A DNA stretch of 64,000 bases from Parabacteroides goldsteinii (GTDB lineage: Bacteria; Bacteroidota; Bacteroidia; Bacteroidales; Tannerellaceae), in assembly GCF_015550595.1 (NCBI RefSeq), contig NZ_JADNBB010000007.1, forward strand, positions 1 to 64,000, given 5' to 3'. A program made the position numbers and the translations under genes. Under the pieces are notes generated by a model. It did not search any database and had not been told where the DNA came from. It saw nothing but the letters and a program-made list of their open reading frames with translations. Of the stretch, positions 1-64,000 are shown piece by piece; position 1 is the stretch's first letter, and every line of letters begins with the position of its first letter.

Positions 1-89
1 AAGTTACTAAAAATCAGCGACATGTACAACTTTTTACTCATATTTATCAACTTAAATTAATTCCGCCAACGGGTTTAAAAAAATAGAGT

Positions 90-97
90 TATATTTG
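90..97 (+). promoter_or_regulatory. Predicted promoter -7 box of the susC/susD operon
   Basis: TATATTTG fits the Bacteroidetes -7 consensus TAnnTTTG and lies about 50 bases before the susC start. No convincing -33 TTG is seen at the usual distance. The rest of bases 1-146 is AT-rich with no gene. Confidence 0.5.
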
Positions 98-146
98 AAC
101 GTGATAATTCTCAGAAACTAGTATAAGTGTTAACCAAAAAAATTAA

Positions 147-3131
147 ATGATTATGCAACGAAAGAAAGCGATTTATTCTTTCAAATGCTGCAAGGTAGGG
201 ATACTTTCAGCATTAATGTCACTTTGTATGACAGCTGTCTTTGCTCAATCGGGCACTGTTAAAGGAAAAGTTTTAGATGAACTAGGTGAACCGATCATCG
301 GAACAAATGTAGTAGAAAAAGGTTCGACCAATGGTACTGTCACAGATATAGACGGTAACTACACGCTCACATTGAACGACCTGTCGAAAGCCGTTCTTCA
401 GTTTTCATTCATCGGTTATAACACAACGGAAGAAGCCGTAAAAGGGCGGAAGACAATTGATATCAGGCTGGCTCCGTCTGTTGTTAATCTGGGTGAAGTC
501 GTAGCCATCGGTTACGGGACACAGACACGTAAAGAAATTACAGGTTCCGTTGCCAACGTATCAGAAGAGAACTTCAACAAAGGCGTAACCAGGGATGCCT
601 CCGACCTGTTGCAAGGCAAAGTAGCCGGTCTGACAATCACATCCGGCTCCGGTGACATAACCAAAAGTTCAACCATCCGTCTGCGCGGAACATCCACCCT
701 GCAAAACGACCAGGGGCCGCTGATCGTTATCGATGGTATCCCCGGAGGTGATATGACAACCGTAGCACCATCCGACATCGAATCGATATCGGTGCTGAAG
801 GATGCATCTTCAGCCGCCATCTACGGTTCGCGCGCAGCCGGCGGTGTTATCCTTATCACCACGAAAAGAGGTTCAGGCTCGAAAACACAGATTTCTTACG
901 ATGGATACGTGGCCATGGATCATCTGGCAAACAAACCCGACCTGATGAATGCCGACGAATGGAGAGCATACGCCAAAGAATCAGGACAGGACGCCAGCGT
1001 ATACGACCAATACGGGGCCGATACCGACTGGTTCGATGCCATGACCCGGACAGGTATTTCACAAAACCATGCCATCTCCCTTTCCGGAGGAGGTTCTAAA
1101 AGTAATTACCGTGCTTCGTTCACCTATCTTGACCGCAACGGTATCATGCGCGACAACGACATGAACCGTTACAGCTTCCGTTTCCAGTTCCAGCAACGGG
1201 CCATCAACGACCGCCTGCGTATCGGTTTGCTCGGATCAGCCACCTTAACGGATGCACGTATCCCTTACGGAGACAATTTCGTGTTAGCCTATAGCATGCT
1301 TCCCGTTTATCCGGTTTACAATGCCGATGGTTCTTATTTCACCAAAGTAAATACGGAGTACGACCAGGGAAACCCTGTGCAAAACCAGGACCTGAACAGA
1401 AAAGATATGAATAATATCTATTTCTATGGCGCAGGAGATATACAATTCACAATTATCGACGGCCTGAACGTGAAAGCGAATTTATACAAAAGCCGTTATT
1501 CCAGCGAGTTCAGCCAATATGACAACTCTGAAACCAAGCAGGGACAAAGCAATAACGGATATGCACAAAAACGGAACCGCACCTGGAACCGCAACCTGAT
1601 GGAATGGACAGCCGACTACGAAAAAACATTCGGAGCCGCCGAAGAAAACAAGATACAAGGTATGATAGGTTATTCCTGGGAAGATAACAATTATTCCTCA
1701 TTCACTTCACAGAACCGTAACTTCCTGACCAACGACCTTGGAGCAAATAACCTTCAATCAGGTACCGGCCTGAAAACCGGTGACGTGTCGTCAGACAAAA
1801 ACTCCTACAAACTGATCTCCATGTTCGCACGCGCCCATTACAGCTATGCCGAACGCTATATGATTACGGCAACGGTACGCCGCGACGGCTCTTCCAAATT
1901 CGGGGCCAACCATAAATGGGGTACATTCCCTTCCGCATCCGCAGCCTGGGGGATCTCGCAGGAATCGTTTATGAAGGATGTCAAGTGGGTAAACGATTTG
2001 AAATTCCGTATCGGCTACGGTGTAACCGGTAACCAGGACGGCCTGCAACCTTATAAGAGCCTTGAATTATATGGTTCGGAAGGTATCTATTATAATGACG
2101 GCAGCTGGCAGACGGCCTATAAGATCAACCAGAATGCCAACCCCGACCTGAAATGGGAATCTACTGCGATGCTGAATGTGGGCCTCGATTTCACCTTGTT
2201 CAACAGCCGCCTGAACGGTACCATCGAATGGTATAACAAGAAAACATCCGATATGCTGTACAATTACGAAGTTCCGACTCCCCCGTTCGTGTACAATAAA
2301 ATGCAGGCCAACGTAGGCGATATGACCAACAAAGGTATCGAAATCATGCTGAACATGGATATCCTCCGTAAGAAAGACTTCTCCTGGAACATGTCATTGA
2401 ACCTGGCCCACAACAAGAATGAGATCACCAAACTGTCGAGCGACGTTTATACGACCAGCCGTCTTTACACAGGCGACCCCTGGCTGCGCGGCGGTTCAGG
2501 CGTTACCTCACATGTCATTGAAGAAGGTCGTCCGGTAGGACAATTCTATATGCTGATCTGCGAAGGAATCGACGAAAACGGCAAATACATCATCAAAGAC
2601 AAGAATAAAGACGGACAGATAACAGACGACGACCGTGATTATTGCGGCGATGCACAACCGGATCTTACATTCGGATGGAACAACTCATTCAGCTGGAAAA
2701 GCTGGGACCTGAGCTTCTTCTTCCGCGGTTCCATCGGCCAGAAAGTATTCAACAACCCGCGTGCCGCCTATGGCAACAATACCTTCCTGATCGGTACCAA
2801 TGCGCTGAACGATCCGCTGGTTCATCAGCTCACAGAGTCTTCCCGTATCTGTTCCTACTACATCGAGAATGCTTCCTTCATGCGCCTCGACAACATGTCA
2901 CTGGGTTATACGTTCAACACAAAGAAAATCGACTGGTTGGATAAAGCCCGTGTCTACGTAGCCGGACAGAACCTGTTTGTAATCACCGGCTACAAGGGTG
3001 TCGACCCGGAAGTAGAGATCTTCCGCGGAGAAATCACAGATGCGGATGCCGGCCTGTCTCCGGGTATCGAACACCGCCAGTTCTTCCCTAAATCAAGAAC
3101 TTTCACTTTAGGCGTTAACTTAACATTCTAA
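147..3131 (+). CDS. SusC-family TonB-dependent outer-membrane transporter
   Basis: An outer-membrane beta-barrel that imports a ligand, usually a glycan fragment, using TonB energy together with its SusD partner. The 994 residues are the normal family length. The N-terminus has a signal peptide ending near FAQ (about residue 34). A carboxypeptidase-regulatory-like domain follows (GKVLDELGEPIIG, about 40-115), then the plug, with the family signatures GEVVAIGYGTQ and SVLKDASSAAIYGSRAAGGV. The barrel runs to a C-terminus ending LTF with a terminal aromatic. susD starts 22 bases downstream, so the two form an operon. No glycoside hydrolase, anti-sigma factor or sensor lies nearby, so the substrate cannot be inferred. 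Confidence 0.95.
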   Translation: MIMQRKKAIYSFKCCKVGILSALMSLCMTAVFAQSGTVKGKVLDELGEPIIGTNVVEKGSTNGTVTDIDGNYTLTLNDLSKAVLQFSFIGYNTTEEAVKGRKTIDIRLAPSVVNLGEVVAIGYGTQTRKEITGSVANVSEENFNKGVTRDASDLLQGKVAGLTITSGSGDITKSSTIRLRGTSTLQNDQGPLIVIDGIPGGDMTTVAPSDIESISVLKDASSAAIYGSRAAGGVILITTKRGSGSKTQISYDGYVAMDHLANKPDLMNADEWRAYAKESGQDASVYDQYGADTDWFDAMTRTGISQNHAISLSGGGSKSNYRASFTYLDRNGIMRDNDMNRYSFRFQFQQRAINDRLRIGLLGSATLTDARIPYGDNFVLAYSMLPVYPVYNADGSYFTKVNTEYDQGNPVQNQDLNRKDMNNIYFYGAGDIQFTIIDGLNVKANLYKSRYSSEFSQYDNSETKQGQSNNGYAQKRNRTWNRNLMEWTADYEKTFGAAEENKIQGMIGYSWEDNNYSSFTSQNRNFLTNDLGANNLQSGTGLKTGDVSSDKNSYKLISMFARAHYSYAERYMITATVRRDGSSKFGANHKWGTFPSASAAWGISQESFMKDVKWVNDLKFRIGYGVTGNQDGLQPYKSLELYGSEGIYYNDGSWQTAYKINQNANPDLKWESTAMLNVGLDFTLFNSRLNGTIEWYNKKTSDMLYNYEVPTPPFVYNKMQANVGDMTNKGIEIMLNMDILRKKDFSWNMSLNLAHNKNEITKLSSDVYTTSRLYTGDPWLRGGSGVTSHVIEEGRPVGQFYMLICEGIDENGKYIIKDKNKDGQITDDDRDYCGDAQPDLTFGWNNSFSWKSWDLSFFFRGSIGQKVFNNPRAAYGNNTFLIGTNALNDPLVHQLTESSRICSYYIENASFMRLDNMSLGYTFNTKKIDWLDKARVYVAGQNLFVITGYKGVDPEVEIFRGEITDADAGLSPGIEHRQFFPKSRTFTLGVNLTF

Positions 3132-3153
3132 CTTACTAATTAAGCACATTCTT

Positions 3154-4731
3154 ATGAAAAAGAAATCATTGATAATATCACTCGCCGGAGCAACTCTTCT
3201 CCTTTGCTCTATGCCCTCGTGTATGGATCTGGGCGAAACAGTGTATGACAAAGTGCAGGCCGACCATTTCGGCAAGAACGAAGCGGAAATTGCATCCATA
3301 GTCGGGCCGGTTTACAGGAGCCTGAACCAATATGTCCCTTACAACTTCATGGCATTGTCCGAATGCAGCGGCGATATGGCCATTGTCCCGACCCGCAAAG
3401 GGGGCGACTGGTACGACGGCGGACAATACCGCGAATTACACATGCACTCATGGACAGCCAACACCAACCAGATAAAGAATTGCTGGAGCATGGCTACCAA
3501 GTCCATTTCTACCTGCAACCTGGTCTACAGCATCGTTGAAAGCAACACTTTCATCAGCGACGAACTGAAACAAAGAACATTGGCCGAGATCAGGGGCGTA
3601 CGCGCCATCTGGTTCTACATTATGATGGATAACTGGGGGAATATTCCTCTTATCACCGACTTTAAAGACACCAGTCTCCCCACCGTGACACCGCGCAAGG
3701 AAGTCTATAATTTCATACTGAAAGAACTTACCGAGATTAAAGATGTCTTACGGGAGGATGTCAGTACGGCTTCTTACGGAAAATTCACTAAAGGAGCCGC
3801 TTATGCACTATTGGCTAAAATGTATCTGAATGCCGAAGCATGGGGTGTCGACGTTCCACGCTGGCAGGAAGCAGCAGATGCCTGCGATGTAGTGATGAAG
3901 CTCGGCTATACCCTCGAATCGGACTGGAAAGCCAATTTCGCAAGTAACAACGAGTCGTCTATGGAAACCATTTTCCCGATTTGTTTCAGTGCAAACGACC
4001 AGGATATAAACAACACGGACTACCGTAACCGACTGTTTGCCTGGACCCTGCACTACAAGGACAATCTGGTTCTCGGACTGAAAGTGACAGGTGACAACGG
4101 CGTCTGCGGACAGCCGGATTATGTAAAACTGTTCGACGATGCCGACATACGTAAAAAAGGTTCTTTCCTGTTGGGTGAAATGATCGACCCGGCTACCGGA
4201 AAAGTAATCATTACAGCTCACGACCGTCCATTGATCCACACGGAAGACGTTACGATCATCCCGGGAACGGAACGTGACGGTACAGCCTGGGGAGATGTGA
4301 ACCAGGAAGATGGCGGCCGTGCCATCAAATGGCCTTTCGACAAATCGACTGTAGACGGCATAGAAAACGACTTCGCCTTGTTCCGCCTGGCCGATATCTA
4401 TCTGATGAAAGCCGAATGCCTGGTACGTATGGGTATAGACAACGGAGAAGCGACCCGCCTGGTCAATGAGATCCGCCAAAGAGGGTTCGAGAATTCGGAG
4501 CACAATTATGCATCTGTCACACTCGATGAAATTGCCCTGGAACGTAAACTCGAACTTGCCTGGGAATGTTACTCCCGTCAGGACTGCATCCGCTTCGGCA
4601 CTTTCCAGAATGCCCGTTTCCTAAAACCGGATACGAAAGGTGAAGATTACAGAAACTTGTTTCCCATCCCGCAGGATGCCTGGCAAACGAATCAAAACCT
4701 GAAACAGAATCCGGGGTATCCGGCATTCTAA
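3154..4731 (+). CDS. SusD/RagB-family nutrient-binding outer-membrane lipoprotein
   Basis: A surface lipoprotein that caps the SusC barrel and delivers ligand to it. The signal peptide ends in a lipobox (SMPSC, Cys23). The 525-residue body has the TPR-rich SusD fold, including RGVRAIWFYIMMDNWGNIPL and FRLADIYLMKAECLVRMG, and the typical C-terminal end RNLFPIPQDAW...NPGYPAF. It is the last gene of the susCD operon and is followed by a gene-free stretch of about 160 bases. The ligand is unknown. Family assignment is secure. Confidence 0.95.
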   Translation: MKKKSLIISLAGATLLLCSMPSCMDLGETVYDKVQADHFGKNEAEIASIVGPVYRSLNQYVPYNFMALSECSGDMAIVPTRKGGDWYDGGQYRELHMHSWTANTNQIKNCWSMATKSISTCNLVYSIVESNTFISDELKQRTLAEIRGVRAIWFYIMMDNWGNIPLITDFKDTSLPTVTPRKEVYNFILKELTEIKDVLREDVSTASYGKFTKGAAYALLAKMYLNAEAWGVDVPRWQEAADACDVVMKLGYTLESDWKANFASNNESSMETIFPICFSANDQDINNTDYRNRLFAWTLHYKDNLVLGLKVTGDNGVCGQPDYVKLFDDADIRKKGSFLLGEMIDPATGKVIITAHDRPLIHTEDVTIIPGTERDGTAWGDVNQEDGGRAIKWPFDKSTVDGIENDFALFRLADIYLMKAECLVRMGIDNGEATRLVNEIRQRGFENSEHNYASVTLDEIALERKLELAWECYSRQDCIRFGTFQNARFLKPDTKGEDYRNLFPIPQDAWQTNQNLKQNPGYPAF

Positions 4732-4815
4732 CAAAACACAGACAACGCGGAACACGTGAAAACCCATGTATTCCGCTATAAAGAAGTTATCTAACACACG
4801 ATTTTTCGAGATGAT

Positions 4816-4886
4816 TTTGCCGTTATCGGCAAGAAATCGGTATATTTGCATCTAAAATATACACATTTCTTGCCGATAACGGCAAA
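4816..4886 (+). promoter_or_regulatory. Promoter of the fic gene flanked by a perfect 22-base inverted repeat
   Basis: Bases 4816-4837 and 4865-4886 are exact reverse complements. Each arm contains its own palindrome, TTGCCGTTATCGGCAA or its complement. The -7 box TATATTTG (4841-4848) lies between the arms, and the fic start codon is 8 bases after the second. A regulator bound to both arms would cover the promoter. The HTH head of the downstream protein is the obvious candidate, so autorepression is inferred. Confidence 0.7.
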
Positions 4887-4894
4887 TTACGTTT

Positions 4895-5794
4895 ATGAAA
4901 TATTACTCAGTCAGCGAATTTGCAAAAAAACAAAATCTTCCGGAAAGGACAGTACGTAACTATTGTGCCACAGGAAAAATAGCTGGAGCTTTTCTGACCG
5001 GGAGAACCTGGAATATTCCGGAAGAAGCAGTAATCTCTGATTCTAAAAAACAGAAAAGATTCAGCGAAAACCCACTGCTTAATACACTCAAAGAACAAAA
5101 AGATATGAAACTGAACGGAGGAATATATTACCGTGTTCAGGTAGATCTCACCTATAATTCCAATCATATCGAAGGTAGCCGGTTAACCCACGATCAGACA
5201 CGATTCATCTTTGAGACCAATACGATCGGGGCGACAGACGAAATGATAAATGTCGATGATATAATCGAGACAACCAACCATTTCAAATGTATCGACATGA
5301 TTATCGAAAAAGCTAAAACCAAAAAGTTGACAGAAACTTTCATAAAAGAACTCCATTATACATTAAAGTCCGGAACTTCCGATAGCAGGAAAGACTGGTT
5401 CCTGGTGGGTGACTATAAAAAGCTCCCCAACGAAGTCGGAGGGAATAAAACCTGTCCCCCCGAAGAAGTGTCCGCCCAGATTAAAACGCTTCTGGCGGAT
5501 TATAATGCCATAAGCAATAAAACCGTTGAAGACGTCATCGGCTTCCATAGAGAATTTGAATGCATCCACCCCTTTCAAGATGGAAACGGCCGCGTAGGAC
5601 GCCTGATCATGTTTAAAGAATGCCTGAGTAATAACATTGTACCTTTCATCATAGACGAAGATTTAAAATGGTTCTATTACCGTGGTTTGCAGGAATGGGA
5701 TAAAGCACATGAATATCTTGTCGATACCTGCCTGACTGCACAGGATAAATTTAAAACAATGCTTCAATACTTCAAGATCGGTTATAATAACTGA
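4895..5794 (+). CDS. Fic-domain protein with N-terminal HTH (probable AMP-transferase)
   Basis: Fic proteins usually transfer AMP from ATP to a hydroxyl side chain of a target protein. Residues 1-50 form an excisionase/MerR-like helix-turn-helix (YYSVSEFAKKQNLPERTVRN). The Fic core holds the complete active motif HPFQDGNGRVGR starting at His225. An inhibitory motif SNHIEG (Ser89, Glu93) precedes it, matching the (S/T)xxxE(G/N) helix of self-inhibited class II Fic proteins. It therefore needs no separate antitoxin. The paired palindromes over its promoter suggest that it regulates itself. The target is unknown. It is monocistronic and unrelated in function to its neighbours. Confidence 0.9.
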   Translation: MKYYSVSEFAKKQNLPERTVRNYCATGKIAGAFLTGRTWNIPEEAVISDSKKQKRFSENPLLNTLKEQKDMKLNGGIYYRVQVDLTYNSNHIEGSRLTHDQTRFIFETNTIGATDEMINVDDIIETTNHFKCIDMIIEKAKTKKLTETFIKELHYTLKSGTSDSRKDWFLVGDYKKLPNEVGGNKTCPPEEVSAQIKTLLADYNAISNKTVEDVIGFHREFECIHPFQDGNGRVGRLIMFKECLSNNIVPFIIDEDLKWFYYRGLQEWDKAHEYLVDTCLTAQDKFKTMLQYFKIGYNN

Positions 5795-5808
5795 TAGTAA
5801 CACTCAAT

Positions 5809-5910
5809 TTTGTCAATCATAATTGACAAAAACATATTATGCGGCATTTTCGTCCATTATAATGGATGAAAATGTTATATTTGCAAAAAACATCCATTAT
5901 GATTGACAAA
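5809..5910 (+). promoter_or_regulatory. Second palindrome-rich promoter region
   Basis: This region holds an inverted repeat TTTGTCAAT/ATTGACAAA (5809-5830), a second one centred on TCCATTATAATGGA (5847-5872), the -7 box TATATTTG (5876-5883), and a composite downstream element (5892-5909) joining a half of each palindrome (TCCATTA and ATTGACAAA). The architecture copies that of the fic promoter with different palindrome sequences. The gene it once served appears truncated. Confidence 0.5.
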
Positions 5911-5976
5911 AATAACTTTAAACGAGATTACATTGAACGTCCTATTTATACAGCGGTAAAACTTACGGCTGTATAA
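5899..5976 (+). pseudogene. 25-codon remnant behind a regulated promoter
   Basis: An ATG in the expected place after the promoter opens a frame MIDKNNFKRDYIERPIYT that stops after 25 codons. It is probably the head of a lost gene. The YIERPIY segment recalls the start of some Bacteroidales AAA ATPases, but that is only an impression. Nothing coding is recognised from here to 6120. Confidence 0.3.
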
Positions 5977-6099
5977 TTTGATTACGCAAGAAATATCCTC
6001 TTTTGCCGGATTATTCGAAATGCAGATGGGGATTGGTCGAAAAACGTGCCATTCTTCCACTTAACTCCCCTATTCCGTACTAAACAGACCTAAGTCGAT

Positions 6100-6127
6100 T
6101 TGCAGTTTTTAGTGGGATATATCTTTG
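6100..6127 (+). promoter_or_regulatory. Predicted promoter of the HU-remnant/DUF4221 unit
   Basis: A -7 box TATCTTTG (6120-6127) has a TTG 17 bases upstream (6100-6102). The spacing is slightly short of the usual 19-21. It would transcribe the truncated HU gene and the lipoprotein behind it. Confidence 0.4.
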
Positions 6128-6183
6128 TCATGTTTTCGAGAACAAACAAAGTATTATCCATTCACATTCAAAATTAAAAGATT

Positions 6184-6312
6184 ATGTCACTAAAGTATCG
6201 TTTAGTAGAGAGAAACAACCCGGGTAAGGACAAAGACGAAACCCCGAAAAAATTGTATGCACAGCCGAATAATATTAATAACTTTAGCCCAATAATAACA
6301 AATTCAAAATGA
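6184..6312 (+). pseudogene. Truncated HU-like DNA-binding protein gene
   Basis: The 42-codon frame begins MSLKYRLVERNNPGKDKD and continues PKKLYAQPNN. This is the characteristic N-terminus of Bacteroidetes HU-like/DUF4469-type DNA-binding proteins, which are normally over 120 residues. After PNN the sequence turns low-complexity and stops, so the DNA-binding arm is missing. Its TGA overlaps the ATG of the next gene (ATGA), so it may survive as a translational leader. The missing part is not found nearby. Confidence 0.55.
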
Positions 6313-7454
6313 AACAACTACTTCTATTTCTTATCTTATCCGTCCTTGTGATTTCATGTACGAGCGAAAACGATGGATTATTGAAAAGTAAATACGGCAA
6401 TTTTATTTCTCTGGATAAAACAGAAATGAATATTAATATAGATGAGAATACGTTTTGCTCATACCAGACATTTTCTGCATTCAAAGAAAACAATAACGAA
6501 GAAGTACTCTTCGCTTACAATAACTCAATGCATTCGCTTGATATTTTCAACCCGAATGATAAAAGTGTTTCTCATATTCAATTAGAAGCAGAAGGCACAA
6601 ATGGCATCTTGAATAACGTATCAGGCATCCATATTCATAAGAGAGACAGTATCTGGCTTTATAGTCAAGGTTTTCTTTATCTTGCTGATTCTCGTGGAAA
6701 AGTTAGTAAAGCTGTTCAACTCCCCTTCCCTACCGGTGGTTTTACCTGGGTAGAGACTAATTTTTCAATGGCTACCAGCAAATTATTTTATCATCCGACA
6801 AGAGAATCCATATTCTATCTGACAGTGACTCCAACGAAAGACAGTGCCGATTACCTTGTCTATGAATATTCTATAAAAACAGACTCATTTAAAACATATC
6901 CTCTTAAGGGCGGTATTCTTGAAAAGAAAGCCGGTAAAAATTTCGGTTGGATGCAATTCCCCAATGTCACCTATACTCAGAACAATATACTATACAATTT
7001 CCCTATCAATTCAAACATATACAAAATCAACATAGAGACCGGAAAAGAATCTTCTTTCGGGGGACAAAGTAAATATACATCCAATACAGCTTCCGAGTTA
7101 TGTATGCCTTATAGTTTTCAGGACGCAGATAAGCACCTCATTGAAAACGTCCATTTTTTTGAAATCCAATATGAGCCTCAGAAAGACATCTATTACAGAT
7201 TACACCTCGATAAAGCAGTTTTCTCAACTAATACCCAAAGCAATTTACTCTATGATAGTAAAGATCTATATCTTACCATCTTTAATAAAAACTTTGAAAT
7301 AATATATGAGAACAAATTGGATAACAAAACATACAGTTATCATAATAGTTGGGGAATCTTGAATAATAAGCTTTTTATTAATAAAGACAATATATTAAAC
7401 GATAACAAAGACCCCGACTCCTTTGAAATGGTTCTGTTTGATCCCATTCTTTAA
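6309..7454 (+). CDS. DUF4221-family lipoprotein
   Basis: A 381-residue protein with a lipoprotein signal peptide (lipobox LVISC, Cys17). The body looks like a repeated beta-strand, propeller-like fold of the DUF4221 family, with segments such as HIHKRDSIWLYSQGFLYLAD. These proteins are common in Bacteroidales and have no known biochemical role. It is probably anchored at the outer face of the inner membrane or in the outer membrane. It overlaps the truncated HU frame by four bases and may be translationally coupled to it. It is AT-richer than susCD. Confidence 0.7.
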   Translation: MKQLLLFLILSVLVISCTSENDGLLKSKYGNFISLDKTEMNINIDENTFCSYQTFSAFKENNNEEVLFAYNNSMHSLDIFNPNDKSVSHIQLEAEGTNGILNNVSGIHIHKRDSIWLYSQGFLYLADSRGKVSKAVQLPFPTGGFTWVETNFSMATSKLFYHPTRESIFYLTVTPTKDSADYLVYEYSIKTDSFKTYPLKGGILEKKAGKNFGWMQFPNVTYTQNNILYNFPINSNIYKINIETGKESSFGGQSKYTSNTASELCMPYSFQDADKHLIENVHFFEIQYEPQKDIYYRLHLDKAVFSTNTQSNLLYDSKDLYLTIFNKNFEIIYENKLDNKTYSYHNSWGILNNKLFINKDNILNDNKDPDSFEMVLFDPIL

Positions 7455-7470
7455 ATCGTTATCACATTAG

Positions 7471-7578
7471 TCTATAAAAATTAATCACATCATCTATTTG
7501 CTTCTCTTATTTATTGGCCTGACCGTTTCATGCAATCAGGCAATCATCTTCCGATCAAATATTCTATCTGAGCGATAA
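7471..7578 (+). pseudogene. Lipoprotein stub (signal peptide only)
   Basis: A frame without an ATG encodes LLLLFIGLTVSCNQ, a good lipoprotein signal peptide and lipobox, and stops 20 codons later. It looks like the leftover head of another DUF4221-like lipoprotein gene. The rest of the gap to 7955 is very AT-rich and holds no other gene that I can see. Confidence 0.4.
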
Positions 7579-7755
7579 AGTATGGTGCTGTATACTAGAC
7601 GATGAAACAAACAACTGCAATGTTCAATTACAAATTATAAATCTGAAATAAGATTATAGCAAGGGTAAACGAATCTAGCTATATATATATAATTCATATT
7701 TTGTTCTCATACAATTATTCATTTGGCAATTATCAAATGAATAAAGCATATATAT

Positions 7756-7791
7756 GTTTCTTTCGTTTGATATATGTCAAACGAAAGAAAC
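7756..7791. terminator. Perfect 15-bp hairpin in the intergenic gap
   Basis: GTTTCTTTCGTTTGA and its exact reverse complement are separated by six bases (TATATG). It is stable for such AT-rich DNA but has no T-tract. It could be a terminator or a regulator-binding palindrome. Confidence 0.4.
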
Positions 7792-7954
7792 ACGATTGTA
7801 GAATGAATTATCCAATGAGATAATTTTATTTGTAGGACGTAATAAAATATCATTATAATAAACTACGCCAGACTGGATATTATTCGTATTTTTATAATTT
7901 ATTTTATTAGAGATATGGAACCTCTCTTATAAACCATTAAAGAATAGACTTCAA

Positions 7955-9910
7955 ATGAATCGCCACAATTCAATCATTCTTAATATAATCCTGGTCATGG
8001 TAATTATTCTTTTGACCGGATGTAATGATATTGAGAAAAAACAATTGGCTTTAGCCCTTCAAACGGCTGGAGGTAATCGTCAGGAACTGGAAAAAGTACT
8101 GCAACATTATCAAGGAGACGAACAGAAAGAGGCTGCTGCCAGATTTCTGATCCGGAATATGCTGGGGAAATTTTATCCGGAAGGAAAAGCCGTTGATGAA
8201 TTCCATCTGTTTATCGATTCCGTATACCAAACCGAACAGGAAGAATATGATCAGCAAACGATAAATAAATCATACCGGACCCAAAATAACAATCTACAAG
8301 GTTTTGCAAAGCAACAAGCAGACTTGCAACAATTAAATGCGGAATTCCTGATCACCCAGATAGACGAAGCATTCCGGATATGGCAAAAACCCTGGAACAA
8401 ACATCTTTCTTTCGAAGATTTTTGTGAATGGATTCTCCCCTACCGTGTTGGAAATGAACTGCCGGAAATATGGCGGACACAATATTACAACACATTTGCC
8501 CAATTACTACCGGACAGTATATCAACAACACTGGAAGCCTGTATAGCAATCAATAACGAACTGATCAAACAACCGATCCACATCTTCACTGATTTTCCTA
8601 AACCTGCCGATATAAAACCCAGTAGCCTCATTCATATAAAATTCGGTTTGTGCGGAGACTATACGAATCTGGCGATATATGCCATGCGCTCCGTCGGCAT
8701 CCCTGTGTCAACCGGGTTTATACCTCATTGGGGACGTGGTAATAACAGCCATTCGTTTAACCTCCTATATGACGAAAGCGGCAACTATCACGATTTTGCC
8801 GGGGGAGAACAAAATCCCGGCGATCATCTAAGACGTTTTGAAGACATACCGAAAGTATATCAGAAAACATTTTCCATACAACAAAATTCCCTTATGATGA
8901 CAAACACGTCTAAAGAAGAAATTCCAACCTTTTTCAAAAATCCTTTTATGAAAGATATCACAGGACATTTCCCTTTTATTCAACCTCAAACCGTCTCCAT
9001 TCCGTTGAACAAAGGAAATACCCATAACAAATATGCCCATCTATGCGTATTCGATCCGCAAGGGTGGTTTCCGGTAGATTGGGGGAAAATAGCCAAAAAG
9101 AAAGTGACCTTCAATCATGTCGGTCCGGATATAATCTATCAGGTTTGCAGTTATGAGAATAAGAGCCTACGGCCGTTAAGCGCACCTTTTGTGGTCGATT
9201 CTACCGGAAAAGTCACCACCCATGAATGTCAAAAAGAAAAGGCAGATCTGTACCTTGAACGTAAATACCGTACCCCCATACATTTGGCCGCCATACCTCC
9301 GGCATTTGTCGGTGGAAAATTCCAGGGATCGGATTACGCAGATTTTCAAATGGCAGAAGATCTGTTCACATTCACAGAAGCTCCCGACTTTAAGTATACA
9401 ACAATTGAAGTCAATCCTAAGAAAAGTTACAAATATTACAGATATCTGTCCTCTCCCAATATTCGTGGGAATATGGCTGAATTGGAGTTCTATGAACCAG
9501 GCAGCCAGAAGATACTAACAGGAGAAATTATCGGAACAGATATTACCAGTATTTACAATCCACACGCCACTAAACAAAATGTATTTGACGGCGATCCACT
9601 CACCTTCTTTCATACCCGCGACAGCATGAGTTGGGCAGGTCTGGCATTTTCAAAACCCACACGTATCGATAAGATCCGGTACATCATCCGGAACGATGAC
9701 AACGGCATACGGAAAAACAATCTCTACGAACTTTTCTACATAGACGAATCCGGACAATGGGCTTCTGCCGGACAACAAACGGCCGACCAGGATGATTTGC
9801 TTATATACAAACAGATTCCCCAAGGGACTTTATACTGGCTACGTAATTATACCAGAGGGAAAGAGGAACGGATATTTACATACGAGGATGGGAAACAGGT
9901 TTGGTGGTAA
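7955..9910 (+). CDS. Transglutaminase-like lipoprotein with C-terminal discoidin-like domain
   Basis: A 651-residue lipoprotein (lipobox LLTGC, Cys23). The middle has a transglutaminase/cysteine-protease core with the full catalytic set: Cys233 in GLCGDYTNLAIYAMRSVGIP, His266 in NSHSFNLLYD and Asp280 in YHDF. The C-terminal third (about 480-640) resembles an F5/8 type C carbohydrate-binding domain, with AELEFYEPGS, VFDGDPLTFF and ARIDKIRY-like strands. A role in processing surface or dietary polymers is likely. The substrate is unknown. The start has the usual Lys/Arg-poor but hydrophobic signal segment. Confidence 0.75.
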   Translation: MNRHNSIILNIILVMVIILLTGCNDIEKKQLALALQTAGGNRQELEKVLQHYQGDEQKEAAARFLIRNMLGKFYPEGKAVDEFHLFIDSVYQTEQEEYDQQTINKSYRTQNNNLQGFAKQQADLQQLNAEFLITQIDEAFRIWQKPWNKHLSFEDFCEWILPYRVGNELPEIWRTQYYNTFAQLLPDSISTTLEACIAINNELIKQPIHIFTDFPKPADIKPSSLIHIKFGLCGDYTNLAIYAMRSVGIPVSTGFIPHWGRGNNSHSFNLLYDESGNYHDFAGGEQNPGDHLRRFEDIPKVYQKTFSIQQNSLMMTNTSKEEIPTFFKNPFMKDITGHFPFIQPQTVSIPLNKGNTHNKYAHLCVFDPQGWFPVDWGKIAKKKVTFNHVGPDIIYQVCSYENKSLRPLSAPFVVDSTGKVTTHECQKEKADLYLERKYRTPIHLAAIPPAFVGGKFQGSDYADFQMAEDLFTFTEAPDFKYTTIEVNPKKSYKYYRYLSSPNIRGNMAELEFYEPGSQKILTGEIIGTDITSIYNPHATKQNVFDGDPLTFFHTRDSMSWAGLAFSKPTRIDKIRYIIRNDDNGIRKNNLYELFYIDESGQWASAGQQTADQDDLLIYKQIPQGTLYWLRNYTRGKEERIFTYEDGKQVWW

Positions 9911-9955
9911 TCTCTCCATACAACAATTACTCATGTAACCTGTTTGTACATTCAG

Positions 9956-10993
9956 ATGAGAGAAGTTAATACAATTTTAGTTCTATTCCTGATAATAATA
10001 ACAGGGTGCGATGGTAACAAATAATCAAACAGTCAAAATAATGACTCCAGCGCAGTTGTTATGCCGGATACTTTCATCACAGTTGATGTTAGTAAAAAAT
10101 GTCATTAACGACGGAGAGATTTTTATCTTTAGCAGAAATGGCAAAGGTCTGAGAAAGATTAACAAAAAGGGGCAAGGTTCTGAAGAATATATATTCAACC
10201 TAAGTGTTTTCTTAGATGAAGATAAGGGTGAAATATATGTTGACGAAGTTATTAGAAACGTATTAGTATATGATTTTCAGGGAAATTTTATAAGAAGTAT
10301 CCACAGAGACGATGTCAAATGGATTAATGCAACTAGTTATAACTCTGATTATTTGATTGCCAGAGAATCACCTTCTGTCCACATTGAGAAAAAGACGGAT
10401 AATCAGCAATTTGTTCTTATATCCAAACAAGACGGAAGCATTGTCAAAGATTTTCGAATCTATTTTGAAAAGAAAGTAGAGTGGGGAATAACCAACCACG
10501 CCGGAAATGCGGGAGTTGCTCCTCGTCCTTACCCTATCGTCCCTTACCACAATAGTTGGTTGCTCATGGAACCTTCTTCTGATACAATATTCAGAATCTC
10601 ACCAGATTTTAGTTTGATCCCTTTCATAGCAAGAACACCGTCCATACAATCCATGAAACCGGCCGTATTTCTTTTACCTTGTATCTTTACCGACCGTTAC
10701 TATTTATGGAAACAGTAAAAATGGATGCAGACTTTCTAAGAAAAGGGGGGAGTCCAAAAACATATTTGGCGTATGACAAAAAAGATAATACTTTATTCGA
10801 ATACACTATACTCAATAATGATTTTCCAGAAAAAGGACCTATGAATATTACAGTACAGGAAACGACCAACAGTGAAATCGCATTTTGGCAAAAATTTGAG
10901 CCCAGCGAACTTATTGAGGCTTATAAGAAAGGACAATTGAAAGGGAAGTTGCAGCGGAACTGGAAGAAGATTCAAATCCTGTTATTATGTTAG
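9956..10993 (+). pseudogene. Broken 6-bladed beta-propeller lipoprotein gene
   Basis: The frame opening at 9956 gives a lipoprotein signal (LIIITGC) then TAA after GNK (10022-10024). Read past that stop it continues VVMPDTFITVDVSKK, the normal start of the DUF4934/6-bladed propeller family. The next conserved piece (INDGEIFIFSRNGKGLRKIN) is in another frame, with the expected 25-35 intervening residues missing. A further shift near 10700 moves from FTDRYYLW into METVKMDADF, which runs to 10993. So there is one nonsense codon, one deletion and one frameshift. It is almost certainly non-functional. Confidence 0.8.
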
Positions 10994-11018
10994 TAAAATA
11001 TAAGAAGCAATAGCCACA

Positions 11019-12311
11019 CTATTGTTGTACGCCATTTTTTACTGCTAAATCTTCAGGGTTCGAAATAAGCATCTGATACCCTGTACTTCTGATTGATTCT
11101 ATTTGAATAAAAGAAAGCGGTTTCAAATGTGTCCGCAAGTTACGAATTGTACTCGCAACAGCATCCCGGTCCGATTTGGATAGTTCATTTTTTACTGGTC
11201 GTGCCAAAATATCAATACAAATCCTTTCATAAGTTAGTTTATATTGTTCGGCTTTTATAAAACAACGGAATAAATTTAACAAATTCCCAGTCAAACGGAT
11301 ATTCACATCTTCTCTATAGCACAAATCACCATGTTCCTCATCAAAGAACAAATCTTTCGACAACTCCACCCATTTAATTGTCTTATCCTGAATCAATTGA
11401 CTAGGTAATTGCTCTTCCTTTTCCTGCAATTTTTGTTGCAGTTGTAGTAATTTTTCTTGTCGCTGTTGCAGTTCCAGCCGCTGCTGCTCTTGTTGCTGCC
11501 GTGCTTCAAGTTGTTGTAACTCTTGTTGCTGTCTTAACTCTAGTCGTTCTTGTTTTTGTTGTTGCTCCTGCTTTTTCAACTTTTCTTGCTGCCGTTGCAG
11601 TTCTAGTCTCTGTTGCTCTTGCTGCCGTTGCAGCTCTGCACGCTGTTGCTCGTGTTGTTGATTCAATACCTGCCATTTTTGCTCCAGTTGTTGTAACTGC
11701 AATTCTTGTTCAGTAAGCCTGTGCATCTTTTTATACCAGAAACAATACCCACCAATAATCGCACCAAATAACAAAAGGCCCAAACCCGAAATCATCCACA
11801 TAAGATAACTATGTCTCCAAACCGTTCCAAAAGGGTACTTGATATAGGCTTGTAACGTGATATTTCTATCAGGATTTTCATCTCTCCGATAAACAATGAG
11901 TTTTAAGGGAAATGCCTTTTTATAAAAAGTACTGTCTAAAGAAGTATCAATAACACGACCATTCCGTATGCAACGAATAGCCGTCTCGGCCTTAATTTTA
12001 TATTCTAAAAGTGTCGTTCGAAAGAGACTATCCAAAAAGAATCGGCTGGAATCACGATAAAAAAGGAAATCCTGATCGCACCATTCACTTTTTTCTGCCC
12101 ATGATATTTCATTTGGGGAATTCATTGGATTATAGTTACCAAATTCCCGTTCTATTTTTATTTTTTTTTCTTTTTGTATCACTTCTGCAAACACAAGAGA
12201 CGACTCTGAACATAATTTATTTTGCTGCATATGGAAAGCACTCCATAACCACCAACCAAATAAAAAAGTCAGACCGACACAACTCAATATCATCCAAATC
12301 TTTTGTTTCAT
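11019..12311 (-). CDS. Membrane-anchored winged-helix protein with Gln-rich coiled coil
   Basis: This 430-residue protein is encoded opposite its neighbours. It has an N-terminal membrane segment (about 6-26), a periplasmic part, a second membrane segment (about 175-197), and then a coiled coil of about 100 residues made almost only of Gln, Glu, Leu and Arg. The C-terminal 110 residues resemble an OmpR-type winged helix (SKSDRDAVASTIRNLRTHLK, IESIRSTGYQML). It may read a periplasmic signal and bind DNA from the membrane, as ToxR-like proteins do. The divergent NVEALA operon is a plausible target. The repetitive CAA/CAG tract is prone to length change. Confidence 0.65.
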   Translation of the reverse strand: MKQKIWMILSCVGLTFLFGWWLWSAFHMQQNKLCSESSLVFAEVIQKEKKIKIEREFGNYNPMNSPNEISWAEKSEWCDQDFLFYRDSSRFFLDSLFRTTLLEYKIKAETAIRCIRNGRVIDTSLDSTFYKKAFPLKLIVYRRDENPDRNITLQAYIKYPFGTVWRHSYLMWMISGLGLLLFGAIIGGYCFWYKKMHRLTEQELQLQQLEQKWQVLNQQHEQQRAELQRQQEQQRLELQRQQEKLKKQEQQQKQERLELRQQQELQQLEARQQQEQQRLELQQRQEKLLQLQQKLQEKEEQLPSQLIQDKTIKWVELSKDLFFDEEHGDLCYREDVNIRLTGNLLNLFRCFIKAEQYKLTYERICIDILARPVKNELSKSDRDAVASTIRNLRTHLKPLSFIQIESIRSTGYQMLISNPEDLAVKNGVQQ

Positions 12312-12427
12312 ATCTAAATCGTTTCATTTTACTCTCGATCACTGACTCAGTTTTCTGACAATTCGCTGATATCAATACTGTAAATCAACAAATTAACGCC
12401 ACCCCTCTTCTATTTTTCTAAAGACAG

Positions 12428-12457
12428 TTGCCTAAGTCAATTTTATATATACTTTTG
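12428..12457 (+). promoter_or_regulatory. Predicted promoter of the NVEALA operon
   Basis: TTG (12428-12430) and the -7 box TACTTTTG (12450-12457) are 19 bases apart, the best-spaced Bacteroidetes promoter in this part of the window. Transcription would start near 12464 and leave a leader of about 70 bases. Confidence 0.6.
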
Positions 12458-12532
12458 CATCACACATCTTATTGCTATTAAAGTAGTTTCAAGAAACAAA
12501 TATATTAAAAACAAATTTAACAAATAGAACAA

Positions 12533-12766
12533 ATGAAAAGAAAGACTATTAAATCAGGCATCACCCTTCTATGTTTATTTGGAGGTATGTATTTTTACTC
12601 TACTCATCAGTCAGAAAAAAAGGTATTGAGTGATCTGGCATTTGAAAACATCGAAGCTTTAGCTCTATCAGAAGAAGACCCAGATGAAAACTTTAAATGT
12701 TATGGTTGGGGCGACGTTGAATGCCATGGAAAGAAAGTCGAAGTAAAATATGGTGGCCTCAGATAA
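12533..12766 (+). CDS. NVEALA-family small exported peptide
   Basis: A 77-residue protein with a basic, hydrophobic N-terminus acting as export signal. It is followed by LSDLAFENIEALALSEEDP, a clear variant of the NVEALA motif, and a short Cys-containing tail (Cys at CYGWG and ECHG). The family is common in Bacteroidales beside 6-bladed propeller lipoproteins, as here, and its function is unknown. The motif resembles a leader that is cut after the Ala, so the product may be a short secreted peptide. It is first in a three-gene operon. Confidence 0.7.
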   Translation: MKRKTIKSGITLLCLFGGMYFYSTHQSEKKVLSDLAFENIEALALSEEDPDENFKCYGWGDVECHGKKVEVKYGGLR

Positions 12767-12775
12767 AAATCAGAA

Positions 12776-13831
12776 ATGAAGACCCTCCTATACATATTAC
12801 TTATAGGAATAAGCACATTAATCTCCTGCAGTGGTTCACCCGATCCCCTCTACCCTCGGTATACGACTTTTCCCGATGAGAAAACAGTAACCACGCAGGA
12901 GATTACTATTGATTCTGTCTTTTTCCGTTACCCTTATCGGGTATCAGTAAAGGATAGTATCGCCATTATTATGGACTTACATAATGATAACCATTACTTT
13001 TACTCTTTCACTTATCCCGACTGGAAACCCATAGCCCCTTTCGGCAAACGGGGAGAAGGTCCGGAAGAAATGCTTTCCGCCGAAATGTTCCAATTTTGTT
13101 CATCCGATTCCATTTGGACACTCGATGCAAACAGGATGCAGATCACACGTTGGGCAGTTTCTCCCGCTGAAAAAACAGTATCCCGTGTAGAAGAAATAAC
13201 ATTAGACAAAAGTCTGGTTCGCTCACTGGACTTTTACCGGACAGATTCAGCCTTTCTGATCACCGACTATCAGGGAGATTTCCGTTACAACAAAGTCAGC
13301 CATAACGGTAAACCAATCAATAAAATTGGTAAAATACCTACCGAAACCAATTACAAACAAGATATACATCCAGCCTTAGCACAGGCTTGGCGTAGTTTTA
13401 CAGACTACAATCCGCAAAACGGGATATATGCAATGGCTACTCAATTAGGGGAAACCCTCGAAATATATAACCTGAAAAACCAAACACATAATATTATATA
13501 CGGTCCCGGTGGAGAACCGCAATTTAAGGAAAAAGGGGGAGAAGGTATTCCTATCGGTATAAAAGGCTTTATGGATATCCAGGTTACCGACCGGTATATT
13601 TATACCGTTTTCGATGGAATGTCATGGAAAGAACGGGATGAATTTTACCAACGCGGCGAAGCAGCCCCAAAAGGAGGACATTACTTATATGTGTTCGACA
13701 CAGACGGTAACCCCGTTCGAAAATACACACTGGACAATAATATTTTCGGCATTTATATAAACGAAGCAACCAATACATGTATCGCGACATGTGTAGAAAG
13801 CGATAATCCTATATTAACATTCAAATTATGA
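12776..13831 (+). CDS. BF3164-like/TolB-like 6-bladed beta-propeller lipoprotein
   Basis: A 351-residue lipoprotein (lipobox TLISC, Cys19). The body is a beta-propeller with blades such as PFGKRGEGPEEMLSAEMF and YLYVFDTDGNPVRKYTLD, typical of the BF3164 lipoprotein family. It starts 9 bases after the NVEALA stop and its last codon overlaps the next ATG by 4 bases, so all three are translated together. Its role is unknown. The recurring NVEALA partnership suggests that it binds or presents the peptide; that is inference. Confidence 0.7.
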   Translation: MKTLLYILLIGISTLISCSGSPDPLYPRYTTFPDEKTVTTQEITIDSVFFRYPYRVSVKDSIAIIMDLHNDNHYFYSFTYPDWKPIAPFGKRGEGPEEMLSAEMFQFCSSDSIWTLDANRMQITRWAVSPAEKTVSRVEEITLDKSLVRSLDFYRTDSAFLITDYQGDFRYNKVSHNGKPINKIGKIPTETNYKQDIHPALAQAWRSFTDYNPQNGIYAMATQLGETLEIYNLKNQTHNIIYGPGGEPQFKEKGGEGIPIGIKGFMDIQVTDRYIYTVFDGMSWKERDEFYQRGEAAPKGGHYLYVFDTDGNPVRKYTLDNNIFGIYINEATNTCIATCVESDNPILTFKL

Positions 13832-14712
13832 TAAAGCAAATTCTATTTATATTAACAATTCTATTACCGATCTTCTTTTCCTGCAAAAACGAGCAGAAAG
13901 AGAAAGAAAAACACATTGTGCAATTGGTGAACGAATGGCAAGGGAAAAATATTATATTCCCAGAAAACCTGATCTTCACACGCTATCTGACAGACACTAC
14001 AGATTATCAGATTCCGCAATCCGATTACAAGGTATTAATATATGTAGACTCTATTGGCTGTACCAGTTGTAAACTGCAACTACCTAAGTGGAAAGAACTG
14101 ATCGAATACACCGATTCGGTAACACAAGGAAAGATACCTTACCTTTTCTTCTTTCATCCAAAAGACATAAAAGAAATACGTTACCTGTTAAAACGTGATG
14201 AGTTTGATCGCCCGATATGTATCGATATGAATGATCGACTGAACAAACTGAATAAATTCCCGGCAGATATGACATTCCAGACATTCCTGTTGGATAAAGA
14301 TAATAAAGTAGCTATACTGGGAAATCCGATACATAACACAGCTGTAAAAGACCTTTATCTGAAACAGATTACCGGAAAAGACAATCCGAACAAAAATCTG
14401 TTGAAAACAATTGCCGAAGCAACAGAGCTAGAAATAGACTTCGGCACATTCAAGAAATCAGAAATAAAAGAGGCTACTTTCGAAATAAAAAACACTGGGG
14501 ATAATCCCCTCGTGATAGTGGACACAAGTACTACCTGCGGCTGCACGGCAGCCACATATGAAAAGCATCCCGTAAACCCCGGAGGATCCCTTCGGGTAGG
14601 GATCAAGATGACACCGAAGGATACAGGTTTCTTCGATGAAGTCATAACGATAAAGTACAACAGTATGAACAATCAACCTGTCAAAGTAAAGATAAAGGGG
14701 AATGTTCGGTGA
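13828..14712 (+). CDS. Thioredoxin-like/DUF1573 lipoprotein
   Basis: A 294-residue lipoprotein (lipobox FFSC, Cys19). Residues 60-185 look like a thioredoxin fold with the redox motif CTSC (Cys78, Cys81). Residues 205-294 are a DUF1573 immunoglobulin-like domain with the family signature TTCGCTAA and GFFDEVITIKYN. The combination suggests extracytoplasmic disulfide or thiol chemistry, perhaps on the cysteine-containing NVEALA peptide encoded two genes upstream. It overlaps the previous gene by four bases. Confidence 0.7.
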   Translation: MIKQILFILTILLPIFFSCKNEQKEKEKHIVQLVNEWQGKNIIFPENLIFTRYLTDTTDYQIPQSDYKVLIYVDSIGCTSCKLQLPKWKELIEYTDSVTQGKIPYLFFFHPKDIKEIRYLLKRDEFDRPICIDMNDRLNKLNKFPADMTFQTFLLDKDNKVAILGNPIHNTAVKDLYLKQITGKDNPNKNLLKTIAEATELEIDFGTFKKSEIKEATFEIKNTGDNPLVIVDTSTTCGCTAATYEKHPVNPGGSLRVGIKMTPKDTGFFDEVITIKYNSMNNQPVKVKIKGNVR

Positions 14713-14722
14713 TCGAACGAAA

Positions 14723-14765
14723 GGGAGTTTGTTGCACGACGGCAAAATTGTACAAACAAACTCCC
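14723..14765 (+). terminator. Possible terminator hairpin after the NVEALA operon
   Basis: GGGAGTTTGTT and AACAAACTCCC form an 11-bp stem about 10 bases after the stop codon, with a 21-base loop and no clear T-tract. From here to 15179 I see no gene. Confidence 0.4.
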
Positions 14766-15179
14766 AGAGACCCCAAAAGGAGGTGTATCATGATAACTTA
14801 GCTACTAGTCTTTCGCACTCTCTTAGAGAACAAAGATATGAAGAACTCGCAAAAAAACGGCAAAATTTGGATAAATAAAGTAAGTGTTTGGTATTGAGGA
14901 GAGTTAAGCCAAATTCTTCTATGCCTTTCCAAATCGCTAAAATGCAGGATAATGAAAGGTTAAGAGAAAGATTTGCTACTTATCCGTTGCCTTTTTTAGC
15001 CCCGGATAATCCGGCAAAATAACGCTTAACCACCTGCGGTTTTACCGTTCACCATGCAAAGAACCCTATATTTTGCCCGTAAAGATAACCGTTTTTTTCC
15101 GTTTTTCATGGAAATACAGGTTATGTTACCGGCATCCGGGGTTTTATTCTTTGTTCCGCTATAATTTTCATAACTGTAA

Positions 15180-15224
15180 ATAACTCTATATCAAGTAATT
15201 TTGCAACATAAAAAATAGAGTTAT
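15180..15224 (+). promoter_or_regulatory. Candidate attL core and integrase promoter inside an inverted repeat
   Basis: GTAATTTTGC (15195-15204) fits GTAnnTTTGC, the core shared by CTnDOT-family attachment sites. It also contains a -7 box (TAATTTTG). It is framed by the perfect inverted repeat ATAACTCTAT (15180-15189) / ATAGAGTTAT (15215-15224), whose right arm reaches the integrase ATG. It may mark the element's left end, act as the int promoter, or both. The far end is outside the window, so the junction cannot be proven. Confidence 0.45.
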
Positions 15225-16446
15225 GAAACAGACGGATGTAACGGTTACGTTCTACCTCAAAAAGAGCGAAATGAATGACGAGGGACATTGCCCGGTCATG
15301 GCGAAACTTGTTGTCGGCAAATTTTCAGAAGCGGCTTTTAGTGCGAAAATGTCCGTACCCGCTGCACTGTGGGCATCCGGACGTGCCACGGGTAAAAGTA
15401 ACGCCGCGCGGGAAATCAACCGGCAACTGGACGATTTGCGAGCTTCAGCCATTGCCATTTATGACGAACTGTCAGCCACCCGTGAGAATGTAACGGCTGA
15501 AGAAATAAGGAATCTGTTGTTGGGGACGGCTTTCGGGCAGGAAACCCTGTTGGGTTATTTCCGGACGTTCATCGAACATTTCGAGAAACGTGTCGGCGTG
15601 AACCGGGAAAAGGGAACAGCGCAATCTTACCGCTATGCTTGTAACTGTGTGGCTGCTTTCATCCAGGAGAAATACAAGTTGTCGGATGTTCCTTTCACGG
15701 CCCTGAACCGTTCATTCATCGACAACTATGACCTCTACCTACGCACGGAGCGCCGCTTTGCCCTGGGAACTATCGTGTTGCTTGTCACACGGTTGAACAC
15801 GATTGTCGGGGAAGCCATCGCGGAAGGGATTATCACTGCCGACCCGTTCGCGGGTTATGAAGCCGAACATCCCGAGCGGGAACAGAAATACCTTACCGCC
15901 GCAGAGTTACAACGGCTGATGACCACACCCCTGCATGACCCGAAGCTCTACCATATCCGCGACCTGTTCCTCTTCTCCTGCTACACGGGTATCCCTTACG
16001 GGGACATGTGCCGCCTGACGACGGAGGATCTGGAAGTGGCCGAGGACGGTGAGGTATGGATCAAGACCGCCCGCAAGAAGACGAAAATCGACTATGAAGT
16101 GCCGTTGCTCGACATCCCGTTACTCATCCTCGACAAGTACCGGGATATGGCCCCGGAAGGGAAACTGCTGCCGATGTACAGCAACAACGAACTCAACCGG
16201 ACGCTGAAACGTATTGCCGCCATTTGCGGAATTGAACGGAAGCTCGTCTTTCACTGCGGACGCCATACCTACGCCACCGAGATCACGCTTTCGCATGGTG
16301 TCCCGCTTGAAACCGTCAGTAAAATGCTGGGGCATAGCCGCATTTCCACGACGCAGATTTACGCCAAAGTGACCGATGACAAGATCGACATGGATACCCG
16401 GTCTTTAGAGGAAAAGATTGCCGGCCGCTTCTCCGTAGCTATTTAA
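15223..16446 (+). CDS. Tyrosine recombinase, first of two tandem ICE integrases
   Basis: A 407-residue integrase with an arm-binding N-terminus, a SAM-like core-binding domain (about 105-205) and a catalytic domain. It carries HCGRHTYATE (His-x-x-Arg region), GHSRISTTQIYAKV (His and nucleophile Tyr) and KTKIDYEVPL. Where most recombinases have the first catalytic Arg (TGLR), this one reads TGIPYGDM; IntDOT likewise lacks that Arg. It probably takes part in integration and excision of the element, starting 19 bases after the att-like core. A second integrase of the same kind follows. Confidence 0.85.
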   Translation: MKQTDVTVTFYLKKSEMNDEGHCPVMAKLVVGKFSEAAFSAKMSVPAALWASGRATGKSNAAREINRQLDDLRASAIAIYDELSATRENVTAEEIRNLLLGTAFGQETLLGYFRTFIEHFEKRVGVNREKGTAQSYRYACNCVAAFIQEKYKLSDVPFTALNRSFIDNYDLYLRTERRFALGTIVLLVTRLNTIVGEAIAEGIITADPFAGYEAEHPEREQKYLTAAELQRLMTTPLHDPKLYHIRDLFLFSCYTGIPYGDMCRLTTEDLEVAEDGEVWIKTARKKTKIDYEVPLLDIPLLILDKYRDMAPEGKLLPMYSNNELNRTLKRIAAICGIERKLVFHCGRHTYATEITLSHGVPLETVSKMLGHSRISTTQIYAKVTDDKIDMDTRSLEEKIAGRFSVAI

Positions 16447-16477
16447 TCTATCATTGACAATCAAATTCACAACGATT

Positions 16478-17767
16478 ATGGAAACGAATAATAAAGAGAT
16501 AAAACGTCGCAGCACGTTCTCCCTGCTGTTCTACATCAACCGCACGAAAGTCCGCAAGGACGGAACATGTAAATTGTTATGCAAGGTAAGCATCGACGCC
16601 AAGTCGGCCCCGATCAATATCAACGCGTTTGTCGATCCATCGCTCTGGAATCCGGAAACCAAAAGGGCGAACGGACGAAGCGAGAACGCCCGAACGGTAA
16701 ACCTGGCAATAGAGAAACTGACCGAAAAAATCACCGGACATTACCGTCATATTCGTAAAAGCCTCGGTTTCGTGACGGCCGAGCTGGTCAAAAACGCCGT
16801 GGAAGGAATCGGGCAGAAACCGTTCACCCTCCTTGCCTTGTTCCGCGAGCATAACGAGGAGTTCCGCAAGCGTGTCGGCGTGGATCGCAAGGAAGAAACT
16901 TATGAAAGTTACGAGAACTCCTATAATATTTTAGCCTCCTTCGTGAAAAAAAGGAAGGAAAAGGAGGATGTAGCGTTGCGGAGCCTTGACCGGGAGTTCT
17001 ACGATGATTTTGAAATATTCCTGCGTACAGATCGTGAAATGAAACCCAAGACAGTACACGAGCATCTTTACCGGTTGAAGAAAATGACCAAGCGGGCTGT
17101 CAGTCAGGGTACACTCCGGCGCGACCCTTACGGGAAGCTGCACCCGGAACTGCCCCGGCGCAAGAGCCGCCATTTGAAACTCGAAGACCTCAAAAAACTG
17201 ATGGAAACTCCCGTCGGTAAACCCAACCTCCAGCGGGTGCGGGACTGGTTTCTCTTCGCTACCTTCACGGGGTTGTCCTACGCCGACCTGAAACGCTTGT
17301 CCGAAAAAGACATCACGCAGTCGGACGACGGAACGTACTGGATACACATCCGGCGCCAGAAGACCGAAACGCCCTCGGCCATCCGCCTGCTGAACGTGCC
17401 GTTGCAGATCATCGAGAAATACCGCCACGAGCGTAAAAGCGACAGGATTTTCAACCTCTATTGCCGGGGGTATCTCATCAAGCTCACCAGAGAACTGGGA
17501 CGGACATACGGCTTCGACATGACCTTTCACAAGGCGAGGCACAATTTCGGGACACATATCACGCTCTCGCTGGGTGTGCCTATCGAAACTGTCAGCCGCA
17601 TGATGGGACACAAGAGCATTTCCACCACGCAGATTTACGCCAAAGTGACCGACCGCAAGGTGGACGAGGACATGAAACGGCTGAAAGAACAGACCAAAGG
17701 CCGGAAAATAAATCTCTACGAGGAGGACGAACCGGAAACGGCAGATATTATAACGGTAAACGGTTGA
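16478..17767 (+). CDS. Tyrosine recombinase, second tandem ICE integrase
   Basis: A 429-residue integrase with the same three-part layout as its neighbour: RRSTFSLLFYINRTK arm domain, SAM-like core-binding domain, and a catalytic domain with FHKARHNFGTHIT and GHKSISTTQIYAKV. The first catalytic Arg position reads TGLSYADL, a serine as in IntDOT. I chose the ATG at 16478; the frame is open to a TTG at 16454 but METNNKEIKRR is the natural start. The spacing and similarity to the first gene point to duplication or to a two-recombinase element. Confidence 0.85.
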   Translation: METNNKEIKRRSTFSLLFYINRTKVRKDGTCKLLCKVSIDAKSAPININAFVDPSLWNPETKRANGRSENARTVNLAIEKLTEKITGHYRHIRKSLGFVTAELVKNAVEGIGQKPFTLLALFREHNEEFRKRVGVDRKEETYESYENSYNILASFVKKRKEKEDVALRSLDREFYDDFEIFLRTDREMKPKTVHEHLYRLKKMTKRAVSQGTLRRDPYGKLHPELPRRKSRHLKLEDLKKLMETPVGKPNLQRVRDWFLFATFTGLSYADLKRLSEKDITQSDDGTYWIHIRRQKTETPSAIRLLNVPLQIIEKYRHERKSDRIFNLYCRGYLIKLTRELGRTYGFDMTFHKARHNFGTHITLSLGVPIETVSRMMGHKSISTTQIYAKVTDRKVDEDMKRLKEQTKGRKINLYEEDEPETADIITVNG

Positions 17768-17795
17768 ACAGTATAACAAAAATTGATAAATTTGT

Positions 17796-18161
17796 ATGAC
17801 TATGACGACAAGAGAACCTATCAGCATTGAAAACGGGCGGGTGGAAATCCACACGCCGGAGAACCGTGTATGGCTCACGCGCCACCAGATTGCCGACCTG
17901 TTCGGAGTCTTCGTTCCTGCCGTGGGGAGCAACATCCGCTCCATACTCAAAAGCGGCATACTCTGTGAGGAGAGGGTTTACCGCCGGGAGCGCAACCGTG
18001 ACGGCGGTATTGTCGAGCTGTATTCGCTCGAAATGATCGCCGCGCTGGCTTTCCGCTTAAAATCCGGGAATGCCGAAGCCTTCCGACGGTGGCTTGTCCG
18101 AAGGGCCACGACGACCGCTGTCGTCTGGCAGCTCCCCGGCATGAACACGATATTGAACTGA
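17796..18161 (+). CDS. RhuM/KilA-N-like small DNA-binding protein
   Basis: A 121-residue protein. VWLTRHQIADLFGVFVPAVGSNIRSIL is a helix-turn-helix, followed by a beta hairpin (YRRERNRDGGIVELYSLEMIAALAFRL) as in the N-terminus of RhuM/virulence-like proteins, which are usually much longer. It is therefore a short version, possibly a regulator of the integrase module. It ends at a strong bidirectional terminator. Function not known. Confidence 0.55.
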   Translation: MTMTTREPISIENGRVEIHTPENRVWLTRHQIADLFGVFVPAVGSNIRSILKSGILCEERVYRRERNRDGGIVELYSLEMIAALAFRLKSGNAEAFRRWLVRRATTTAVVWQLPGMNTILN

Positions 18162-18162
18162 A

Positions 18163-18198
18163 AAAGAAGAACGGCCAACGTTTTGGCCGTTCTTCTTT
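18163..18198. terminator. Strong bidirectional terminator
   Basis: AAAGAAGAACGGCCAA and its reverse complement form a 16-bp stem with a 4-base loop, with A- and T-rich flanks. It sits between convergent genes and serves both strands. Confidence 0.85.
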
Positions 18199-18509
18199 TA
18201 TACCCATTCCTGTCCCCCGATACATTTCTTCCGGGAATCTTCCAGGAATTTCTGTATCTCGGATTCCATGTATAGTACCTTGCCCTGAATCAAATAATAG
18301 GGAATGATCCGCGCCGTGCGGTATTCCTGCAATGTACGCCTGCTGATTTTCAGCAGCCGGGACAATTCCTCGTCGGTGACGAACCGCTCTCCCTTGAGTG
18401 TCCGGCCTCCGGAGGATTCCAGTTTATCCAGTGCCTTGCCGGCCTTTTCCAAACGCCGGAAGAGATCCGCCACACGCGGATCGTGCTTGTCGATGAAATA
18501 ATGGCTCAT
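18198..18509 (-). CDS. Small helix-turn-helix (excisionase-like) protein
   Basis: A 103-residue protein of the DUF3853/helix_turn_helix_17 type common in Bacteroidales conjugative elements. ERFVTDEELSRLLKISRRTLQEYRTARIIPYYLIQGKVLY is the DNA-binding head. Position and size match the Xis2d-like proteins needed for excision of CTnDOT-type elements. Its start overlaps the stop of the upstream gene of the same type by four bases, so the two are co-translated. Confidence 0.7.
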   Translation of the reverse strand: MSHYFIDKHDPRVADLFRRLEKAGKALDKLESSGGRTLKGERFVTDEELSRLLKISRRTLQEYRTARIIPYYLIQGKVLYMESEIQKFLEDSRKKCIGGQEWV

Positions 18510-18811
18510 AACGCGGCGGTATTAGGATAGTGCGACGATTGCAGCAGTTTCCCGACATCTTCCGGTTTGTAGAAGATTTTGTGACGGATGCGGCTGAAAG
18601 GCAGCAACCCTTTCTCCCGGTAGGTTTGCAGGGTACGTTTCGATATACCCAGCACGTCACAGACATCCTGGTTGTCCAGCCATTTTTTCAAACTCACGTC
18701 CTCCTGCCTGCGGCATAACGCCTCGGCTTTTCTTTCAATGGCTTCCACGTGCCCTGCCAGCGCGTCGAAAGCCTTCACGTCCATACTTATTATTTCCATG
18801 TTCTGTTTCAT
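18506..18811 (-). CDS. Small helix-turn-helix (Xis2c-like) protein
   Basis: About 101 residues. A coiled head (AGHVEAIERKAEALCRRQED) is followed by the HTH DNQDVCDVLGISKRTLQTYR and a beta wing (GLLPFSRIRHKIFYKPEDV). The frame is open to 19009, but the upstream part lacks any family resemblance; starts at 18811 (MKQN) or 18799 (MEII) are the reasonable ones. With the next gene it forms the pair expected to control excision. Confidence 0.7.
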   Translation of the reverse strand: MKQNMEIISMDVKAFDALAGHVEAIERKAEALCRRQEDVSLKKWLDNQDVCDVLGISKRTLQTYREKGLLPFSRIRHKIFYKPEDVGKLLQSSHYPNTAAL

Positions 18812-19342
18812 TTTTTGTTTCCCGGATGCCCAAAAGTACACAAATGGACAGTATCTTGTTATCAGCCAGTGGCATATGGACGTATCCGTCTTAAAAGTGG
18901 CAGCGAGTGGCGCCACGTCCGGCGGAAACGATCCTCCGCCGATACGGGATCGGCACGCTCCGATACGCCAATCGCCCGTGAAAGGAAATGTTCGCGGGCG
19001 ATTTATCATTCCATGCAGGGTGAGCCGTGAACCGACTTTCGCGAGCGTTCACGGCATATCGTTTTCTCCCCGTTTCTCTCCCATAACCTTTTCCTCTCTT
19101 TTTTTTCATGCCGCGGAGCGCGGTATGGAAATCTGTTGTCAGTAGCAAAGGTAGTTACGGGGCTCACGCTGCTGCAAGATCGGGCCGCGGGGCGGTTTGC
19201 CGCAAAATCTTCCTCTTTCCCTGCGGGCGAGCGTATTTTCCGACAAAATCTTGCAGCAGCTATCCCCGACACCTTTTGATGCTACCGAAACAGATTCCAT
19301 CCATACCGGCTCCGCTACGGCATAAAAAAAAAGTCAAAGGTT
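18812..19342. other. Gene-free stretch with a 13-bp inverted repeat
   Basis: No convincing gene. GCTGCTGCAAGAT (19168-19180) and its exact reverse complement (19248-19260) frame an interior that repeats CAAAATCTT. It may be a regulator site or a remnant of transfer/excision DNA sites. Confidence 0.5.
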
Positions 19343-19594
19343 ATGAGAAACGAAGAGAAAAATAAATGGAAACAGAAATCCTCCAACCTTCCACTTGGCA
19401 TAAAGGCAAAGGTCGGGTTGGCGGTAAAGGTCGGGGCGGTGGCTTTGGGCTTCCACGTGTGGGGTATCGACTTTATTTGGGTCGTTTTGGGCTTCACGTT
19501 CTGTTATGACATCCTGCGGGGCATTTTCTCCTGCCTTGTTTCTCTCGTGGCTCTAATCGGCTTTTTCTATTTCCTATTCACTCACATCTTCTAA
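19343..19594 (+). CDS. Small membrane protein
   Basis: An 83-residue protein with a basic N-terminus (MRNEEKNKWKQKS) and two or three hydrophobic segments (about 25-45, 45-60 and 62-82). It has no recognised family. It opens the accessory operon that runs to 23750 and is 12 bases upstream of the next gene. Function unknown. Confidence 0.6.
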   Translation: MRNEEKNKWKQKSSNLPLGIKAKVGLAVKVGAVALGFHVWGIDFIWVVLGFTFCYDILRGIFSCLVSLVALIGFFYFLFTHIF

Positions 19595-19606
19595 ATTTTT
19601 ACAGGT

Positions 19607-20599
19607 ATGACAAAGTACATTTCATTATTCGGAGCGACTACCACGGACACGCAGGTGCAGGTAGTCAAGGAAAACCAGGTTATCATCGGTATCGGTGCGG
19701 GTGCGAGCAGAAAGCGTTACGTCGTTTACAAGGTGGAACACACCGCCCGTGGCTACGTGTACCACATGGTCGATACCGAAACAAAGGAAATCAGCCAAAC
19801 GGACATTCTGCGACCCCTCTCGCAAACATTCGGTATCGGCAGGTACTACGACGACGTGAACCCCGAGTTCATGGACGCTTTCGAGGTGGCTTTGCTCGTG
19901 AGGCAGGCGGAAGAGCAAGCCACGGCGCAGGCCATCGCCGCCGCCAAAGAGAAAGCCGAGCATGACCGCATAGCGGAAATAGGAGCGCAGAGGTTACGCC
20001 GCATCATGCCCGAAGGGGTGCAGGGCGTAATCATCGCCGAACTCAACGAAACGGAATACACTGACCCCTCTTACGAGTGTTCGACCACCCGAAGCGTGCG
20101 TACCGTCATTCTCGGCTTTTCGGCCACCTCCCGCAACGGCTTCGGGGAGTTGAGAAAGGCGGCGGCCAATTTCCCGCAAACGGCGCACCTCTCCGAATAC
20201 GACCCCAAGAACGAACACCGCTATCCCGTTTTCACGCTCGGCAAAAGTCCGAAATACGGGTGGAGTGTCTGCAAACTGACCCACTACACCCGTGAAGGGT
20301 ACATCGACAGGCTGGCATATATCGCAGGAAACGAGGAGAATATATGTCTGCCCGAGCCGAAAGACGAAAAACGGGCGGAACGCACTGAAACGAGCGTGCA
20401 AGGCGGGTTTATCATCGTGGACTATTCCGAGAAGGCGATAGCCGTATTCGGGGACACCAAGCCCGTCAAGGACGCCCTTCACGCATTCGGGGGACGCTTC
20501 AACGCACGGCTGACGCATGACGGGCAGAAGAAAGCGGGATGGATTTTCCAAAAGACCAAAGAGGACGAGGTGCGACGGCTTCTCGGAAAGGACGAATAA
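19607..20599 (+). CDS. Hypothetical protein of the ICE accessory operon
   Basis: A 330-residue soluble protein, not recognised with certainty. The first 95 residues form a compact beta-rich region (KRYVVYKVEHTARGYVYHMVD). An Ala/Glu-rich helix follows (105-135), then a mixed domain ending in KDALHAFGGRFNARLTHDGQKKAGWIF. That last segment recalls a fold common in Bacteroidales mobile-element proteins, in which a trailing peptide senses or mimics ligand. It stands between a small membrane protein and PcfK-like genes. Confidence 0.6.
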   Translation: MTKYISLFGATTTDTQVQVVKENQVIIGIGAGASRKRYVVYKVEHTARGYVYHMVDTETKEISQTDILRPLSQTFGIGRYYDDVNPEFMDAFEVALLVRQAEEQATAQAIAAAKEKAEHDRIAEIGAQRLRRIMPEGVQGVIIAELNETEYTDPSYECSTTRSVRTVILGFSATSRNGFGELRKAAANFPQTAHLSEYDPKNEHRYPVFTLGKSPKYGWSVCKLTHYTREGYIDRLAYIAGNEENICLPEPKDEKRAERTETSVQGGFIIVDYSEKAIAVFGDTKPVKDALHAFGGRFNARLTHDGQKKAGWIFQKTKEDEVRRLLGKDE

Positions 20600-20610
20600 A
20601 TGTTGAACAC

Positions 20611-20628
20611 GGGGCGGCTCGCCGCCCC
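20611..20628 (+). repeat. Intergenic GC hairpin, copy 1
   Basis: GGGGCGGCTCGCCGCCCC, a near-perfect palindrome 17 bases before the PcfK-like ATG. It is the first of four such hairpins at gene boundaries of this operon. Confidence 0.7.
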
Positions 20629-20644
20629 ACAATACCAAAAAATC

Positions 20645-21055
20645 ATGGCACAAGGAACAGATTATTTCAAACTGACGATACAGAACTATCTCGACGCACG
20701 GGCACGGGAGGACGAACTTTTCGCACCCCGATACGCCAACCCGAAAAAGAACATTGACGATTGCTGCACTTTCATCATCAACCAAGTACGGCAGAGCGGT
20801 TGCAACGGGTTTGCCGACGAGGAAATATACTCTATGGCACTCCACTATTACGACGAGGAGGACATCGACATCGGCAAACCCGTCAGTTGCAAGGTAGTGG
20901 TCAATCACACCGTTGAACTGACCGAGGAGGAAAAAGCCGAGGCACGGCGGAACGCCATACGGAAGGCCGAGAGCGAAGCCTACGCCAAGTTGGCGAAAGC
21001 CAAGTCCAAACCCAAGAAAATCGAAGATAACAAACTAATGCCCAGTCTATTTTAG
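20645..21055 (+). CDS. PcfK-like protein
   Basis: A 136-residue protein matching the PcfK-like family by its helical N-terminus (YFKLTIQNYLDARAREDELF), the middle NIDDCCTFIINQVRQSGCNGFADEEIYSMALHYYDE and a Lys/Glu-rich tail. The family occurs in conjugative elements directly before PcfJ, as here with a 2-base gap. The biochemical role is unknown. I take the ATG after the GC hairpin (20645) rather than an upstream in-frame ATG that would place the hairpin inside the gene. Confidence 0.75.
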   Translation: MAQGTDYFKLTIQNYLDARAREDELFAPRYANPKKNIDDCCTFIINQVRQSGCNGFADEEIYSMALHYYDEEDIDIGKPVSCKVVVNHTVELTEEEKAEARRNAIRKAESEAYAKLAKAKSKPKKIEDNKLMPSLF

Positions 21056-21057
21056 TT

Positions 21058-22341
21058 ATGAAACCGAGAACAAAATTCCAACAGAACGTCGTGGCGGCAA
21101 GCAAACACCTGCCGCCGCTTACCCCCGCACAAATCGAATGGGGGTACAAGAACTGCATCGAGCATATCGGACGCCGCACGCCGAAAGGACTTATCACCTG
21201 CACCGAGTGCGGCCACACGTGGCAGAGCGAAAACGGAGAACTCACGGACAATCTGTTAGGGTGCGAGTGTCCGCATTGCCACACCACGCTGAAAGTGGAA
21301 ACCACCCTGCGCCGCAAGTTCAACGATTACGAGTATTTGTGCATCGTAACCCGCTGCAAGGGTTTTCAAGTCCTGCGCTTCGTCTATATCGAGTGTTGGG
21401 CGAAAGTGGGACAGACGCCCGTTTACACCCATATCGAAGCCGTACAGCGGTGGATTGCCCCCGACGGACGCTCCGCAACCTTCGCACGGCTGCGCCCGAT
21501 GGGCTTCTTCGTTCACGGGTGGAGTTGGTCGAGCGCATTGGAACTGCGGGCGGAGAACGACGGGAAATACAACATCACGCCCACACGCATCTATCCCCGG
21601 CAACGGCTTATCCCCGAACTGCGCCGAAGCGGCTACGGCAAACAACTCCCCGATGTAACCCCTTTCGACCTTATCCACCTGCTGCTCTCGGAGAACAAGG
21701 CCGAAACGCTGCTTAAAGCGGGACAAACGGCACTCGTGCGATTTTTCGCCCGTTCCTCCCGCAATATCGCAGACTATTTGCCGGCCATCCGTATCGCCAT
21801 CCGTAACGGGTACGCTATCGGGAAACCGACGGAATGGTGCGACTACATCGACCTGCTGCGATTTTTCGGGAAAGACCTGCATAACGCCCATTTCGTGTGT
21901 CCCGCAGACCTGCCCGCAGCGCATGACCTCTACATGGCTAAAAAACGGCGGCACATGCAAATGGAACGGCGGCAGGAGGAACGGCGCAAGGCGTTGGAAC
22001 AGGAAGCCTCGTTTGTCAAAGCCAAAGGGCGGTTTTTCGGAGTGGAGTTTTCCGACGGGGAAATCTGCATCAGGGTATTGGACAGCGTTGAAGCCATACG
22101 GCAGGAGGGCGAGGCCATGCACCACTGCGTGTTTACCAACGAATACTATCTGAAAGCCGACTCGCTCATACTCTCGGCCACAATCGACGGCAAACGTATC
22201 GAAACGATAGAGGTGTCCCTAAAACGCATGGAGGTCGTGCAGAGCCGTGGCGTGTGTAACAAGAATACCCCATACCACGGGCAAATACTGAAACTGATGA
22301 AGGGGAACATGTCCCTTATACGGAAACGAATGACAGCATAA
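21058..22341 (+). CDS. PcfJ-like protein
   Basis: A 427-residue PcfJ-family protein. An N-terminal zinc-ribbon-like unit (CTECGHTW...CECPHCHT) is followed by a long helical middle and the conserved C-terminal core, GEAMHHCVFTNEYY and IETIEVSLKRMEVVQSRGVCN. Known only from mobile elements, it may be a nuclease or an RNA/DNA-processing factor. The conserved His/Cys residues suggest metal binding. Confidence 0.8.
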   Translation: MKPRTKFQQNVVAASKHLPPLTPAQIEWGYKNCIEHIGRRTPKGLITCTECGHTWQSENGELTDNLLGCECPHCHTTLKVETTLRRKFNDYEYLCIVTRCKGFQVLRFVYIECWAKVGQTPVYTHIEAVQRWIAPDGRSATFARLRPMGFFVHGWSWSSALELRAENDGKYNITPTRIYPRQRLIPELRRSGYGKQLPDVTPFDLIHLLLSENKAETLLKAGQTALVRFFARSSRNIADYLPAIRIAIRNGYAIGKPTEWCDYIDLLRFFGKDLHNAHFVCPADLPAAHDLYMAKKRRHMQMERRQEERRKALEQEASFVKAKGRFFGVEFSDGEICIRVLDSVEAIRQEGEAMHHCVFTNEYYLKADSLILSATIDGKRIETIEVSLKRMEVVQSRGVCNKNTPYHGQILKLMKGNMSLIRKRMTA

Positions 22342-22347
22342 AAATCG

Positions 22348-22365
22348 GGGCGGCGAAAGCCGCCC
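22348..22365 (+). repeat. Intergenic GC hairpin, copy 2
   Basis: GGGCGGC-GAAA-GCCGCCC: a 7-bp stem closed by a GNRA tetraloop, 6 bases after the PcfJ stop and 16 bases before the next ATG. Confidence 0.8.
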
Positions 22366-22381
22366 GCAAAAACAAAATAGA

Positions 22382-22708
22382 ATGAACCAAATAGCATATA
22401 AATTCGTGTCGTGGGATGTTCCCGCACTCGAAAGCCTTGCAGGCTCAAAAGCGTACATATTACGCAAACGGCTCAATGACGGGGGAACGCTCACCCGTGA
22501 GGAGAAAGACTGGATTACCCGTGAGGTAAACCATAACACCTATTTCAAGGACTCCATTCCGCTTTTAGGGTATCGTTTCAACTTTGTCGATGTACTGAAA
22601 ACATTCGTGGTAAAGCAGTACGGGCATTACACGGAATACAAGGGCGTGGACAAGACGAGCATACGCTCCATGTTGTACGGCAGAGTGGAAAGGATTGTCG
22701 AATTATAA
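22382..22708 (+). CDS. Hypothetical protein (108 aa)
   Basis: Not recognised as a named family. The sequence (RLNDGGTLTREEKDWITREVN) is helical and soluble, and proteins of this look recur in Bacteroidales elements. It begins 16 bases after hairpin copy 2 and ends just before copy 3, so it is one cell of the repeating hairpin-gene unit. Confidence 0.65.
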   Translation: MNQIAYKFVSWDVPALESLAGSKAYILRKRLNDGGTLTREEKDWITREVNHNTYFKDSIPLLGYRFNFVDVLKTFVVKQYGHYTEYKGVDKTSIRSMLYGRVERIVEL

Positions 22709-22713
22709 AATCG

Positions 22714-22731
22714 GGGCGGCGAAAGCCGCCC
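22714..22731 (+). repeat. Intergenic GC hairpin, copy 3
   Basis: GGGCGGC-GAAA-GCCGCCC, identical to copy 2, 5 bases after the previous stop and 17 before the next ATG. Confidence 0.8.
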
Positions 22732-22748
22732 TACAAAAAAACATAACA

Positions 22749-23066
22749 ATGAAAATCATCTATAAAAGCTACATGGCACGCCCGCTCAAACCCTTCGGGG
22801 AGTGGGATTGGGAAGTTCGGGAAGCAGTCAAGACCGCCCTTGCGCTCGTCGAGGGGAAAAACGGGTTCAAAACCCATTCCGAGATATGGCGAAGGTGCAA
22901 CCTCGTCATTACCGTGGGACACAACATCTACACCACGAGTATCGAGATACGACCACCCGAGCAGGACGTGATACGCCGTAGGAGCAACTGGCATAACGGC
23001 TACGCCTACTACTGCAACGGCGTGTTCTGGGCGAACATGAGCAGGGTTAGAGTGGAACTTGTCTGA
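22749..23066 (+). CDS. Hypothetical protein (105 aa)
   Basis: A small soluble protein (WDWEVREAVKTALALVEGKN, NWHNGYAYYCNGVFWANMS) without a family I can name. The ATG at 22749, after the hairpin, is preferred to an upstream one inside the previous gene. Function unknown. Confidence 0.6.
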   Translation: MKIIYKSYMARPLKPFGEWDWEVREAVKTALALVEGKNGFKTHSEIWRRCNLVITVGHNIYTTSIEIRPPEQDVIRRRSNWHNGYAYYCNGVFWANMSRVRVELV

Positions 23067-23079
23067 TTAAAAAATTTCG

Positions 23080-23097
23080 GGGCGGCAAAAGCCGCCC
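23080..23097 (+). repeat. Intergenic GC hairpin, copy 4
   Basis: GGGCGGC-AAAA-GCCGCCC: same stem, loop changed to AAAA, 16 bases before the next ATG. Confidence 0.8.
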
Positions 23098-23112
23098 GTA
23101 AAAAGCGAGAAT

Positions 23113-23379
23113 ATGAAAACGAATGAAGTAAACAAGGAAATCTCCTATGAAACGCTGCTCGTAACCTTCGGCGAGGGTATCGGGCGGCTCAACACCATGT
23201 TCGACGACCCGCAGGTGTGGGGCGTTGCCACGCTGAAGCAGTGGATCGACGGGTATGAAACTACGCGCTTCACCGAAATCGACGACCGAACGGCGGTTAT
23301 CACATCCGAATACAACATGGACAGCGTGAAGGAATGGCTGCAAAAGAACACACCGATTATCAACCTGGAAAAACGATAA
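23113..23379 (+). CDS. Hypothetical protein (88 aa)
   Basis: A small acidic protein (VNKEISYETLLVTFGEGIGRL, WGVATLKQWIDGYETTRF), family not recognised. It is placed between hairpin copy 4 and a further short gene that begins 4 bases after its stop. Confidence 0.6.
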   Translation: MKTNEVNKEISYETLLVTFGEGIGRLNTMFDDPQVWGVATLKQWIDGYETTRFTEIDDRTAVITSEYNMDSVKEWLQKNTPIINLEKR

Positions 23380-23383
23380 AATC

Positions 23384-23563
23384 ATGCGCAAGTACAAATT
23401 ATTCATCGGCTACCGGCTGCTGGGAGAGTTTTCCGGTATATGGGAAGCTAAAAATTTCGCCGCTGAAAGCGGCATGAGCGGAATTTTCTCGCTCGTGGGA
23501 GAAAATTACCGGGACAGTTGGTACGAACCCAAAAAACAAGAAAAGAATGGAAACAAAGATTAA
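23384..23563 (+). CDS. Very small hypothetical protein (59 aa)
   Basis: An ATG 4 bases after the preceding stop opens a 59-codon frame beginning MRKYKLFIGYRLLGEFSGIW. It overlaps the next gene by 17 bases. The tight packing and codon use like its neighbours argue that it is real. Function unknown. Confidence 0.5.
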   Translation: MRKYKLFIGYRLLGEFSGIWEAKNFAAESGMSGIFSLVGENYRDSWYEPKKQEKNGNKD

Positions 23564-23750
23564 AGACATCACGGGAGCGGAAATAACCGTTACCGACTTA
23601 AAAGAGGCGGTACGCCAATGCCGGGAGTGCCTCGCAAGTCCCTACCTGATGCCCTCGGGGCATACCGTGGGGGAAAACCATGCCTACATGTTGCGGCAAC
23701 TGCTCGCCCTGCAAAGGCGGAAACGGGAACACGGCGGGCAACGGCCGTGA
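23547..23750 (+). CDS. Small hypothetical protein (67 aa)
   Basis: The last gene of the accessory operon: ITGAEITVTDLKEAVRQCREC and an Arg-rich tail (LLALQRRKREHGGQR). The helical, basic end may bind nucleic acid. It is followed within 15 bases by a strong terminator. Confidence 0.6.
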   Translation: METKIKDITGAEITVTDLKEAVRQCRECLASPYLMPSGHTVGENHAYMLRQLLALQRRKREHGGQRP

Positions 23751-23764
23751 AAATACGACGCGAA

Positions 23765-23798
23765 AAAAATCGGACGATAACAACCGTCCGATTTTTTT
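23765..23798. terminator. Bidirectional terminator
   Basis: AAAAAATCGGACG and its reverse complement around ATAACAAC, with a T-tract on both strands. It stands between convergent genes. Confidence 0.85.
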
Positions 23799-23806
23799 GT
23801 TTCCCG

Positions 23807-24193
23807 TCAATCGACCGCCGTATGGTCGCCCAGCTTCCCGTGCAGTTCACGCCCGATATGTCCGGCAATGCCACGGGGAGAAATTTCAGAGATTGAACCC
23901 CACCCGCCATGCGTGTATATGCACGTCTTGAGCGGTTCGGTACGGGAAAGGTAGAACAGATAGCCGTTGCGGAGCAGGATGCCCACGAACACCGAGCCGA
24001 CCTCGATGTCGGCGATCTCGTCAAAACGTATCTTCCCGTCATTGTATAATACTGCCGTGCCATCCGCATCGGGAATGACGAACAGATCGTCTTCCATGAC
24101 AATCCCGTGCAACTCGATTAGCGACCCCAGGCATTCACTCGCCGATACCCGGTCGTAATCACCCTTTACCTCATTTGTCGATTTCGTTTCCAT
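23807..24193 (-). CDS. Hypothetical protein (128 aa)
   Basis: A soluble beta-rich protein (EDDLFVIPDADGTAVLYNDGKI, GILLRNGYLFYLSRTEPLK) without a family I recognise. It ends at the shared terminator and is transcribed leftwards, probably from the promoter at 24473-24480. A 65-codon frame (24171-24368) overlaps its start and might be a leader gene, but it shows no protein-like features. Confidence 0.5.
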   Translation of the reverse strand: METKSTNEVKGDYDRVSASECLGSLIELHGIVMEDDLFVIPDADGTAVLYNDGKIRFDEIADIEVGSVFVGILLRNGYLFYLSRTEPLKTCIYTHGGWGSISEISPRGIAGHIGRELHGKLGDHTAVD

Positions 24194-24442
24194 ATCGCTT
24201 TTCTTTAGGTTCAGACAAATACCATACGAAAAAGGCGTGAGAATACGTTAAATACCGGCATTGAGGTACAGCCAAGCACCCATCCACTCGATAGATAATT
24301 TCTCCCCACGCCGCTATCGCATACGCTTGACGCATATAGACACGACGATGAAGAAGAGAACTACCCATTATTTTGCGAGCGGATTAAAATTTGGCTGTTT
24401 TCAATGCCCCACCATAATGTGTTCCTTCCGTATGTAAATCGC

Positions 24443-24480
24443 CCGGCGGCACGCCGCCGGAGGATTCGATTGCAAATATA
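24443..24480 (-). promoter_or_regulatory. Predicted leftward promoter with downstream GC hairpin
   Basis: On the minus strand TATATTTG (24473-24480) is a perfect -7 box. Thirteen bases on lies the palindrome CCGGCGGCACGCCGCCGG (24443-24460), which would fold at the 5' end of the transcript. The rest of 24194-24554 shows nothing else. Confidence 0.5.
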
Positions 24481-24554
24481 ACGATTTCATCCGGGTATCG
24501 GCGACAACACGTGCGATTTTTAACAACCTTCCTGCCAAAGAACTACCCGCCGTC

Positions 24555-26507
24555 CTACAATTTCGGCCCCCGGGCGGGTTTGCGGGGCGCGACCTTCGGC
24601 TGCGCCTTCTTCTCCCTGGGCGGTTCGACGATCCGCAGTTTGAGTTTCTCCGTCTTACGGTCGTAACGCACCTCGCAGCAGTCAATCTCACCCGCAACCG
24701 ACGTCCACACGTTGTTCACACGCACCGCGCCGCCCGAGTAGAGGGTCTTGTATTGTTCGTATTCGAGCGGCTGCCGCAATTTCGCGTCCACCTGACGGTG
24801 GAACGAATAGATATTACGTCCCTTTGCTATCTCGTCGGGAACGTAAACCCGCAACTCGGGATGGGTGGCCTCGGCATAGAGGCACAGATCCGCCGTGCGA
24901 AGCTCCCTCGGAACCCACTGGATCATCCTCGGGTCGCCCCGCACGGCCGTATCGGCCACGAGCGGCGTGATGGCCGTCTGGGGAATGTCGTACAGCACCC
25001 CCGCATCCTTGCGAACGGCCTCCAACGCCACCTCCTCCGTTACAAGCCGGCGGTTCAGGTGCAGGACACTCATCAACCGGTGTATCTTTTGCGGGTCGTC
25101 CTGCTCGCGGAACACCTGCAAGACCAGGGCGGGGTCGCTCAACGCGCTGATAACCGAGAAATCGGTTTTGTCCTTCCCGTAGGTACGCTCGAAAGCCTCC
25201 CGGCTCATCTCCGGCGTCCGGGCTTCGCGGGGGACGCCTTTCAGGTTTTGCGGGTTCTCCCGCACCAGGCTCATGTATAGATCCGGGCTTTTCATGCTCT
25301 CGGGCAGGTGGGCGATGGCATAGGGACTGCGCCGTATGGCCTCCATGCACAACTCCGGCGTTTTCCACTTCTCGGGGACATATTGCAGGTAGCTCCCGTC
25401 GTGCCCGACGGCCCGGCGGCACATCTCCTCGTTCTTGGCGTGGTCGGGAAGGTTGTAGAACAGCTCCGGCTCCAGGGCGAAGATCTCCCGGGCCACCCTC
25501 GGCGTGACGTGTGCCGGGTTCATGTGCTGCAAAAAATCGAAGGTCTTCTCGTAATTCGTGCAATAGAACCCCAACGCCTTCATGTGTATATCCTCGAAAG
25601 GGATATAGCGGAGGACACGCAGGTCGTCGGCACGGATCAACGCCCGGTTGCAGACCTCCGGCGTGAGCTGTTCGGGGTTGAAAAAGCGGATGGCCAGGGG
25701 ATCGCGCTCCAGCGCCATCCCGCACAGACGGTCGGTTTTCAGATGCTTCGGAACGTACTCCAGCGCCAGGTAGTTCGAGGACACGGCGGCCTCGCAGACC
25801 CGTTCCGTGCGTAACTCCTCCGGCACTTCATGGAGCAGGATGCCGTCCCCGCTGACGGCACGCAGGCAGACTGCCTCCGTGCGCAGTTCCACCGGCACGA
25901 GCGAAAGGCAGGACGCGTCCATCCCCACGCCGTGAAGGGCCAGTTCCCCGGTCATGACCTCCGGGGCAATGGAGGCGAAAATCTCGAACTTGTCCACGAA
26001 CGACATCCCGAATTTTTTCAGCCCTTCCAGGCATATATCGGGATACGGAATGTAAGGGAGTATCTTGTAATCGGCACTGTCCACCGCTTTCAACGCCGCA
26101 CGGCATATTTGCGGCGTCCTCAATTCCCCGGGAACGGCCTCCAGCACCAGGCCGTTGCGCTTCACGGCCGCCATGCACAGTTCGGGGGTCTTCAACCCCT
26201 CCGGAACGTAATACAGCGCGTAGCTGTTGCTATCGACGGCGGCACGGCACATTTTCGGTGTCTTCAGACGGTCAGGGACGAATTTCAGTGTTTCGCCCCG
26301 GTGGCCGGCCGCGGCAAGACAAAGTTCCGGCGTTTTCATCGCTTCGGGAACGAACTCGATGTTGAAAGCCGATTTCTTGATGGCGAAACGGCAGACTTCC
26401 GCCGTTTTCCGATCCTCGGGCAGCGTCTCGAAAAGGTTCTCACGCCACGGGTTCTCGTACACCCCCGTATCGAGATAGGCTATATCTATTCTCTCTTGCT
26501 CTGTCAT
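24555..26507 (-). CDS. DUF4116-repeat protein
   Basis: A 650-residue protein made of about a dozen repeats of 35-40 residues of the form [LA]xFVPExLKTPELCxAAVxxNG, e.g. ALYYVPEGLKTPELCMAAV and LEYVPKHLKTDRLCGMAL. These match the DUF4116 family, an alpha-solenoid. Such scaffolds bind proteins or peptides. The basic C-terminus (REKKAQPKVAPRKPARGPK) may contact DNA or membrane. It follows traQ at the end of the transfer operon, separated by a GC hairpin, so a conjugation accessory role is possible but unproven. Confidence 0.75.
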   Translation of the reverse strand: MTEQERIDIAYLDTGVYENPWRENLFETLPEDRKTAEVCRFAIKKSAFNIEFVPEAMKTPELCLAAAGHRGETLKFVPDRLKTPKMCRAAVDSNSYALYYVPEGLKTPELCMAAVKRNGLVLEAVPGELRTPQICRAALKAVDSADYKILPYIPYPDICLEGLKKFGMSFVDKFEIFASIAPEVMTGELALHGVGMDASCLSLVPVELRTEAVCLRAVSGDGILLHEVPEELRTERVCEAAVSSNYLALEYVPKHLKTDRLCGMALERDPLAIRFFNPEQLTPEVCNRALIRADDLRVLRYIPFEDIHMKALGFYCTNYEKTFDFLQHMNPAHVTPRVAREIFALEPELFYNLPDHAKNEEMCRRAVGHDGSYLQYVPEKWKTPELCMEAIRRSPYAIAHLPESMKSPDLYMSLVRENPQNLKGVPREARTPEMSREAFERTYGKDKTDFSVISALSDPALVLQVFREQDDPQKIHRLMSVLHLNRRLVTEEVALEAVRKDAGVLYDIPQTAITPLVADTAVRGDPRMIQWVPRELRTADLCLYAEATHPELRVYVPDEIAKGRNIYSFHRQVDAKLRQPLEYEQYKTLYSGGAVRVNNVWTSVAGEIDCCEVRYDRKTEKLKLRIVEPPREKKAQPKVAPRKPARGPKL

Positions 26508-26528
26508 GGTTTTCAGTATTTATGGAAA

Positions 26529-26547
26529 GCGCCCGGGTGACGGGCGC
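26529..26547 (-). terminator. GC hairpin after traQ
   Basis: GCGCCCG-GGTGA-CGGGCGC in the 63-base gap between traQ and the DUF4116 gene. It has no T-tract and may attenuate rather than end the transfer transcript. Confidence 0.4.
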
Positions 26548-26570
26548 CTCTCTTGGTTAGACATATTCCG

Positions 26571-27014
26571 TTATCGTTCCGTTTCCTCCGTCCCGTTCTC
26601 GCTCTGGAACGTGAAGGAGGTCTTCACGACCTGACCCGTGTTGTCCTCGACATAGACGTCGATGGCCTGCTGGTCATCGCTGCGCGATGTGTAATAGAGG
26701 CGGAACACCTCACGGTCGAGCGGATAGCGGTCGTTGGGCAGGAACACCGTACCGTCGTCCATCCTCAACTCACCGCGCCCGTCGGGCTGGAAATAGCGGA
26801 TCGTGTAACGCGCGCCGTCATATCTCCCCTCCCGCACGAGCGTGCAGCGGATTTCAGCGGTTTCACCAACGGAGATTCGCTTCTGAACGGGCATCGTTTC
26901 CAGAGAGAACGTGTACGCCTGCTGTATATCCAGCCCGTTGTCGCAGGATGCGCATAAAAGACCCAGGGCGGCGATCCAGACCGCCAGGGCCAATATCTTT
27001 TTCATCTTTTTCAT
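26571..27014 (-). CDS. traQ: Conjugal transfer protein TraQ (DUF3872) lipoprotein
   Basis: A 147-residue lipoprotein (lipobox LCASC) of the TraQ/DUF3872 family found in CTnDOT-type elements. The beta-rich body includes VGETAEIRCTLVREGRYDGARY and FRLYYTSRSDDQQAIDVYVED. It is the last named gene of the tra operon. Its exact function in the envelope machine is unknown. Confidence 0.8.
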   Translation of the reverse strand: MKKMKKILALAVWIAALGLLCASCDNGLDIQQAYTFSLETMPVQKRISVGETAEIRCTLVREGRYDGARYTIRYFQPDGRGELRMDDGTVFLPNDRYPLDREVFRLYYTSRSDDQQAIDVYVEDNTGQVVKTSFTFQSENGTEETER

Positions 27015-27027
27015 GTCGCTTGCAAGT

Positions 27028-27612
27028 TTAATGGATTATGAATTTCACGCCCAGGCCGAACTGCGCGTGGAAATGTCCCGTTGTAGTGCCCCATAGGATA
27101 CGCTCACGCCCCGTCAGCGAGAGGATAATCCTGTCGGTCAGGTACGCATCGACCTCCAGCGTGACGGCCCCGCCATAGAGGAAACGGTCGCGGTGGCGGA
27201 GCGTAGAGCCGTCATAGAGCCGCCTCTCGCCCCGGTTCACGCTCTCGTAACCGGCCAGCGCCGAGCCGCCGAGGTAGAAGAAAAAAGTCCTGGACGGGTC
27301 GGCGAGGAACTTGTAATAGTAACCTCCCTCGGCCGTGAACTGCGCCACCGGGATACGTTCCGACTTGTAGGGGTAATAACGGTTCAGGAACTCCGCGCCG
27401 AACACCCACTTGTCGGCATTCTTCGCGTAGCGGCTCATGGCCAGCCCGAACCAGTAGCCCGTTTCGCTGCGGCTGTCCCGGGTATAGAAGCCGTCGGCCA
27501 TGCCTCCCCGTATTTCCAGCCCGCGCATGGCGGGCAGGGCACGCTGGGCGTGCGCCCCGTCCGAAAGGAGGAGGCATAACCCCAGCGTGAGAATGAATAT
27601 CGCCCGTTTCAT
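27028..27612 (-). CDS. traO: Conjugal transfer protein TraO
   Basis: A 194-residue protein with a cleavable signal peptide (SDGAHAQ). The beta-barrel-like body (GLEIRGGMADGFYTRD, GGYYYKFLADPSRTFFFYLGGS) ends in an outer-membrane-type strand GLGVKFIIH. TraO is a core tra gene of Bacteroidales conjugative transposons and presumably lies in the outer membrane. It is 2 bases from traN. Confidence 0.85.
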   Translation of the reverse strand: MKRAIFILTLGLCLLLSDGAHAQRALPAMRGLEIRGGMADGFYTRDSRSETGYWFGLAMSRYAKNADKWVFGAEFLNRYYPYKSERIPVAQFTAEGGYYYKFLADPSRTFFFYLGGSALAGYESVNRGERRLYDGSTLRHRDRFLYGGAVTLEVDAYLTDRIILSLTGRERILWGTTTGHFHAQFGLGVKFIIH

Positions 27613-27613
27613 A

Positions 27614-28534
27614 TCACTTTACCTTTAACTCGTTGATAACACGTGCGCGCACCAGGTCGGCATTCTCCACCGTGAAAGTCTGGTGTCGCCCGCCTTGCTG
27701 CTCGTGCAGTTCCACGACCAGCTGCTTGTCGTCGGCCAGCGTGAACTTCGGGAGCGTGAAGACCATGCGCTCGGTACGCTTGCCGCCGATGACCTGCACG
27801 TTGTTGTACGCACGCACGGGCCATACGACCTGCTCCTGGATGGCCGTGCGTTTGGCCACCTTCTTGTCCGTAATCTTGAACGTCAGGTAGTCCACGTTGA
27901 AAGGCACGTTGGAGGAGTTTTTCAGTTGGAGGTGGAAATAAAGCAGGTCGTTATGCACGTAGATACCTTTGAGGAGGTATTGTACCCCGAAACGCTTGCA
28001 ACCGATATGCTTGATCTCGCGGCGGTCATTCTTGTAAATGGACTGCATGATCAGTTTGACCAGCAGCGGAGATTCGCATCCCAACTCCTGCAAATAGATG
28101 TCCAGCGCGTTATTGGGGCGGTTTACCGCCTCCCCGTCATGCAGGAAGTCCGCCATCTCGACCGACAGTTTCACCGGCTCGTCGGCATACTTGACATTGA
28201 AGCTGTAATAGGCCCCGTCCTCGGTAATGACCGAAAGGTTGCTCTCGCGCGAGAAATCACGCAGGGCCGCCTTTACACGCAGCACGTTTTCCGTGCCGTC
28301 GGCTTTCGCCGCCAGAAGATCCGAAGACCCCAGATCGACGTAACGGATGGCCGAGGGGAAAATCACATGAACGGTCTTGCTGAACGTCACCTCCAGCGCG
28401 TAGGGCGGGATAACCCGGTTGAAGGTCAGCGGACGGGTAAGACCGTCGTACAAATCGCCCGTGGAGGGCTTTTCCTGCGCGTGGGCAGCGAACATGCACC
28501 CGATAAAAGCGAGTGCCAGAAGAATCTTTTTCAT
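27614..28534 (-). CDS. traN: Conjugal transfer protein TraN (DUF4138, VirB9-like)
   Basis: A 306-residue exported protein (signal ending AAHAQ) of the DUF4138/TraN family, regarded as the VirB9 counterpart in Bacteroidales transfer systems. It has PPYALEVTFSKTVHVIFPSAIRYVDLGS at the N-terminal domain and a C-terminal beta domain (YNNVQVIGGKRTERMVFTLP). It should form the outer core with TraM. Confidence 0.9.
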   Translation of the reverse strand: MKKILLALAFIGCMFAAHAQEKPSTGDLYDGLTRPLTFNRVIPPYALEVTFSKTVHVIFPSAIRYVDLGSSDLLAAKADGTENVLRVKAALRDFSRESNLSVITEDGAYYSFNVKYADEPVKLSVEMADFLHDGEAVNRPNNALDIYLQELGCESPLLVKLIMQSIYKNDRREIKHIGCKRFGVQYLLKGIYVHNDLLYFHLQLKNSSNVPFNVDYLTFKITDKKVAKRTAIQEQVVWPVRAYNNVQVIGGKRTERMVFTLPKFTLADDKQLVVELHEQQGGRHQTFTVENADLVRARVINELKVK

Positions 28535-28606
28535 ACTCGATAAATTTTTGATTGTTGATAAAAATGGATTTTTTCAGTGGTGTACGGAAGTACGTCGTTT
28601 GTACCC

Positions 28607-29887
28607 TTATTGAAGGGGCGGGAGCAGCAGGACGCTGTAACCGGCCTTGAGCGTGACCTTGACCGAGCGCATCTTCTTGCTCACGTATTGCGACACGCCC
28701 TGGATGGCGCTGCGCCCCAGGTCGGAGAGCAGTTGCGAACCGGCATCGTCCGTGATCGTGATACTGCTGCCCATGCCCGCACCCATATTGGCGGCGATCT
28801 CCTTCACGGCATTGAGTTCTTCCGACCCCGGCACGGGAATACCCTCGTTGCCGTTCGTGTCATAGACCGACAGATCGACCGGAACGACCGCCCCGCCGTG
28901 CTGGACAGCGCTGACCTTGACCGTCAGCCGTTCGCCGTTGATCCTCGCCGCCCCCGTTACGGGCGTACCCGAGGGGATGAGCAGATCTCCCGCCATCATC
29001 GGTTCCAGCAGCCGGAAAGTAACCTCCCCGCCATCGGTGAGCGTCACGGTTTGCTGCACGGCGGCACGGATACTGTTGCGCTCGGGCTCGCGAAGGTCGC
29101 TCCCCACCGTGTTGAAACCCCAGTTCCGGGGCTTGACGAACTCACGGGCGAAGACCGAATCGGGCAGCGGGGCGGCAAGCAGCGACACGATGTTACGGCG
29201 CACCTGGCGCACGGGCTGCACGGAAGCCTTGCCGGAAACGGAGGCTTTCTGACGCGGGGCTTCAGGGGCCTGACCGCCATTCATGTAGCGGGCGGCGATC
29301 TCGTAGGACTTCTCCAGCAGCGCCACCTGCTCCTCCTGGGCCGTTTTCTGCGCCTGCTGTTCTTCCAGGCGGCGTTCCAGTTCCTCGATGCGGGCCTGCA
29401 TCTCGCGCTCTTCCCCCGTTTCACCGGCGGTCTCCTCGTAGAAACTGCCTAACTGGCGGTTGATGTCGGCATAGGCGGCACGGGAAGTCCGGAAAGCTCC
29501 CGACGAACCGCCGGCAGGGCCGGAAGACTTATCCGGCACGGCAGCGGGCATGACGGGCTCTTCCTCCTCGTCCTCCATCCCGAACGCGAAATCCTGCAAG
29601 GAGCGCATCTTTTCCCGCTCCCTGCGCCGCATCTCCTCCTGCACGTAGGCATCACGCTTGTCCGAGAGGATACCCTCCGATTCCGGGGTCGGCAGCTCCG
29701 TGTTGAAACCCGCCGAAGGCTCCTCCCGTTCTTTTTCGCCGGGGGAGAAGATCAGCCACATGCACCCGGCAAAGGCCAGGAAAAAGAGCGGGAAGACCAC
29801 CATCTTCTTCCGCATCTGTATCTGCCGGGGCGTGAGTTCCTTTTTCCCCGCCTCCGGCTGTTTATTCTGTTTTTCGTTCGTCGTCAT
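28607..29887 (-). CDS. traM: Conjugal transfer protein TraM (VirB10-like)
   Basis: A 426-residue bitopic inner-membrane protein: a cytoplasmic basic N-terminus, one membrane helix (about 30-48), and a long Glu/Arg-rich linker with a coiled coil (about 170-220). The C-terminal domain has PVTGAARINGERLTVKVSAVQ and GAGMGSSITITDDAGSQ, as in VirB10-like proteins. It spans the periplasm to connect inner and outer core. Its first 26 bases overlap the end of traL. Confidence 0.9.
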   Translation of the reverse strand: MTTNEKQNKQPEAGKKELTPRQIQMRKKMVVFPLFFLAFAGCMWLIFSPGEKEREEPSAGFNTELPTPESEGILSDKRDAYVQEEMRRREREKMRSLQDFAFGMEDEEEEPVMPAAVPDKSSGPAGGSSGAFRTSRAAYADINRQLGSFYEETAGETGEEREMQARIEELERRLEEQQAQKTAQEEQVALLEKSYEIAARYMNGGQAPEAPRQKASVSGKASVQPVRQVRRNIVSLLAAPLPDSVFAREFVKPRNWGFNTVGSDLREPERNSIRAAVQQTVTLTDGGEVTFRLLEPMMAGDLLIPSGTPVTGAARINGERLTVKVSAVQHGGAVVPVDLSVYDTNGNEGIPVPGSEELNAVKEIAANMGAGMGSSITITDDAGSQLLSDLGRSAIQGVSQYVSKKMRSVKVTLKAGYSVLLLPPLQ

Positions 29888-30161
29888 AATTGAAATCTTT
29901 TAGATGTTTTACACTGTCGGCCTCCTGCCGTTGTCTTAATTCCAGCTCCAGCCGCTCGATATGCCGTATCTGCATCCGTTCCCCGGCTCCCTTGCCGAAG
30001 CGGTAGATGGAAGACACGGTAAAGTAGAGCGACAAGACGGAAAAGAACAAGAGCAGCGTGAGGATCACGATAATCCGCTTATCGGGCGAGAGCGCCCCGC
30101 AAGCGCGGCGCAGGTGGTCTTCGACCCACTCCCCGAAAGCCTTTATTCTCTTCTTTGCCAT
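29862..30161 (-). CDS. traL: Conjugal transfer protein TraL (DUF3989)
   Basis: A 99-residue protein with one membrane helix (about 28-50, IIVILTLLLFFSVLSLYFTV) and a charged C-terminus. It matches TraL/DUF3989 by size and place between traK and traM. The role in the transfer machine is not defined. Confidence 0.85.
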   Translation of the reverse strand: MAKKRIKAFGEWVEDHLRRACGALSPDKRIIVILTLLLFFSVLSLYFTVSSIYRFGKGAGERMQIRHIERLELELRQRQEADSVKHLKDFNYDDERKTE

Positions 30162-30165
30162 AGCC

Positions 30166-30789
30166 TTATCTTTTTAATGTACGTAAATCGCGGTTCTCCA
30201 GAATCTCGAATTTCTCCATGATGAAACCCTGCGGGTTATTGTCCGAACGCCCCGAGTTGATCAGCTCGCAGCGCGTGACCAGCGAACGCTCGGTGATGTT
30301 GCTCTCGCGGACAATCATTTGCCGGGCATAGGTCATGGCCCGGTAGGGATAGGCGTTGAAGTCGCACACCACGGAGTCCACCTCGATACGCTGGCTGATG
30401 TTCCCCGACACCACACGGTTGTAGTAACCTTTCTCCTGCATGTCCTGGTAATAGGCGAAGGCGCTCTTATCGACCAGGAACAGCGCGCGGTTGATGTTGC
30501 TCTCGATGGCCGCACGGTCGGGCGAGAGGGTGAAGAACAACTCGTGAAAACGCCGGATATGTTCGCGCGCCTCCACGGGGCGGTTCTGGCTCAAATCCTG
30601 CGAGAGCGCCAGCATCAGCGACTTGCCCCCGTCCAGGACGTAGATCTTCTCGCGCTGCTTTTCGGCGAAACGGAAGCTCGCGACCACGCTGAACACGGAT
30701 ACCAGCGCGCACAGGCAGAGGAACACGATACCGAAAAGCCGAATCTGCCTGAAACTTGTTTCGATGTTTTTTAATGACTTGAATTCCAT
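30166..30789 (-). CDS. traK: Conjugal transfer protein TraK (VirB8-like)
   Basis: A 207-residue protein with an N-terminal membrane helix (about 17-38) followed by a periplasmic domain (SAFAYYQDMQEKGYYNRVVSGN, EVDSVVCDFNAYPYRAMTYARQ) of the TraK family, comparable to VirB8. The N-terminal MEFKSLKNIETSFRQIRLF is highly typical. It lies 11 bases after traJ. Confidence 0.9.
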   Translation of the reverse strand: MEFKSLKNIETSFRQIRLFGIVFLCLCALVSVFSVVASFRFAEKQREKIYVLDGGKSLMLALSQDLSQNRPVEAREHIRRFHELFFTLSPDRAAIESNINRALFLVDKSAFAYYQDMQEKGYYNRVVSGNISQRIEVDSVVCDFNAYPYRAMTYARQMIVRESNITERSLVTRCELINSGRSDNNPQGFIMEKFEILENRDLRTLKR

Positions 30790-30800
30790 TGTCCAAATTG

Positions 30801-31880
30801 TTATGAATGATTATTGTTACCTTGTGTTGCCAGGTTGCGCCCGTTGGGGGCACTGCCCGAAGCCGGGCCACCGCCGCCGTTACCGGAGGAGGAACCGCCA
30901 CCGCCGCGACGCCCGAACGTGCGGCCGATCATGTTGCCGGCGATACCGCCCGCGACACCCGTGGCGAATGCCCCGGCCTTGTTGATACCGCCCATAGCCC
31001 CGCCGGCTCCGCCCGACTGGATCACCCACTCGGCAACGGTGGGGATCGTGAAATAGCCTATGATACCTATAATCAAAAAGATAATATAGACACCGCTGCC
31101 GCTGTCGGGAATGTAGTTGGGGTCTTGCAGGGCCAGGACGTCCGCCTGGAGCATCAACGTCTGGATCTTGGCCAGCACCGCGGAGAACAGGTCGGCGATG
31201 GGAAGCCAAAGGTACACGCTGATATAGCGGGAAATCCAGCTCGCGAGCGTCGAGTGGAAGCCGTCGTAAATGGAGAGGGCGAACGACAAGGGCCCCAGAA
31301 TCGACAGCACGACTAAAAAGAATGTCCGCAGCGTGTCGATGGTAAGCCCCGCGGCGTTGAACAACAACTCGAAGAAGTCCCGGACAAGCTGCCGGAAACC
31401 GGCCTTGATGTCGTACCACGTGCGTTCGGCCCACATGCTGATAATCTCGCCCAAATCCGTGATACCCATATCCGCAAGCCGTTGTTCATACACCTCGTCG
31501 TCCACTAACCAAGCCTTGCCCTCGCGCCTGCGGGCCTCGGCTTCCAAATCGTCCTTCTGTTGCTGGTATGCCTGCAAATCCAACGTCTGCCCCTCCAGTA
31601 TGGCGTGCGTGCCCTGCACCACGGGCGACATCACGGCGTTGATCGTCCCCAGAACCACGGTGGGAAAGAACATCACGCACAAGCCGATGGCGAAAGGCCG
31701 CAGGAGCGGGAACACGTCGATAGGCTCCGCATTGGCCAGTGCCTTCCATACCCGGTAAGCCACGTAAAAGAGCGCACCCAGGCCGGCGATACCTTTCGCC
31801 ACCCCGATCATGTCGCCGCATAGCGGCATCATCTCCTGATACAGGTTCCGGAGAACCTGGTGTAAATTGTCGAAATCCAT
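30801..31880 (-). CDS. traJ: Conjugal transfer protein TraJ (VirB6-like)
   Basis: A 359-residue polytopic inner-membrane protein with about six hydrophobic segments, for example GIAGLGALFYVAYRVW and IFLIIGIIGYFTIPTVAEWVI. It has a Gly/Ser/Asn-rich C-terminal tail. It matches TraJ of CTnDOT-type elements, the presumed VirB6 channel component. Confidence 0.9.
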   Translation of the reverse strand: MDFDNLHQVLRNLYQEMMPLCGDMIGVAKGIAGLGALFYVAYRVWKALANAEPIDVFPLLRPFAIGLCVMFFPTVVLGTINAVMSPVVQGTHAILEGQTLDLQAYQQQKDDLEAEARRREGKAWLVDDEVYEQRLADMGITDLGEIISMWAERTWYDIKAGFRQLVRDFFELLFNAAGLTIDTLRTFFLVVLSILGPLSFALSIYDGFHSTLASWISRYISVYLWLPIADLFSAVLAKIQTLMLQADVLALQDPNYIPDSGSGVYIIFLIIGIIGYFTIPTVAEWVIQSGGAGGAMGGINKAGAFATGVAGGIAGNMIGRTFGRRGGGGSSSGNGGGGPASGSAPNGRNLATQGNNNHS

Positions 31881-31899
31881 GACTGCCTCCGTTTTCAGG

Positions 31900-32529
31900 T
31901 TACCAATATCTGTCGTTCGGGTTCCCGTAAAGTGCCAGCACCCGGTGCGCGTCGCCCTTTTCGCGGCCGCGGATGAAGGACACGGAGATGGTCTTGCGCG
32001 TGTAATAGCGCGTGAGGTTGCGGTACTCCAGCATCTTCGTGTAAACCTGATCCACCACGTCCATCCGCTCCTTGTCCGAGAGCGAGAGGCCGTTGCCGCC
32101 GGTTATGACCGTCTTGAGTTCCGCCACCAGCGCGCCGCCCTCCTCCAGCAGCCGGGCGTAACCCGCCGAGATCGCCGCCAGCTCGTCCACCGTGAAGTTC
32201 GGGTCTGAAACCATACGGTTGAATCCCGAGGTGTAGATTTCCGTGATCTCGCTGACCATTTCGAGCGTCAGCTTCACCTTCCGGGCATCCTTGATGATGT
32301 TATGCACCGATTTGAGGGCGTCGTAGTAAGCCTTGCTCTGGTTATAAATCTTGATACTCTCTTGCAGCGACTTGACCATGTTGGTCGCCGTGGTCGAGCT
32401 TTGAACCGCGCTCTTGATGTTCTGAACGAGGTTCGACGGGTCGATGACCGTCCACTGCGCTTTTGCCTGGTACGTGAAGCAAAGAAGCCCCACGAACAGC
32501 GTTAAAATCAATCGTTTCATCCTTTTCAT
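31900..32529 (-). CDS. traI: Conjugal transfer protein TraI (DUF4141)
   Basis: A 209-residue exported helical protein (signal ending TYQAKAQ) with VIDPSNLVQNIKSAVQSSTTATNMVKSLQ, the hallmark of the DUF4141/TraI family, comparable with VirB5. It lies in the periplasm or at the pilus. Starts at 32529 and 32520 are both possible. Confidence 0.9.
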   Translation of the reverse strand: MKRMKRLILTLFVGLLCFTYQAKAQWTVIDPSNLVQNIKSAVQSSTTATNMVKSLQESIKIYNQSKAYYDALKSVHNIIKDARKVKLTLEMVSEITEIYTSGFNRMVSDPNFTVDELAAISAGYARLLEEGGALVAELKTVITGGNGLSLSDKERMDVVDQVYTKMLEYRNLTRYYTRKTISVSFIRGREKGDAHRVLALYGNPNDRYW

Positions 32530-32555
32530 TATTTAATTCGTGAATACTTGGGCGG

Positions 32556-32870
32556 TCATTCCGACGCCCGGTAATAATCCCCGTAGGCGGAGAGCTGGAG
32601 CACCTCGCGCCCCGCATCGTAGGCCAGGGCGACATACCCGTAGAGGTCGAAGTAACGGATGCCTCCCCAATACTTCCTCACGGGACGGGAGAAGCGTGTC
32701 CCGTCCTTGTAAGACACCTCCACGTAAAAACCGCCGCCCCGGCGTCCCGGGTTGCGGTAGATGCGAACCCGGGGAGAACCCGAGCGGCTTTCCCACTCGC
32801 CCGCCACCTCGTACAGCGCGAAGTCCAAACGCGCCGCCGTGGGGTCTGATCCGATACACTTGCGATACAT
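32556..32870 (-). CDS. DUF3876 protein
   Basis: A 104-residue protein of the DUF3876 family (VAGEWESRSGSPRVRIYRNP, GGIRYFDLYGYVALAYDA), always found between traG and traI in these elements. It looks like a small beta-barrel of lipocalin shape. Function unknown. Confidence 0.8.
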   Translation of the reverse strand: MYRKCIGSDPTAARLDFALYEVAGEWESRSGSPRVRIYRNPGRRGGGFYVEVSYKDGTRFSRPVRKYWGGIRYFDLYGYVALAYDAGREVLQLSAYGDYYRASE

Positions 32871-32884
32871 GGCCTGCCCTCCCT

Positions 32885-34462
32885 TTAACGTTTGCCCTCG
32901 GCGAGCTGCCTGATCGCCAGTTCCATATCACCGCCCAGCTCGCCGGCAAGCCGCTGCACCTCCACTTTCTCCGTTTCCTCGGTCGTGTAGGCCAGGTACT
33001 CCGGGACGCTGACCTCCGTGGCATAGACCGCCGACTGAACGCCGCCCAGACCGATCCAGACCTCCTTGTATTTACGGGAAGGGTCGTTGGACTGGTTGAT
33101 CGAGAGAATCTGCGCCTTCTCCTTGTCGGTCAGCCCCAACAAGGACTGAATCGCGTCGAAACGGTTCATGAACTTGCGCTGGTCGAGCAGGATCTTGCAG
33201 TCCGAGTTGTTGATGATCGCCTCCTTGACCACCGGGCTGGAAATGATGTCCTCGACCTCCTGCGTCACCACGATGGCCTCACCGTAGTATTTGCGGACGG
33301 TTTTATACATATAACGCAGATATTCAGCCATATTGGCCGTAGAGAGCGCCTTCCAGGCCTCCTCGACGATGAGCTGTTTGCGTACCCCCTTGAGCCGTCT
33401 CATCTTGTTTATGAAAGCCTCCATGATGATGATGGTGACCACGGGAAAAAGCTCCTTGTTTTCCTTGATGGAATCCACCTCGAAGACCACGAAGCGCTTC
33501 GAGAGCAGGTCGATGTTGGCCCGGGAGTTCAGAAGGAAGTCGTAGCGTCCGCCCTTGTAATACTGCCGCAGGGTGATGAGCATGTTGTCGATGTTGAAAT
33601 CCTCGCGGCTGACCCGGATCTCCCGCTCCTCCAGCTCGCGGCGGTAGTCGTCCCGCAGGTACTCGTAGAAACTGTCGAAACACGGCACGATATTCCGGTC
33701 GGCGCGGATACGCTCGATATAGGCGTTCACGGCACTGCCCAGCTCGCCGCTCTCGGTCTTCGTGATCTTGTCGTCCTCGGTTTTCCAGAGTGTCAGCAGC
33801 AGCGTCTTGATGCTGTCCTTCTTCTCCACGTCGAAATAGTAATCGTCGGTGTAGAACGGGTTGAAACTGATGGGATGTTCCTCGGTATAGGTAAAATACA
33901 CGCCGTCCTCACCTTTGGTCTTACGCCGGATCAGCTCGCAAAGACCCTGGTAGCTGTTACCGGTATCCACCAGCACGACATGCGTGCCCTGCTCCCAGTA
34001 TTGGCGGACTAAATGATTCATAAAGAATGACTTGCCTGACCCCGAGCCGCCTAACACGAATTTATTCCTGTTGGTAATGATCCCTTTTTTCATCGGTTCG
34101 TCCGAGATGTCCAGGTGCAGGGGCCTGCCGCTTACGCGGTCGCACAGCTTGATGCCGAAAGGACTGGACGAGGATTTATAGTTGGTTTCCTCCGTGAAGA
34201 AACAGACCGCGGGCTCGATGAACGTGTAGAACGATTCCTCGGCGGGGAAATCCCCCGCATTGCCCGGCATACCCGCCCAGTAGAGCGTGGCGGCGTCCAC
34301 GGTGTTGTGGCGCGGGCGGCACTCCATCAGAGCGAGCTGGCTGCCCACATCATTGCGGATATGCCGGAGCTCCTGCACGTCGTCCGACCAGGCCAGCACG
34401 TTGAAATGGGCCCGGACGGATTGAAGACCGAACGAGTGCGCCTCGTTGAGATACTGGTCGAT
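32885..34462 (-). CDS. traG: traG exon 2: ATPase domain of the VirB4-like protein
   Basis: The C-terminal 525 residues of TraG, the VirB4-family ATPase that powers pilus assembly and transfer. It begins IDQYLNEAHSFGLQSVRAHF and contains Walker A (GGSGSGKSFFM), the Walker B region (KQLIVEEAWKAL), and the QEVEDIISSPVVKEAIINNSD segment. The first codon ATC directly follows the 3' end of a group II intron. Joined to exon 1 the product is 831 residues, the expected family length. The frame remains open into the intron, so a separate translated product is also conceivable. Confidence 0.9.
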   Translation of the reverse strand: MDQYLNEAHSFGLQSVRAHFNVLAWSDDVQELRHIRNDVGSQLALMECRPRHNTVDAATLYWAGMPGNAGDFPAEESFYTFIEPAVCFFTEETNYKSSSSPFGIKLCDRVSGRPLHLDISDEPMKKGIITNRNKFVLGGSGSGKSFFMNHLVRQYWEQGTHVVLVDTGNSYQGLCELIRRKTKGEDGVYFTYTEEHPISFNPFYTDDYYFDVEKKDSIKTLLLTLWKTEDDKITKTESGELGSAVNAYIERIRADRNIVPCFDSFYEYLRDDYRRELEEREIRVSREDFNIDNMLITLRQYYKGGRYDFLLNSRANIDLLSKRFVVFEVDSIKENKELFPVVTIIIMEAFINKMRRLKGVRKQLIVEEAWKALSTANMAEYLRYMYKTVRKYYGEAIVVTQEVEDIISSPVVKEAIINNSDCKILLDQRKFMNRFDAIQSLLGLTDKEKAQILSINQSNDPSRKYKEVWIGLGGVQSAVYATEVSVPEYLAYTTEETEKVEVQRLAGELGGDMELAIRQLAEGKR

Positions 34463-34503
34463 GTCGAGTAGGTCAGCCCCCTTACGGGAGCTTTCCCCTC
34501 TAA

Positions 34504-34537
34504 GAACCGTACGTGAGAGTTTCCCCTCATACGGCTC
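34504..34537 (-). ncRNA. Group II intron domain V
   Basis: The 34-base catalytic hairpin (starts GAGCCGTATGAGGGGAAAC, ends ACGGTTC) is the conserved domain V of this intron class, with the 5' arm GAGCCGTA pairing to the 3' arm TACGGTTC around a GAAA loop. It is followed by a domain VI-like stem (AGCTCCCGTAAGGGGGCT). Confidence 0.85.
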
Positions 34538-34575
34538 AAGCAATTCAAAACTTTTATTTGTAACTAAAAGCCGGC

Positions 34576-36237
34576 TCATAGTAACTTCCATTTATTTCTG
34601 TTAGTAATTCGGCTGCAATGGTCATGTATTAGGACTTTCGCCTTTCTACTGCTCCCTGTCATTTCAGTAATTTTCCAGGGAGTTTCCCGTGTGATGTGCT
34701 TGCCACACACAGGGCAACATTGCATTTGCTGATTCCACAGGCGATAGATATATTGCTTGCCGTCTAAGTGTGCAAGCATTCTTCGGGTCTTGTATTGATC
34801 GAAGAAATCTTTCCAATCGGCATCATATGGGTTGGCCTCACTGCGGATTTTGATATGTCGCTTTATTTTCGTATCCGACAATCTCACAAGAGTGTGGTAT
34901 TTATCCACTTTCCTGTTTTCAAGCGGTACGGCAAAAGTCCAGCTTCTACCTCTTACAGTGTGATAATACTTGTTGGCAATCCATCGTTTACCTTTTTTGG
35001 GATGTCTTCTGCGAGACCATCGCCATAGTTTGTTGAAAATTTGTGCATCTGTTTTACGGAAAGTTTCCGATGCAGAACACCCCTTGTAGTAGTTCGCCCA
35101 TCCTCTAATGACTGGGTTTAGCAATCGTATCAAAGATTGTTGCTTAGAAGACTTGTTCTTGTCCACTATTTCACGAACCTTATCTAAAAATCTCTTTCGA
35201 CTCTTCTTGGATGGTTTTGTGATAAACTTGCCTTTATATTTTCTGATATTGAACCCAAGAAAATCAAACCCTTCTTCTATATGAGTTATCTTAGTCTTTT
35301 CTTCTGATAAGGTAAGCCCTCTTGCTTGAAGAAACTCAATGACTAATGGTTTAACATGGTTCTCCAACAACTCCTTACTCTCTCCTGTGATAATAAAATC
35401 ATCCGCGTAGCGAACAAGATTTATCATAGGAGTATAGTAATTTTTCTTCGAGCGGTTTATCGGAAAGCTATCGGCAAGCAGTTTTTCCAGTCCGTCCAAA
35501 GTCATATTTGCAAGAGTTGGGGAGATGATGCCGCCTTGAGGAGTTCCCTCCTCTGTCGGAAAAAGTTGCTTGTTGAAAATAAATCCACTTTTCAACCATT
35601 TACGGAGCAAAACTTTATCCATAGGGATATTGTCAAGCAACCATTCATGACTGATATGGTCGAAACAACCTTTGATATCACCTTCTAAGATCCATTGTGG
35701 GGATGTCGTCCTTGCCAGGTCATTGAAGCATTGTTGAACGGCATCTGCCGTGCTCCTTTCTTTTCTGAAACCATAAGAATTGGCATCAGCCGTTGTTTCA
35801 GCTACGGGAGCCAGTGCCATCAGATACAATGCCTGCATAGCCCGGTCTTTCATAGTTGGTATACCCAATGGTCTTAATTTCCCGTTACTCTTTCTGATAT
35901 GTACTCGTCTCAGAGGTTGGGGTGTATAACCTCTCCTTTTCAGTTCGGTTATTGCACACACTTTAGCATCTGGCGTTTTCCATGTTACCATATCGACGCC
36001 AGCCGTTTTACTCCCATTATTGGAAGTTACACGTCTTACCGCTAATGCTTTAGCGTAAAACGAGTGGGTCAGTGTCCACTGCAAGGCTTTGACCTTGTTG
36101 TGGCGACCCTCTTTTTGAGCCTTTACAATACGCGCTTGTAGCTTTTGAACCGCAGCTTCGCATTTGAGCCAATTTATACTGTCCCATTTGCTCTGCGTTT
36201 GGTCAGTCGATGCACACGATTTTTTAATTTCGTTCAT
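34576..36237 (-). CDS. Group II intron reverse transcriptase/maturase (ltrA-like)
   Basis: A 553-residue protein with a complete RT domain (motif LVRYADDFIIT, YADD at 277-280; EGTPQGGIISPTLANMTLDG; YGFRKERSTADAVQQ). A maturase X domain follows (GFNIRKYKGKFITKPSKKS, NPVIRGWANYYKG), then an HNH endonuclease (CCPVCGKHI...LIHDHC). It aids splicing and retrohoming. I prefer the ATG at 36237, which has a good Shine-Dalgarno (AAAGGAG); the frame opens further upstream at 36285. All active motifs are intact. Confidence 0.93.
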   Translation of the reverse strand: MNEIKKSCASTDQTQSKWDSINWLKCEAAVQKLQARIVKAQKEGRHNKVKALQWTLTHSFYAKALAVRRVTSNNGSKTAGVDMVTWKTPDAKVCAITELKRRGYTPQPLRRVHIRKSNGKLRPLGIPTMKDRAMQALYLMALAPVAETTADANSYGFRKERSTADAVQQCFNDLARTTSPQWILEGDIKGCFDHISHEWLLDNIPMDKVLLRKWLKSGFIFNKQLFPTEEGTPQGGIISPTLANMTLDGLEKLLADSFPINRSKKNYYTPMINLVRYADDFIITGESKELLENHVKPLVIEFLQARGLTLSEEKTKITHIEEGFDFLGFNIRKYKGKFITKPSKKSRKRFLDKVREIVDKNKSSKQQSLIRLLNPVIRGWANYYKGCSASETFRKTDAQIFNKLWRWSRRRHPKKGKRWIANKYYHTVRGRSWTFAVPLENRKVDKYHTLVRLSDTKIKRHIKIRSEANPYDADWKDFFDQYKTRRMLAHLDGKQYIYRLWNQQMQCCPVCGKHITRETPWKITEMTGSSRKAKVLIHDHCSRITNRNKWKLL

Positions 36238-36841
36238 TTGCTTTTCTCCTTTTAAAAGTTCTAAAAGTTTCTTGTAAAGAATCACCTACCGCAGAAGTCA
36301 GCCTGCTTTCGCAGCGGGATGATGTTTCAATCCCTATTCACCCCATTACAGGGTGGCATTCGCTTTTTCTGCAATCCTATACCCGCACTCCATTCGGCAT
36401 TCCTTACGGTCTGCTTACCTGTCATTGGCAGGAGAAATACGGGCTTACTACGTTCCGTGCAAGTAACTTATAAGTGGGTTAGGTTCTGTCTATTACACCG
36501 GCAGTACTCTGTTCGTGTATTCCCAGAATGGAGAGGAATAACCGACTGCTTCCCTTTTGGGCTGAAGCCTATCAGTATCTTTGGCTTCTTCAACCTTACG
36601 ACGTTTAGACGACAGTTCGCTTACGCTAACCATACCACCCAAGCCAAGCTCCCTGACTGTATGATACTAACAGCCATTGTCTTTCCCTCACGGTTCTGAC
36701 TGCTCCTTTCGGAAGGGCTACCTTGTCTGGACAGCTTTGATACAGTATATTACTATTGGTGCATCTGTCCATAGGCTACCGTTGACGAAACAACGGGTTA
36801 AATCTAAGTTTAACAATTACTTACACAGCGACGTATCGCAC

Positions 36842-37759
36842 CCACTCCTTGTTTATCTGGTTCCCGCGGGAGTAGCGGGAAAGGGACTGCATGTTACGCG
36901 CACGTTTCTCGAACATACGCAGGTTTTCGTCGCTGTCTTCCAGGAACACGTACTGGTTGTAAAGGTGGTCGCAGGAAAGCAGAAGCCCCACGGGGGCCGC
37001 GAACGAGAGCAGGCAGTCCGAACGGTCGGTGGAAAGACGCTCGTAACGGGTGTCCGTACCCACGCGCCCCGGCAGGTCTTCCGTGTCCGAGAGCGTGTGC
37101 AGGCACACCCGTTTGTTACCCACGCGCAGAACCTCGGCCCCCAGCTCGATGTCCTGAAGAGAAGTCGTCTCCGAGAGCGAGAGGGAAAAGTACCGTTCCA
37201 GCAGGCCCGGACAATCCGCCGTACCCGTGATCTCGTCCCCCGTGAGGCGGACAAGGGTCAGGAAACCCGAATCGTTCAGAATACGCTCGAACTGTTCCGC
37301 CGCCTCCAGGAATTTTGTCGCCGATTCCCGGTTTACCTCTTTGGGAATGATGTTGCCCCGGCAGAGGGTCGAGAAGTCTGAACGCATGTGCATACGCTCC
37401 CTCGTCGTTTTCGTCAGGTAGAGGAAGCAGGCGTGGGTCAGGAACGGACGCTCGTTGAAATGCCGCTCGTAACTGCGGGAGAGGAAACTCATGTCCCCCT
37501 CGCCCGTGGCCGGGCGGTAACGCTCGCGGATGAACCAGTCCTGCTTGTGTACCACGCTGTATTCGGGCAAGACCTTCAGGGCCTTGCACCAGGCGGCGTG
37601 GATCGCCTCGTACTCGGCGGACGTGACGGTGAACAGCTCCGGGAGTTCGACCCGATAGACGACCGTTATGTCCGCGTCCTTGCTGATGATACAACCGCCT
37701 TCCACGGCCAGGAGCGGGAACTTGCTTTCCAGCGTGGTGGCTTTCAAGATGTTTCTCAT
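36842..37759 (-). CDS. traG: traG exon 1: N-terminal domain of the VirB4-like protein
   Basis: 306 codons from MRNILKATTLESKFPLLAVE to SRYSRGNQINKEW. These form the N-terminal domain of TraG that precedes the ATPase core. Its ATG overlaps the traF stop (ATGA). Reading on into the intron adds only VRYVAV before a stop, so without splicing the cell makes a 312-residue fragment lacking the ATP site. The exon ends exactly at a codon boundary (36842). Confidence 0.9.
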
Positions 37760-38079
37760 ACGCGGCCCCCCTTTCTTTTCAGCAACCGGCGCAGGGACTT
37801 GCGGTTGAGCAGGTAGCGGGGATGCCGGCGCGCGGCGAGCAGCTTCATCAGCCCGTGTTCCCCGTAACGGGCGTTCAGGCGGAAGGTAAGCCAGACCAGC
37901 ACCGAAGCCGCCGCAACGCCGAAAGCGATACATACCCACTGATCGACCCCTGCCATGTAGAGGATGACGAACACCACGAAGACGGCCAGCAGGCCGCCCG
38001 CGAAGATGAAGAGGTACTGCGCCTTCAGGCCCCGGAACTCCACGCTCTTGCCGATTCCCTTGTTGATTCCATATTCCAT
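37756..38079 (-). CDS. traF: Conjugal transfer protein TraF (DUF4133, VirB3-like)
   Basis: A 107-residue membrane protein (MEYGINKGIGKSVEFRGLKA, then two adjacent hydrophobic segments about 22-68), matching DUF4133/TraF, comparable to VirB3. It has a basic tail. The ORF is open further upstream, but MEYGINKGI is the family start; 38091 is an alternative. Confidence 0.85.
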   Translation of the reverse strand: MEYGINKGIGKSVEFRGLKAQYLFIFAGGLLAVFVVFVILYMAGVDQWVCIAFGVAAASVLVWLTFRLNARYGEHGLMKLLAARRHPRYLLNRKSLRRLLKRKGGRV

Positions 38080-38102
38080 AATTATTTGCATGACAGGTTG
38101 GA

Positions 38103-38405
38103 CTACAAGAAGAAAGAGCGTAGGATCGTCGCGGCGACAATCAGGAAAATACACGCGCCGAACCAGCTCGCGGCGGTCTTCGACGTGTCGGGGTCGCCGC
38201 TCGAAAACTTGTTATAGACCTTGATGCCCCCGATAAGGCCGACCACAGCCCCCACAGCGTACACGAGTTTCGTGCCGGGGTCGAAGTAGCTGGTTACCAT
38301 GTTGGTAGCCTCCGTAATGCCGGCGATGCCGTTGCCCTGCGCGAAAGCGGAGGAGATGGCGGCAAAGAGAAATGCCGCCGGAAGAAGAATCTTGTTCTTT
38401 CTCAT
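38103..38405 (-). CDS. traE: Conjugal transfer protein TraE (DUF4134, VirB2-like)
   Basis: A 100-residue protein with a signal peptide (AAISSAFAQ) and two membrane segments (about 45-66 and 80-99), matching DUF4134/TraE, a pilin-like VirB2 counterpart. The frame opens at 38453, but MRKNKILLPAAF at 38405 is the natural start. Confidence 0.85.
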   Translation of the reverse strand: MRKNKILLPAAFLFAAISSAFAQGNGIAGITEATNMVTSYFDPGTKLVYAVGAVVGLIGGIKVYNKFSSGDPDTSKTAASWFGACIFLIVAATILRSFFL

Positions 38406-38550
38406 AACTCGATAATGTTTGAATTGTGGCGCGGGGATGGATAGGCCCCGCACCGGGTTAAACTTCTTGATTCGGATTTTTTCAGTGGTTCGAGGATAGC
38501 CTCATGCGCTACCCGTAGTCTTTTTCTTTCATCGTGATGTCATTATGGGG

Positions 38551-39291
38551 TTAAACAAACTCACGGACGTCGAAACCCGTGGGAACCGAACCCTGCGGAG
38601 ATGGGCTTTCCGCAGACCTCTCGGACATACGCCGGTGAAAGGCCGAGAGGTAGGTGTCGATCAGGGATTTTACCCTGTCGTTCCCGTCGGGGCGGCCCGA
38701 AACGATGACCTCGAACATGTCGGTCTGTTTCAGGCCCAGGAGGACACGTCCCGTTTCCTCCCTTTGCTCGTCTGTTGAAGGTGGATCATGTACCACGTGG
38801 CGGTAGGCTTCGCCCATCTGTTCAAAACTAACCCCCTGGGCAAGCGAGCGGCCCAAAAGGGGCAGCTCTTCGGTGTCGTCTTCATCCTCGTCATAATCCG
38901 GCTCCTCCGCGTCCGCATCCGGGAAAGATTCATCGTACAGCGGAAAGTCGATTTCCAGAGGTTCGTTAGGCTCCCCCTCGGGAGCGACACCGAACACTTC
39001 ATCCAGGTCTTCCGGCGGAATCTGCCGGGGGTGTTCGGGTACATTCGTGGGCACAAATATATCGGCTTTTTCCGTAACTTTTTCAGTTTCAGATTCTACG
39101 GCAGCTTGTGGCCGGGAGTGGCGCGGGGCGAGGACAAAGCGGCTCCTGCCGATGATCTCCTGCCGGCAGGGCGTGTCTTCGGCAACGATCCCGTCTGCCG
39201 GTTCGTTACGTTCCATCCGCCGCAGGCGGAAAAACGCCCACAAGGCATACCCCACGGCAAAGAGGGGCAGCAGCCACAACGCCCCGTTCAT
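38551..39291 (-). CDS. traD: Conjugal transfer protein TraD-like
   Basis: A 246-residue protein with an N-terminal membrane helix (LWLLPLFAVGYALWAFF) and a long acidic middle (DEDEDDTEELPL). The C-terminus SLAQGVSFEQMGEAYRHVV is typical of the TraD/DUF4122-type protein at this place in CTnDOT-like operons. It overlaps the preceding gene stop by four bases. Confidence 0.75.
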   Translation of the reverse strand: MNGALWLLPLFAVGYALWAFFRLRRMERNEPADGIVAEDTPCRQEIIGRSRFVLAPRHSRPQAAVESETEKVTEKADIFVPTNVPEHPRQIPPEDLDEVFGVAPEGEPNEPLEIDFPLYDESFPDADAEEPDYDEDEDDTEELPLLGRSLAQGVSFEQMGEAYRHVVHDPPSTDEQREETGRVLLGLKQTDMFEVIVSGRPDGNDRVKSLIDTYLSAFHRRMSERSAESPSPQGSVPTGFDVREFV

Positions 39292-39707
39292 CGCTCCTCC
39301 GCTTTGGGTTGCCGGGAGGCCACGGCCTCACGCTCCTCGAAAAGCCGCTCGATGGTTTCCCGGTTATCGTCCAGGTGCGCCTTGAGAACCTTGTCCACGT
39401 AGGCCGTGATCGTCACGTCGCCACGACCGATGACACGGGTGATCTCGCGGATACGCTCGTGATACGACGGACGTATCTTCACGTGCTTGTTACCGGCGAA
39501 AGGCAGCCGCAGCAGGCAGATGTAACGGGCCAGGTACTCGGCCTCGGGGGTGGGGACAGTCCCCACGGCGACCTCCCCCGAAGGGCCGTCGGGGACGATA
39601 AGGGCTTTCATCCTGCGCCGGTAGCGGCACACGCGGAAGATGAAGGGCACGGCGACGCAAAGGACGGCCGCCAGGATAACAGATAAAATAATTGCTTTGT
39701 CTGACAT
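39288..39707 (-). CDS. traC: TraC-like protein (DUF3408)
   Basis: A 139-residue protein with an N-terminal membrane helix. KIRPSYHERIREITRVIGRGDVTITAYVDKVLKAHLDDNR is the DUF3408 ribbon-helix-helix-like unit seen in TraB/TraC of these elements. The next upstream gene has the same domain. It is probably DNA-binding in partition or transfer. Confidence 0.8.
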   Translation of the reverse strand: MSDKAIILSVILAAVLCVAVPFIFRVCRYRRRMKALIVPDGPSGEVAVGTVPTPEAEYLARYICLLRLPFAGNKHVKIRPSYHERIREITRVIGRGDVTITAYVDKVLKAHLDDNRETIERLFEEREAVASRQPKAEER

Positions 39708-39748
39708 GATGGATTGTTTTTAATAGGTTGTAAATATTGGGTTCATAA

Positions 39749-40171
39749 CTAAAAAATATCGGAGTTCCGTTTCTTGTAGAGTTCCGAAATTTCCTCCTGA
39801 TAGGTCGCGAAATGCTGCTCCAGCACATTGTCCAGGTAACTATACAGCGAGAGTTCGTTCTTACCGATAACCTGCACTATCCGGGTTATACGCTCGTGAA
39901 ACTCCTTGCGGATATACACCGTTTTGCCGCTTCGGGTATTGGAGGGGGCGTTCCGGATAAAAAGACGCTCGTAATCCTGGCCTTTCCCTCTTCGGCGGCG
40001 GCCCTCCTCTTTCGTAGCCGGCGAGGCGGCGGCCTCGCCGGACGGTTCCGATAGAGCCGATGCCTCCTCCTCTTTTTCCGGCGTGTAAGGATGTAATGGC
40101 CGGTTTCGGCTTTTGGCCTGGCTGATGATGAAGGAAGCGTCCAAACCGTCGTCATGTTCTTTTCCGCTCAT
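39749..40171 (-). CDS. traB: TraB-like protein (DUF3408)
   Basis: A 140-residue soluble protein. A disordered charged head is followed by TVYIRKEFHERITRIVQVIGKNELSLYSYLDNVLEQHFATYQEEI, again DUF3408. It is a paralogue of the downstream traC product without the membrane helix. It lies six bases after the ParA-like gene, as expected for a partition-type pair. Confidence 0.8.
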   Translation of the reverse strand: MSGKEHDDGLDASFIISQAKSRNRPLHPYTPEKEEEASALSEPSGEAAASPATKEEGRRRRGKGQDYERLFIRNAPSNTRSGKTVYIRKEFHERITRIVQVIGKNELSLYSYLDNVLEQHFATYQEEISELYKKRNSDIF

Positions 40172-40177
40172 AAGATC

Positions 40178-40930
40178 CTACTTTAACAGTTCGATCAATT
40201 CATCCACGAGTTTATCCAGGTTGCTGCCCCGGATCAAAGAACGGTCTGCCGGGAAGAGCGTGGAACGGAAGACAGAGCGACGGCTGGCGTTCTGCTCACG
40301 ACGAAAACGCTTGGTGTCAGGCAGGAAGGTCTTCAGAACAGGAAGCCCCAGCTCTTTCATTACCGCCTCGTAAACCTGATATAACTCTGTCTTTTCACGT
40401 CCGTCCACCATGTTCCATAGCATATACAGCCCTTTCATCCGGGACTTCTCGCGGCCCATGATATGCTCCTTTACCACAACCGCGTAATTCAGGGTGCTTT
40501 CCATGACAACCCGGTCGGCACTGATCGGGGCGACGAGATAATCCATTCCGGCCAGGGAATGAATCAGATCCTCGTTATTGATCGTACCGGGAAGGTCGAA
40601 GAACACATAATCGAAATCACCTTGCGGCAGAAGGTAGTCGGCATCGGCCAACGCCTCTTTCGTGTTGCTTTCCACGACAGGATAGGCTTTCTTTTGAAGC
40701 CGGGTGAATTGTTCGTAAGCTAACCTCTTGTAATGTTCGTCTTCGAGGGCAAGCTTCAGGTCACGTTCCCGCATCTCCACGATGGAGTGTTGGGGATAAT
40801 CGCAGTCGATGACCGCGACATTGAAACCCTTTACATAGTGCAGGTAAGAGGCTGCCAGCACCGTGAGGGTGGTTTTGCCCGCTCCGCCTTTCTGGGTGGA
40901 GAAGGCCACGAATTTCGTTTTCTCTTTCAT
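40178..40930 (-). CDS. traA: ParA-like ATPase TraA
   Basis: A 250-residue ParA/MinD-type ATPase with deviant Walker A (FSTQKGGAGKTTLTVL), Walker B (DYVFFDLPGTINN) and VIDCDYPQHS. It heads the tra operon. In CTnDOT-like elements this protein is called TraA and may help keep or place the element. The operon promoter is not clear in the sequence upstream. Confidence 0.85.
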   Translation of the reverse strand: MKEKTKFVAFSTQKGGAGKTTLTVLAASYLHYVKGFNVAVIDCDYPQHSIVEMRERDLKLALEDEHYKRLAYEQFTRLQKKAYPVVESNTKEALADADYLLPQGDFDYVFFDLPGTINNEDLIHSLAGMDYLVAPISADRVVMESTLNYAVVVKEHIMGREKSRMKGLYMLWNMVDGREKTELYQVYEAVMKELGLPVLKTFLPDTKRFRREQNASRRSVFRSTLFPADRSLIRGSNLDKLVDELIELLK

Positions 40931-41633
40931 TGTTCCATGCGTTTTTAGTTATACAATCGGGTAATCGTTCATCTCTTCACGTATTCGGGCAAGTGACGGC
41001 ATGAGATTTTATGCAGGTATGCCGGCACGCATATATGCTGGTGCGCTGGCAGGCTGTTACGCCGGTATGCCGGTGCATGGGCGCGTGTCCGATTTTATAC
41101 TCATGCACAACCGCATTTGCTTATCCGGACAAAGACCCGCTTTTTCCTCTGCACACGGTGTTTTCTGCATCCGTCCGCACGTGTGCGGACAGGGGGATGT
41201 GTCATTGCCCGTATCCGTTCTCACGTGCAAAGTAAACCCTTAAAAACACGGGTTGTATGCTCTTTTTCCGCTATGGCCGCGTGTGGCGTCAAAGTGGACG
41301 CAAGTGGCGTAATCGCTTGTAGTACAAGAGATTGAATAGGTAGGTATCTTTGCCTCGTGAACGATCCCGACGCTAATGAAGCCGTCCTTGCCCCGTTTTA
41401 CGGCGGCTCTTTCAATGTTCTGTCCGCGAGCGGGCAGAAGGTATTTGCAAAGGGCAAATAGCAAGCTGTGTTTTCTGCTGCACGATTCTCGTTTTGCAGC
41501 AGAAAACAGCTTGCCCGCAAGGGGGAGAAAGCACCTCCGGAGTCGGTGCTTTTCAGAAGGGCGGCAAGCCGCGAAGGGATCGGAATTTTCAGGAACCGGT
41601 GGGGCCCTGGCCTCTCCTTAAAATTTCGATGCG
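40931..41633. other. Divergent intergenic region, probable oriT
   Basis: A 703-base gap between traA and mobA. It holds a run of imperfect repeats built on ATGCCGGCACGCATATATGC and GTATGCCGGTGCATG (about 41010-41090), the mob promoter (41345-41352), and a long inverted repeat: 41462-41482 (CAAGCTGTGTTTTCTGCTGCA) pairs with 41495-41513. Relaxase-operon proximity and the large hairpin are what an origin of transfer would show. The nic site is not identified. Confidence 0.5.
41345..41352 (+). promoter_or_regulatory. Predicted promoter of the mob operon
   Basis: TATCTTTG is a good -7 box. It occurs within GTATCTTTGC, which also fits the GTAnnTTTGC att core, showing how alike the two consensus sequences are. 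mobA starts about 280 bases downstream. Confidence 0.4.
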
Positions 41634-42056
41634 ATGGAAAAGAACAGAAAGCCCCGAGGGGGCAAAGGGGGACGACCCGCGAAAAACGACCCGGCCGTTT
41701 ACCGCTTTTCGGTAAACTTTTCAGCCGTGGAACATGCCCGTTTCCTCGACCTTTACGAGCAGTCCGGGCTATTGTCCAAAGCCGCTTTTATCAAAGCGAG
41801 AGTGTTCAACGAGGCGTTCCGGGTGGTAAAGACCGACCGGGGAACGCTCGAATACGTGGCGAAGCTGACCGCTTTCCACGCCCAATTCCGTGCCGTGGGA
41901 ACGAATTACAACCAGGTGGTGAAGGAGCTGCACGCGCATTTTTCCGAGAAGAAAACACTCGCGCTGCTCTATAAACTGGAGAGAGCGACACGTGAACTGG
42001 CGGCCGTCGGGCAGCAGGTCGTGTCGCTCTCCGAAGAGTTCAAACAGCGATGGTAG
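41634..42056 (+). CDS. mobA: Mobilisation protein MobA (relaxosome accessory)
   Basis: A 140-residue protein with a basic start (KNRKPRGGKGGRPAKNDPAVYRFSVNF) and a C-terminal region (LTAFHAQFRAVGTNYNQVVKELH) matching the relaxosome accessory family (bacterial MobC, PF05713-type). It helps the relaxase bind oriT. It overlaps the relaxase gene by seven bases. Confidence 0.85.
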   Translation: MEKNRKPRGGKGGRPAKNDPAVYRFSVNFSAVEHARFLDLYEQSGLLSKAAFIKARVFNEAFRVVKTDRGTLEYVAKLTAFHAQFRAVGTNYNQVVKELHAHFSEKKTLALLYKLERATRELAAVGQQVVSLSEEFKQRW

Positions 42057-43195
42057 CCAATATCACCACCGGAAAAGACGTGTACGGCGCGCTGGCGTAC
42101 AACCAGGAGAAAGTCGATCGGGGCGACGGGAAGGTGCTGCTGACCCACATCGTGAGGGAGCCGGCGGATGGGCGCTTCAACGTGGCCGCGACGGCAGAAG
42201 ACCTCCTGCGCTGGATGCCCTCGCACTACCGGACGGAAAAACCCGTCGTGCACGTGTCGCTCAACCCGGCTCCCGAAGACCGCCTCGACGACGGGCAACT
42301 CGCGGAGATAGCCGGGGCCTACATGGAGCGCATGGGCTGGGGAGGACAACCTTATATCGTATTCAAGCATACCGACATCGGACGGGAGCATATCCATATC
42401 GTGTCGGTGCAGGTGGCCCAGGACGGGCGCAAGATAAACGACAGCAGGCGCAACGAACGCAGCGTGGCCGTTACCGAGGAACTGGAACGGGAGTACGGAC
42501 TGCATCCCGCCAAAGGGAGAAGGCGGGAGAAAGGGCAAGGGATCGTCCCCGCCGATTACACGCGGGGCGACCTGAAACGCCAGGTGGCAGCGGTAATAAA
42601 ACCGGCCGTGGCGACATACCGCTTCCAGACCCTCGGCGAGTTCCGGGCATTGTTGTCCTTATATAATATAGGTATAGAGGAAGTCCGGGGAGAGCGGAAC
42701 GGAACCCCCTACCGGGGATTGCTCTACACGCTGCTGGACGAGAACGGGGACAAGGCAGTGGCCGCGCCGCTCAAATCCTCACTGTTCGGTAAAGAGGTCG
42801 GGTATGACGGGCTGGAACGGCACATGGAGCGCAACGCCGAACGGTTCGGGAAGGACGACACGAGGAGGCAAATCCGTGGCCGGGTCGATAAAGCGCTTCG
42901 GGGAGAACCCACGGAGGAAGAACTGCGCGAACGCCTGCGGGGAGCCCGGGTGGATCTCTACATACGACGCAACGAAAACGGCCGCATCGTGGGAGTGACG
43001 TTCATTGACCACGAAACACGGACGGTCGTGAACGGATCACGGCTGGGAAAGGCATACTCGGCCAACGCCTTCGAGCTGCGCTTCGGCGGGAAACGGAATC
43101 CCGGGGAAAACACGAGGGACTTGTCCCCGAAACAAGCGCCTGCCGGACGGGACGGGCAACGGAAGCGGAATACCTCACGACGGAGGAAAGTATAA
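42050..43195 (+). CDS. mobB: Relaxase MobB
   Basis: A 381-residue relaxase of the MobA/VirD2 family (PF03432-type). The metal-binding motif is HTDIGREHIHIVSVQV, and the catalytic Tyr is probably in the N-terminal GALAYNQEK. It nicks oriT and leads the strand into the recipient. The C-terminus (about 230-380) is charged and variable. It is translationally coupled to mobA. Confidence 0.9.
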   Translation: MVANITTGKDVYGALAYNQEKVDRGDGKVLLTHIVREPADGRFNVAATAEDLLRWMPSHYRTEKPVVHVSLNPAPEDRLDDGQLAEIAGAYMERMGWGGQPYIVFKHTDIGREHIHIVSVQVAQDGRKINDSRRNERSVAVTEELEREYGLHPAKGRRREKGQGIVPADYTRGDLKRQVAAVIKPAVATYRFQTLGEFRALLSLYNIGIEEVRGERNGTPYRGLLYTLLDENGDKAVAAPLKSSLFGKEVGYDGLERHMERNAERFGKDDTRRQIRGRVDKALRGEPTEEELRERLRGARVDLYIRRNENGRIVGVTFIDHETRTVVNGSRLGKAYSANAFELRFGGKRNPGENTRDLSPKQAPAGRDGQRKRNTSRRRKV

Positions 43196-43232
43196 CATCT
43201 CAATTATCATTCATTTATTAAATTTTACGGTT

Positions 43233-45242
43233 ATGCAACAGGAAGACGACCTTCGGGGTCTTGCAAAAACAATGGATTTCATGCGGGCATTGAGTATCTT
43301 GTTCGTGGTTATCAACATCTACTGGTTCTGTTACGGGCAGATACGGGAATGGGGAATCAATATCGGCGTGGTCGATAGGATTCTGCTGAACTTCGACCGC
43401 ACCGCGGGGCTGTTCCGGAATATACTATGGACGAAACTTTTCGCCGTCGTGTTCCTCGCCCTTTCATGCCTCGGGACAAAAGGAGTAAAAGAGGAGAAAA
43501 TTACCTGGCGGAAAATCACGGCATCGCTGGCCACGGGAGGCGTGCTGTTCTTCTTCAACTGGTGGCTGCTGGACTTGCCGCTGACGGCAGCGGCGAACGC
43601 GGCTTTCTACATACTGACCCTATCGGCCGGGTATATCTGCCTCTTGATGGGCGGCGTGTGGATGTCCCGCCTGCTGAAGAACAATCTCATGGATGACCCT
43701 TTCAATAACGAGAACGAATCATTCCAGCAGGAAACACGCCTGATCGAGAACGAGTACTCCATAAATCTGCCGACGAAATTTTACTATAACAAACAGTGGA
43801 ACAACGGGTTCGCCAACGTTGTAAACCCGCAAAGGGCTTGCATCTGCATGGGAAGCCCGGGCAGCGGGAAGAGTTATTGTGTTGTAAACCAGTTTATTAA
43901 ACAGCAAATCGAAAAGGGCTATACCCAATACATCTATGACTACAAGTTTCCCGATCTTTCGGAAATCGCTTACAACCACCTGCTGAATCACCAGAAAGGT
44001 TACAAGAAAATCCCGACTTTCTACGTCATAAATTTCGACGACCCGCGCCGCTCGCACCGCTGTAACCCCATTCACCCGGACTTCATGACCGATATTTCGG
44101 ACGCCTACGAGAGCGCCTATACCATCATGCTCAACCTGAACCGAAGTTGGGTGCAGAAGCAGGGCGATTTTTTTGTGGAAAGCCCCATTATCCTTTTCGC
44201 GGCCGTGATCTGGTTCCTGCGCATCTACGACAACGGGCGGTATTGTACCTTCCCGCACGCCATCGAGTTCCTGAACAAGCGGTACGAGGATATTTTCCCG
44301 ATTCTGACATCCTACCCGGAACTCGAAAACTACCTCAGCCCCTTTATGGATGCCTGGCTCGGAGGCGCTCAAGACCAGCTCCAGGGCCAGATAGCATCGG
44401 CCAAAATTCCGCTTTCCCGCATGATTTCGCCCCAGCTATATTGGGTCATGTCGGGCGATGACTTCACGCTCGACATCAATAACCCGGACGATCCCAAGAT
44501 ACTCTGCGTGGGGAACAATCCCGACAGGCAAAACATTTACGGAGCGGCTTTGGGATTGTATAATTCCCGGATTGTCAAGCTCATAAATAAGAAAGGCCAG
44601 CTCAAATCGGGCATCATCATCGACGAGCTGCCGACAATCTACTTCAAGGGACTCGACAACCTGATCGCCACGGCCAGAAGCAACAAGGTCGCCGTGCTGC
44701 TGTGCTTCCAGGATTTTTCACAGTTGAAGAGGGACTACGGGGACAAGGAGGCCGCCGTCGTGATGAACACGGTGGGCAACATCTTCTCCGGGCAGGTCGT
44801 AGGTGAAACGGCCAAAACACTCTCGGAACGGTTCGGTAAGGTATTGCAGAAGCGGCAGAGCATGACGTTGAGCCGCAGCGACAAATCGACATCCATATCC
44901 ACGCAGCTGGACAGCCTGATCCCGGCCTCGAAGATCTCGACGCTCACGCAGGGAATGTTCGTCGGGGCCGTGGCGGACAATTTCGACGAACGTATCGAGC
45001 AGAAGATTTTCCACTGCGAGATTGTCGTGGACAACGAAAAAGTGAAAGCGGAAACGGCCCGGTACAAGAAGATACCACAAATTACCGACTTCACGGATGA
45101 GAATGGGACGGATCACATGAAACAGGTCGTGCAGGAAAACTACGAACGTATCAAGGCAGAGGCCGGCCGCATCGTCGCCGAGGAGCTGGAACGTATCAAG
45201 AACGACCCGGTGCTTTGCAAGCTCCTGCCGGAACAGAACTAA
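43233..45242 (+). CDS. mobC: Coupling protein MobC (TraG/VirD4 family)
   Basis: A 669-residue ATPase that links the relaxosome to the transfer channel. The N-terminus has membrane segments (about 20-40, 68-85, 95-150). The core has Walker A (CMGSPGSGKSYCV) and Walker B (GIIIDELPTIYF) with the VirD4 motif VAVLLCFQDFSQL. It is the last gene of the mob operon. Confidence 0.9.
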   Translation: MQQEDDLRGLAKTMDFMRALSILFVVINIYWFCYGQIREWGINIGVVDRILLNFDRTAGLFRNILWTKLFAVVFLALSCLGTKGVKEEKITWRKITASLATGGVLFFFNWWLLDLPLTAAANAAFYILTLSAGYICLLMGGVWMSRLLKNNLMDDPFNNENESFQQETRLIENEYSINLPTKFYYNKQWNNGFANVVNPQRACICMGSPGSGKSYCVVNQFIKQQIEKGYTQYIYDYKFPDLSEIAYNHLLNHQKGYKKIPTFYVINFDDPRRSHRCNPIHPDFMTDISDAYESAYTIMLNLNRSWVQKQGDFFVESPIILFAAVIWFLRIYDNGRYCTFPHAIEFLNKRYEDIFPILTSYPELENYLSPFMDAWLGGAQDQLQGQIASAKIPLSRMISPQLYWVMSGDDFTLDINNPDDPKILCVGNNPDRQNIYGAALGLYNSRIVKLINKKGQLKSGIIIDELPTIYFKGLDNLIATARSNKVAVLLCFQDFSQLKRDYGDKEAAVVMNTVGNIFSGQVVGETAKTLSERFGKVLQKRQSMTLSRSDKSTSISTQLDSLIPASKISTLTQGMFVGAVADNFDERIEQKIFHCEIVVDNEKVKAETARYKKIPQITDFTDENGTDHMKQVVQENYERIKAEAGRIVAEELERIKNDPVLCKLLPEQN

Positions 45243-45361
45243 ATGAACACAAACACCCCGCAAACACCCTCCGTTACCTTAACGGGGGCTGTTTCCTGGT
45301 TTTATAACCGCACAGCTGGTGTTTTGGAGCATAAAGTAGTGATTATGTGAACGGAAAACAT

Positions 45362-45369
45362 TATTTTTG
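45362..45369 (+). promoter_or_regulatory. Predicted promoter of the small membrane protein operon
   Basis: A TATTTTTG -7 box 27 bases before the ATG at 45396. Confidence 0.4.
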
Positions 45370-45395
45370 TGTTCGGAATCCTTTTAATTATAAGT

Positions 45396-45677
45396 ATGAC
45401 AGTTACCGATATATACGAAGCAATGAACAGCAAGGCGGAAACGTTTTTCGAGTGGTTGCAGGCTCACCCGCAATACGGGTTGCTGTTTGGTGTCGGGTTG
45501 CTTGCCCTATGGCTTGCAGGGTTGCTGTTCCGTTGGAAATGGGCGTGTCATTGGCAGTTTAACAGCAAACTGTGGTTATTTGACGATTGCAAGCCTGAAA
45601 CACGCCGCAGGGTTCAGATTGTGTTGGTCAGCGTTCTGATTATACTTATATTGGTTGGTTTCTTTGTATGGAGATAA
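45396..45677 (+). CDS. Small membrane protein (93 aa)
   Basis: A protein with two membrane helices (about 27-45 and 72-90) separated by a Trp-rich loop (WKWACHWQFNSKLWLFDDCK). No family recognised. The ATG at 45396 follows the predicted promoter; the frame is open upstream to 45369. First of three small membrane proteins. Confidence 0.6.
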   Translation: MTVTDIYEAMNSKAETFFEWLQAHPQYGLLFGVGLLALWLAGLLFRWKWACHWQFNSKLWLFDDCKPETRRRVQIVLVSVLIILILVGFFVWR

Positions 45678-45681
45678 CGGT

Positions 45682-46077
45682 ATGGAAAAGGACAATCGCA
45701 AATACCGGATCTGCTTCATCGACTATATGTGGTATGTAGCCGAGATATGGCACGAAAGGGAGCGTACCAATCTCAACGGACGTATGCTACTGTTTTGGTG
45801 CTGGCTCTTCGTCCTACTCATACCGCTTGGGTTTCCACCGATATTGCGCCTTTTCGGCTGGATGATTGGTTTGGCCATAGTGATTCCTCTCTGCTTTCTT
45901 CCCGATTTATTCTGCAAGCTACGCTATACAGCCGGACGGCGTGAAGCGCTCCGTGAACATTACGGGAAGATGAAACATCCCGGCAGGAAGCTCGCCAAAA
46001 TAGTTCTTATCGCTATCGCCCTGATCGTGGCAAATGTAGCGCTGATGTTCCACCTCGGATTTATACATTGGGCATGA
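45682..46077 (+). CDS. Small membrane protein (131 aa), paralogue of the next gene
   Basis: It starts MEKDNRKYRICFIDYMWYVAE after a clear GGAG Shine-Dalgarno. It has three membrane segments. DYMWYVAEIWHERERTNLNG aligns with DYLWWMGEKWKQARRTGRVD of the next protein, so the pair is duplicated. Function unknown. Confidence 0.6.
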   Translation: MEKDNRKYRICFIDYMWYVAEIWHERERTNLNGRMLLFWCWLFVLLIPLGFPPILRLFGWMIGLAIVIPLCFLPDLFCKLRYTAGRREALREHYGKMKHPGRKLAKIVLIAIALIVANVALMFHLGFIHWA

Positions 46078-46460
46078 TGAAACGGCAGGAGAATAAGCAA
46101 CGGTTTTATCTCTGGGATTACCTCTGGTGGATGGGGGAGAAATGGAAGCAGGCAAGACGAACAGGCAGGGTCGATGGCGAAATGATGCTCTCGATTTATA
46201 TCTTCGCTCTTTTGATATTCCCTATGATGACTGTTACTATCCGGCTTTTTCCAGGTGTGTCGGCATTGTTGCCATGTGTCGTTTTTAGCATTGTCACATT
46301 TGCCGTTATGTCGCTCGTCAGCAGGATTTACAAATGGCGAGGCAAAGCAGTGATGTCTCACTATGCCAAGTGCAGGTTTAACGAACTCCTTGCGGTTCTG
46401 TTATTTTTCCTTGCGATGGCCATTATCTGCTTTATGATGTATCTTCTTGACAAAAAGTGA
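46074..46460 (+). CDS. Small membrane protein (128 aa), paralogue of the previous gene
   Basis: It starts MMKRQENKQRFYLWDYLWWM, overlapping the previous stop (ATGATGA). It has three membrane segments and the same layout and N-terminal motif as its upstream neighbour. Sits at the left border of the immunity array, convergent with it. Function unknown. Confidence 0.6.
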   Translation: MMKRQENKQRFYLWDYLWWMGEKWKQARRTGRVDGEMMLSIYIFALLIFPMMTVTIRLFPGVSALLPCVVFSIVTFAVMSLVSRIYKWRGKAVMSHYAKCRFNELLAVLLFFLAMAIICFMMYLLDKK

Positions 46461-46488
46461 TACATACTTTGATACGAACTCCGGGCCG

Positions 46489-47079
46489 TTATATCGAATG
46501 GTCTAACTCGATGTACCAGTTTCCCTTGATGGGCTTGTAAAGCGTGGTGTCGTTGTACGTCCTGCGGTAGATCTCGTTCAGGTCGCCATGTTCGGTGATA
46601 CGGATATTCCGACGGCTTCTCAATCCGGGATCGTAAACGAAACTCTTGGAAGTTCCCGCATCCACGATGCCGTGGGAGTAGTACGGCATAACGAGGCTCA
46701 CATATACCGAATCTGCCGTTCCCCATTCCCTGCGATCAACAAGGATAAAACCGCATCCAATCTCTGATAACAGGGAGTCGAGTAGGATTCGCTCCGGCTT
46801 CAACAGTCCATATACCGGGATGTCTTGTTCATCATTCGTTTCATGGGATGTATCGCTTTGCTCCATTGAATCAAGTATAATAACCTCTTCCGGAGAAAGC
46901 GGCGGGTAGTGAAAACTACCTTCTGAACTCTCTGCCATGATTTCGTACACCTTACGGAACGCCACCTCGTGCGTGGTGAAATGGCGTATCATTTCCTCGT
47001 CCGACGGCGGCATGGGAGGCTCTCCGCAGCTTACGGCAAGCAGGATTACAAATAACAGGATTATGACTGGTGTTCTCAT
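46489..47079 (-). CDS. Lipoprotein at the left end of the array
   Basis: A 196-residue lipoprotein (lipobox LLAVSC, Cys18). EMIRHFTTHEVAFRKVYEIMAE and a C-terminal beta part (WYIELDHSI) are its visible features, with no family recognised. It is co-oriented with the array, but its left flank has no cassette site matching the left end of site 1. It may therefore be the fixed border gene rather than a cassette. It could be an immunity lipoprotein. Confidence 0.6.
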   Translation of the reverse strand: MRTPVIILLFVILLAVSCGEPPMPPSDEEMIRHFTTHEVAFRKVYEIMAESSEGSFHYPPLSPEEVIILDSMEQSDTSHETNDEQDIPVYGLLKPERILLDSLLSEIGCGFILVDRREWGTADSVYVSLVMPYYSHGIVDAGTSKSFVYDPGLRSRRNIRITEHGDLNEIYRRTYNDTTLYKPIKGNWYIELDHSI

Positions 47080-47089
47080 TTTCTAATGT

Positions 47090-47142
47090 TTAATGTTCTG
47101 TGGCTAACCAATCTTGTTTAGGGAGTTGAGCCATTTGTTAAT
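47090..47142 (-). repeat. Cassette site 1 (attC-like)
   Basis: Stem TGGCTAAC / GTTGAGCCA. It is the leftmost site. The gene to its right reads through it and stops inside it. Its right end (TTAATAGC) matches site 2's left end only weakly. Confidence 0.7.
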
Positions 47143-48054
47143 AGCATCCAATCTGTTATTCTGTTTAATGGTATCTTCATTTCTACATAATTTGATTTGC
47201 CGAATAACGGAGTTCTGCATAATTGAATCGGATTTGAAAAGCAGTTCTAAAACGGCTTCATAACATTTGGAATATCTGGACAATTCATCCAATATATTTG
47301 CGTCTTTTAGAATATACAGGTTGAAATTGTACACAAATGACTTGTAACTGAAAATCTCCGACTGTAATGCTGCTGCATCAAGACAAGTATAAAACAATTC
47401 CTTATCGTGCTGATATAGCCACATATAATCAGATGGGTTCAGGTTGTAGTGCAATAAAGTTTCCGAACGGACAAATGGAAGCCCTGTATTTGAGCCTACC
47501 AGATAACGGTATGTCTCATTGACTATTGACTCAACTATTTCAATGGATTCTGATTGTTTGTCCGATTCCCGTATTTCTGTAAATGTATCGGCAATAAGAA
47601 CTTCCACATCCTGCGATTTGTAATATATACCGTTTTTTTGCCAGCGGAATCTACGGATATATTCTTCAGAAGTCGGACAACAGAACAGTAAAGTATTTAA
47701 CAATCGGCTCAGATATATTCGCTTATCTGGAATATGACAACGGTGTAACCCTATTATGGAGCCATAAGCGTATAGCTTTCCAAACTCGTTTTCCTCCGAA
47801 TTTGAATTTTTAGGCATGTAATACAACCGCACAATATTGTCAATGAAATAATATATATCAAGATATTTCAATGTATCAGCCGATTCTCCATATTTGTTAA
47901 GTAAATGCCGCTCCAGTTTCTCGCCATACCATAAGTAGTCATCGGGATTTATTTGAAACAACCGATGAAACTTAGGTTTTGATAATGAAAAGTTCTTGTT
48001 TCTACTTTTCATTCGTTCCAGTAAGGCGACAATAATTCTATTCGTTATATCCAT
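47104..48054 (-). CDS. Array cassette protein (316 aa), unknown
   Basis: A large soluble helical protein (LLERMKSRNKNFSLSKPKFH, LYQHDKELFYTCLDAAALQ), not recognised. The last ten or so codons (KWLNSLNKIG) are encoded by cassette site 1, where the stop codon lies, so its tail is recombination-site sequence. By position it is a probable toxin-immunity gene. AT-rich. Confidence 0.6.
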   Translation of the reverse strand: MDITNRIIVALLERMKSRNKNFSLSKPKFHRLFQINPDDYLWYGEKLERHLLNKYGESADTLKYLDIYYFIDNIVRLYYMPKNSNSEENEFGKLYAYGSIIGLHRCHIPDKRIYLSRLLNTLLFCCPTSEEYIRRFRWQKNGIYYKSQDVEVLIADTFTEIRESDKQSESIEIVESIVNETYRYLVGSNTGLPFVRSETLLHYNLNPSDYMWLYQHDKELFYTCLDAAALQSEIFSYKSFVYNFNLYILKDANILDELSRYSKCYEAVLELLFKSDSIMQNSVIRQIKLCRNEDTIKQNNRLDAINKWLNSLNKIG

Positions 48055-48059
48055 AGCTG

Positions 48060-48109
48060 TAATGTTCGGTGGATAATCAATCTTTCAGAGAGATTTATCT
48101 GCTTGTTAT
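48060..48109 (-). repeat. Cassette site 2 (attC-like)
   Basis: Stem GTGGATAATC / GATTTATCTGC with a bulge. Right end TTATAAAC is the reverse complement of site 3's left end (8 bases). Confidence 0.75.
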
Positions 48110-48113
48110 AAAC

Positions 48114-48608
48114 CTATTTGAAATTTGTCAGTATATCATTCTTTTTATTGGAAGACAACATTTCTAATAAATGATTAAAGCTATCGCAAACAAATTCTGC
48201 CGAATCTTCAAATTCAGGTTCAACTCCATAATAGATTTTACCGTAATTTTCCGGAGATAAATCTATGCACAAATATTGGTATCCATCTTTTACTGACATA
48301 AGAATAGGAATATGGCTATCCCAAAACAGGCGTATCATATCACAGGATTCCTTATCATCTGCCAACGCCTCAAGTCCCATCAGCTCAAATTCATTCCAAC
48401 GGAATCCGCTATCGCTTTCTCCGTTAAAGTCCTCTATGGAATTAAACCAAACATTATCACTTTCATTCGTGATTGTCTGAAACCGTTGTAAAAACTCCTG
48501 ATAGTCCGCAGGAAGTTCGGAGTACCGATTTTGTAAATCAGAGCTTAAATCTTTTCTTTCCAATCGTTCTGTAACGATGAATCCTATATTTTTCAGTGCT
48601 TCAATCAT
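48114..48608 (-). CDS. SMI1/KNR4 (SUKH) family immunity protein
   Basis: A 164-residue SUKH-fold protein: YSELPADYQEFLQRFQTIT is the SMI1/KNR4 signature, with the usual core ESDSGFRWNEFELMGLEAL and SPENYGKIYYGV. SUKH proteins neutralise many nuclease and other toxins of polymorphic toxin systems by direct binding. The target is unknown. Confidence 0.75.
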   Translation of the reverse strand: MIEALKNIGFIVTERLERKDLSSDLQNRYSELPADYQEFLQRFQTITNESDNVWFNSIEDFNGESDSGFRWNEFELMGLEALADDKESCDMIRLFWDSHIPILMSVKDGYQYLCIDLSPENYGKIYYGVEPEFEDSAEFVCDSFNHLLEMLSSNKKNDILTNFK

Positions 48609-48627
48609 ATTTTTATTTTACGAGTTT

Positions 48628-48681
48628 ATAATGGTTGGTGGCTAACCGACCTTTTCTGGGGAGGTTTAGCCGCATGTTAAT
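48628..48681 (-). repeat. Cassette site 3 (attC-like)
   Basis: Stem GGCTAACC / GGTTTAGCC. Right end TTAATCG pairs with site 4's left end (7 bases). Confidence 0.75.
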
Positions 48682-48686
48682 CGTCT

Positions 48687-49151
48687 TTATTGGATTAAAT
48701 GTATTATTAAAGATACTTCGTCTTTTTGGTAATGATAAGTTTTTATTATACAAGATGTTTTTTGTAGTGATAAAAACACTTTAACCGATGCTTCACAATA
48801 GGGAGACAAAGAATCAAATAGGACTAATTCAGTAGAATCCCATTTTACTTCAACTTCTTCTATCGGTTCTGCCCCAGTTACTATATCATTCTCCAGAAGT
48901 TTTTCCACCGTTAGATAATCGGGAGCATACTTCCAACGAATTATTAAAATTGCTCCATCTTTATTTACTATGCGTGTAGCCATCGGTTCATCTCCCATTA
49001 CCAATAAGACATGATTGTCTATATAGATTTTCCCCAAGTAATCTGTTACGCTACATATAGCATTGTAGTTTTCTTGACCCTTCCATTGATGGGCATATTG
49101 TTGCTCAACAATGACAAATGGGCTTCCTGATGTTTCAATCCAATTATTCAT
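48687..49151 (-). CDS. Array cassette protein (154 aa), unknown
   Basis: A small beta-rich protein (PFVIVEQQYAHQWKGQENYN, EVEVKWDSTELVLFDSLSPYC). No family recognised. It is presumed to be an immunity protein from its context between two cassette sites. Confidence 0.55.
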   Translation of the reverse strand: MNNWIETSGSPFVIVEQQYAHQWKGQENYNAICSVTDYLGKIYIDNHVLLVMGDEPMATRIVNKDGAILIIRWKYAPDYLTVEKLLENDIVTGAEPIEEVEVKWDSTELVLFDSLSPYCEASVKVFLSLQKTSCIIKTYHYQKDEVSLIIHLIQ

Positions 49152-49166
49152 ATTTTTTCTCAGCGA

Positions 49167-49214
49167 TTAATGTTCGGCGGATAAACCACCTTAAAAGTTT
49201 CATCTGTTTGTTAT
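49167..49214 (-). repeat. Cassette site 4 (attC-like)
   Basis: Stem GGCGGATAAAC / GTTTCATCTGT. Right end TTATCGACCT is the reverse complement of site 5's left end (10 bases). Confidence 0.75.
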
Positions 49215-49218
49215 CGAC

Positions 49219-49893
49219 CTATTTTATTTTTAGTTTTTGACTATATGCAAGTATTACGAAACGATTATCTAATCCACAATCAATTACATCATTCTTTTCT
49301 AATTGAGAATAGGCTTTTACAAATCTATTTCGACATTTACTTGAATGTATGTAATGATTGAAGTAGTTCTCGGCTTGTTCCTTTTCACCATATCTCAACA
49401 TATATGGCAGGGCAAGGAGAGAGTCTTTCGTGTATTGATTGAAACAACAGCCATGTTGCGTAATGAAGTCAATAGCCATTTGTCTATTCTCAAATAAATC
49501 AAATATCGGACAAGCATATTTTTCAAGTAAATCAATTATTGTTTTTATTGATGGAGCATAGCTTAGTCCGGCAAGATCCCAAGATTGATATTGATTTATT
49601 GGCGATAGGTATCCAATATGATTATGATATACTAAGCCATCATCATTGACATTAAGATTTTCTTCTTGCACCCACTTTTTCAAGTTTTTACAAGTAATCG
49701 TAATCAGTGGATATATAGCCACACTACAAGATGAATTATATACACTTGAACGAAACCATATTTCAAAAGTCAAATCTTTGTCTTTTGAAATCTTTTTTAG
49801 GCATTGTCCATTTTTAGACGGCTTAAATCCCATTGCAATAAAAGGAATAGCTATCTCATTGCAGGCTTTAATAAATATATCTCTTGGTTTCAT
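49219..49893 (-). CDS. DUF4304-like array cassette protein (224 aa)
   Basis: GFKPSKNGQCLKKISKDKDL and LTFEIWFRSSVYNSSCSVAI resemble DUF4304-type proteins that occur as immunity genes, and parallel KKGDFKKKMKNGLTYQIWFN in the recombinase-proximal protein. The C-terminal half is helical. The toxin is unknown. Confidence 0.55.
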   Translation of the reverse strand: MKPRDIFIKACNEIAIPFIAMGFKPSKNGQCLKKISKDKDLTFEIWFRSSVYNSSCSVAIYPLITITCKNLKKWVQEENLNVNDDGLVYHNHIGYLSPINQYQSWDLAGLSYAPSIKTIIDLLEKYACPIFDLFENRQMAIDFITQHGCCFNQYTKDSLLALPYMLRYGEKEQAENYFNHYIHSSKCRNRFVKAYSQLEKNDVIDCGLDNRFVILAYSQKLKIK

Positions 49894-49913
49894 TTCTTGT
49901 TCTTTTCAGGTCG

Positions 49914-49963
49914 ATAATGTTCGGCGGATAATCGACTGTTAGGGAGATTAATCCGCTTGTTAT
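49914..49963 (-). repeat. Cassette site 5 (attC-like)
   Basis: Stem GCGGATAATC / GATTAATCCGC with a one-base bulge, loop GACTGTTAGGGA. Right end TTATGCGCTT pairs with site 6's left end (10 bases). Confidence 0.8.
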
Positions 49964-49968
49964 GCGCT

Positions 49969-50637
49969 TTATTTAATAATACAATTATTTACTTTTATAA
50001 AATGACTTCCTTCAATATCTTTTAGTGCGGTAGGACTTATTTTCACCTTAGTTCTATGCACATTTTCACCTATTGTAATCGTCAGATTTCTACATAATTG
50101 CTTTATCCTTTCTACTACCACTTGGTACACGTCATTATAATTTTCCAATTCGTTACATAGTATTTCTCTATTTTCCTCTATTGAATATATTTTCTTAGGG
50201 TACTCTAATTGAACCCCCATTATATTCTCTGGAAAATTTATGTAACTGAATTTGGTTTGTAACTTATGTTCTTCATCAAGATAGAAGGCAAATAGATTGA
50301 ACCCGACGCAAGGCTCTATGAAATCCTCTGTTTTATACCATAATCCATCATTTGAATCTTGAAAGGGGACTTTATACGCACACTTACTTAGATTGTTTGA
50401 AAAGCCCGTGAGCAAATTGTCGATTACAATATGCTCGATTTTTTCACCGGACGTTAGTAAACGGTAAAAAGATTCGTAATCCCTTACAAAATTTGCAAAG
50501 TTACTTTCTATATAATCCGCAGGTACTCTACGGTTGTATATCACAATGTGAAATCCTCGCAAAATGTCTTTCAATTCTTGCGGTGTAACCAAGAACTTGT
50601 AAGTATGCCATCCTTTTGGATAATATTTCATGCTCAT
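49969..50637 (-). CDS. Array cassette protein (222 aa), unknown
   Basis: A soluble protein (HTYKFLVTPQELKDILRGFH, NFANFVRDYESFYRLLTSGE) without a named family. The N-terminal part is reminiscent of small immunity proteins. Flanked by sites 5 and 6, whose outer bases form a 10-base inverted repeat around this gene. Confidence 0.55.
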   Translation of the reverse strand: MSMKYYPKGWHTYKFLVTPQELKDILRGFHIVIYNRRVPADYIESNFANFVRDYESFYRLLTSGEKIEHIVIDNLLTGFSNNLSKCAYKVPFQDSNDGLWYKTEDFIEPCVGFNLFAFYLDEEHKLQTKFSYINFPENIMGVQLEYPKKIYSIEENREILCNELENYNDVYQVVVERIKQLCRNLTITIGENVHRTKVKISPTALKDIEGSHFIKVNNCIIK

Positions 50638-50658
50638 ATTGTATTAGTTTCTAAGCGC

Positions 50659-50708
50659 ATAATGTTCGGCGGATAATCATCATTAAAGGAGATTGATCCG
50701 CTTGTTAT
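50659..50708 (-). repeat. Cassette site 6 (attC-like)
   Basis: Stem GCGGATAATC / GATTGATCCGC. Right end TTATCTGCCC pairs with site 7's left end (10 bases). Confidence 0.8.
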
Positions 50709-50717
50709 CTGCCCGCT

Positions 50718-51713
50718 TTATTCCTCTTCTTCGATGAAATGATTTATAAAGTAATTGAATGACTGGGCGATGTAACGAGTATTTGTTTCAAAGTTGTATT
50801 CTCTTGAAGCGTTTTCGTCCCACTCGTCAGTCAAGTAATAGTAAATCTTTTTATTCTTCAAGTTCAACGCATAATAGTTTCCACCCGAATCCATAGCAAA
50901 AGGCAACAGATTGCATGGCATTAAATTCCTACTCCATATATCTTTGGCTATGACTTCAATTGTTTCAAAAGCATTGGTGCGTTCCTTTATCGGAAAGAAC
51001 GCATTTATCTCCACCCGATCCAAATCCTCGTCCTGCGGTTGATAACAATATGGTGATGGCATACCACCGTTGAACTTGAGGTAAAAGTTCTTCATGCCTG
51101 CCGGAATCTTTACATTCAACTCAACCTCAAAATTCTTTATATCTTCTTTTGTTAGCGAAGCCGAACAGTCCGAAAGTTCAGGCATTACACCTGCTGTCTC
51201 CGTTTGTCCCTCTTCGATTTCTTCTATTGCTGGAATTGCTTTGTGCCCGTCCAAAACAACGAGATTGTCAAAGAAATCATCTATTGAATTTGCAACAAGT
51301 CGTGGCTCTCCAAAATTGAAGATTACATCTTGCATCCCCACAATAGGGTAAAGATAGATCTTTCCATTAACCAAGTCTATGGTAATCCGACCTTCATCGG
51401 TAGATTCCATAGCAAAAATAAGAATGCTATCAGATATAGCTCCTGCTTTTCTTAACTCTAATGTTTCGCCTTCTGCCGTATATCTGGGGTCATTCTTAAA
51501 ATCCTTGTTATATTTGAATGGGAAGAAATCTTCAATTTCCACCTCTTGATATTTATTTATGCTTGCGATCTGTTTCGTAGAACCTCCATTATATTGTAAA
51601 TAGAACTCTTTCAGTCTTTCCGGCAAGGCATAACCCAATTTACTCTCTATTTCTTCAAAATCTTTGAGAGTAAGACTTTTTTGGCAATTTTCTAATTCTA
51701 TTTTCATATTCAT
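50718..51713 (-). CDS. Tandem SUKH (SMI1/KNR4) immunity protein
   Basis: 331 residues with two SUKH units. The first (about 10-150) starts LTLKDFEEIESKLGYALPER and continues EFYLQYNGG. The second (about 185-330) starts LTKEDIKNFEVELNVKIPAG and continues NFYLKFNGG. Joined immunity domains may protect against two toxins or bind one at two sites. An acidic linker (about 155-182) separates them. Confidence 0.8.
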   Translation of the reverse strand: MNMKIELENCQKSLTLKDFEEIESKLGYALPERLKEFYLQYNGGSTKQIASINKYQEVEIEDFFPFKYNKDFKNDPRYTAEGETLELRKAGAISDSILIFAMESTDEGRITIDLVNGKIYLYPIVGMQDVIFNFGEPRLVANSIDDFFDNLVVLDGHKAIPAIEEIEEGQTETAGVMPELSDCSASLTKEDIKNFEVELNVKIPAGMKNFYLKFNGGMPSPYCYQPQDEDLDRVEINAFFPIKERTNAFETIEVIAKDIWSRNLMPCNLLPFAMDSGGNYYALNLKNKKIYYYLTDEWDENASREYNFETNTRYIAQSFNYFINHFIEEEE

Positions 51714-51728
51714 TCTTTTTATGGGCAG

Positions 51729-51780
51729 ATAATGTTTGGCAGCTAACCGACCTTTAAGGGGAGGTTGAGCCGCTTGTTAT
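51729..51780 (-). repeat. Cassette site 7 (attC-like)
   Basis: Stem AGCTAACC / GGTTGAGCC. Right end TTATTCTT pairs with site 8's left end (8 bases). The neighbouring gene's TAA stop lies in the site. Confidence 0.75.
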
Positions 51781-52241
51781 TCTTTCAATTTGGATATGGA
51801 GTGTAATATTACAGCTCTTCTATTGGTTATACCGGTTTCTTCACATATACAAGCAATTCCATCAGACAATATTATGGCAAAGCCAAAATTCGACTGTATT
51901 CCTGCATTTATAGCCTCTGATATATCTGCCCATTTTTGATCCAGCTCAAAAAAACCGATGCAATATCCTTCTTTCTCTTTAGATAATTCACGAAGTCTAT
52001 CTGTCAAATGGATTAAATCCGTAGAATTATAGACCTCGACAATCTTATTCTCATTTATAATATCCATCATATTATGACAAATTCGACTAATAGCTTTTAC
52101 TCTTTTTTTGTTTGATGACAGTTCAAAAAAGAAACGGTCTTGATAACCAGACTTAATGAATTGCTTACAAAAAAAATCTTCTATGGTATTTCCTTTATTC
52201 ATATCCAATTCTTTTGAAGAATAATGGGTTGTAAATAGCAA
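51777..52241 (-). CDS. Array cassette protein (154 aa), unknown
   Basis: A soluble helical/beta protein (IIDNENKIVEVYNSTDLIHL-like region; YCIGFFELDQKWADISEAIN). Family unknown. Its TAA stop is part of the ATAAC end of site 7. An ATG at 52203 (MNKGNTIEDFF) is an alternative start nearer to the usual site-to-gene spacing. Confidence 0.5.
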   Translation of the reverse strand: MLFTTHYSSKELDMNKGNTIEDFFCKQFIKSGYQDRFFFELSSNKKRVKAISRICHNMMDIINENKIVEVYNSTDLIHLTDRLRELSKEKEGYCIGFFELDQKWADISEAINAGIQSNFGFAIILSDGIACICEETGITNRRAVILHSISKLKE

Positions 52242-52269
52242 CTGTTAGGGTTGCTTATTTACTTGTTAT
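52221..52269 (-). repeat. Cassette site 8 (attC-like), variant stem
   Basis: Unrelated sequence but a better hairpin: GTAAATAGCAAC / GTTGCTTATTTAC with one bulge, loop TGTTAGG. Right end TTATCCGCA pairs with site 9's left end (9 bases). Confidence 0.8.
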
Positions 52270-52276
52270 CCGCACA

Positions 52277-53026
52277 TTAATTCTCTTCATCATTGCCATA
52301 GGCTAATTCTATATCAATAAACTGAATTACCAACTGACATATTTCGCCGCCTTCGTCTATGCCCCAATAAACCGGATACGTACCATCTCCGAACCCTGAT
52401 TGAAAAATGGGAATATGATACTCCGTCCCCGGCACTTGCCAATTTAACCAGTCTCCGCCTGCACGTTGATATTCTGGATGGAGATAATAGTTTTCTTTGA
52501 ATAATGCAGCAAAATATCCATCATAAGGATTATCATCGGGATTATCTTTGCGCCATTGTTCATCCCAGTCGCAATAAATACGGTGGATAATTTCATCACA
52601 TACACATCCTAAACCAGCATCTACACAAAATCCAAAGTAATCACCCTCTTCCAATGTTTCAAGGTTTTCATTCCCAACTAATGCTTCATAGAATCGAACA
52701 GCCCGCTTTTCATTGAAGCGCAAACGTACTGCGGCATAACGGTCGCAATCCTCGTCGTCAGATTTGATTACACAAATTTCCGTTTCATATTTACCCGCAG
52801 GAGCGTTCTGAAAATATGGACGTTCGTTTCTGTTTGGGAGATATACCAATGGATCTCGTACCAAAAGATTTCCACTCGGCAAATCGCAAGAACCGATATT
52901 AATCGTCGTTAACGATTTTCCTGCAATTTCTTCTTGCTCAAAATAAGTATTGAGGTCAACAGGGCAGACGGTTTTTTCTTTTACCGATTCCCATTTTTTC
53001 ATCCAGTTGTTTTCTAATTCTTTCAT
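52277..53026 (-). CDS. DUF4241-family array cassette protein
   Basis: A 249-residue DUF4241 protein: LPSGNLLVRDPLVYLPN, APAGKYETEICVIKSDDED, RYAAVRLRFNEKRAVRFYEA and FGFCVDAGLGCVCDE are the conserved blocks. The family is frequent beside polymorphic toxins and is thought to act as immunity. Confidence 0.75.
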   Translation of the reverse strand: MKELENNWMKKWESVKEKTVCPVDLNTYFEQEEIAGKSLTTINIGSCDLPSGNLLVRDPLVYLPNRNERPYFQNAPAGKYETEICVIKSDDEDCDRYAAVRLRFNEKRAVRFYEALVGNENLETLEEGDYFGFCVDAGLGCVCDEIIHRIYCDWDEQWRKDNPDDNPYDGYFAALFKENYYLHPEYQRAGGDWLNWQVPGTEYHIPIFQSGFGDGTYPVYWGIDEGGEICQLVIQFIDIELAYGNDEEN

Positions 53027-53051
53027 ATTCCTTTTTGATTTTTAGTTGCGG

Positions 53052-53104
53052 ATAATGTTTGGTGGCTAACCGACCTTTTTAGGGGAGGCTAAGCCGCTTG
53101 TTAT
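53052..53104 (-). repeat. Cassette site 9 (attC-like)
   Basis: Stem GGCTAACC / GGCTAAGCC. Right end TTATATGCCAT is the reverse complement of site 10's left end (11 bases), the longest informative match. Confidence 0.8.
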
Positions 53105-53636
53105 ATGCCATTTCCAAATTATTAAAGATATTAAAACCTATATATGATTCTTTGTTGGGGTATCTCGACCTATAATAGCAATTCCAATAACTAATCATTT
53201 GATTTTTAGTTCGATCAAAGAATTTTTCATTTTCTCCGATAAAACGAAGGTATCTATCCATATTACACTCCAAATGCTTCTTCACATCGTATAAAATATT
53301 ATCTACATATTCTCCTAATAGCTTAAAGCAAAATGGTATAGTCCAATATTCTGTGCAGGAGATTAGGTTTTGTAGATGGTGTTGCCTTACAAAACCATTA
53401 TTATGTCTTGTGAAAATACAGTCAAGAATATTTCTTTGTATTGCTGTCATATTGGACGGTGTCTGTTCTCTCATATATACCCGTTCTGGAATTGCTATAT
53501 TCAAACCTCCAAGATTGACGATATAGTATCGGCTGCTTATATCATCATTTTTCATCACAAGCATATCCAATACTCTCCGTACATCTTTTGCGAGATCCGG
53601 AGGAAATGAATTTAATATTTTATCCTTTTCATACAT
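53079..53636 (-). CDS. Array cassette protein (185 aa), unknown
   Basis: A soluble helical protein (FPPDLAKDVRRVLDMLVMKN, YWTIPFCFKLLGEYVDNILY), not recognised. The ATG at 53636 is preferred; the open frame runs up to a TTG inside site 10. The C-terminal residues (about the last nine) are encoded by site 9. Confidence 0.5.
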   Translation of the reverse strand: MYEKDKILNSFPPDLAKDVRRVLDMLVMKNDDISSRYYIVNLGGLNIAIPERVYMREQTPSNMTAIQRNILDCIFTRHNNGFVRQHHLQNLISCTEYWTIPFCFKLLGEYVDNILYDVKKHLECNMDRYLRFIGENEKFFDRTKNQMISYWNCYYRSRYPNKESYIGFNIFNNLEMAYNKRLSLP

Positions 53637-53641
53637 GGCAT

Positions 53642-53693
53642 ATAATGTTTGGTGGATAATCAACCTTTTAAGGGAGATTTATCCACTTGTTAT
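53642..53693 (-). repeat. Cassette site 10 (attC-like)
   Basis: Stem GTGGATAATC / GATTTATCCAC: both arms differ from site 5 but still pair (compensatory change). Right end TTATGGTAG pairs with site 11's left end (9 bases). Confidence 0.8.
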
Positions 53694-53699
53694 GGTAGT

Positions 53700-54071
53700 T
53701 TATTCATATTGTTCACACTCTCGCTCTATGTCAGCAATTATCTCTTGAACAGTACGAATTATACCTTTCCCCTTTGACAATGGGAATACAGCCAACATCA
53801 CATTGTCTTTTTCTAACTTCGGTAATAACTTCTCAATGAAGTCATCAAGAGGAATAGAATTGGGTTGATAGTTATCCCATTTACACAATTCTGCAAATTC
53901 CTTTTCGCTCCATACAGGAAATAAAACTTGCTCATTATTTCCCATTAAAGCCCAACCTTCTTTATCCTTTAACCCCCAAACTTCTTCAAAGTCTGAAACT
54001 TTACGAATAAAGTAGCCATATCTTTCTGCTGCTGAAAGATTTACTATATTTTTAATCCTGCTATTGTTCAT
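53700..54071 (-). CDS. DUF2750-family array cassette protein
   Basis: A 123-residue DUF2750 protein: AAERYGYFIRKVSDFEEVWG, WALMGNNEQVLFPVWSEKEF and PLDDFIEKLLPKLEKDN. A family with no defined mechanism; here probably an immunity protein. Confidence 0.75.
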   Translation of the reverse strand: MNNSRIKNIVNLSAAERYGYFIRKVSDFEEVWGLKDKEGWALMGNNEQVLFPVWSEKEFAELCKWDNYQPNSIPLDDFIEKLLPKLEKDNVMLAVFPLSKGKGIIRTVQEIIADIERECEQYE

Positions 54072-54080
54072 TTTTCTACC

Positions 54081-54129
54081 ATAATGGTTTGGAAAGAAAC
54101 ACCGTTTAGGGGTTATCTTTCCTTGTTAT
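54081..54129 (-). repeat. Cassette site 11 (attC-like), variant stem
   Basis: GGAAAGA / TCTTTCC stem extended by ACACC / GGGGT around GTTTA. Right end TTATGAAC pairs with site 12's left end (8 bases). Confidence 0.75.
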
Positions 54130-54772
54130 GAACTTCTTCCCAATACTGCTCTATGCTAAAAATGTGAGTATCATTATTACACCGCTCTAAATTCTCGTTG
54201 CTATCGTTATCAACTTTTCGGAAAGCAAATAGATAAGCATAATTTTTATTGCAGCTCTCTCTATCTGTTTCCGAGTAGGGACGCTTTCGTTTTAACCCGT
54301 AAATGTCAAAGCGATAATTACCTTTGGATATTTGTATTTCATCAGAATGATAAAACGAATGTGGATTATCATTTATATCAAATACTTCTCCCATAAACAC
54401 ACATTGACTTTTAGCTATCAAATCACGGTGTTCTTCAAAAAACTCAAAGGAAGAAAAGCAAAGTTTATCATCTGTTCCGATTGTAATAAACCAATCTTTA
54501 TAAAGATAAACTTGTTCCCAATCCTTTGGAATATTCACATCTTTTTCTGTTGTGATATAGATTGAATATTGATACGTTGGTATTTGATAGATAGGCAATG
54601 CTATCCCTTTGGCAATCATTTCCAAAAACATATCCTTATGCTTATCAAGATACGACAGCATTTTCTTTGCCCGGCATTTCTTCTCTTGCATCCATTCATT
54701 GAATGTACCGGGCGAATATATGAATAGCCCATAACCGAAAGCATAAATGCTATTTAGTTCTTTTATACTCAT
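54113..54772 (-). CDS. Array cassette protein (219 aa), unknown
   Basis: MSIKELNSIYAFGYGLFIYS and QEKKCRAKKMLSYLDKHKDM are its visible start; a beta region (PIYQIPTYQYSIYITTEKDV) follows. No family named. Its stop lies inside site 11, so the final residues (HNKER) derive from the site. Confidence 0.5.
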   Translation of the reverse strand: MSIKELNSIYAFGYGLFIYSPGTFNEWMQEKKCRAKKMLSYLDKHKDMFLEMIAKGIALPIYQIPTYQYSIYITTEKDVNIPKDWEQVYLYKDWFITIGTDDKLCFSSFEFFEEHRDLIAKSQCVFMGEVFDINDNPHSFYHSDEIQISKGNYRFDIYGLKRKRPYSETDRESCNKNYAYLFAFRKVDNDSNENLERCNNDTHIFSIEQYWEEVHNKER

Positions 54773-54793
54773 ATTTTTGCGCTTTAATTGTTC

Positions 54794-54846
54794 ATAATGC
54801 TTGGCGGATAACCGACCTTTTCAGAGGAGGCTCATCCGCTTGTTAT
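54794..54846 (-). repeat. Cassette site 12 (attC-like)
   Basis: Stem GCGGAT / ATCCGC with further AACC / GGCT pairing. Right end TTATCAAT pairs with site 13's left end (8 bases). Confidence 0.75.
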
Positions 54847-54854
54847 CAATGGTT

Positions 54855-55397
54855 TTACTTTGTGCAATCAATTAACTTTTTTATTTCTTCGACACGTTTT
54901 GCATCGGTAAACGATTTAGATTTAAAATAATTATCTGTAAATTCCTGATTTTTAATTCGTAATATTCGTTCTCTTAACAACGGAACTAAAACTATGGAAT
55001 CGAGATTTTGAAATCGTTCCTTATATTTTATCAATATCTCTTCCAAACGATTAAAAACAGCATCGCAAAGTTGACATCTCATTTCATTTTCTGACAACTC
55101 TATATACTCATCCAAAGCCAACATTTGATCTATGTTAAGTATATCTTTTTTTTGAATATATCGAGCATACGATTTTAAGCTATTTTTTTTAATATCTTCT
55201 CTGCGAAATAATCTTAAAACAATAGCTAATGATATATGGTGTTTATCTATTCTTTGCACCTGATTAGATATTTCCTCTTGCCAAATCATATCCCCCAAGT
55301 TGGTAGCTATATAGTTTACAACTTTGTCTTGTTTCACATTGGCTTCAAAACTTCCAGCCCACCTTAAATCATATGTTATTGATAAAAAAACTCCCAT
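54855..55397 (-). CDS. Array cassette protein (180 aa), unknown
   Basis: A helical protein (MGVFLSITYDLRWAGSFEAN, NIDQMLALDEYIELSENEMR). Not recognised. Very AT-rich. Presumed immunity gene by context. Confidence 0.5.
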   Translation of the reverse strand: MGVFLSITYDLRWAGSFEANVKQDKVVNYIATNLGDMIWQEEISNQVQRIDKHHISLAIVLRLFRREDIKKNSLKSYARYIQKKDILNIDQMLALDEYIELSENEMRCQLCDAVFNRLEEILIKYKERFQNLDSIVLVPLLRERILRIKNQEFTDNYFKSKSFTDAKRVEEIKKLIDCTK

Positions 55398-55445
55398 ATT
55401 ATTTATTCCGTTAAAAACAAACTACATTTTTAGACATCTTTATTG

Positions 55446-55494
55446 ATAATGGCTTGACGGGGAACGGCGTTAGTCCGTTATCCCGGCTTGTTAA
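55446..55494 (-). repeat. Cassette site 13 (attC-like), variant stem
   Basis: GGGGAACGG / CCGTTATCCC around CGTTAGT. Right end TTAATATTAAA pairs with site 14's left end (11 bases, but AT-only, so less telling). Confidence 0.75.
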
Positions 55495-55502
55495 TATTAA
55501 AT

Positions 55503-56108
55503 TTATGTTTCCTGATAGATTGTTTCAGAATATAATTCAGTCGAAAGAATAATAAATTTTAATTCTCCATTAGGCTTATAATCAAATGAATGTTGTAACG
55601 TATCCTGTTCAATATCATTTCTATCAAATTGTCTTATAACTATTTTTTGTAGGCGGTCATTTTCATAAAAATATGTTTCTTCTCTACTTCCACGAGTGCC
55701 CTTTGAATACATCTTCTCTATTTTACCATTACTTCCATATAGATAATATCGGACATTCACAATACGTTTGCTATTATCATATGCAATAGTTTTCATAAGT
55801 TCCTTTTCGTAAATGAAAAAGGTATAATAGAATTGATTTTTAAGTTCCAACCCCTCTCGGATTTCTATAATTTGATTTTTTGCATCGAAATAATAAGTAA
55901 ATAGGTTATTAGTTGTTTTAAGAGAAGTTACATTTCCAACTATTTTCCCTTGCTTAAACCTATTTCTTTGATAAGAATAAGGAGCTATTTCGTAGAACTC
56001 ACCTTTGTAATTCTCTTCCTTTACAACATTCTTATCAATTTCTCTTTTCAATTCATCAAACATATTTCTCAATGAATTAAAATCATTTTTCAATTTATCA
56101 GGTATCAT
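55503..56108 (-). CDS. Array cassette protein, paralogue family member 1
   Basis: A 201-residue protein closely related to the one at 56893-57513: both have YKGEFYE(I/L)(A/T)PYSYQR, a KNQFYYTF/ENQFYHTF block and RGSREETY/HGSREENY. The repeated short beta strands recall YD-repeat chains. Family name not known to me. Probably an immunity protein of a diversified set. Confidence 0.6.
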   Translation of the reverse strand: MIPDKLKNDFNSLRNMFDELKREIDKNVVKEENYKGEFYEIAPYSYQRNRFKQGKIVGNVTSLKTTNNLFTYYFDAKNQIIEIREGLELKNQFYYTFFIYEKELMKTIAYDNSKRIVNVRYYLYGSNGKIEKMYSKGTRGSREETYFYENDRLQKIVIRQFDRNDIEQDTLQHSFDYKPNGELKFIILSTELYSETIYQET

Positions 56109-56125
56109 AGTGTTTCCTTTTAATA

Positions 56126-56174
56126 TTAATGTTTGGCAGCGTTCCGCTTGTTCAGTCGGTTTGCTGCTTGTTAG
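56126..56174 (-). repeat. Cassette site 14 (attC-like), variant stem
   Basis: GCAGC / GCTGC with inner CCG / CGG. Right end TTAGTAACCT matches site 15's left end in 9 of 10 bases. Confidence 0.7.
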
Positions 56175-56178
56175 TAAC

Positions 56179-56823
56179 CTATTTTTTAGATTTCCACCAA
56201 ACTACATTTCCTATTTTTATCTTATTGAGTTTATTATCAACGTATTCTAAATCATATTCCGTTTGATTATTCCAACCTGAAGCATATCTGAAAATTTTAT
56301 CGACTTTATTTTCGTTGCCTACATGATAGGCAGTTGTACTCCAATTATGTTTATTATCTGATACGCATACATGTGCTTGTAATAAATCATTGATTTGAAA
56401 AAGAATACCTATTGATACTAATTTGCTATTATACTTTTTAGACGGATAAGATCGTAGAATGAAATACTCTATACATCCGCTATTGTGATAATCGTAAACT
56501 TGTGAAATAATGCCAAAATCTTTTCCTAATGAATGTTGTGTCAATAAAAGTTTTTCTTCTTTAGAAAAGCCGAAGGAGAAAATATAAGGAGAAGCAAATC
56601 TTTCGTCAAATTGAATATTTTTCAAGATGCGTCCTTTCTTCATCTTATTTAGTTCCTTTTCAAATGGAATTAGAGTATAAAATTCATCCGTTGCATATTT
56701 CCAATTTGAAACGGAGCGTTCTTGTATCGTTATTCGTTTCTCTAAAAAAGATATATCCTGTTTTAACTTATCAAACAGCATATCTTTTATTTCTACTATT
56801 TTATCATTTCTTATTATATCCAT
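56179..56823 (-). CDS. Array cassette protein, paralogue family member 2 (divergent)
   Basis: A 214-residue protein with the same plan as its two neighbours (FYTLIPFEKELNKMKKGRIL beside FYEIAPYSYQRNRFKQGKIV, and repeated beta strands), but much diverged. It ends DNKLNKIKIGNVVWWKSK. Immunity by context. Confidence 0.55.
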   Translation of the reverse strand: MDIIRNDKIVEIKDMLFDKLKQDISFLEKRITIQERSVSNWKYATDEFYTLIPFEKELNKMKKGRILKNIQFDERFASPYIFSFGFSKEEKLLLTQHSLGKDFGIISQVYDYHNSGCIEYFILRSYPSKKYNSKLVSIGILFQINDLLQAHVCVSDNKHNWSTTAYHVGNENKVDKIFRYASGWNNQTEYDLEYVDNKLNKIKIGNVVWWKSKK

Positions 56824-56845
56824 ATTTTGATATTCACAAGGTTGC

Positions 56846-56896
56846 TAATGTCCGGCGGATAATCGACCTTTTAGGAGAGATTAATCCGCTTGTTAG
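56846..56896 (-). repeat. Cassette site 15 (attC-like)
   Basis: Stem GCGGATAATC / GATTAATCCGC, loop GACCTTTTAGGAGA. Right end TTAGCAAC shares AGCAAC with the remnant site 16. Confidence 0.75.
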
Positions 56897-57513
56897 CAAC
56901 TTCTTTTCGTTTTATAGATTATTTCAGAATATCCATTTGGAAATGATTTGGTAATAGTTTCTAAAGTCCCATCGTCTTGATATTGGAATATGTGAACTAA
57001 ATCACTACCACTTTTACCATCAATATCATATTGTTTGATTTCAATATGTGTCAAAGCGTTTTCTTTATAGATATAATTCTCTTCACGGCTACCATGACTA
57101 CCACATAACTGTAACCGTTTCAACTTTCCGCCCTCGAAAAAGTTATGGCATACATTCATCAAATGTTTACCATTATCATATAGAATACTTTTCACAAGAT
57201 TGTCTGTATAATATAGGAAAGTGTGATAAAACTGATTTTCAATCGAACAACCAACCTTAACTTCGACTATTTGATTTTGATTATTAAACCCGTAGATACA
57301 AAGATTTTTGGTGTTTTTTACTGTATCAGGACGCTTTACAGGTTTTCCTTGTCTGAAACCATGACGCTGATAGGAATATGGGGTAAGCTCATAAAACTCG
57401 CCCTTATACAACTCAGTCCTGACAACATCGCTTTCTATTTGTTGTCTTATGATTTCAAAGTCATTTTTCAATGCTTCAAATTCAGTTCTTAAAGTCTCTT
57501 CAATCATTTCCAT
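56893..57513 (-). CDS. Array cassette protein, paralogue family member 3
   Basis: A 206-residue homologue of the 55503-56108 protein (YKGEFYELTPYSYQRHGFRQ, SREENYIYKENALTHIEIKQ). It starts METI-like as MEMIEETLRTEFEALKNDFE. Its stop overlaps the right end of site 15. Confidence 0.6.
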   Translation of the reverse strand: MEMIEETLRTEFEALKNDFEIIRQQIESDVVRTELYKGEFYELTPYSYQRHGFRQGKPVKRPDTVKNTKNLCIYGFNNQNQIVEVKVGCSIENQFYHTFLYYTDNLVKSILYDNGKHLMNVCHNFFEGGKLKRLQLCGSHGSREENYIYKENALTHIEIKQYDIDGKSGSDLVHIFQYQDDGTLETITKSFPNGYSEIIYKTKRSC

Positions 57514-57523
57514 TTATTTTGGG

Positions 57524-57537
57524 TTGCTGTTTGTTAT
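57524..57537 (-). repeat. Cassette site 16, remnant
   Basis: Only GTTGCT joined to GTTTGTTAT is left: the two outer boxes without the hairpin. The end bases still match sites 15 (AGCAAC) and 17 (TTATCAG), so the stem was lost after cassette assembly. Confidence 0.6.
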
Positions 57538-57556
57538 CAGAACAAAATAAATGATT

Positions 57557-57904
57557 TTATAAAAGCATAAATTCACTTGCTTCCACGTCAATAGCCCTGC
57601 AATTCCAATGCGAGCATAGTTGTTTCACGAAGCGCAAGATTGTTTCTTCATTTTCACCTCCATGAAAACATAAGTGTATATTTTCGATACTTTCGTTATC
57701 GTCCCAAGAAATCTCCACGCCACACTCGTTGTCTAATTGCAGTATCATTTCGCTATCCGACAAATTATCATCGGAAATAAGAAAAGTGTTCTGCATCCAA
57801 TCCACGAACGCATTTCTATCTGTTATAGGCAGTATTTCATCCACTTCCGACAAATCTGATTCATCGTTCAATGGCGTTTTTATTAAAATGATAGACCAAC
57901 TCAT
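57557..57904 (-). CDS. Small acidic array cassette protein (115 aa)
   Basis: It starts MSWSIILIKTPLNDESDLSE and is strongly acidic in its first half. ILRFVKQLCSHWNCRAIDVE forms the end. The size and charge are typical of immunity proteins. No family named. Confidence 0.55.
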   Translation of the reverse strand: MSWSIILIKTPLNDESDLSEVDEILPITDRNAFVDWMQNTFLISDDNLSDSEMILQLDNECGVEISWDDNESIENIHLCFHGGENEETILRFVKQLCSHWNCRAIDVEASEFMLL

Positions 57905-57957
57905 ATTTTTTTTATTTAATTAGTTCATGTTCTGTTTTTTATTCTTTTTATGCACTG

Positions 57958-58006
57958 ATAATGGGTTGCAGCTTGCCGCCGTTAAGGCGGAACAGGTGCT
58001 TGTTAT
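57958..58006 (-). repeat. Cassette site 17 (attC-like), second subtype
   Basis: CCGCC-GTTAA-GGCGG stem with outer GCAGC / GGTGC. Right end TTATACACAT pairs with site 18's left end (10 bases). Confidence 0.8.
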
Positions 58007-58014
58007 ACACATTT

Positions 58015-58647
58015 TTATACATAGTAATAATACCAATTACTATTAAAATTGGTATCAAAATTTTCTTTACTATCCAACTTTACATGGAAATTTTCTTTTG
58101 TGAAAAATCCAAATTCATCATAGCGATTCAACAAACCTAAATACATTTCCGACCATATATCTATAAATCCTCTTTCTTTATATTGTCTTACTTGCTTATC
58201 CTCATACAAGAAAAAAACAACATTAGCCAAACAGCGAGAAATATCCCATAAATCATTACAATGTAATTTTTCTTTTAATTCCAATATTTCAAGTTGAGTA
58301 ATGCTATTATTAGCTTCCTCTTTTGCTAATGTTTCAAATGCTTGATAGGATAGATAAATGCTATCGGCTTTATTTTCTATATTCGCAATTTGTTTGAATT
58401 TATTCAATATCGTATTTCTTTTTCGAGAATCGACAACAAACCGTCCTTTATAAAAATAATTTACTTCATTTTCATATTTGAACCAAAGAGTAAGATTAAT
58501 AGAATCTTCCCCTTTTGCACATATCACATTGATTACTTGTACAGAAAATCGTTCCTGTATAAAATCGGCAAGTTGAGCATATTCTTTATTCATGCTTTCT
58601 TGTCCGAGTAGAACTCTTTTGGTTTGTTGAAAATCGTTATCTGTCAT
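58015..58647 (-). CDS. Array cassette protein (210 aa), unknown
   Basis: A soluble protein (FIQERFSVQVINVICAKGED, KADSIYLSYQAFETLAKEEA), family not recognised. Very AT-rich. Presumed immunity gene between sites 17 and 18. Confidence 0.5.
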   Translation of the reverse strand: MTDNDFQQTKRVLLGQESMNKEYAQLADFIQERFSVQVINVICAKGEDSINLTLWFKYENEVNYFYKGRFVVDSRKRNTILNKFKQIANIENKADSIYLSYQAFETLAKEEANNSITQLEILELKEKLHCNDLWDISRCLANVVFFLYEDKQVRQYKERGFIDIWSEMYLGLLNRYDEFGFFTKENFHVKLDSKENFDTNFNSNWYYYYV

Positions 58648-58659
58648 TTCTTTATGTGT

Positions 58660-58707
58660 ATAATGGGATGCAGCTTGCTGCCGTTAGGCGGCACAGGTGC
58701 TTGTTAT
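58660..58707 (-). repeat. Cassette site 18 (attC-like), second subtype
   Basis: GCTGCC-GTTA-GGCGGC stem, same subtype as site 17. Right end TTATCAAC pairs with site 19's left end (8 bases). Confidence 0.8.
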
Positions 58708-59183
58708 CAACCTTTCAAAAATTCAGAATAGCGTTTATTACAAATTTCTTTTATCTCATTATAGTTTTCTTCTGAATTTTCCACATAAAAATATGAAGTG
58801 TCGGGATTATATTGACTGCCTAACTTATTCTTTACCCAATTATCATAGTCAGCTAAATAGTAACCAAACTTCTTTGCAAATTTGGTTTTGTCTGAATGAT
58901 AATAGGCTGCTGCAAACTGCTTACCTTTAGTATTAAATTCATTTGATGTAAGAACTCCGTCCATATCATCAAAGAAAAAATCTCTACAATCCAACTCTTT
59001 ATTTTTAATTTGTTGGAGCTCTTCTGCACAATCTTCTTCGATTTCTCGTGACATTAAATCATTTTCAACACACCACCTTACGAAGAAAGCAATGTGTGTT
59101 GCACCTGCTATTGCAGGTAAATCTTTAGGCATATCTTTTGAGTCATAATGCCATTTGGCTTTGTCATAAACTTCAAACTTCAT
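58707..59183 (-). CDS. Immunity-type array cassette protein (158 aa)
   Basis: The start KFEVYDKAKWHYDSKDMPKD followed by AGATHIAFFVRWCVENDLMS is a pattern I associate with a family (DUF7832-like) often found next to polymorphic toxins. The C-terminal half ends NEIKEICNKRYSEFLKG. The target is unknown. Confidence 0.6.
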   Translation of the reverse strand: MKFEVYDKAKWHYDSKDMPKDLPAIAGATHIAFFVRWCVENDLMSREIEEDCAEELQQIKNKELDCRDFFFDDMDGVLTSNEFNTKGKQFAAAYYHSDKTKFAKKFGYYLADYDNWVKNKLGSQYNPDTSYFYVENSEENYNEIKEICNKRYSEFLKG

Positions 59184-59206
59184 ATTTTGTTTTTTTAAGT
59201 TAGTTG

Positions 59207-59240
59207 ATAATGTTATACTATCAGCCGATTTGGCTGTTAT
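59207..59240 (-). repeat. Cassette site 19 (attC-like), short
   Basis: Shorter hairpin CAGCC / GGCTG. Its left end pairs with site 18. Its right end (TTATTTTCTT) has no partner before the recombinase gene. Confidence 0.65.
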
Positions 59241-59252
59241 TTTCTTTAAGTA

Positions 59253-60140
59253 TCATTTATCTATTTCTTTAGGTCTGTTAGCAAACAACTTCAACCGGAA
59301 GTCCTGTTCTTTTTGAGCTAACTCTTTCGGTTGTCCCCAGGGGTTGACGATGAGATACCAAGCTCGAAAAGTGCGCTTCTTCGGATCTGTTTCCTGCTGG
59401 TAGAGCTGATAGCTCGCCTCGTCCTCCTGCGTCCACTGTCCTGTCTGCCGCTTGGCTTGCACAAAGGGTTCCACCACCTGGTTCAGTTCCTCTCTGGTGC
59501 GGCTTGAGGCCCAAGCGTGATCCACATCATCGGCATGGGACTGGTAGAACAACAGCAAACCCGTCCGGTTCTTTGCCTTGCACTCCGGCGTTCCGCACAA
59601 TTCAACCTGACGTCGGTACTCATCCAACTGTTCCGCTGTTCCGTACCGTTCTACCATCTGCTCCCGCACATAGATGCGCCAGCTGTAATCCTCTGGCTGG
59701 GTAAAGGGGGTGCAGACCGACTGGAGCGCCTCTGTCGGGTCTGCTTCAAAGCAGTCGATAAAATCGAGGTAGTGGGCTTTGATCAGGGGCAGGAAGGTGT
59801 CCAGCAACCCGGTGTCCAGCCGCAGGTCCTCTGTCAGCATCCGAAAGAATGAACCGCCTATTGTCGGTTCTATTTTGAAAGAGTAGAGGTAATCATCTCC
59901 CTGCTTTATGATACAGGTGAAGCCCACCTCCACATTTCCATGACCGATTTCGTAGTCTATGTAGTTGTAGTGGCTCCGGTTAAACCAGATCTGATAGGTC
60001 AGCCCGTTTTTCATTTTCTTTTTGAAGTCGCCCTTTTTCAGACGCTTCCAGCCCTTTTCCTCCAGGCCCAGACCGTTCCACAAGTAGTCCAAAGCATCCT
60101 CAAAGATGTTTGCTGGACGTTTTTGTTCTTTTGAAGTCAT
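59253..60140 (-). CDS. DUF4304-like protein next to the recombinase
   Basis: A 295-residue protein: GWKRLKKGDFKKKMKNGLTY and EVGFTCIIKQGDDYLYSFKI are DUF4304-like. The C-terminal part is a charged helix (TREELNQVVEPFVQAKRQTG). It is visibly GC-richer than the other array genes, which suggests a different donor. It sits between site 19 and the recombinase and would be the newest cassette if insertion occurs beside the recombinase. Confidence 0.6.
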   Translation of the reverse strand: MTSKEQKRPANIFEDALDYLWNGLGLEEKGWKRLKKGDFKKKMKNGLTYQIWFNRSHYNYIDYEIGHGNVEVGFTCIIKQGDDYLYSFKIEPTIGGSFFRMLTEDLRLDTGLLDTFLPLIKAHYLDFIDCFEADPTEALQSVCTPFTQPEDYSWRIYVREQMVERYGTAEQLDEYRRQVELCGTPECKAKNRTGLLLFYQSHADDVDHAWASSRTREELNQVVEPFVQAKRQTGQWTQEDEASYQLYQQETDPKKRTFRAWYLIVNPWGQPKELAQKEQDFRLKLFANRPKEIDK

Positions 60141-60191
60141 AATATTAAACTTTCAAATCATACAATAAAAACAACTAAACTCACATTGATT
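60141..60191 (-). other. Recombinase-proximal junction, candidate primary insertion site
   Basis: These 51 AT-rich bases separate the first cassette gene from the recombinase stop. No attC-like hairpin and no partner for site 19's right end is seen. By analogy with integrons an attI-like site should lie here or overlap the recombinase 3' end. Confidence 0.3.
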
Positions 60192-61304
60192 CTATTCCTC
60201 CTCCAACAATAGGTCATCCAACGGGCTTTTGATATTGCTTTTGAAAGTGTCGGCTATGTGGACATACCTTTCCGTTGTCTTGATGTTGTTATGTCCCATA
60301 AGTTCCTTTACAATCTTAATGTCTGTGCCTTGCTCAAGCAAGTGGGTGGCGAACGAATGGCGCAGCAGGTGCGGATAAATCCGTTTCGTGATTCCCGCTT
60401 CCCGGGCCGCTGCCTTCAGCCGTTTCGACACGATACTCTCGGTGAAAGGTTCTCCCGGTCTGTGTTCAAAAAGCCACACTTTCGGTTTGTATAGTCTGTT
60501 ATATTCCGTCAGCTTTTTCATCAACGGTTTTGACAGCAGGGTGTAGCGGTCTTTTTTCCCTTTACCCTGCCGCACCCGTATCAGGGAGCGGGATTCGTTG
60601 ATGTCGCCGGGTTTCAGTTCCAGCAGTTCGCTGATGCGCAATCCTGCGGAATAGAGTATGGAGAACATGCAGAAGAAGCGCAGGTCTGTCACCGTCACGT
60701 CGAGTATTTTCTTTATTTCCTCCTTGCTCAACACGTCGGGCAGCGTCTTCTCCCGTTTGGCACGGTTCACCTTGTAACACCGCCGTTCCTGACCGAGAAC
60801 TTTCTCGTAATAGAACTTGATGGCGTTGATACGCTGGTTTTGCTGGCAGGAGGATATGTTTTTTTCGTGGATGAGATACAGCAGGTAGTCGTTTATCTCG
60901 CCGGGGGTAACCGTTTCAATCTTACGCCCCTCGAAATATTGTTGGAAATCGCGGAAATAGGAGGTATATACCCTTATGGTATGGTCACTGTAACGCACTT
61001 GCTGAAGTTTTTCCAGATAGCCTTCCGGCAGTGGCGGCCGTTTGTCTCCCTCTTTACGGGGTGCGGTTTCCTTGATGGCAGAATAGTCTATAAACGCCAT
61101 TTTTACATAGCGGTCGAAGAACTCGGCAAGCACGAAATCTTCTGCCGGCAGATAAGCCCTGCCGCCGACAAGCAGTACGTTTTCTTCCTTCGACAGCGAC
61201 AAGCGGATGTCATTGTCATTACCGAAAGTCACTTCGACAAATTCTCTCCCGTTTCTTATCACCGGAGAAAGTTTGATCTTGGTTTTTGGGGTATATATTT
61301 CCAT
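60192..61304 (-). CDS. XerD-like tyrosine recombinase of the cassette array
   Basis: A 370-residue recombinase with all catalytic residues: Arg223 (SAGLRISELLELKPGDI), Lys in GKGKKDRYTLL, His312 and Arg315 (HLLRHSFATHL), His in MGHNNIKTTERY, and Tyr347. A SAM-like core-binding domain (about 90-180) precedes it. An N-terminal region of about 75 residues (beta-rich, LVGGRAYLPAEDFVLAEF) is extra compared with XerD. Unlike the ICE integrases it keeps the first Arg. It is co-oriented with the cassettes downstream, and is the likely enzyme for cassette capture and loss. Confidence 0.85.
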   Translation of the reverse strand: MEIYTPKTKIKLSPVIRNGREFVEVTFGNDNDIRLSLSKEENVLLVGGRAYLPAEDFVLAEFFDRYVKMAFIDYSAIKETAPRKEGDKRPPLPEGYLEKLQQVRYSDHTIRVYTSYFRDFQQYFEGRKIETVTPGEINDYLLYLIHEKNISSCQQNQRINAIKFYYEKVLGQERRCYKVNRAKREKTLPDVLSKEEIKKILDVTVTDLRFFCMFSILYSAGLRISELLELKPGDINESRSLIRVRQGKGKKDRYTLLSKPLMKKLTEYNRLYKPKVWLFEHRPGEPFTESIVSKRLKAAAREAGITKRIYPHLLRHSFATHLLEQGTDIKIVKELMGHNNIKTTERYVHIADTFKSNIKSPLDDLLLEEE

Positions 61305-61338
61305 GCCTCACGTTTTGTCGGATATTGAAACCCGTTTT

Positions 61339-61350
61339 CGCAAATTTATA
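61339..61350 (-). promoter_or_regulatory. Predicted promoter of the recombinase and array
   Basis: On the minus strand TATAAATTTGCG contains a -7 box (TAAATTTG). AACCCGT (61328-61334) and ACGGGTT (61358-61364) frame it as an inverted repeat, a possible operator. It is the only good promoter I find for this strand here, and could drive recombinase and cassettes together. Confidence 0.5.
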
Positions 61351-61617
61351 AAAAAACACGGGTTATCCATGCGCTTTATTGACATTTAACAATAGATCCC
61401 GACTACCTGACAAATAAGGTGCGGAGCCACGAAAATACCCACTGCCAAATCCGTCCTTCCCGGCACTCCGTTTCTCCGATTTCCTCTGCCCTGCGCCACA
61501 AGCGGCCACTTCTGTGCCCGATGCTTCCATAGCCGTTCCAACTATTTTACGTTCAGCTGGTTCCCCTTACTTTCGTTCCCGCATCGCTATTGGTGCTAAC
61601 TAAAAACACTCGTAATT
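61351..61617. other. Gap between the array module and the DUF3945 gene
   Basis: No gene is seen apart from the promoter region noted at its left border. Confidence 0.5.
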
Positions 61618-63075
61618 ATGGACGAAAACGTAAAGAACGACGCTAAACAAGTCATGCTCGTTCAGAATGCCGACGACGGACGACTACAAGCCGTTACCGG
61701 CGTGGATCAGGACGGCAATATCCAGACCGCCGACCCCACGGATCAGAACGTGGCGAGCCTGCTGAACGTGAACACGCAGGATTCAGCCCTCGAAGCCTTC
61801 TTCAAAAAGTTCATGGAACAGGCCCAGAACCCCGTCCACACGGGTATCTTCGTCATGACGGAGAATGCCCTGAACAAACTTATCCGCATCGACTTCGACC
61901 CGGAGATTCTGGAAAATTACCGTATCGACCCCTCCGAACGGCTCCAGACGCAGGAGCAGCGGCAGTTCGAGCCGCTGGACGTCACGAAGATAGACCTGGC
62001 GGATATGGAGAAGAAAGGTATCCGCATGGAGGACATCGAGCCGCACCTGAAAGCCATGTCTTACGGACATAAATCCAACGGGCTGGTGGAGATGAACCCC
62101 GAACTGGAGAACGGGATGCGTGTTTCCACCAAAGGGCGCGTGTCGCTCGAAGAGCAGGCGGACGGCTCGCTGCGCGTCGTGCCGCATTACTGGCAGGAAC
62201 GACCCGACCTCGACGCCCCCTTCCACGGGGTGCTGCTCGATGAGGAGGCGAAAACGAACCTGATGAACACCCGTCATGCCGGGAAAGTGATCGACCTGGA
62301 GCTGGAGCCGGGCAAGCTCACGCCCTGCTACGTGTCGATAGACAAATGGACGAACACGCTGGAACCCATGCCCGTTTCGCTACTCGAAAAACGTGCCCGC
62401 ATCAAGGAGGCCGACCTCTCGGAAGGCAAGCAGATGGATTTCTACGGCGGCGGCAAGGTGTTGCTCGAAGGATATACCACCCGCGCGGGTTATAAGCGGG
62501 ATGCCTATATCCAAATCGACGCGGCCGAACGTAACTATTCCTTTACCTACGACGGTTTGGATCGCAACCGCTACGCCCAGGAGAACAAGGAGATTTACCG
62601 CCAGAAGGCCGCCGAGAAAAACGGACGGCAGGAAACTACGGCCTCCGAACGACAGCCCACGCTCACGATTCACCGGACAATCCTCAAAGCCTCCGTGCCC
62701 AAAGAGGCTTATGACCAGTGGACGGAAGCGGTGAATGATCCCTCCAAGCGGGCGGATGTCAAGGCTTTCTACATCAAGGGCATGGTCAAGGACGGGCAGG
62801 GTGAGCCGTTCAACGCCTGGGTCAAGCCCAACTTCGAGCGTAACAAGATGGACTTCTTCCGCTGGAATCCCGACCGTGCGAAACGGCAGGGGGCGGAGGT
62901 CAAACCCGCCGTTGAAAGCCGTACCCAGGTCGCCGTCAATTCCGAGGGCAAGACCGTCGAAGCGGTCAAAGGTGTGAAAGAGCCGCTCAAGCAGGGACAG
63001 CAGGAGGCCACCCCGGCGCAGAAGAAAAATTACCGCAGCAGCAAAAAGAGCAACTCCAAAGGTGCCAAGGTATAA
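61618..63075 (+). CDS. DUF4099/DUF3945 protein
   Basis: A 485-residue protein found in CTnDOT-family elements beside topB. DUF4099 lies at about 110-200 (DLADMEKKGIRMEDIEPHLK). DUF3945 follows at about 215-300 (GVLLDEEAKTNLMNTRHAGKVIDL and repeats). The tail is Lys-rich and may bind DNA (KKNYRSSKKSNSKGAKV). It probably acts in DNA processing during transfer or excision, though the mechanism is unknown. Confidence 0.8.
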   Translation: MDENVKNDAKQVMLVQNADDGRLQAVTGVDQDGNIQTADPTDQNVASLLNVNTQDSALEAFFKKFMEQAQNPVHTGIFVMTENALNKLIRIDFDPEILENYRIDPSERLQTQEQRQFEPLDVTKIDLADMEKKGIRMEDIEPHLKAMSYGHKSNGLVEMNPELENGMRVSTKGRVSLEEQADGSLRVVPHYWQERPDLDAPFHGVLLDEEAKTNLMNTRHAGKVIDLELEPGKLTPCYVSIDKWTNTLEPMPVSLLEKRARIKEADLSEGKQMDFYGGGKVLLEGYTTRAGYKRDAYIQIDAAERNYSFTYDGLDRNRYAQENKEIYRQKAAEKNGRQETTASERQPTLTIHRTILKASVPKEAYDQWTEAVNDPSKRADVKAFYIKGMVKDGQGEPFNAWVKPNFERNKMDFFRWNPDRAKRQGAEVKPAVESRTQVAVNSEGKTVEAVKGVKEPLKQGQQEATPAQKKNYRSSKKSNSKGAKV

Positions 63076-63078
63076 CGT

Positions 63079-63294
63079 ATGAAATGGTTCTACATGCAGG
63101 CCGGAGCCATGCCGCTCCTGATCGCGGCGCTGGCTGCCTTGTACCTCCGGCCGGGTAAACGCAGCCCCCCGGAGAAGGCGGACGACGGACGGCTGTATTA
63201 CGACGGGAACGGCAACCATGTCTATTACGACCGCCGGCTGATCGCCCGTCCGGAAAAAGAGAAAGAAGAAGAACAACAAGAAAACAACCACTGA
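63079..63294 (+). CDS. Small membrane-associated protein (71 aa)
   Basis: It begins MKWFYMQAGAMPLLIAALAALYL (one hydrophobic segment) and ends in a charged tail (RPEKEKEEEQQENN). It lies between the DUF3945 and topB genes, 3 bases after the former. Often present at this place in these elements. Function unknown. Confidence 0.6.
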   Translation: MKWFYMQAGAMPLLIAALAALYLRPGKRSPPEKADDGRLYYDGNGNHVYYDRRLIARPEKEKEEEQQENNH

Positions 63295-63309
63295 AAAATC
63301 CGAATCATC

Positions 63310-64000
63310 ATGCAAGTAATTATCGCAGAAAAGCCCTCGGTGGCGCGTGAGATCGCCGCCATCGTGGGAGCCACGAACCGTAAAGACGGTTTTATCGAGG
63401 GAAACGGCTACGCCGTAACCTGGGCCTTCGGCCACCTGGTCGGGCTGGCAATGCCCCAACAGTATGGCATCGCGGGTTTCCGCCGGGAAAACCTGCCTAT
63501 CCTGCCATCATCGTTCATCCTCCTGCCCCGGCAGGTTCGGGAGGGTAAAGAGTATAAGGCCGACCCGGGTGTCGTGAAGCAGCTCGGTATTCTCCGGGAA
63601 TTGTTCGGCATGGCCGAGCGCATCATCGTCGCGACCGACGCGGGGCGTGAAGGGGAGCTGATCTTCCGCTACATCTACTCTTACCTGGAATGCCGCACCC
63701 CTTTCGTGCGGTTATGGATCAGCAGCCTGACCGACCGGGCCATTCGCGAGGGGTTACAACACCTCCGCCCCGGCAACGAATACGACAACCTCTACCTCTC
63801 GGCCAAAGCCCGCAGCGAAGCCGACTGGATCGTCGGTATCAACGCCTCGCAAGCGCTTGCCGTGGCTGCCGGGCGGGGTGTCTGGTCGCTCGGACGGGTG
63901 CAGACCCCCACGCTGGCGATCATCTGCTCCCGTTACCTGGAGAACAAGGCGTTCAAGCCCGCCGCCTATTTCCGGCTGAAGCTCTCCACGGCAAAGGAGG
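63310..64000 (+). CDS. topB: DNA topoisomerase III, 5' part (runs off the window)
   Basis: A type IA topoisomerase. The start MQVIIAEKPSVAREIAAIVG, the Toprim motif VATDAGREGELIFRYIYS and SLGRVQTPTLAIICSRYL are seen; the active-site Tyr lies beyond the window. 230 codons are visible. CTnDOT carries a topB-like protein (Exc) needed for excision or transfer, and this gene sits in the corresponding module. Confidence 0.92.
   Translation, partial: MQVIIAEKPSVAREIAAIVGATNRKDGFIEGNGYAVTWAFGHLVGLAMPQQYGIAGFRRENLPILPSSFILLPRQVREGKEYKADPGVVKQLGILRELFGMAERIIVATDAGREGELIFRYIYSYLECRTPFVRLWISSLTDRAIREGLQHLRPGNEYDNLYLSAKARSEADWIVGINASQALAVAAGRGVWSLGRVQTPTLAIICSRYLENKAFKPAAYFRLKLSTAKE

What the first reader, a model, noticed from the sequence alone, without database searches (positions are those of the whole stretch)
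48060..59240. Cassette ends carry private matching bases, as in circular integron cassettes
The bases just outside the conserved core at the right of site n are the reverse complement of those left of site n+1, in almost every pair. Examples are TTATCGACCT (sites 4/5), TTATGCGCTT (5/6), TTATCTGCCC (6/7), TTATATGCCAT (9/10) and TTATACACAT (17/18). Each gene therefore has its own 7-11-base inverted end pair, differing from cassette to cassette. In integrons this is the sign that the R'' and R' boxes of one attC were together in a circular cassette and were split when it was inserted. About four of these bases (TTAT) belong to the shared core; the remaining 3-7 are private.
Basis: seen in the sequence. 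Interest (0 to 1): 0.97.

Follow-up and report, generated by a model that had tools for sequence, protein, structure and literature searches.

The report
Gut integron without the integron integrase
In gut Bacteroidales, arrays of predicted toxin-immunity genes are strings of single-gene cassettes whose two ends carry cassette-specific matching bases; identical cassettes recur in other species with new neighbours and exact borders, so they likely move as circles the way integron cassettes do, but beside a recombinase that lacks the extra segment typical of integron integrases.

Summary
In the window, 17 scorable neighbour pairs give a matched-prefix sum of 90, against 17.9 (sd 5.4) for shuffled pairs; 0 of 100,000 shuffles reach it. 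In 50 related loci, 178 non-redundant pairs give 907 against 101 (sd 14). Environmental Bacteroidota relatives carry a second, ~125-nt site family with the same rule (85 against 16.7). Used as a probe, the private bases of the first cassette are found within 140 bp after the recombinase stop in 43 of 60 loci, against 35 of 2,484 for other loci's bases, which locates an attI-like site. Near-identical cassettes occur with different neighbours; each keeps its downstream site, and homology stops at CATTA. Inner stems covary. Cassettes hold one gene with a ~21-nt leader. Best reading: an integron-like platform, probably recombining folded single strands, whose recombinase lacks IntI's extra segment. 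The arrays are known rAID clusters, whose biogenesis a 2025 preprint calls unresolved. Circles, strand choice and catalysis are inferred. New variant of a known kind.

The parts
60192..61304 (-). Tyrosine recombinase, 370 aa, without an I2-sized segment; extra N-terminal ~90 residues before the SAM-like domain
59208..59254 (-). attI-like site; same block lies after the recombinase in 16 other loci, followed by different first cassettes
58661..59207 (-). Cassette 18 (first): gene 58707-59183 (DUF7832), own site 58661-58706, private pair TCAAC
57959..58660 (-). Cassette 17: gene 58015-58647, own site 57959-58005, private pair TACACAT
57521..57958 (-). Cassette 16: gene 57557-57904, site internally truncated (about 57521-57540), private pair TCAG
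56846..57520 (-). Cassette 15: gene 56893-57513, own site 56846-56895
   Evidence: pairing by eye only
56127..56845 (-). Cassette 14: gene 56179-56823, own site 56127-56173; pair G-AACCT with one mismatch
55447..56126 (-). Cassette 13: gene 55503-56108, own site 55447-55493, private pair ATATTAAA
54795..55446 (-). Cassette 12: gene 54855-55397, own site 54795-54845, private pair TCAAT
54082..54794 (-). Cassette 11: gene 54113-54772, own site 54082-54128, private pair TGAAC
53643..54081 (-). Cassette 10: gene 53700-54071 (DUF2750), own site 53643-53692, private pair TGGTAG; same cassette in L024 and L040
53053..53642 (-). Cassette 9: gene within 53079-53663 (the listed ORF starts upstream, in the next site), own site 53053-53103, private pair TATGCCAT; same cassette in L025 and L041
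52222..53052 (-). Cassette 8: gene 52277-53026 (DUF4241), own site 52222-52268, private pair TCCGCA
51730..52221 (-). Cassette 7: gene within 51777-52241 (the listed ORF starts upstream, in the next site), own site 51730-51779, private pair TTCTT
50660..51729 (-). Cassette 6: gene 50718-51713 (two SUKH-like stretches), own site 50660-50707, private pair TCTGCCC; same cassette in L024, L025 and L040
49915..50659 (-). Cassette 5: gene 49969-50637, own site 49915-49962, private pair TGCGCTT; same cassette in L024
49168..49914 (-). Cassette 4: gene 49219-49893, own site 49168-49213, private pair TCGACCT; same cassette in L022, L025 and L041
48629..49167 (-). Cassette 3: gene 48687-49151 (Imm21), own site 48629-48679, private pair ATCG; first 260 bases identical to the attI-proximal cassette of L027
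48060..48628 (-). Cassette 2: gene 48114-48608 (SUKH), own site 48060-48108, private pair TAAAC
47091..48059 (-). Cassette 1 (last): gene 47104-48054, own site 47091-47140; ends do NOT match

Best explanation
The array is a string of single-gene cassettes that each carry a site with a covarying stem at the 3' end, share private matching bases between their two ends and recur with exact borders in other genomes, and they likely move as excised circles that the neighbouring tyrosine recombinase is predicted to insert at an attI-like site beside its own gene, as in an integron. Shown by sequence: borders at CATTA, the downstream site travelling with its gene, an upstream attI-like block conserved up to TTA, the private end match, and inner-stem covariation with an extra base on the R''-L'' arm in most sites. 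Inferred: in the circle the two private ends meet and close a stem of about 8-9 pairs (R''/R'), one strand folds, and the recombinase exchanges strands at (A/G)^TTA. Because private bases differ between cassettes and what is kept is their complementarity, pairing within one strand is what selection most likely sees. On insertion a site keeps its own R'' side but receives the next cassette's R' side, so the outer stem is broken; free circles would then be better substrates than inserted cassettes, a built-in bias towards capture. The cargo is predicted immunity genes (rAID).
For: End pairs: gut; environmental. Blind placing of attI: 43 of 60 loci against 35 of 2,484 controls (positions; the 140-bp limit was set). 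Mobility: in 86 homologous cassette pairs with both neighbours different, the own site is the more alike in 78, the upstream site in 8; in 43 pairs of 97% identity or more, identity is 1.00 through CATTA downstream and falls to 0.51, 0.35, 0.33 at the next three bases. One cassette has AACGTTA before it at attI in L027 and AACATTA before it in the window, so the -3 base belongs to the left partner (one case). Hairpin: 12 of 13 inner pairs change on both sides; extra base on the R''-L'' arm the unique best in 130 of 232 distinct sites. Circle form more stable than array form in 183 of 208, bottom strand more than top in 177 of 208. Cassette make-up. Order shuffled between arrays.
Against: No recombination, circle or single-stranded DNA was seen. 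The recombinase lacks I2, which is held to confer single-strand recombination on IntI (PMC7790495, passages). Single array-form sites fold weakly: six window folds with z from -1.75 to +0.45. Compensatory changes in private ends are few: 6 paired two-sided against 34 one-sided and 2 unpaired two-sided. In the drawn stem two inner pairs (18-32, 19-31) are unpaired in 12 and 11 of 17 sites. S1/S2 does not match. 17 of 60 loci fail the attI probe, seven of them matching an intermediate site instead. The extra base is not the unique best in 102 of 232 sites (47 ties, 26 none, 23 on the other arm, 6 of two bases). Only one candidate for a clean gain or loss was found.
Confidence: 0.83

Rival explanations
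1. Ordinary double-strand site-specific recombination: the recombinase swaps cassettes between duplex TTA cores as Xer enzymes do, and the inverted private ends are recombinase half-sites or by-products.
For: The recombinase scores best as XerA-like and has no I2-sized segment. Cassette borders alone fit duplex exchange too.
Against: Private ends have 90 different 5-mers (positions 2-6) in 178 pairs and match only their own partner; duplex exchange gives no reason for that. Inner stems covary.
Confidence: 0.12
2. The repeats act in RNA (terminators or processing hairpins) and cassettes are shuffled by homologous recombination between them.
For: Sites lie between co-directional genes and form hairpins.
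Against: The private partners are ~500-1,000 bases apart in the array. Breakpoints in 43 of 43 compared pairs sit at CATTA instead of being spread over the repeat; attI has a different sequence yet the same border.
Confidence: 0.03
3. A classical integron with an ordinary IntI.
For: Same layout and end pairing; TIGR02249 is the second-best NCBIfam hit; IntI4 is among the nearest structures.
Against: 203.8 bits against a cut-off of 265; the IntI4 alignment leaves 58 chain residues opposite 15 here. Gut sites end in ATTA rather than GTT. The recombinase is co-oriented with the cassettes.
Confidence: 0.02

Closest known systems
rAID (recombinase-associated acquired interbacterial defence) clusters of Bacteroidales
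   Same: Tyrosine recombinase, co-oriented short predicted immunity genes, conserved intergenic motifs, as described in PMC12247911 (passages). This array is one.
   Different: The preprint calls the mechanism of biogenesis unresolved. Cassette borders, attI, private ends and environmental relatives are added here. Ross et al. 2019 could not be read and may already note a likeness to integrons.
Integrons (IntI, attI, attC)
   Same: Recombinase, attI-like site, single-gene cassettes with own 3' site, R''-L''-L'-R' layout, extra base on the R''-L'' arm, private pairing at cassette ends, exchange compatible with G^TT.
   Different: No I2-sized segment; gut sites are short (43-52 nt) and end in CATTA; recombinase co-oriented with the array; extra N-terminal ~90 residues.
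Xer recombinases (archaeal XerA, XerC/D)
   Same: Best NCBIfam (XerA_Arch, 211 bits, cut-off 220) and best PDB match by sequence and fold (5hxy).
   Different: They act on duplex dif-type sites (recalled) and are not known for cassette arrays (recalled).

Membership tests
Integron | Integron integrase with the extra I2 segment | tested here: not met
   TIGR02249 203.8 bits, cut-off 265; PRK15417 140.7, cut-off 435; 15 residues opposite 58 of IntI4; 40 relatives align in 385 columns
Integron | attI-type site beside the recombinase gene | tested here: met
   By sequence only:
Integron | attC-like imperfect hairpin with an extrahelical base on the R''-L'' arm | tested here: met
   By covariation and counts; not unanimous (130 of 232 unique best)
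Integron | Conserved AAC ... GTT at the site ends | tested here: not met
   Gut: 296 of 312 sites begin TAAC but 300 of 312 end CATTA. Environmental sites mostly end CGTTA or CGTTG
Integron | Cassette = one gene without its own promoter plus its 3' site | tested here: inconclusive
   One gene and 3' site met; lack of promoter judged only from the ~21-nt leader
Integron | Cassettes exchanged at a fixed base within the site | tested here: met
   By comparison of genomes:
Integron | Integrase-dependent recombination of a folded bottom strand, circular intermediates | not testable with these tools
   Needs an assay
Integron | Cassette promoter Pc at the platform | not tested
   -
rAID | Tyrosine recombinase followed by co-directional short genes with shared intergenic motifs | tested here: met
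   definition from PMC12247911
rAID | Array genes below 41% GC | not tested
   -

The most novel reading that the evidence does not exclude
Integron-type cassette capture exists in a second enzymatic form: a Bacteroidota recombinase family without I2 recombines folded single-stranded sites, from environmental bacteria to the human gut. Each cassette's private ends are its own lock: fully paired only in the free circle, broken on insertion, so capture is favoured over loss, and gut bacteria use it to stockpile toxin-immunity genes.
Probability: 0.55. Interest if true: 0.95.

Novelty: new variant of a known kind. Interest (0 to 1): 0.87.

Why it matters
rAID immunity arrays are described as widespread in gut Bacteroidales, but how they acquire genes was called unresolved in 2025 (PMC12247911, passages). 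The borders, attI and the end-pair rule give a concrete, testable mechanism and allow cassettes to be delimited exactly. Integron theory ties the step from double- to single-strand recombination to the I2 helix (PMC7790495, abstract and passages); a cassette system with attC-like hairpins and no I2 would show another route, or a form from before I2. IntegronFinder's survey names one complete integron in Bacteroidetes proper, in Salinibacter (PMC9024848, passages); a search that rests on IntI would probably overlook these arrays.

Tried and rejected
Chance or shared consensus as the source of end matches: rejected by shuffles. Pairing of the two flanks of one site: mean prefix 1.0. Cassette = upstream site + gene: rejected, the downstream site travels. 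Compensatory evolution of private ends: weak. Clean X-Y versus X-Z-Y gain or loss: one candidate, L062/L046. Model R1 in 296 genomes drawn across the phylum: hits in the own genome only, with strict filters; in 123 genomes of the family: hits in 7, the recombinase in 6 at E 1e-60, four genomes in both lists. Model R2: no hit in 13 gut sources. No Rfam family at gathering score in 46000-62000. TIGR02249 in 60 genomes of the class rang nowhere, not even in the 14 control genomes, so it shows nothing. Pfam on five environmental cassette genes: one PD40 hit, four none. A tree with IntI sequences was not made.

Literature: eight searches listed no paper that I recognised as joining rAID to integrons; I judged most of those papers by their listing alone. 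Ross et al. 2019 is not held. Of the papers cited I saw passages found by term, not whole texts; also looked at by term: PMC10470768, PMC8618304, PMC12632263, PMC8632748.
Full report
WHAT IS THERE. Window 47091-61304, minus strand, holds a tyrosine recombinase (60192-61304), a 295-aa gene (59253-60140), an attI-like site (59208-59254) and 18 single-gene units, each with a site at its 3' end. One site (57.53 kb) is internally truncated. Of the 18 cassette genes, six have Pfam hits: SUKH (two), Imm21, DUF4241, DUF2750, DUF7832. This is a rAID array as described in PMC12247911 (passages). A MobC coupling-protein gene lies at 43233-45242, so the array is probably on a conjugative element.

THE OBSERVATION. 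The private end match is confirmed and specific to true neighbours (90 against 17.9, sd 5.4; 0 of 100,000; unique best partner in 16 of 17). It drops to background at about the eighth base. One pair fails (S1/S2), one has a mismatch (S14/S15). The shared core is TTA; the fourth base is private too.

OTHER ARRAYS. A four-sequence recombinase alignment brought 80 loci from named genomes, besides four plasmid loci. A covariance model of the 17 intact window sites found 331 hits in 85 sources, 17 of them the window's own. All hits in the loci are on the strand of the recombinase; nearly all lie downstream of it (three in L059 lie upstream of the matched recombinase). I kept 312 non-window hits in 50 loci. 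In 178 non-redundant adjacent pairs less than 1,100 bp apart the match sum is 907 against 100.8 (sd 14.0). Ten environmental loci without these sites have another family, about 125 nt (NNNNNTAAC...CGTTANNNNN): 36 hits, ten of them the model's training set, all downstream of the recombinase and on its strand. There 26 adjacent pairs include 19 closer than 1,500 bp, which sum to 85 against 16.7 (sd 6.1; maximum 51; 0 of 20,000); four of the 19 have a prefix of 0 or 1.

A BLIND TEST. If the rule holds, the first cassette's 5' end must sit at attI. I took the bases before the first detected site of each locus, reversed them and looked for TTA or TTG followed by that 5-mer within 140 bp after the recombinase stop. 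It is there in 34 of 50 gut-type and 9 of 10 environmental loci; other loci's bases are found in 35 of 2,396 and 0 of 88 trials. The 140-bp limit was set after a first look, and applies to the controls alike. In the second gut-type clade (48-50% identity) 18 of 29 hits sit at +65 to +98; nine of ten environmental hits at +70 to +125. Seven of the 16 gut misses match an intermediate site that the model had missed. The sequence left of TTA differs between the clades and is similar within each gut clade.

MOBILITY AND BORDERS. 248 cassettes gave 119 homologous pairs (80% identity or more), 103 after removing pairs with the same four site sequences. In 86 both neighbours differ. The own (downstream) site is 91.8% alike on average, the upstream one 68.9%; 78 of 86 favour the own site, 8 the other. 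In the 43 pairs of 97% identity or more, downstream identity is 1.00 through CATTA and then 0.51, 0.35, 0.33; upstream it is 1.00 from the first private base into the cassette, 0.98-1.00 in CATTA and 0.60 just left of it. A cassette whose compared 260 bases are identical stands at attI in L027 (AACGTTA) and inside the window array (AACATTA), so the -3 base belongs to the left partner. With the downstream limit this puts the exchange within (A/G)^TTA, compatible with integron G^TT; the left limit rests on this one case. Cassette order is shuffled: 46 families of two or more, 132 single cassettes. Some families occur beside both recombinase clades (F45 in L091 and the window), which suggests that both use the same sites.

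HAIRPIN. On the 17 window sites 12 of 13 inner pairs change on both sides; 83.8% of cells pair; the covariation score is 0.407 against 0.150 in shuffles; slid versions pair in at most 47.8%. I drew the structure from these sequences, which favours it over the slid controls; two of its inner pairs are mostly unpaired. An extra base on the R''-L'' arm, of any base type, is the unique best in 130 of 232 distinct sites (47 ties, 26 none, 23 other arm, 6 two bases). The longer sites also covary (13 of 27 predicted pairs, 10 sequences) and fold well singly (four folds of three sites, z -3.0 to -4.7). Folded as DNA, the circle form (own private ends together) is more stable than the array form in 183 of 208 cassettes, equal in 19 (bottom-strand means -12.1 and -7.8 kcal/mol), and the bottom strand more than the top in 177 of 208. 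One reason can be read directly: TAACA/CATTA gives C.A mismatches on the top strand but G.T wobbles on the bottom. Single array-form sites of the window fold weakly (six folds, z -1.75 to +0.45).

WHY PAIRING. A protein could hardly recognise 90 different private 5-mers by sequence; what is kept is that the two ends of one cassette complement each other. That is expected if they pair within a strand when joined. In integrons pairing likewise extends past the 7-nt R boxes to 9-11 nt (PMC2727003, passages). The few compensatory changes (6 against 34 one-sided) do not prove selection.

THE RECOMBINASE. Best models are XerA_Arch (211 bits, cut-off 220) and integron integrase (204, cut-off 265; two stretches, the best ending at residue 270). 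Against IntI4 the alignment leaves chain residues 184-241 opposite query 272-286. Forty relatives align in 385 columns, so none has an insertion of that size. The AlphaFold model (mean pLDDT 81, pTM 0.54) shows a short loop with one strand there and an N-terminal domain; Foldseek's first ranks are XerA and IntI4. As pTM is modest I use local features only.

AGAINST. No activity was seen. I2 is held to be necessary for cassette capture and to confer single-strand recombination (PMC7790495, passages), and the insertion to be essential for integron function (PMC8138268, passages); so either something else does that job here or the reaction differs.

KNOWN OR NEW. rAID arrays are known; integrons are known. 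My eight searches listed no paper that I recognised as joining them, but Ross et al. 2019 could not be read and may note a likeness. What I add: cassette borders, attI in several clades, the private-end rule in two site families, environmental relatives, and the missing I2 segment. I rate it a new variant of a known kind: it works like an integron but fails defining tests (I2; GTT in the gut sites).

Noticed in passing
L072, L078, L082, L085, L086, L088, L090, L096, L098, L099: Environmental Bacteroidota (for example Maribellus, Draconibacterium, Mariniphaga by record title) carry ~125-nt attC-like sites beside relatives of this recombinase; five cassette genes scanned gave one PD40 hit, so the cargo may not be immunity genes.
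   Followed up: partly
window 59253-60140; L029: A 295-aa gene without Pfam or NCBIfam hit lies between recombinase and attI-like site in the window; in L029 the attI block also lies ~940 bp after the recombinase.
   Followed up: no
L022 11118-12720; L037 11117-12727: First unit ~1.5 kb; attI ends GTTC and the first site begins GAAC, as if the core base pair had changed on both sides (by eye).
   Followed up: no
L036, L037, L072: Recombinase reading frames with internal stops in the matched stretch (3 of 69 checked) although sites lie downstream; these arrays may depend on another recombinase.
   Followed up: no
L083 4639-8833: Repeated ~50-nt and longer units with TCTTGTCTTCGAGCC upstream of the recombinase, unlike either site family.
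   Followed up: no
L082, L088 and other environmental cassette ends: Beyond the private 5-6 bases the 5' ends often read AAGTT and the reversed 3' ends TGGTT, so there is shared sequence outside the private bases.
   Followed up: no
window 43233-45242: Bacteroides-type MobC coupling protein (1105.5 bits, cut-off 900). The window's genome is in the same genus as G041, whose contig length equals that of a Parabacteroides gordonii record.
   Followed up: no
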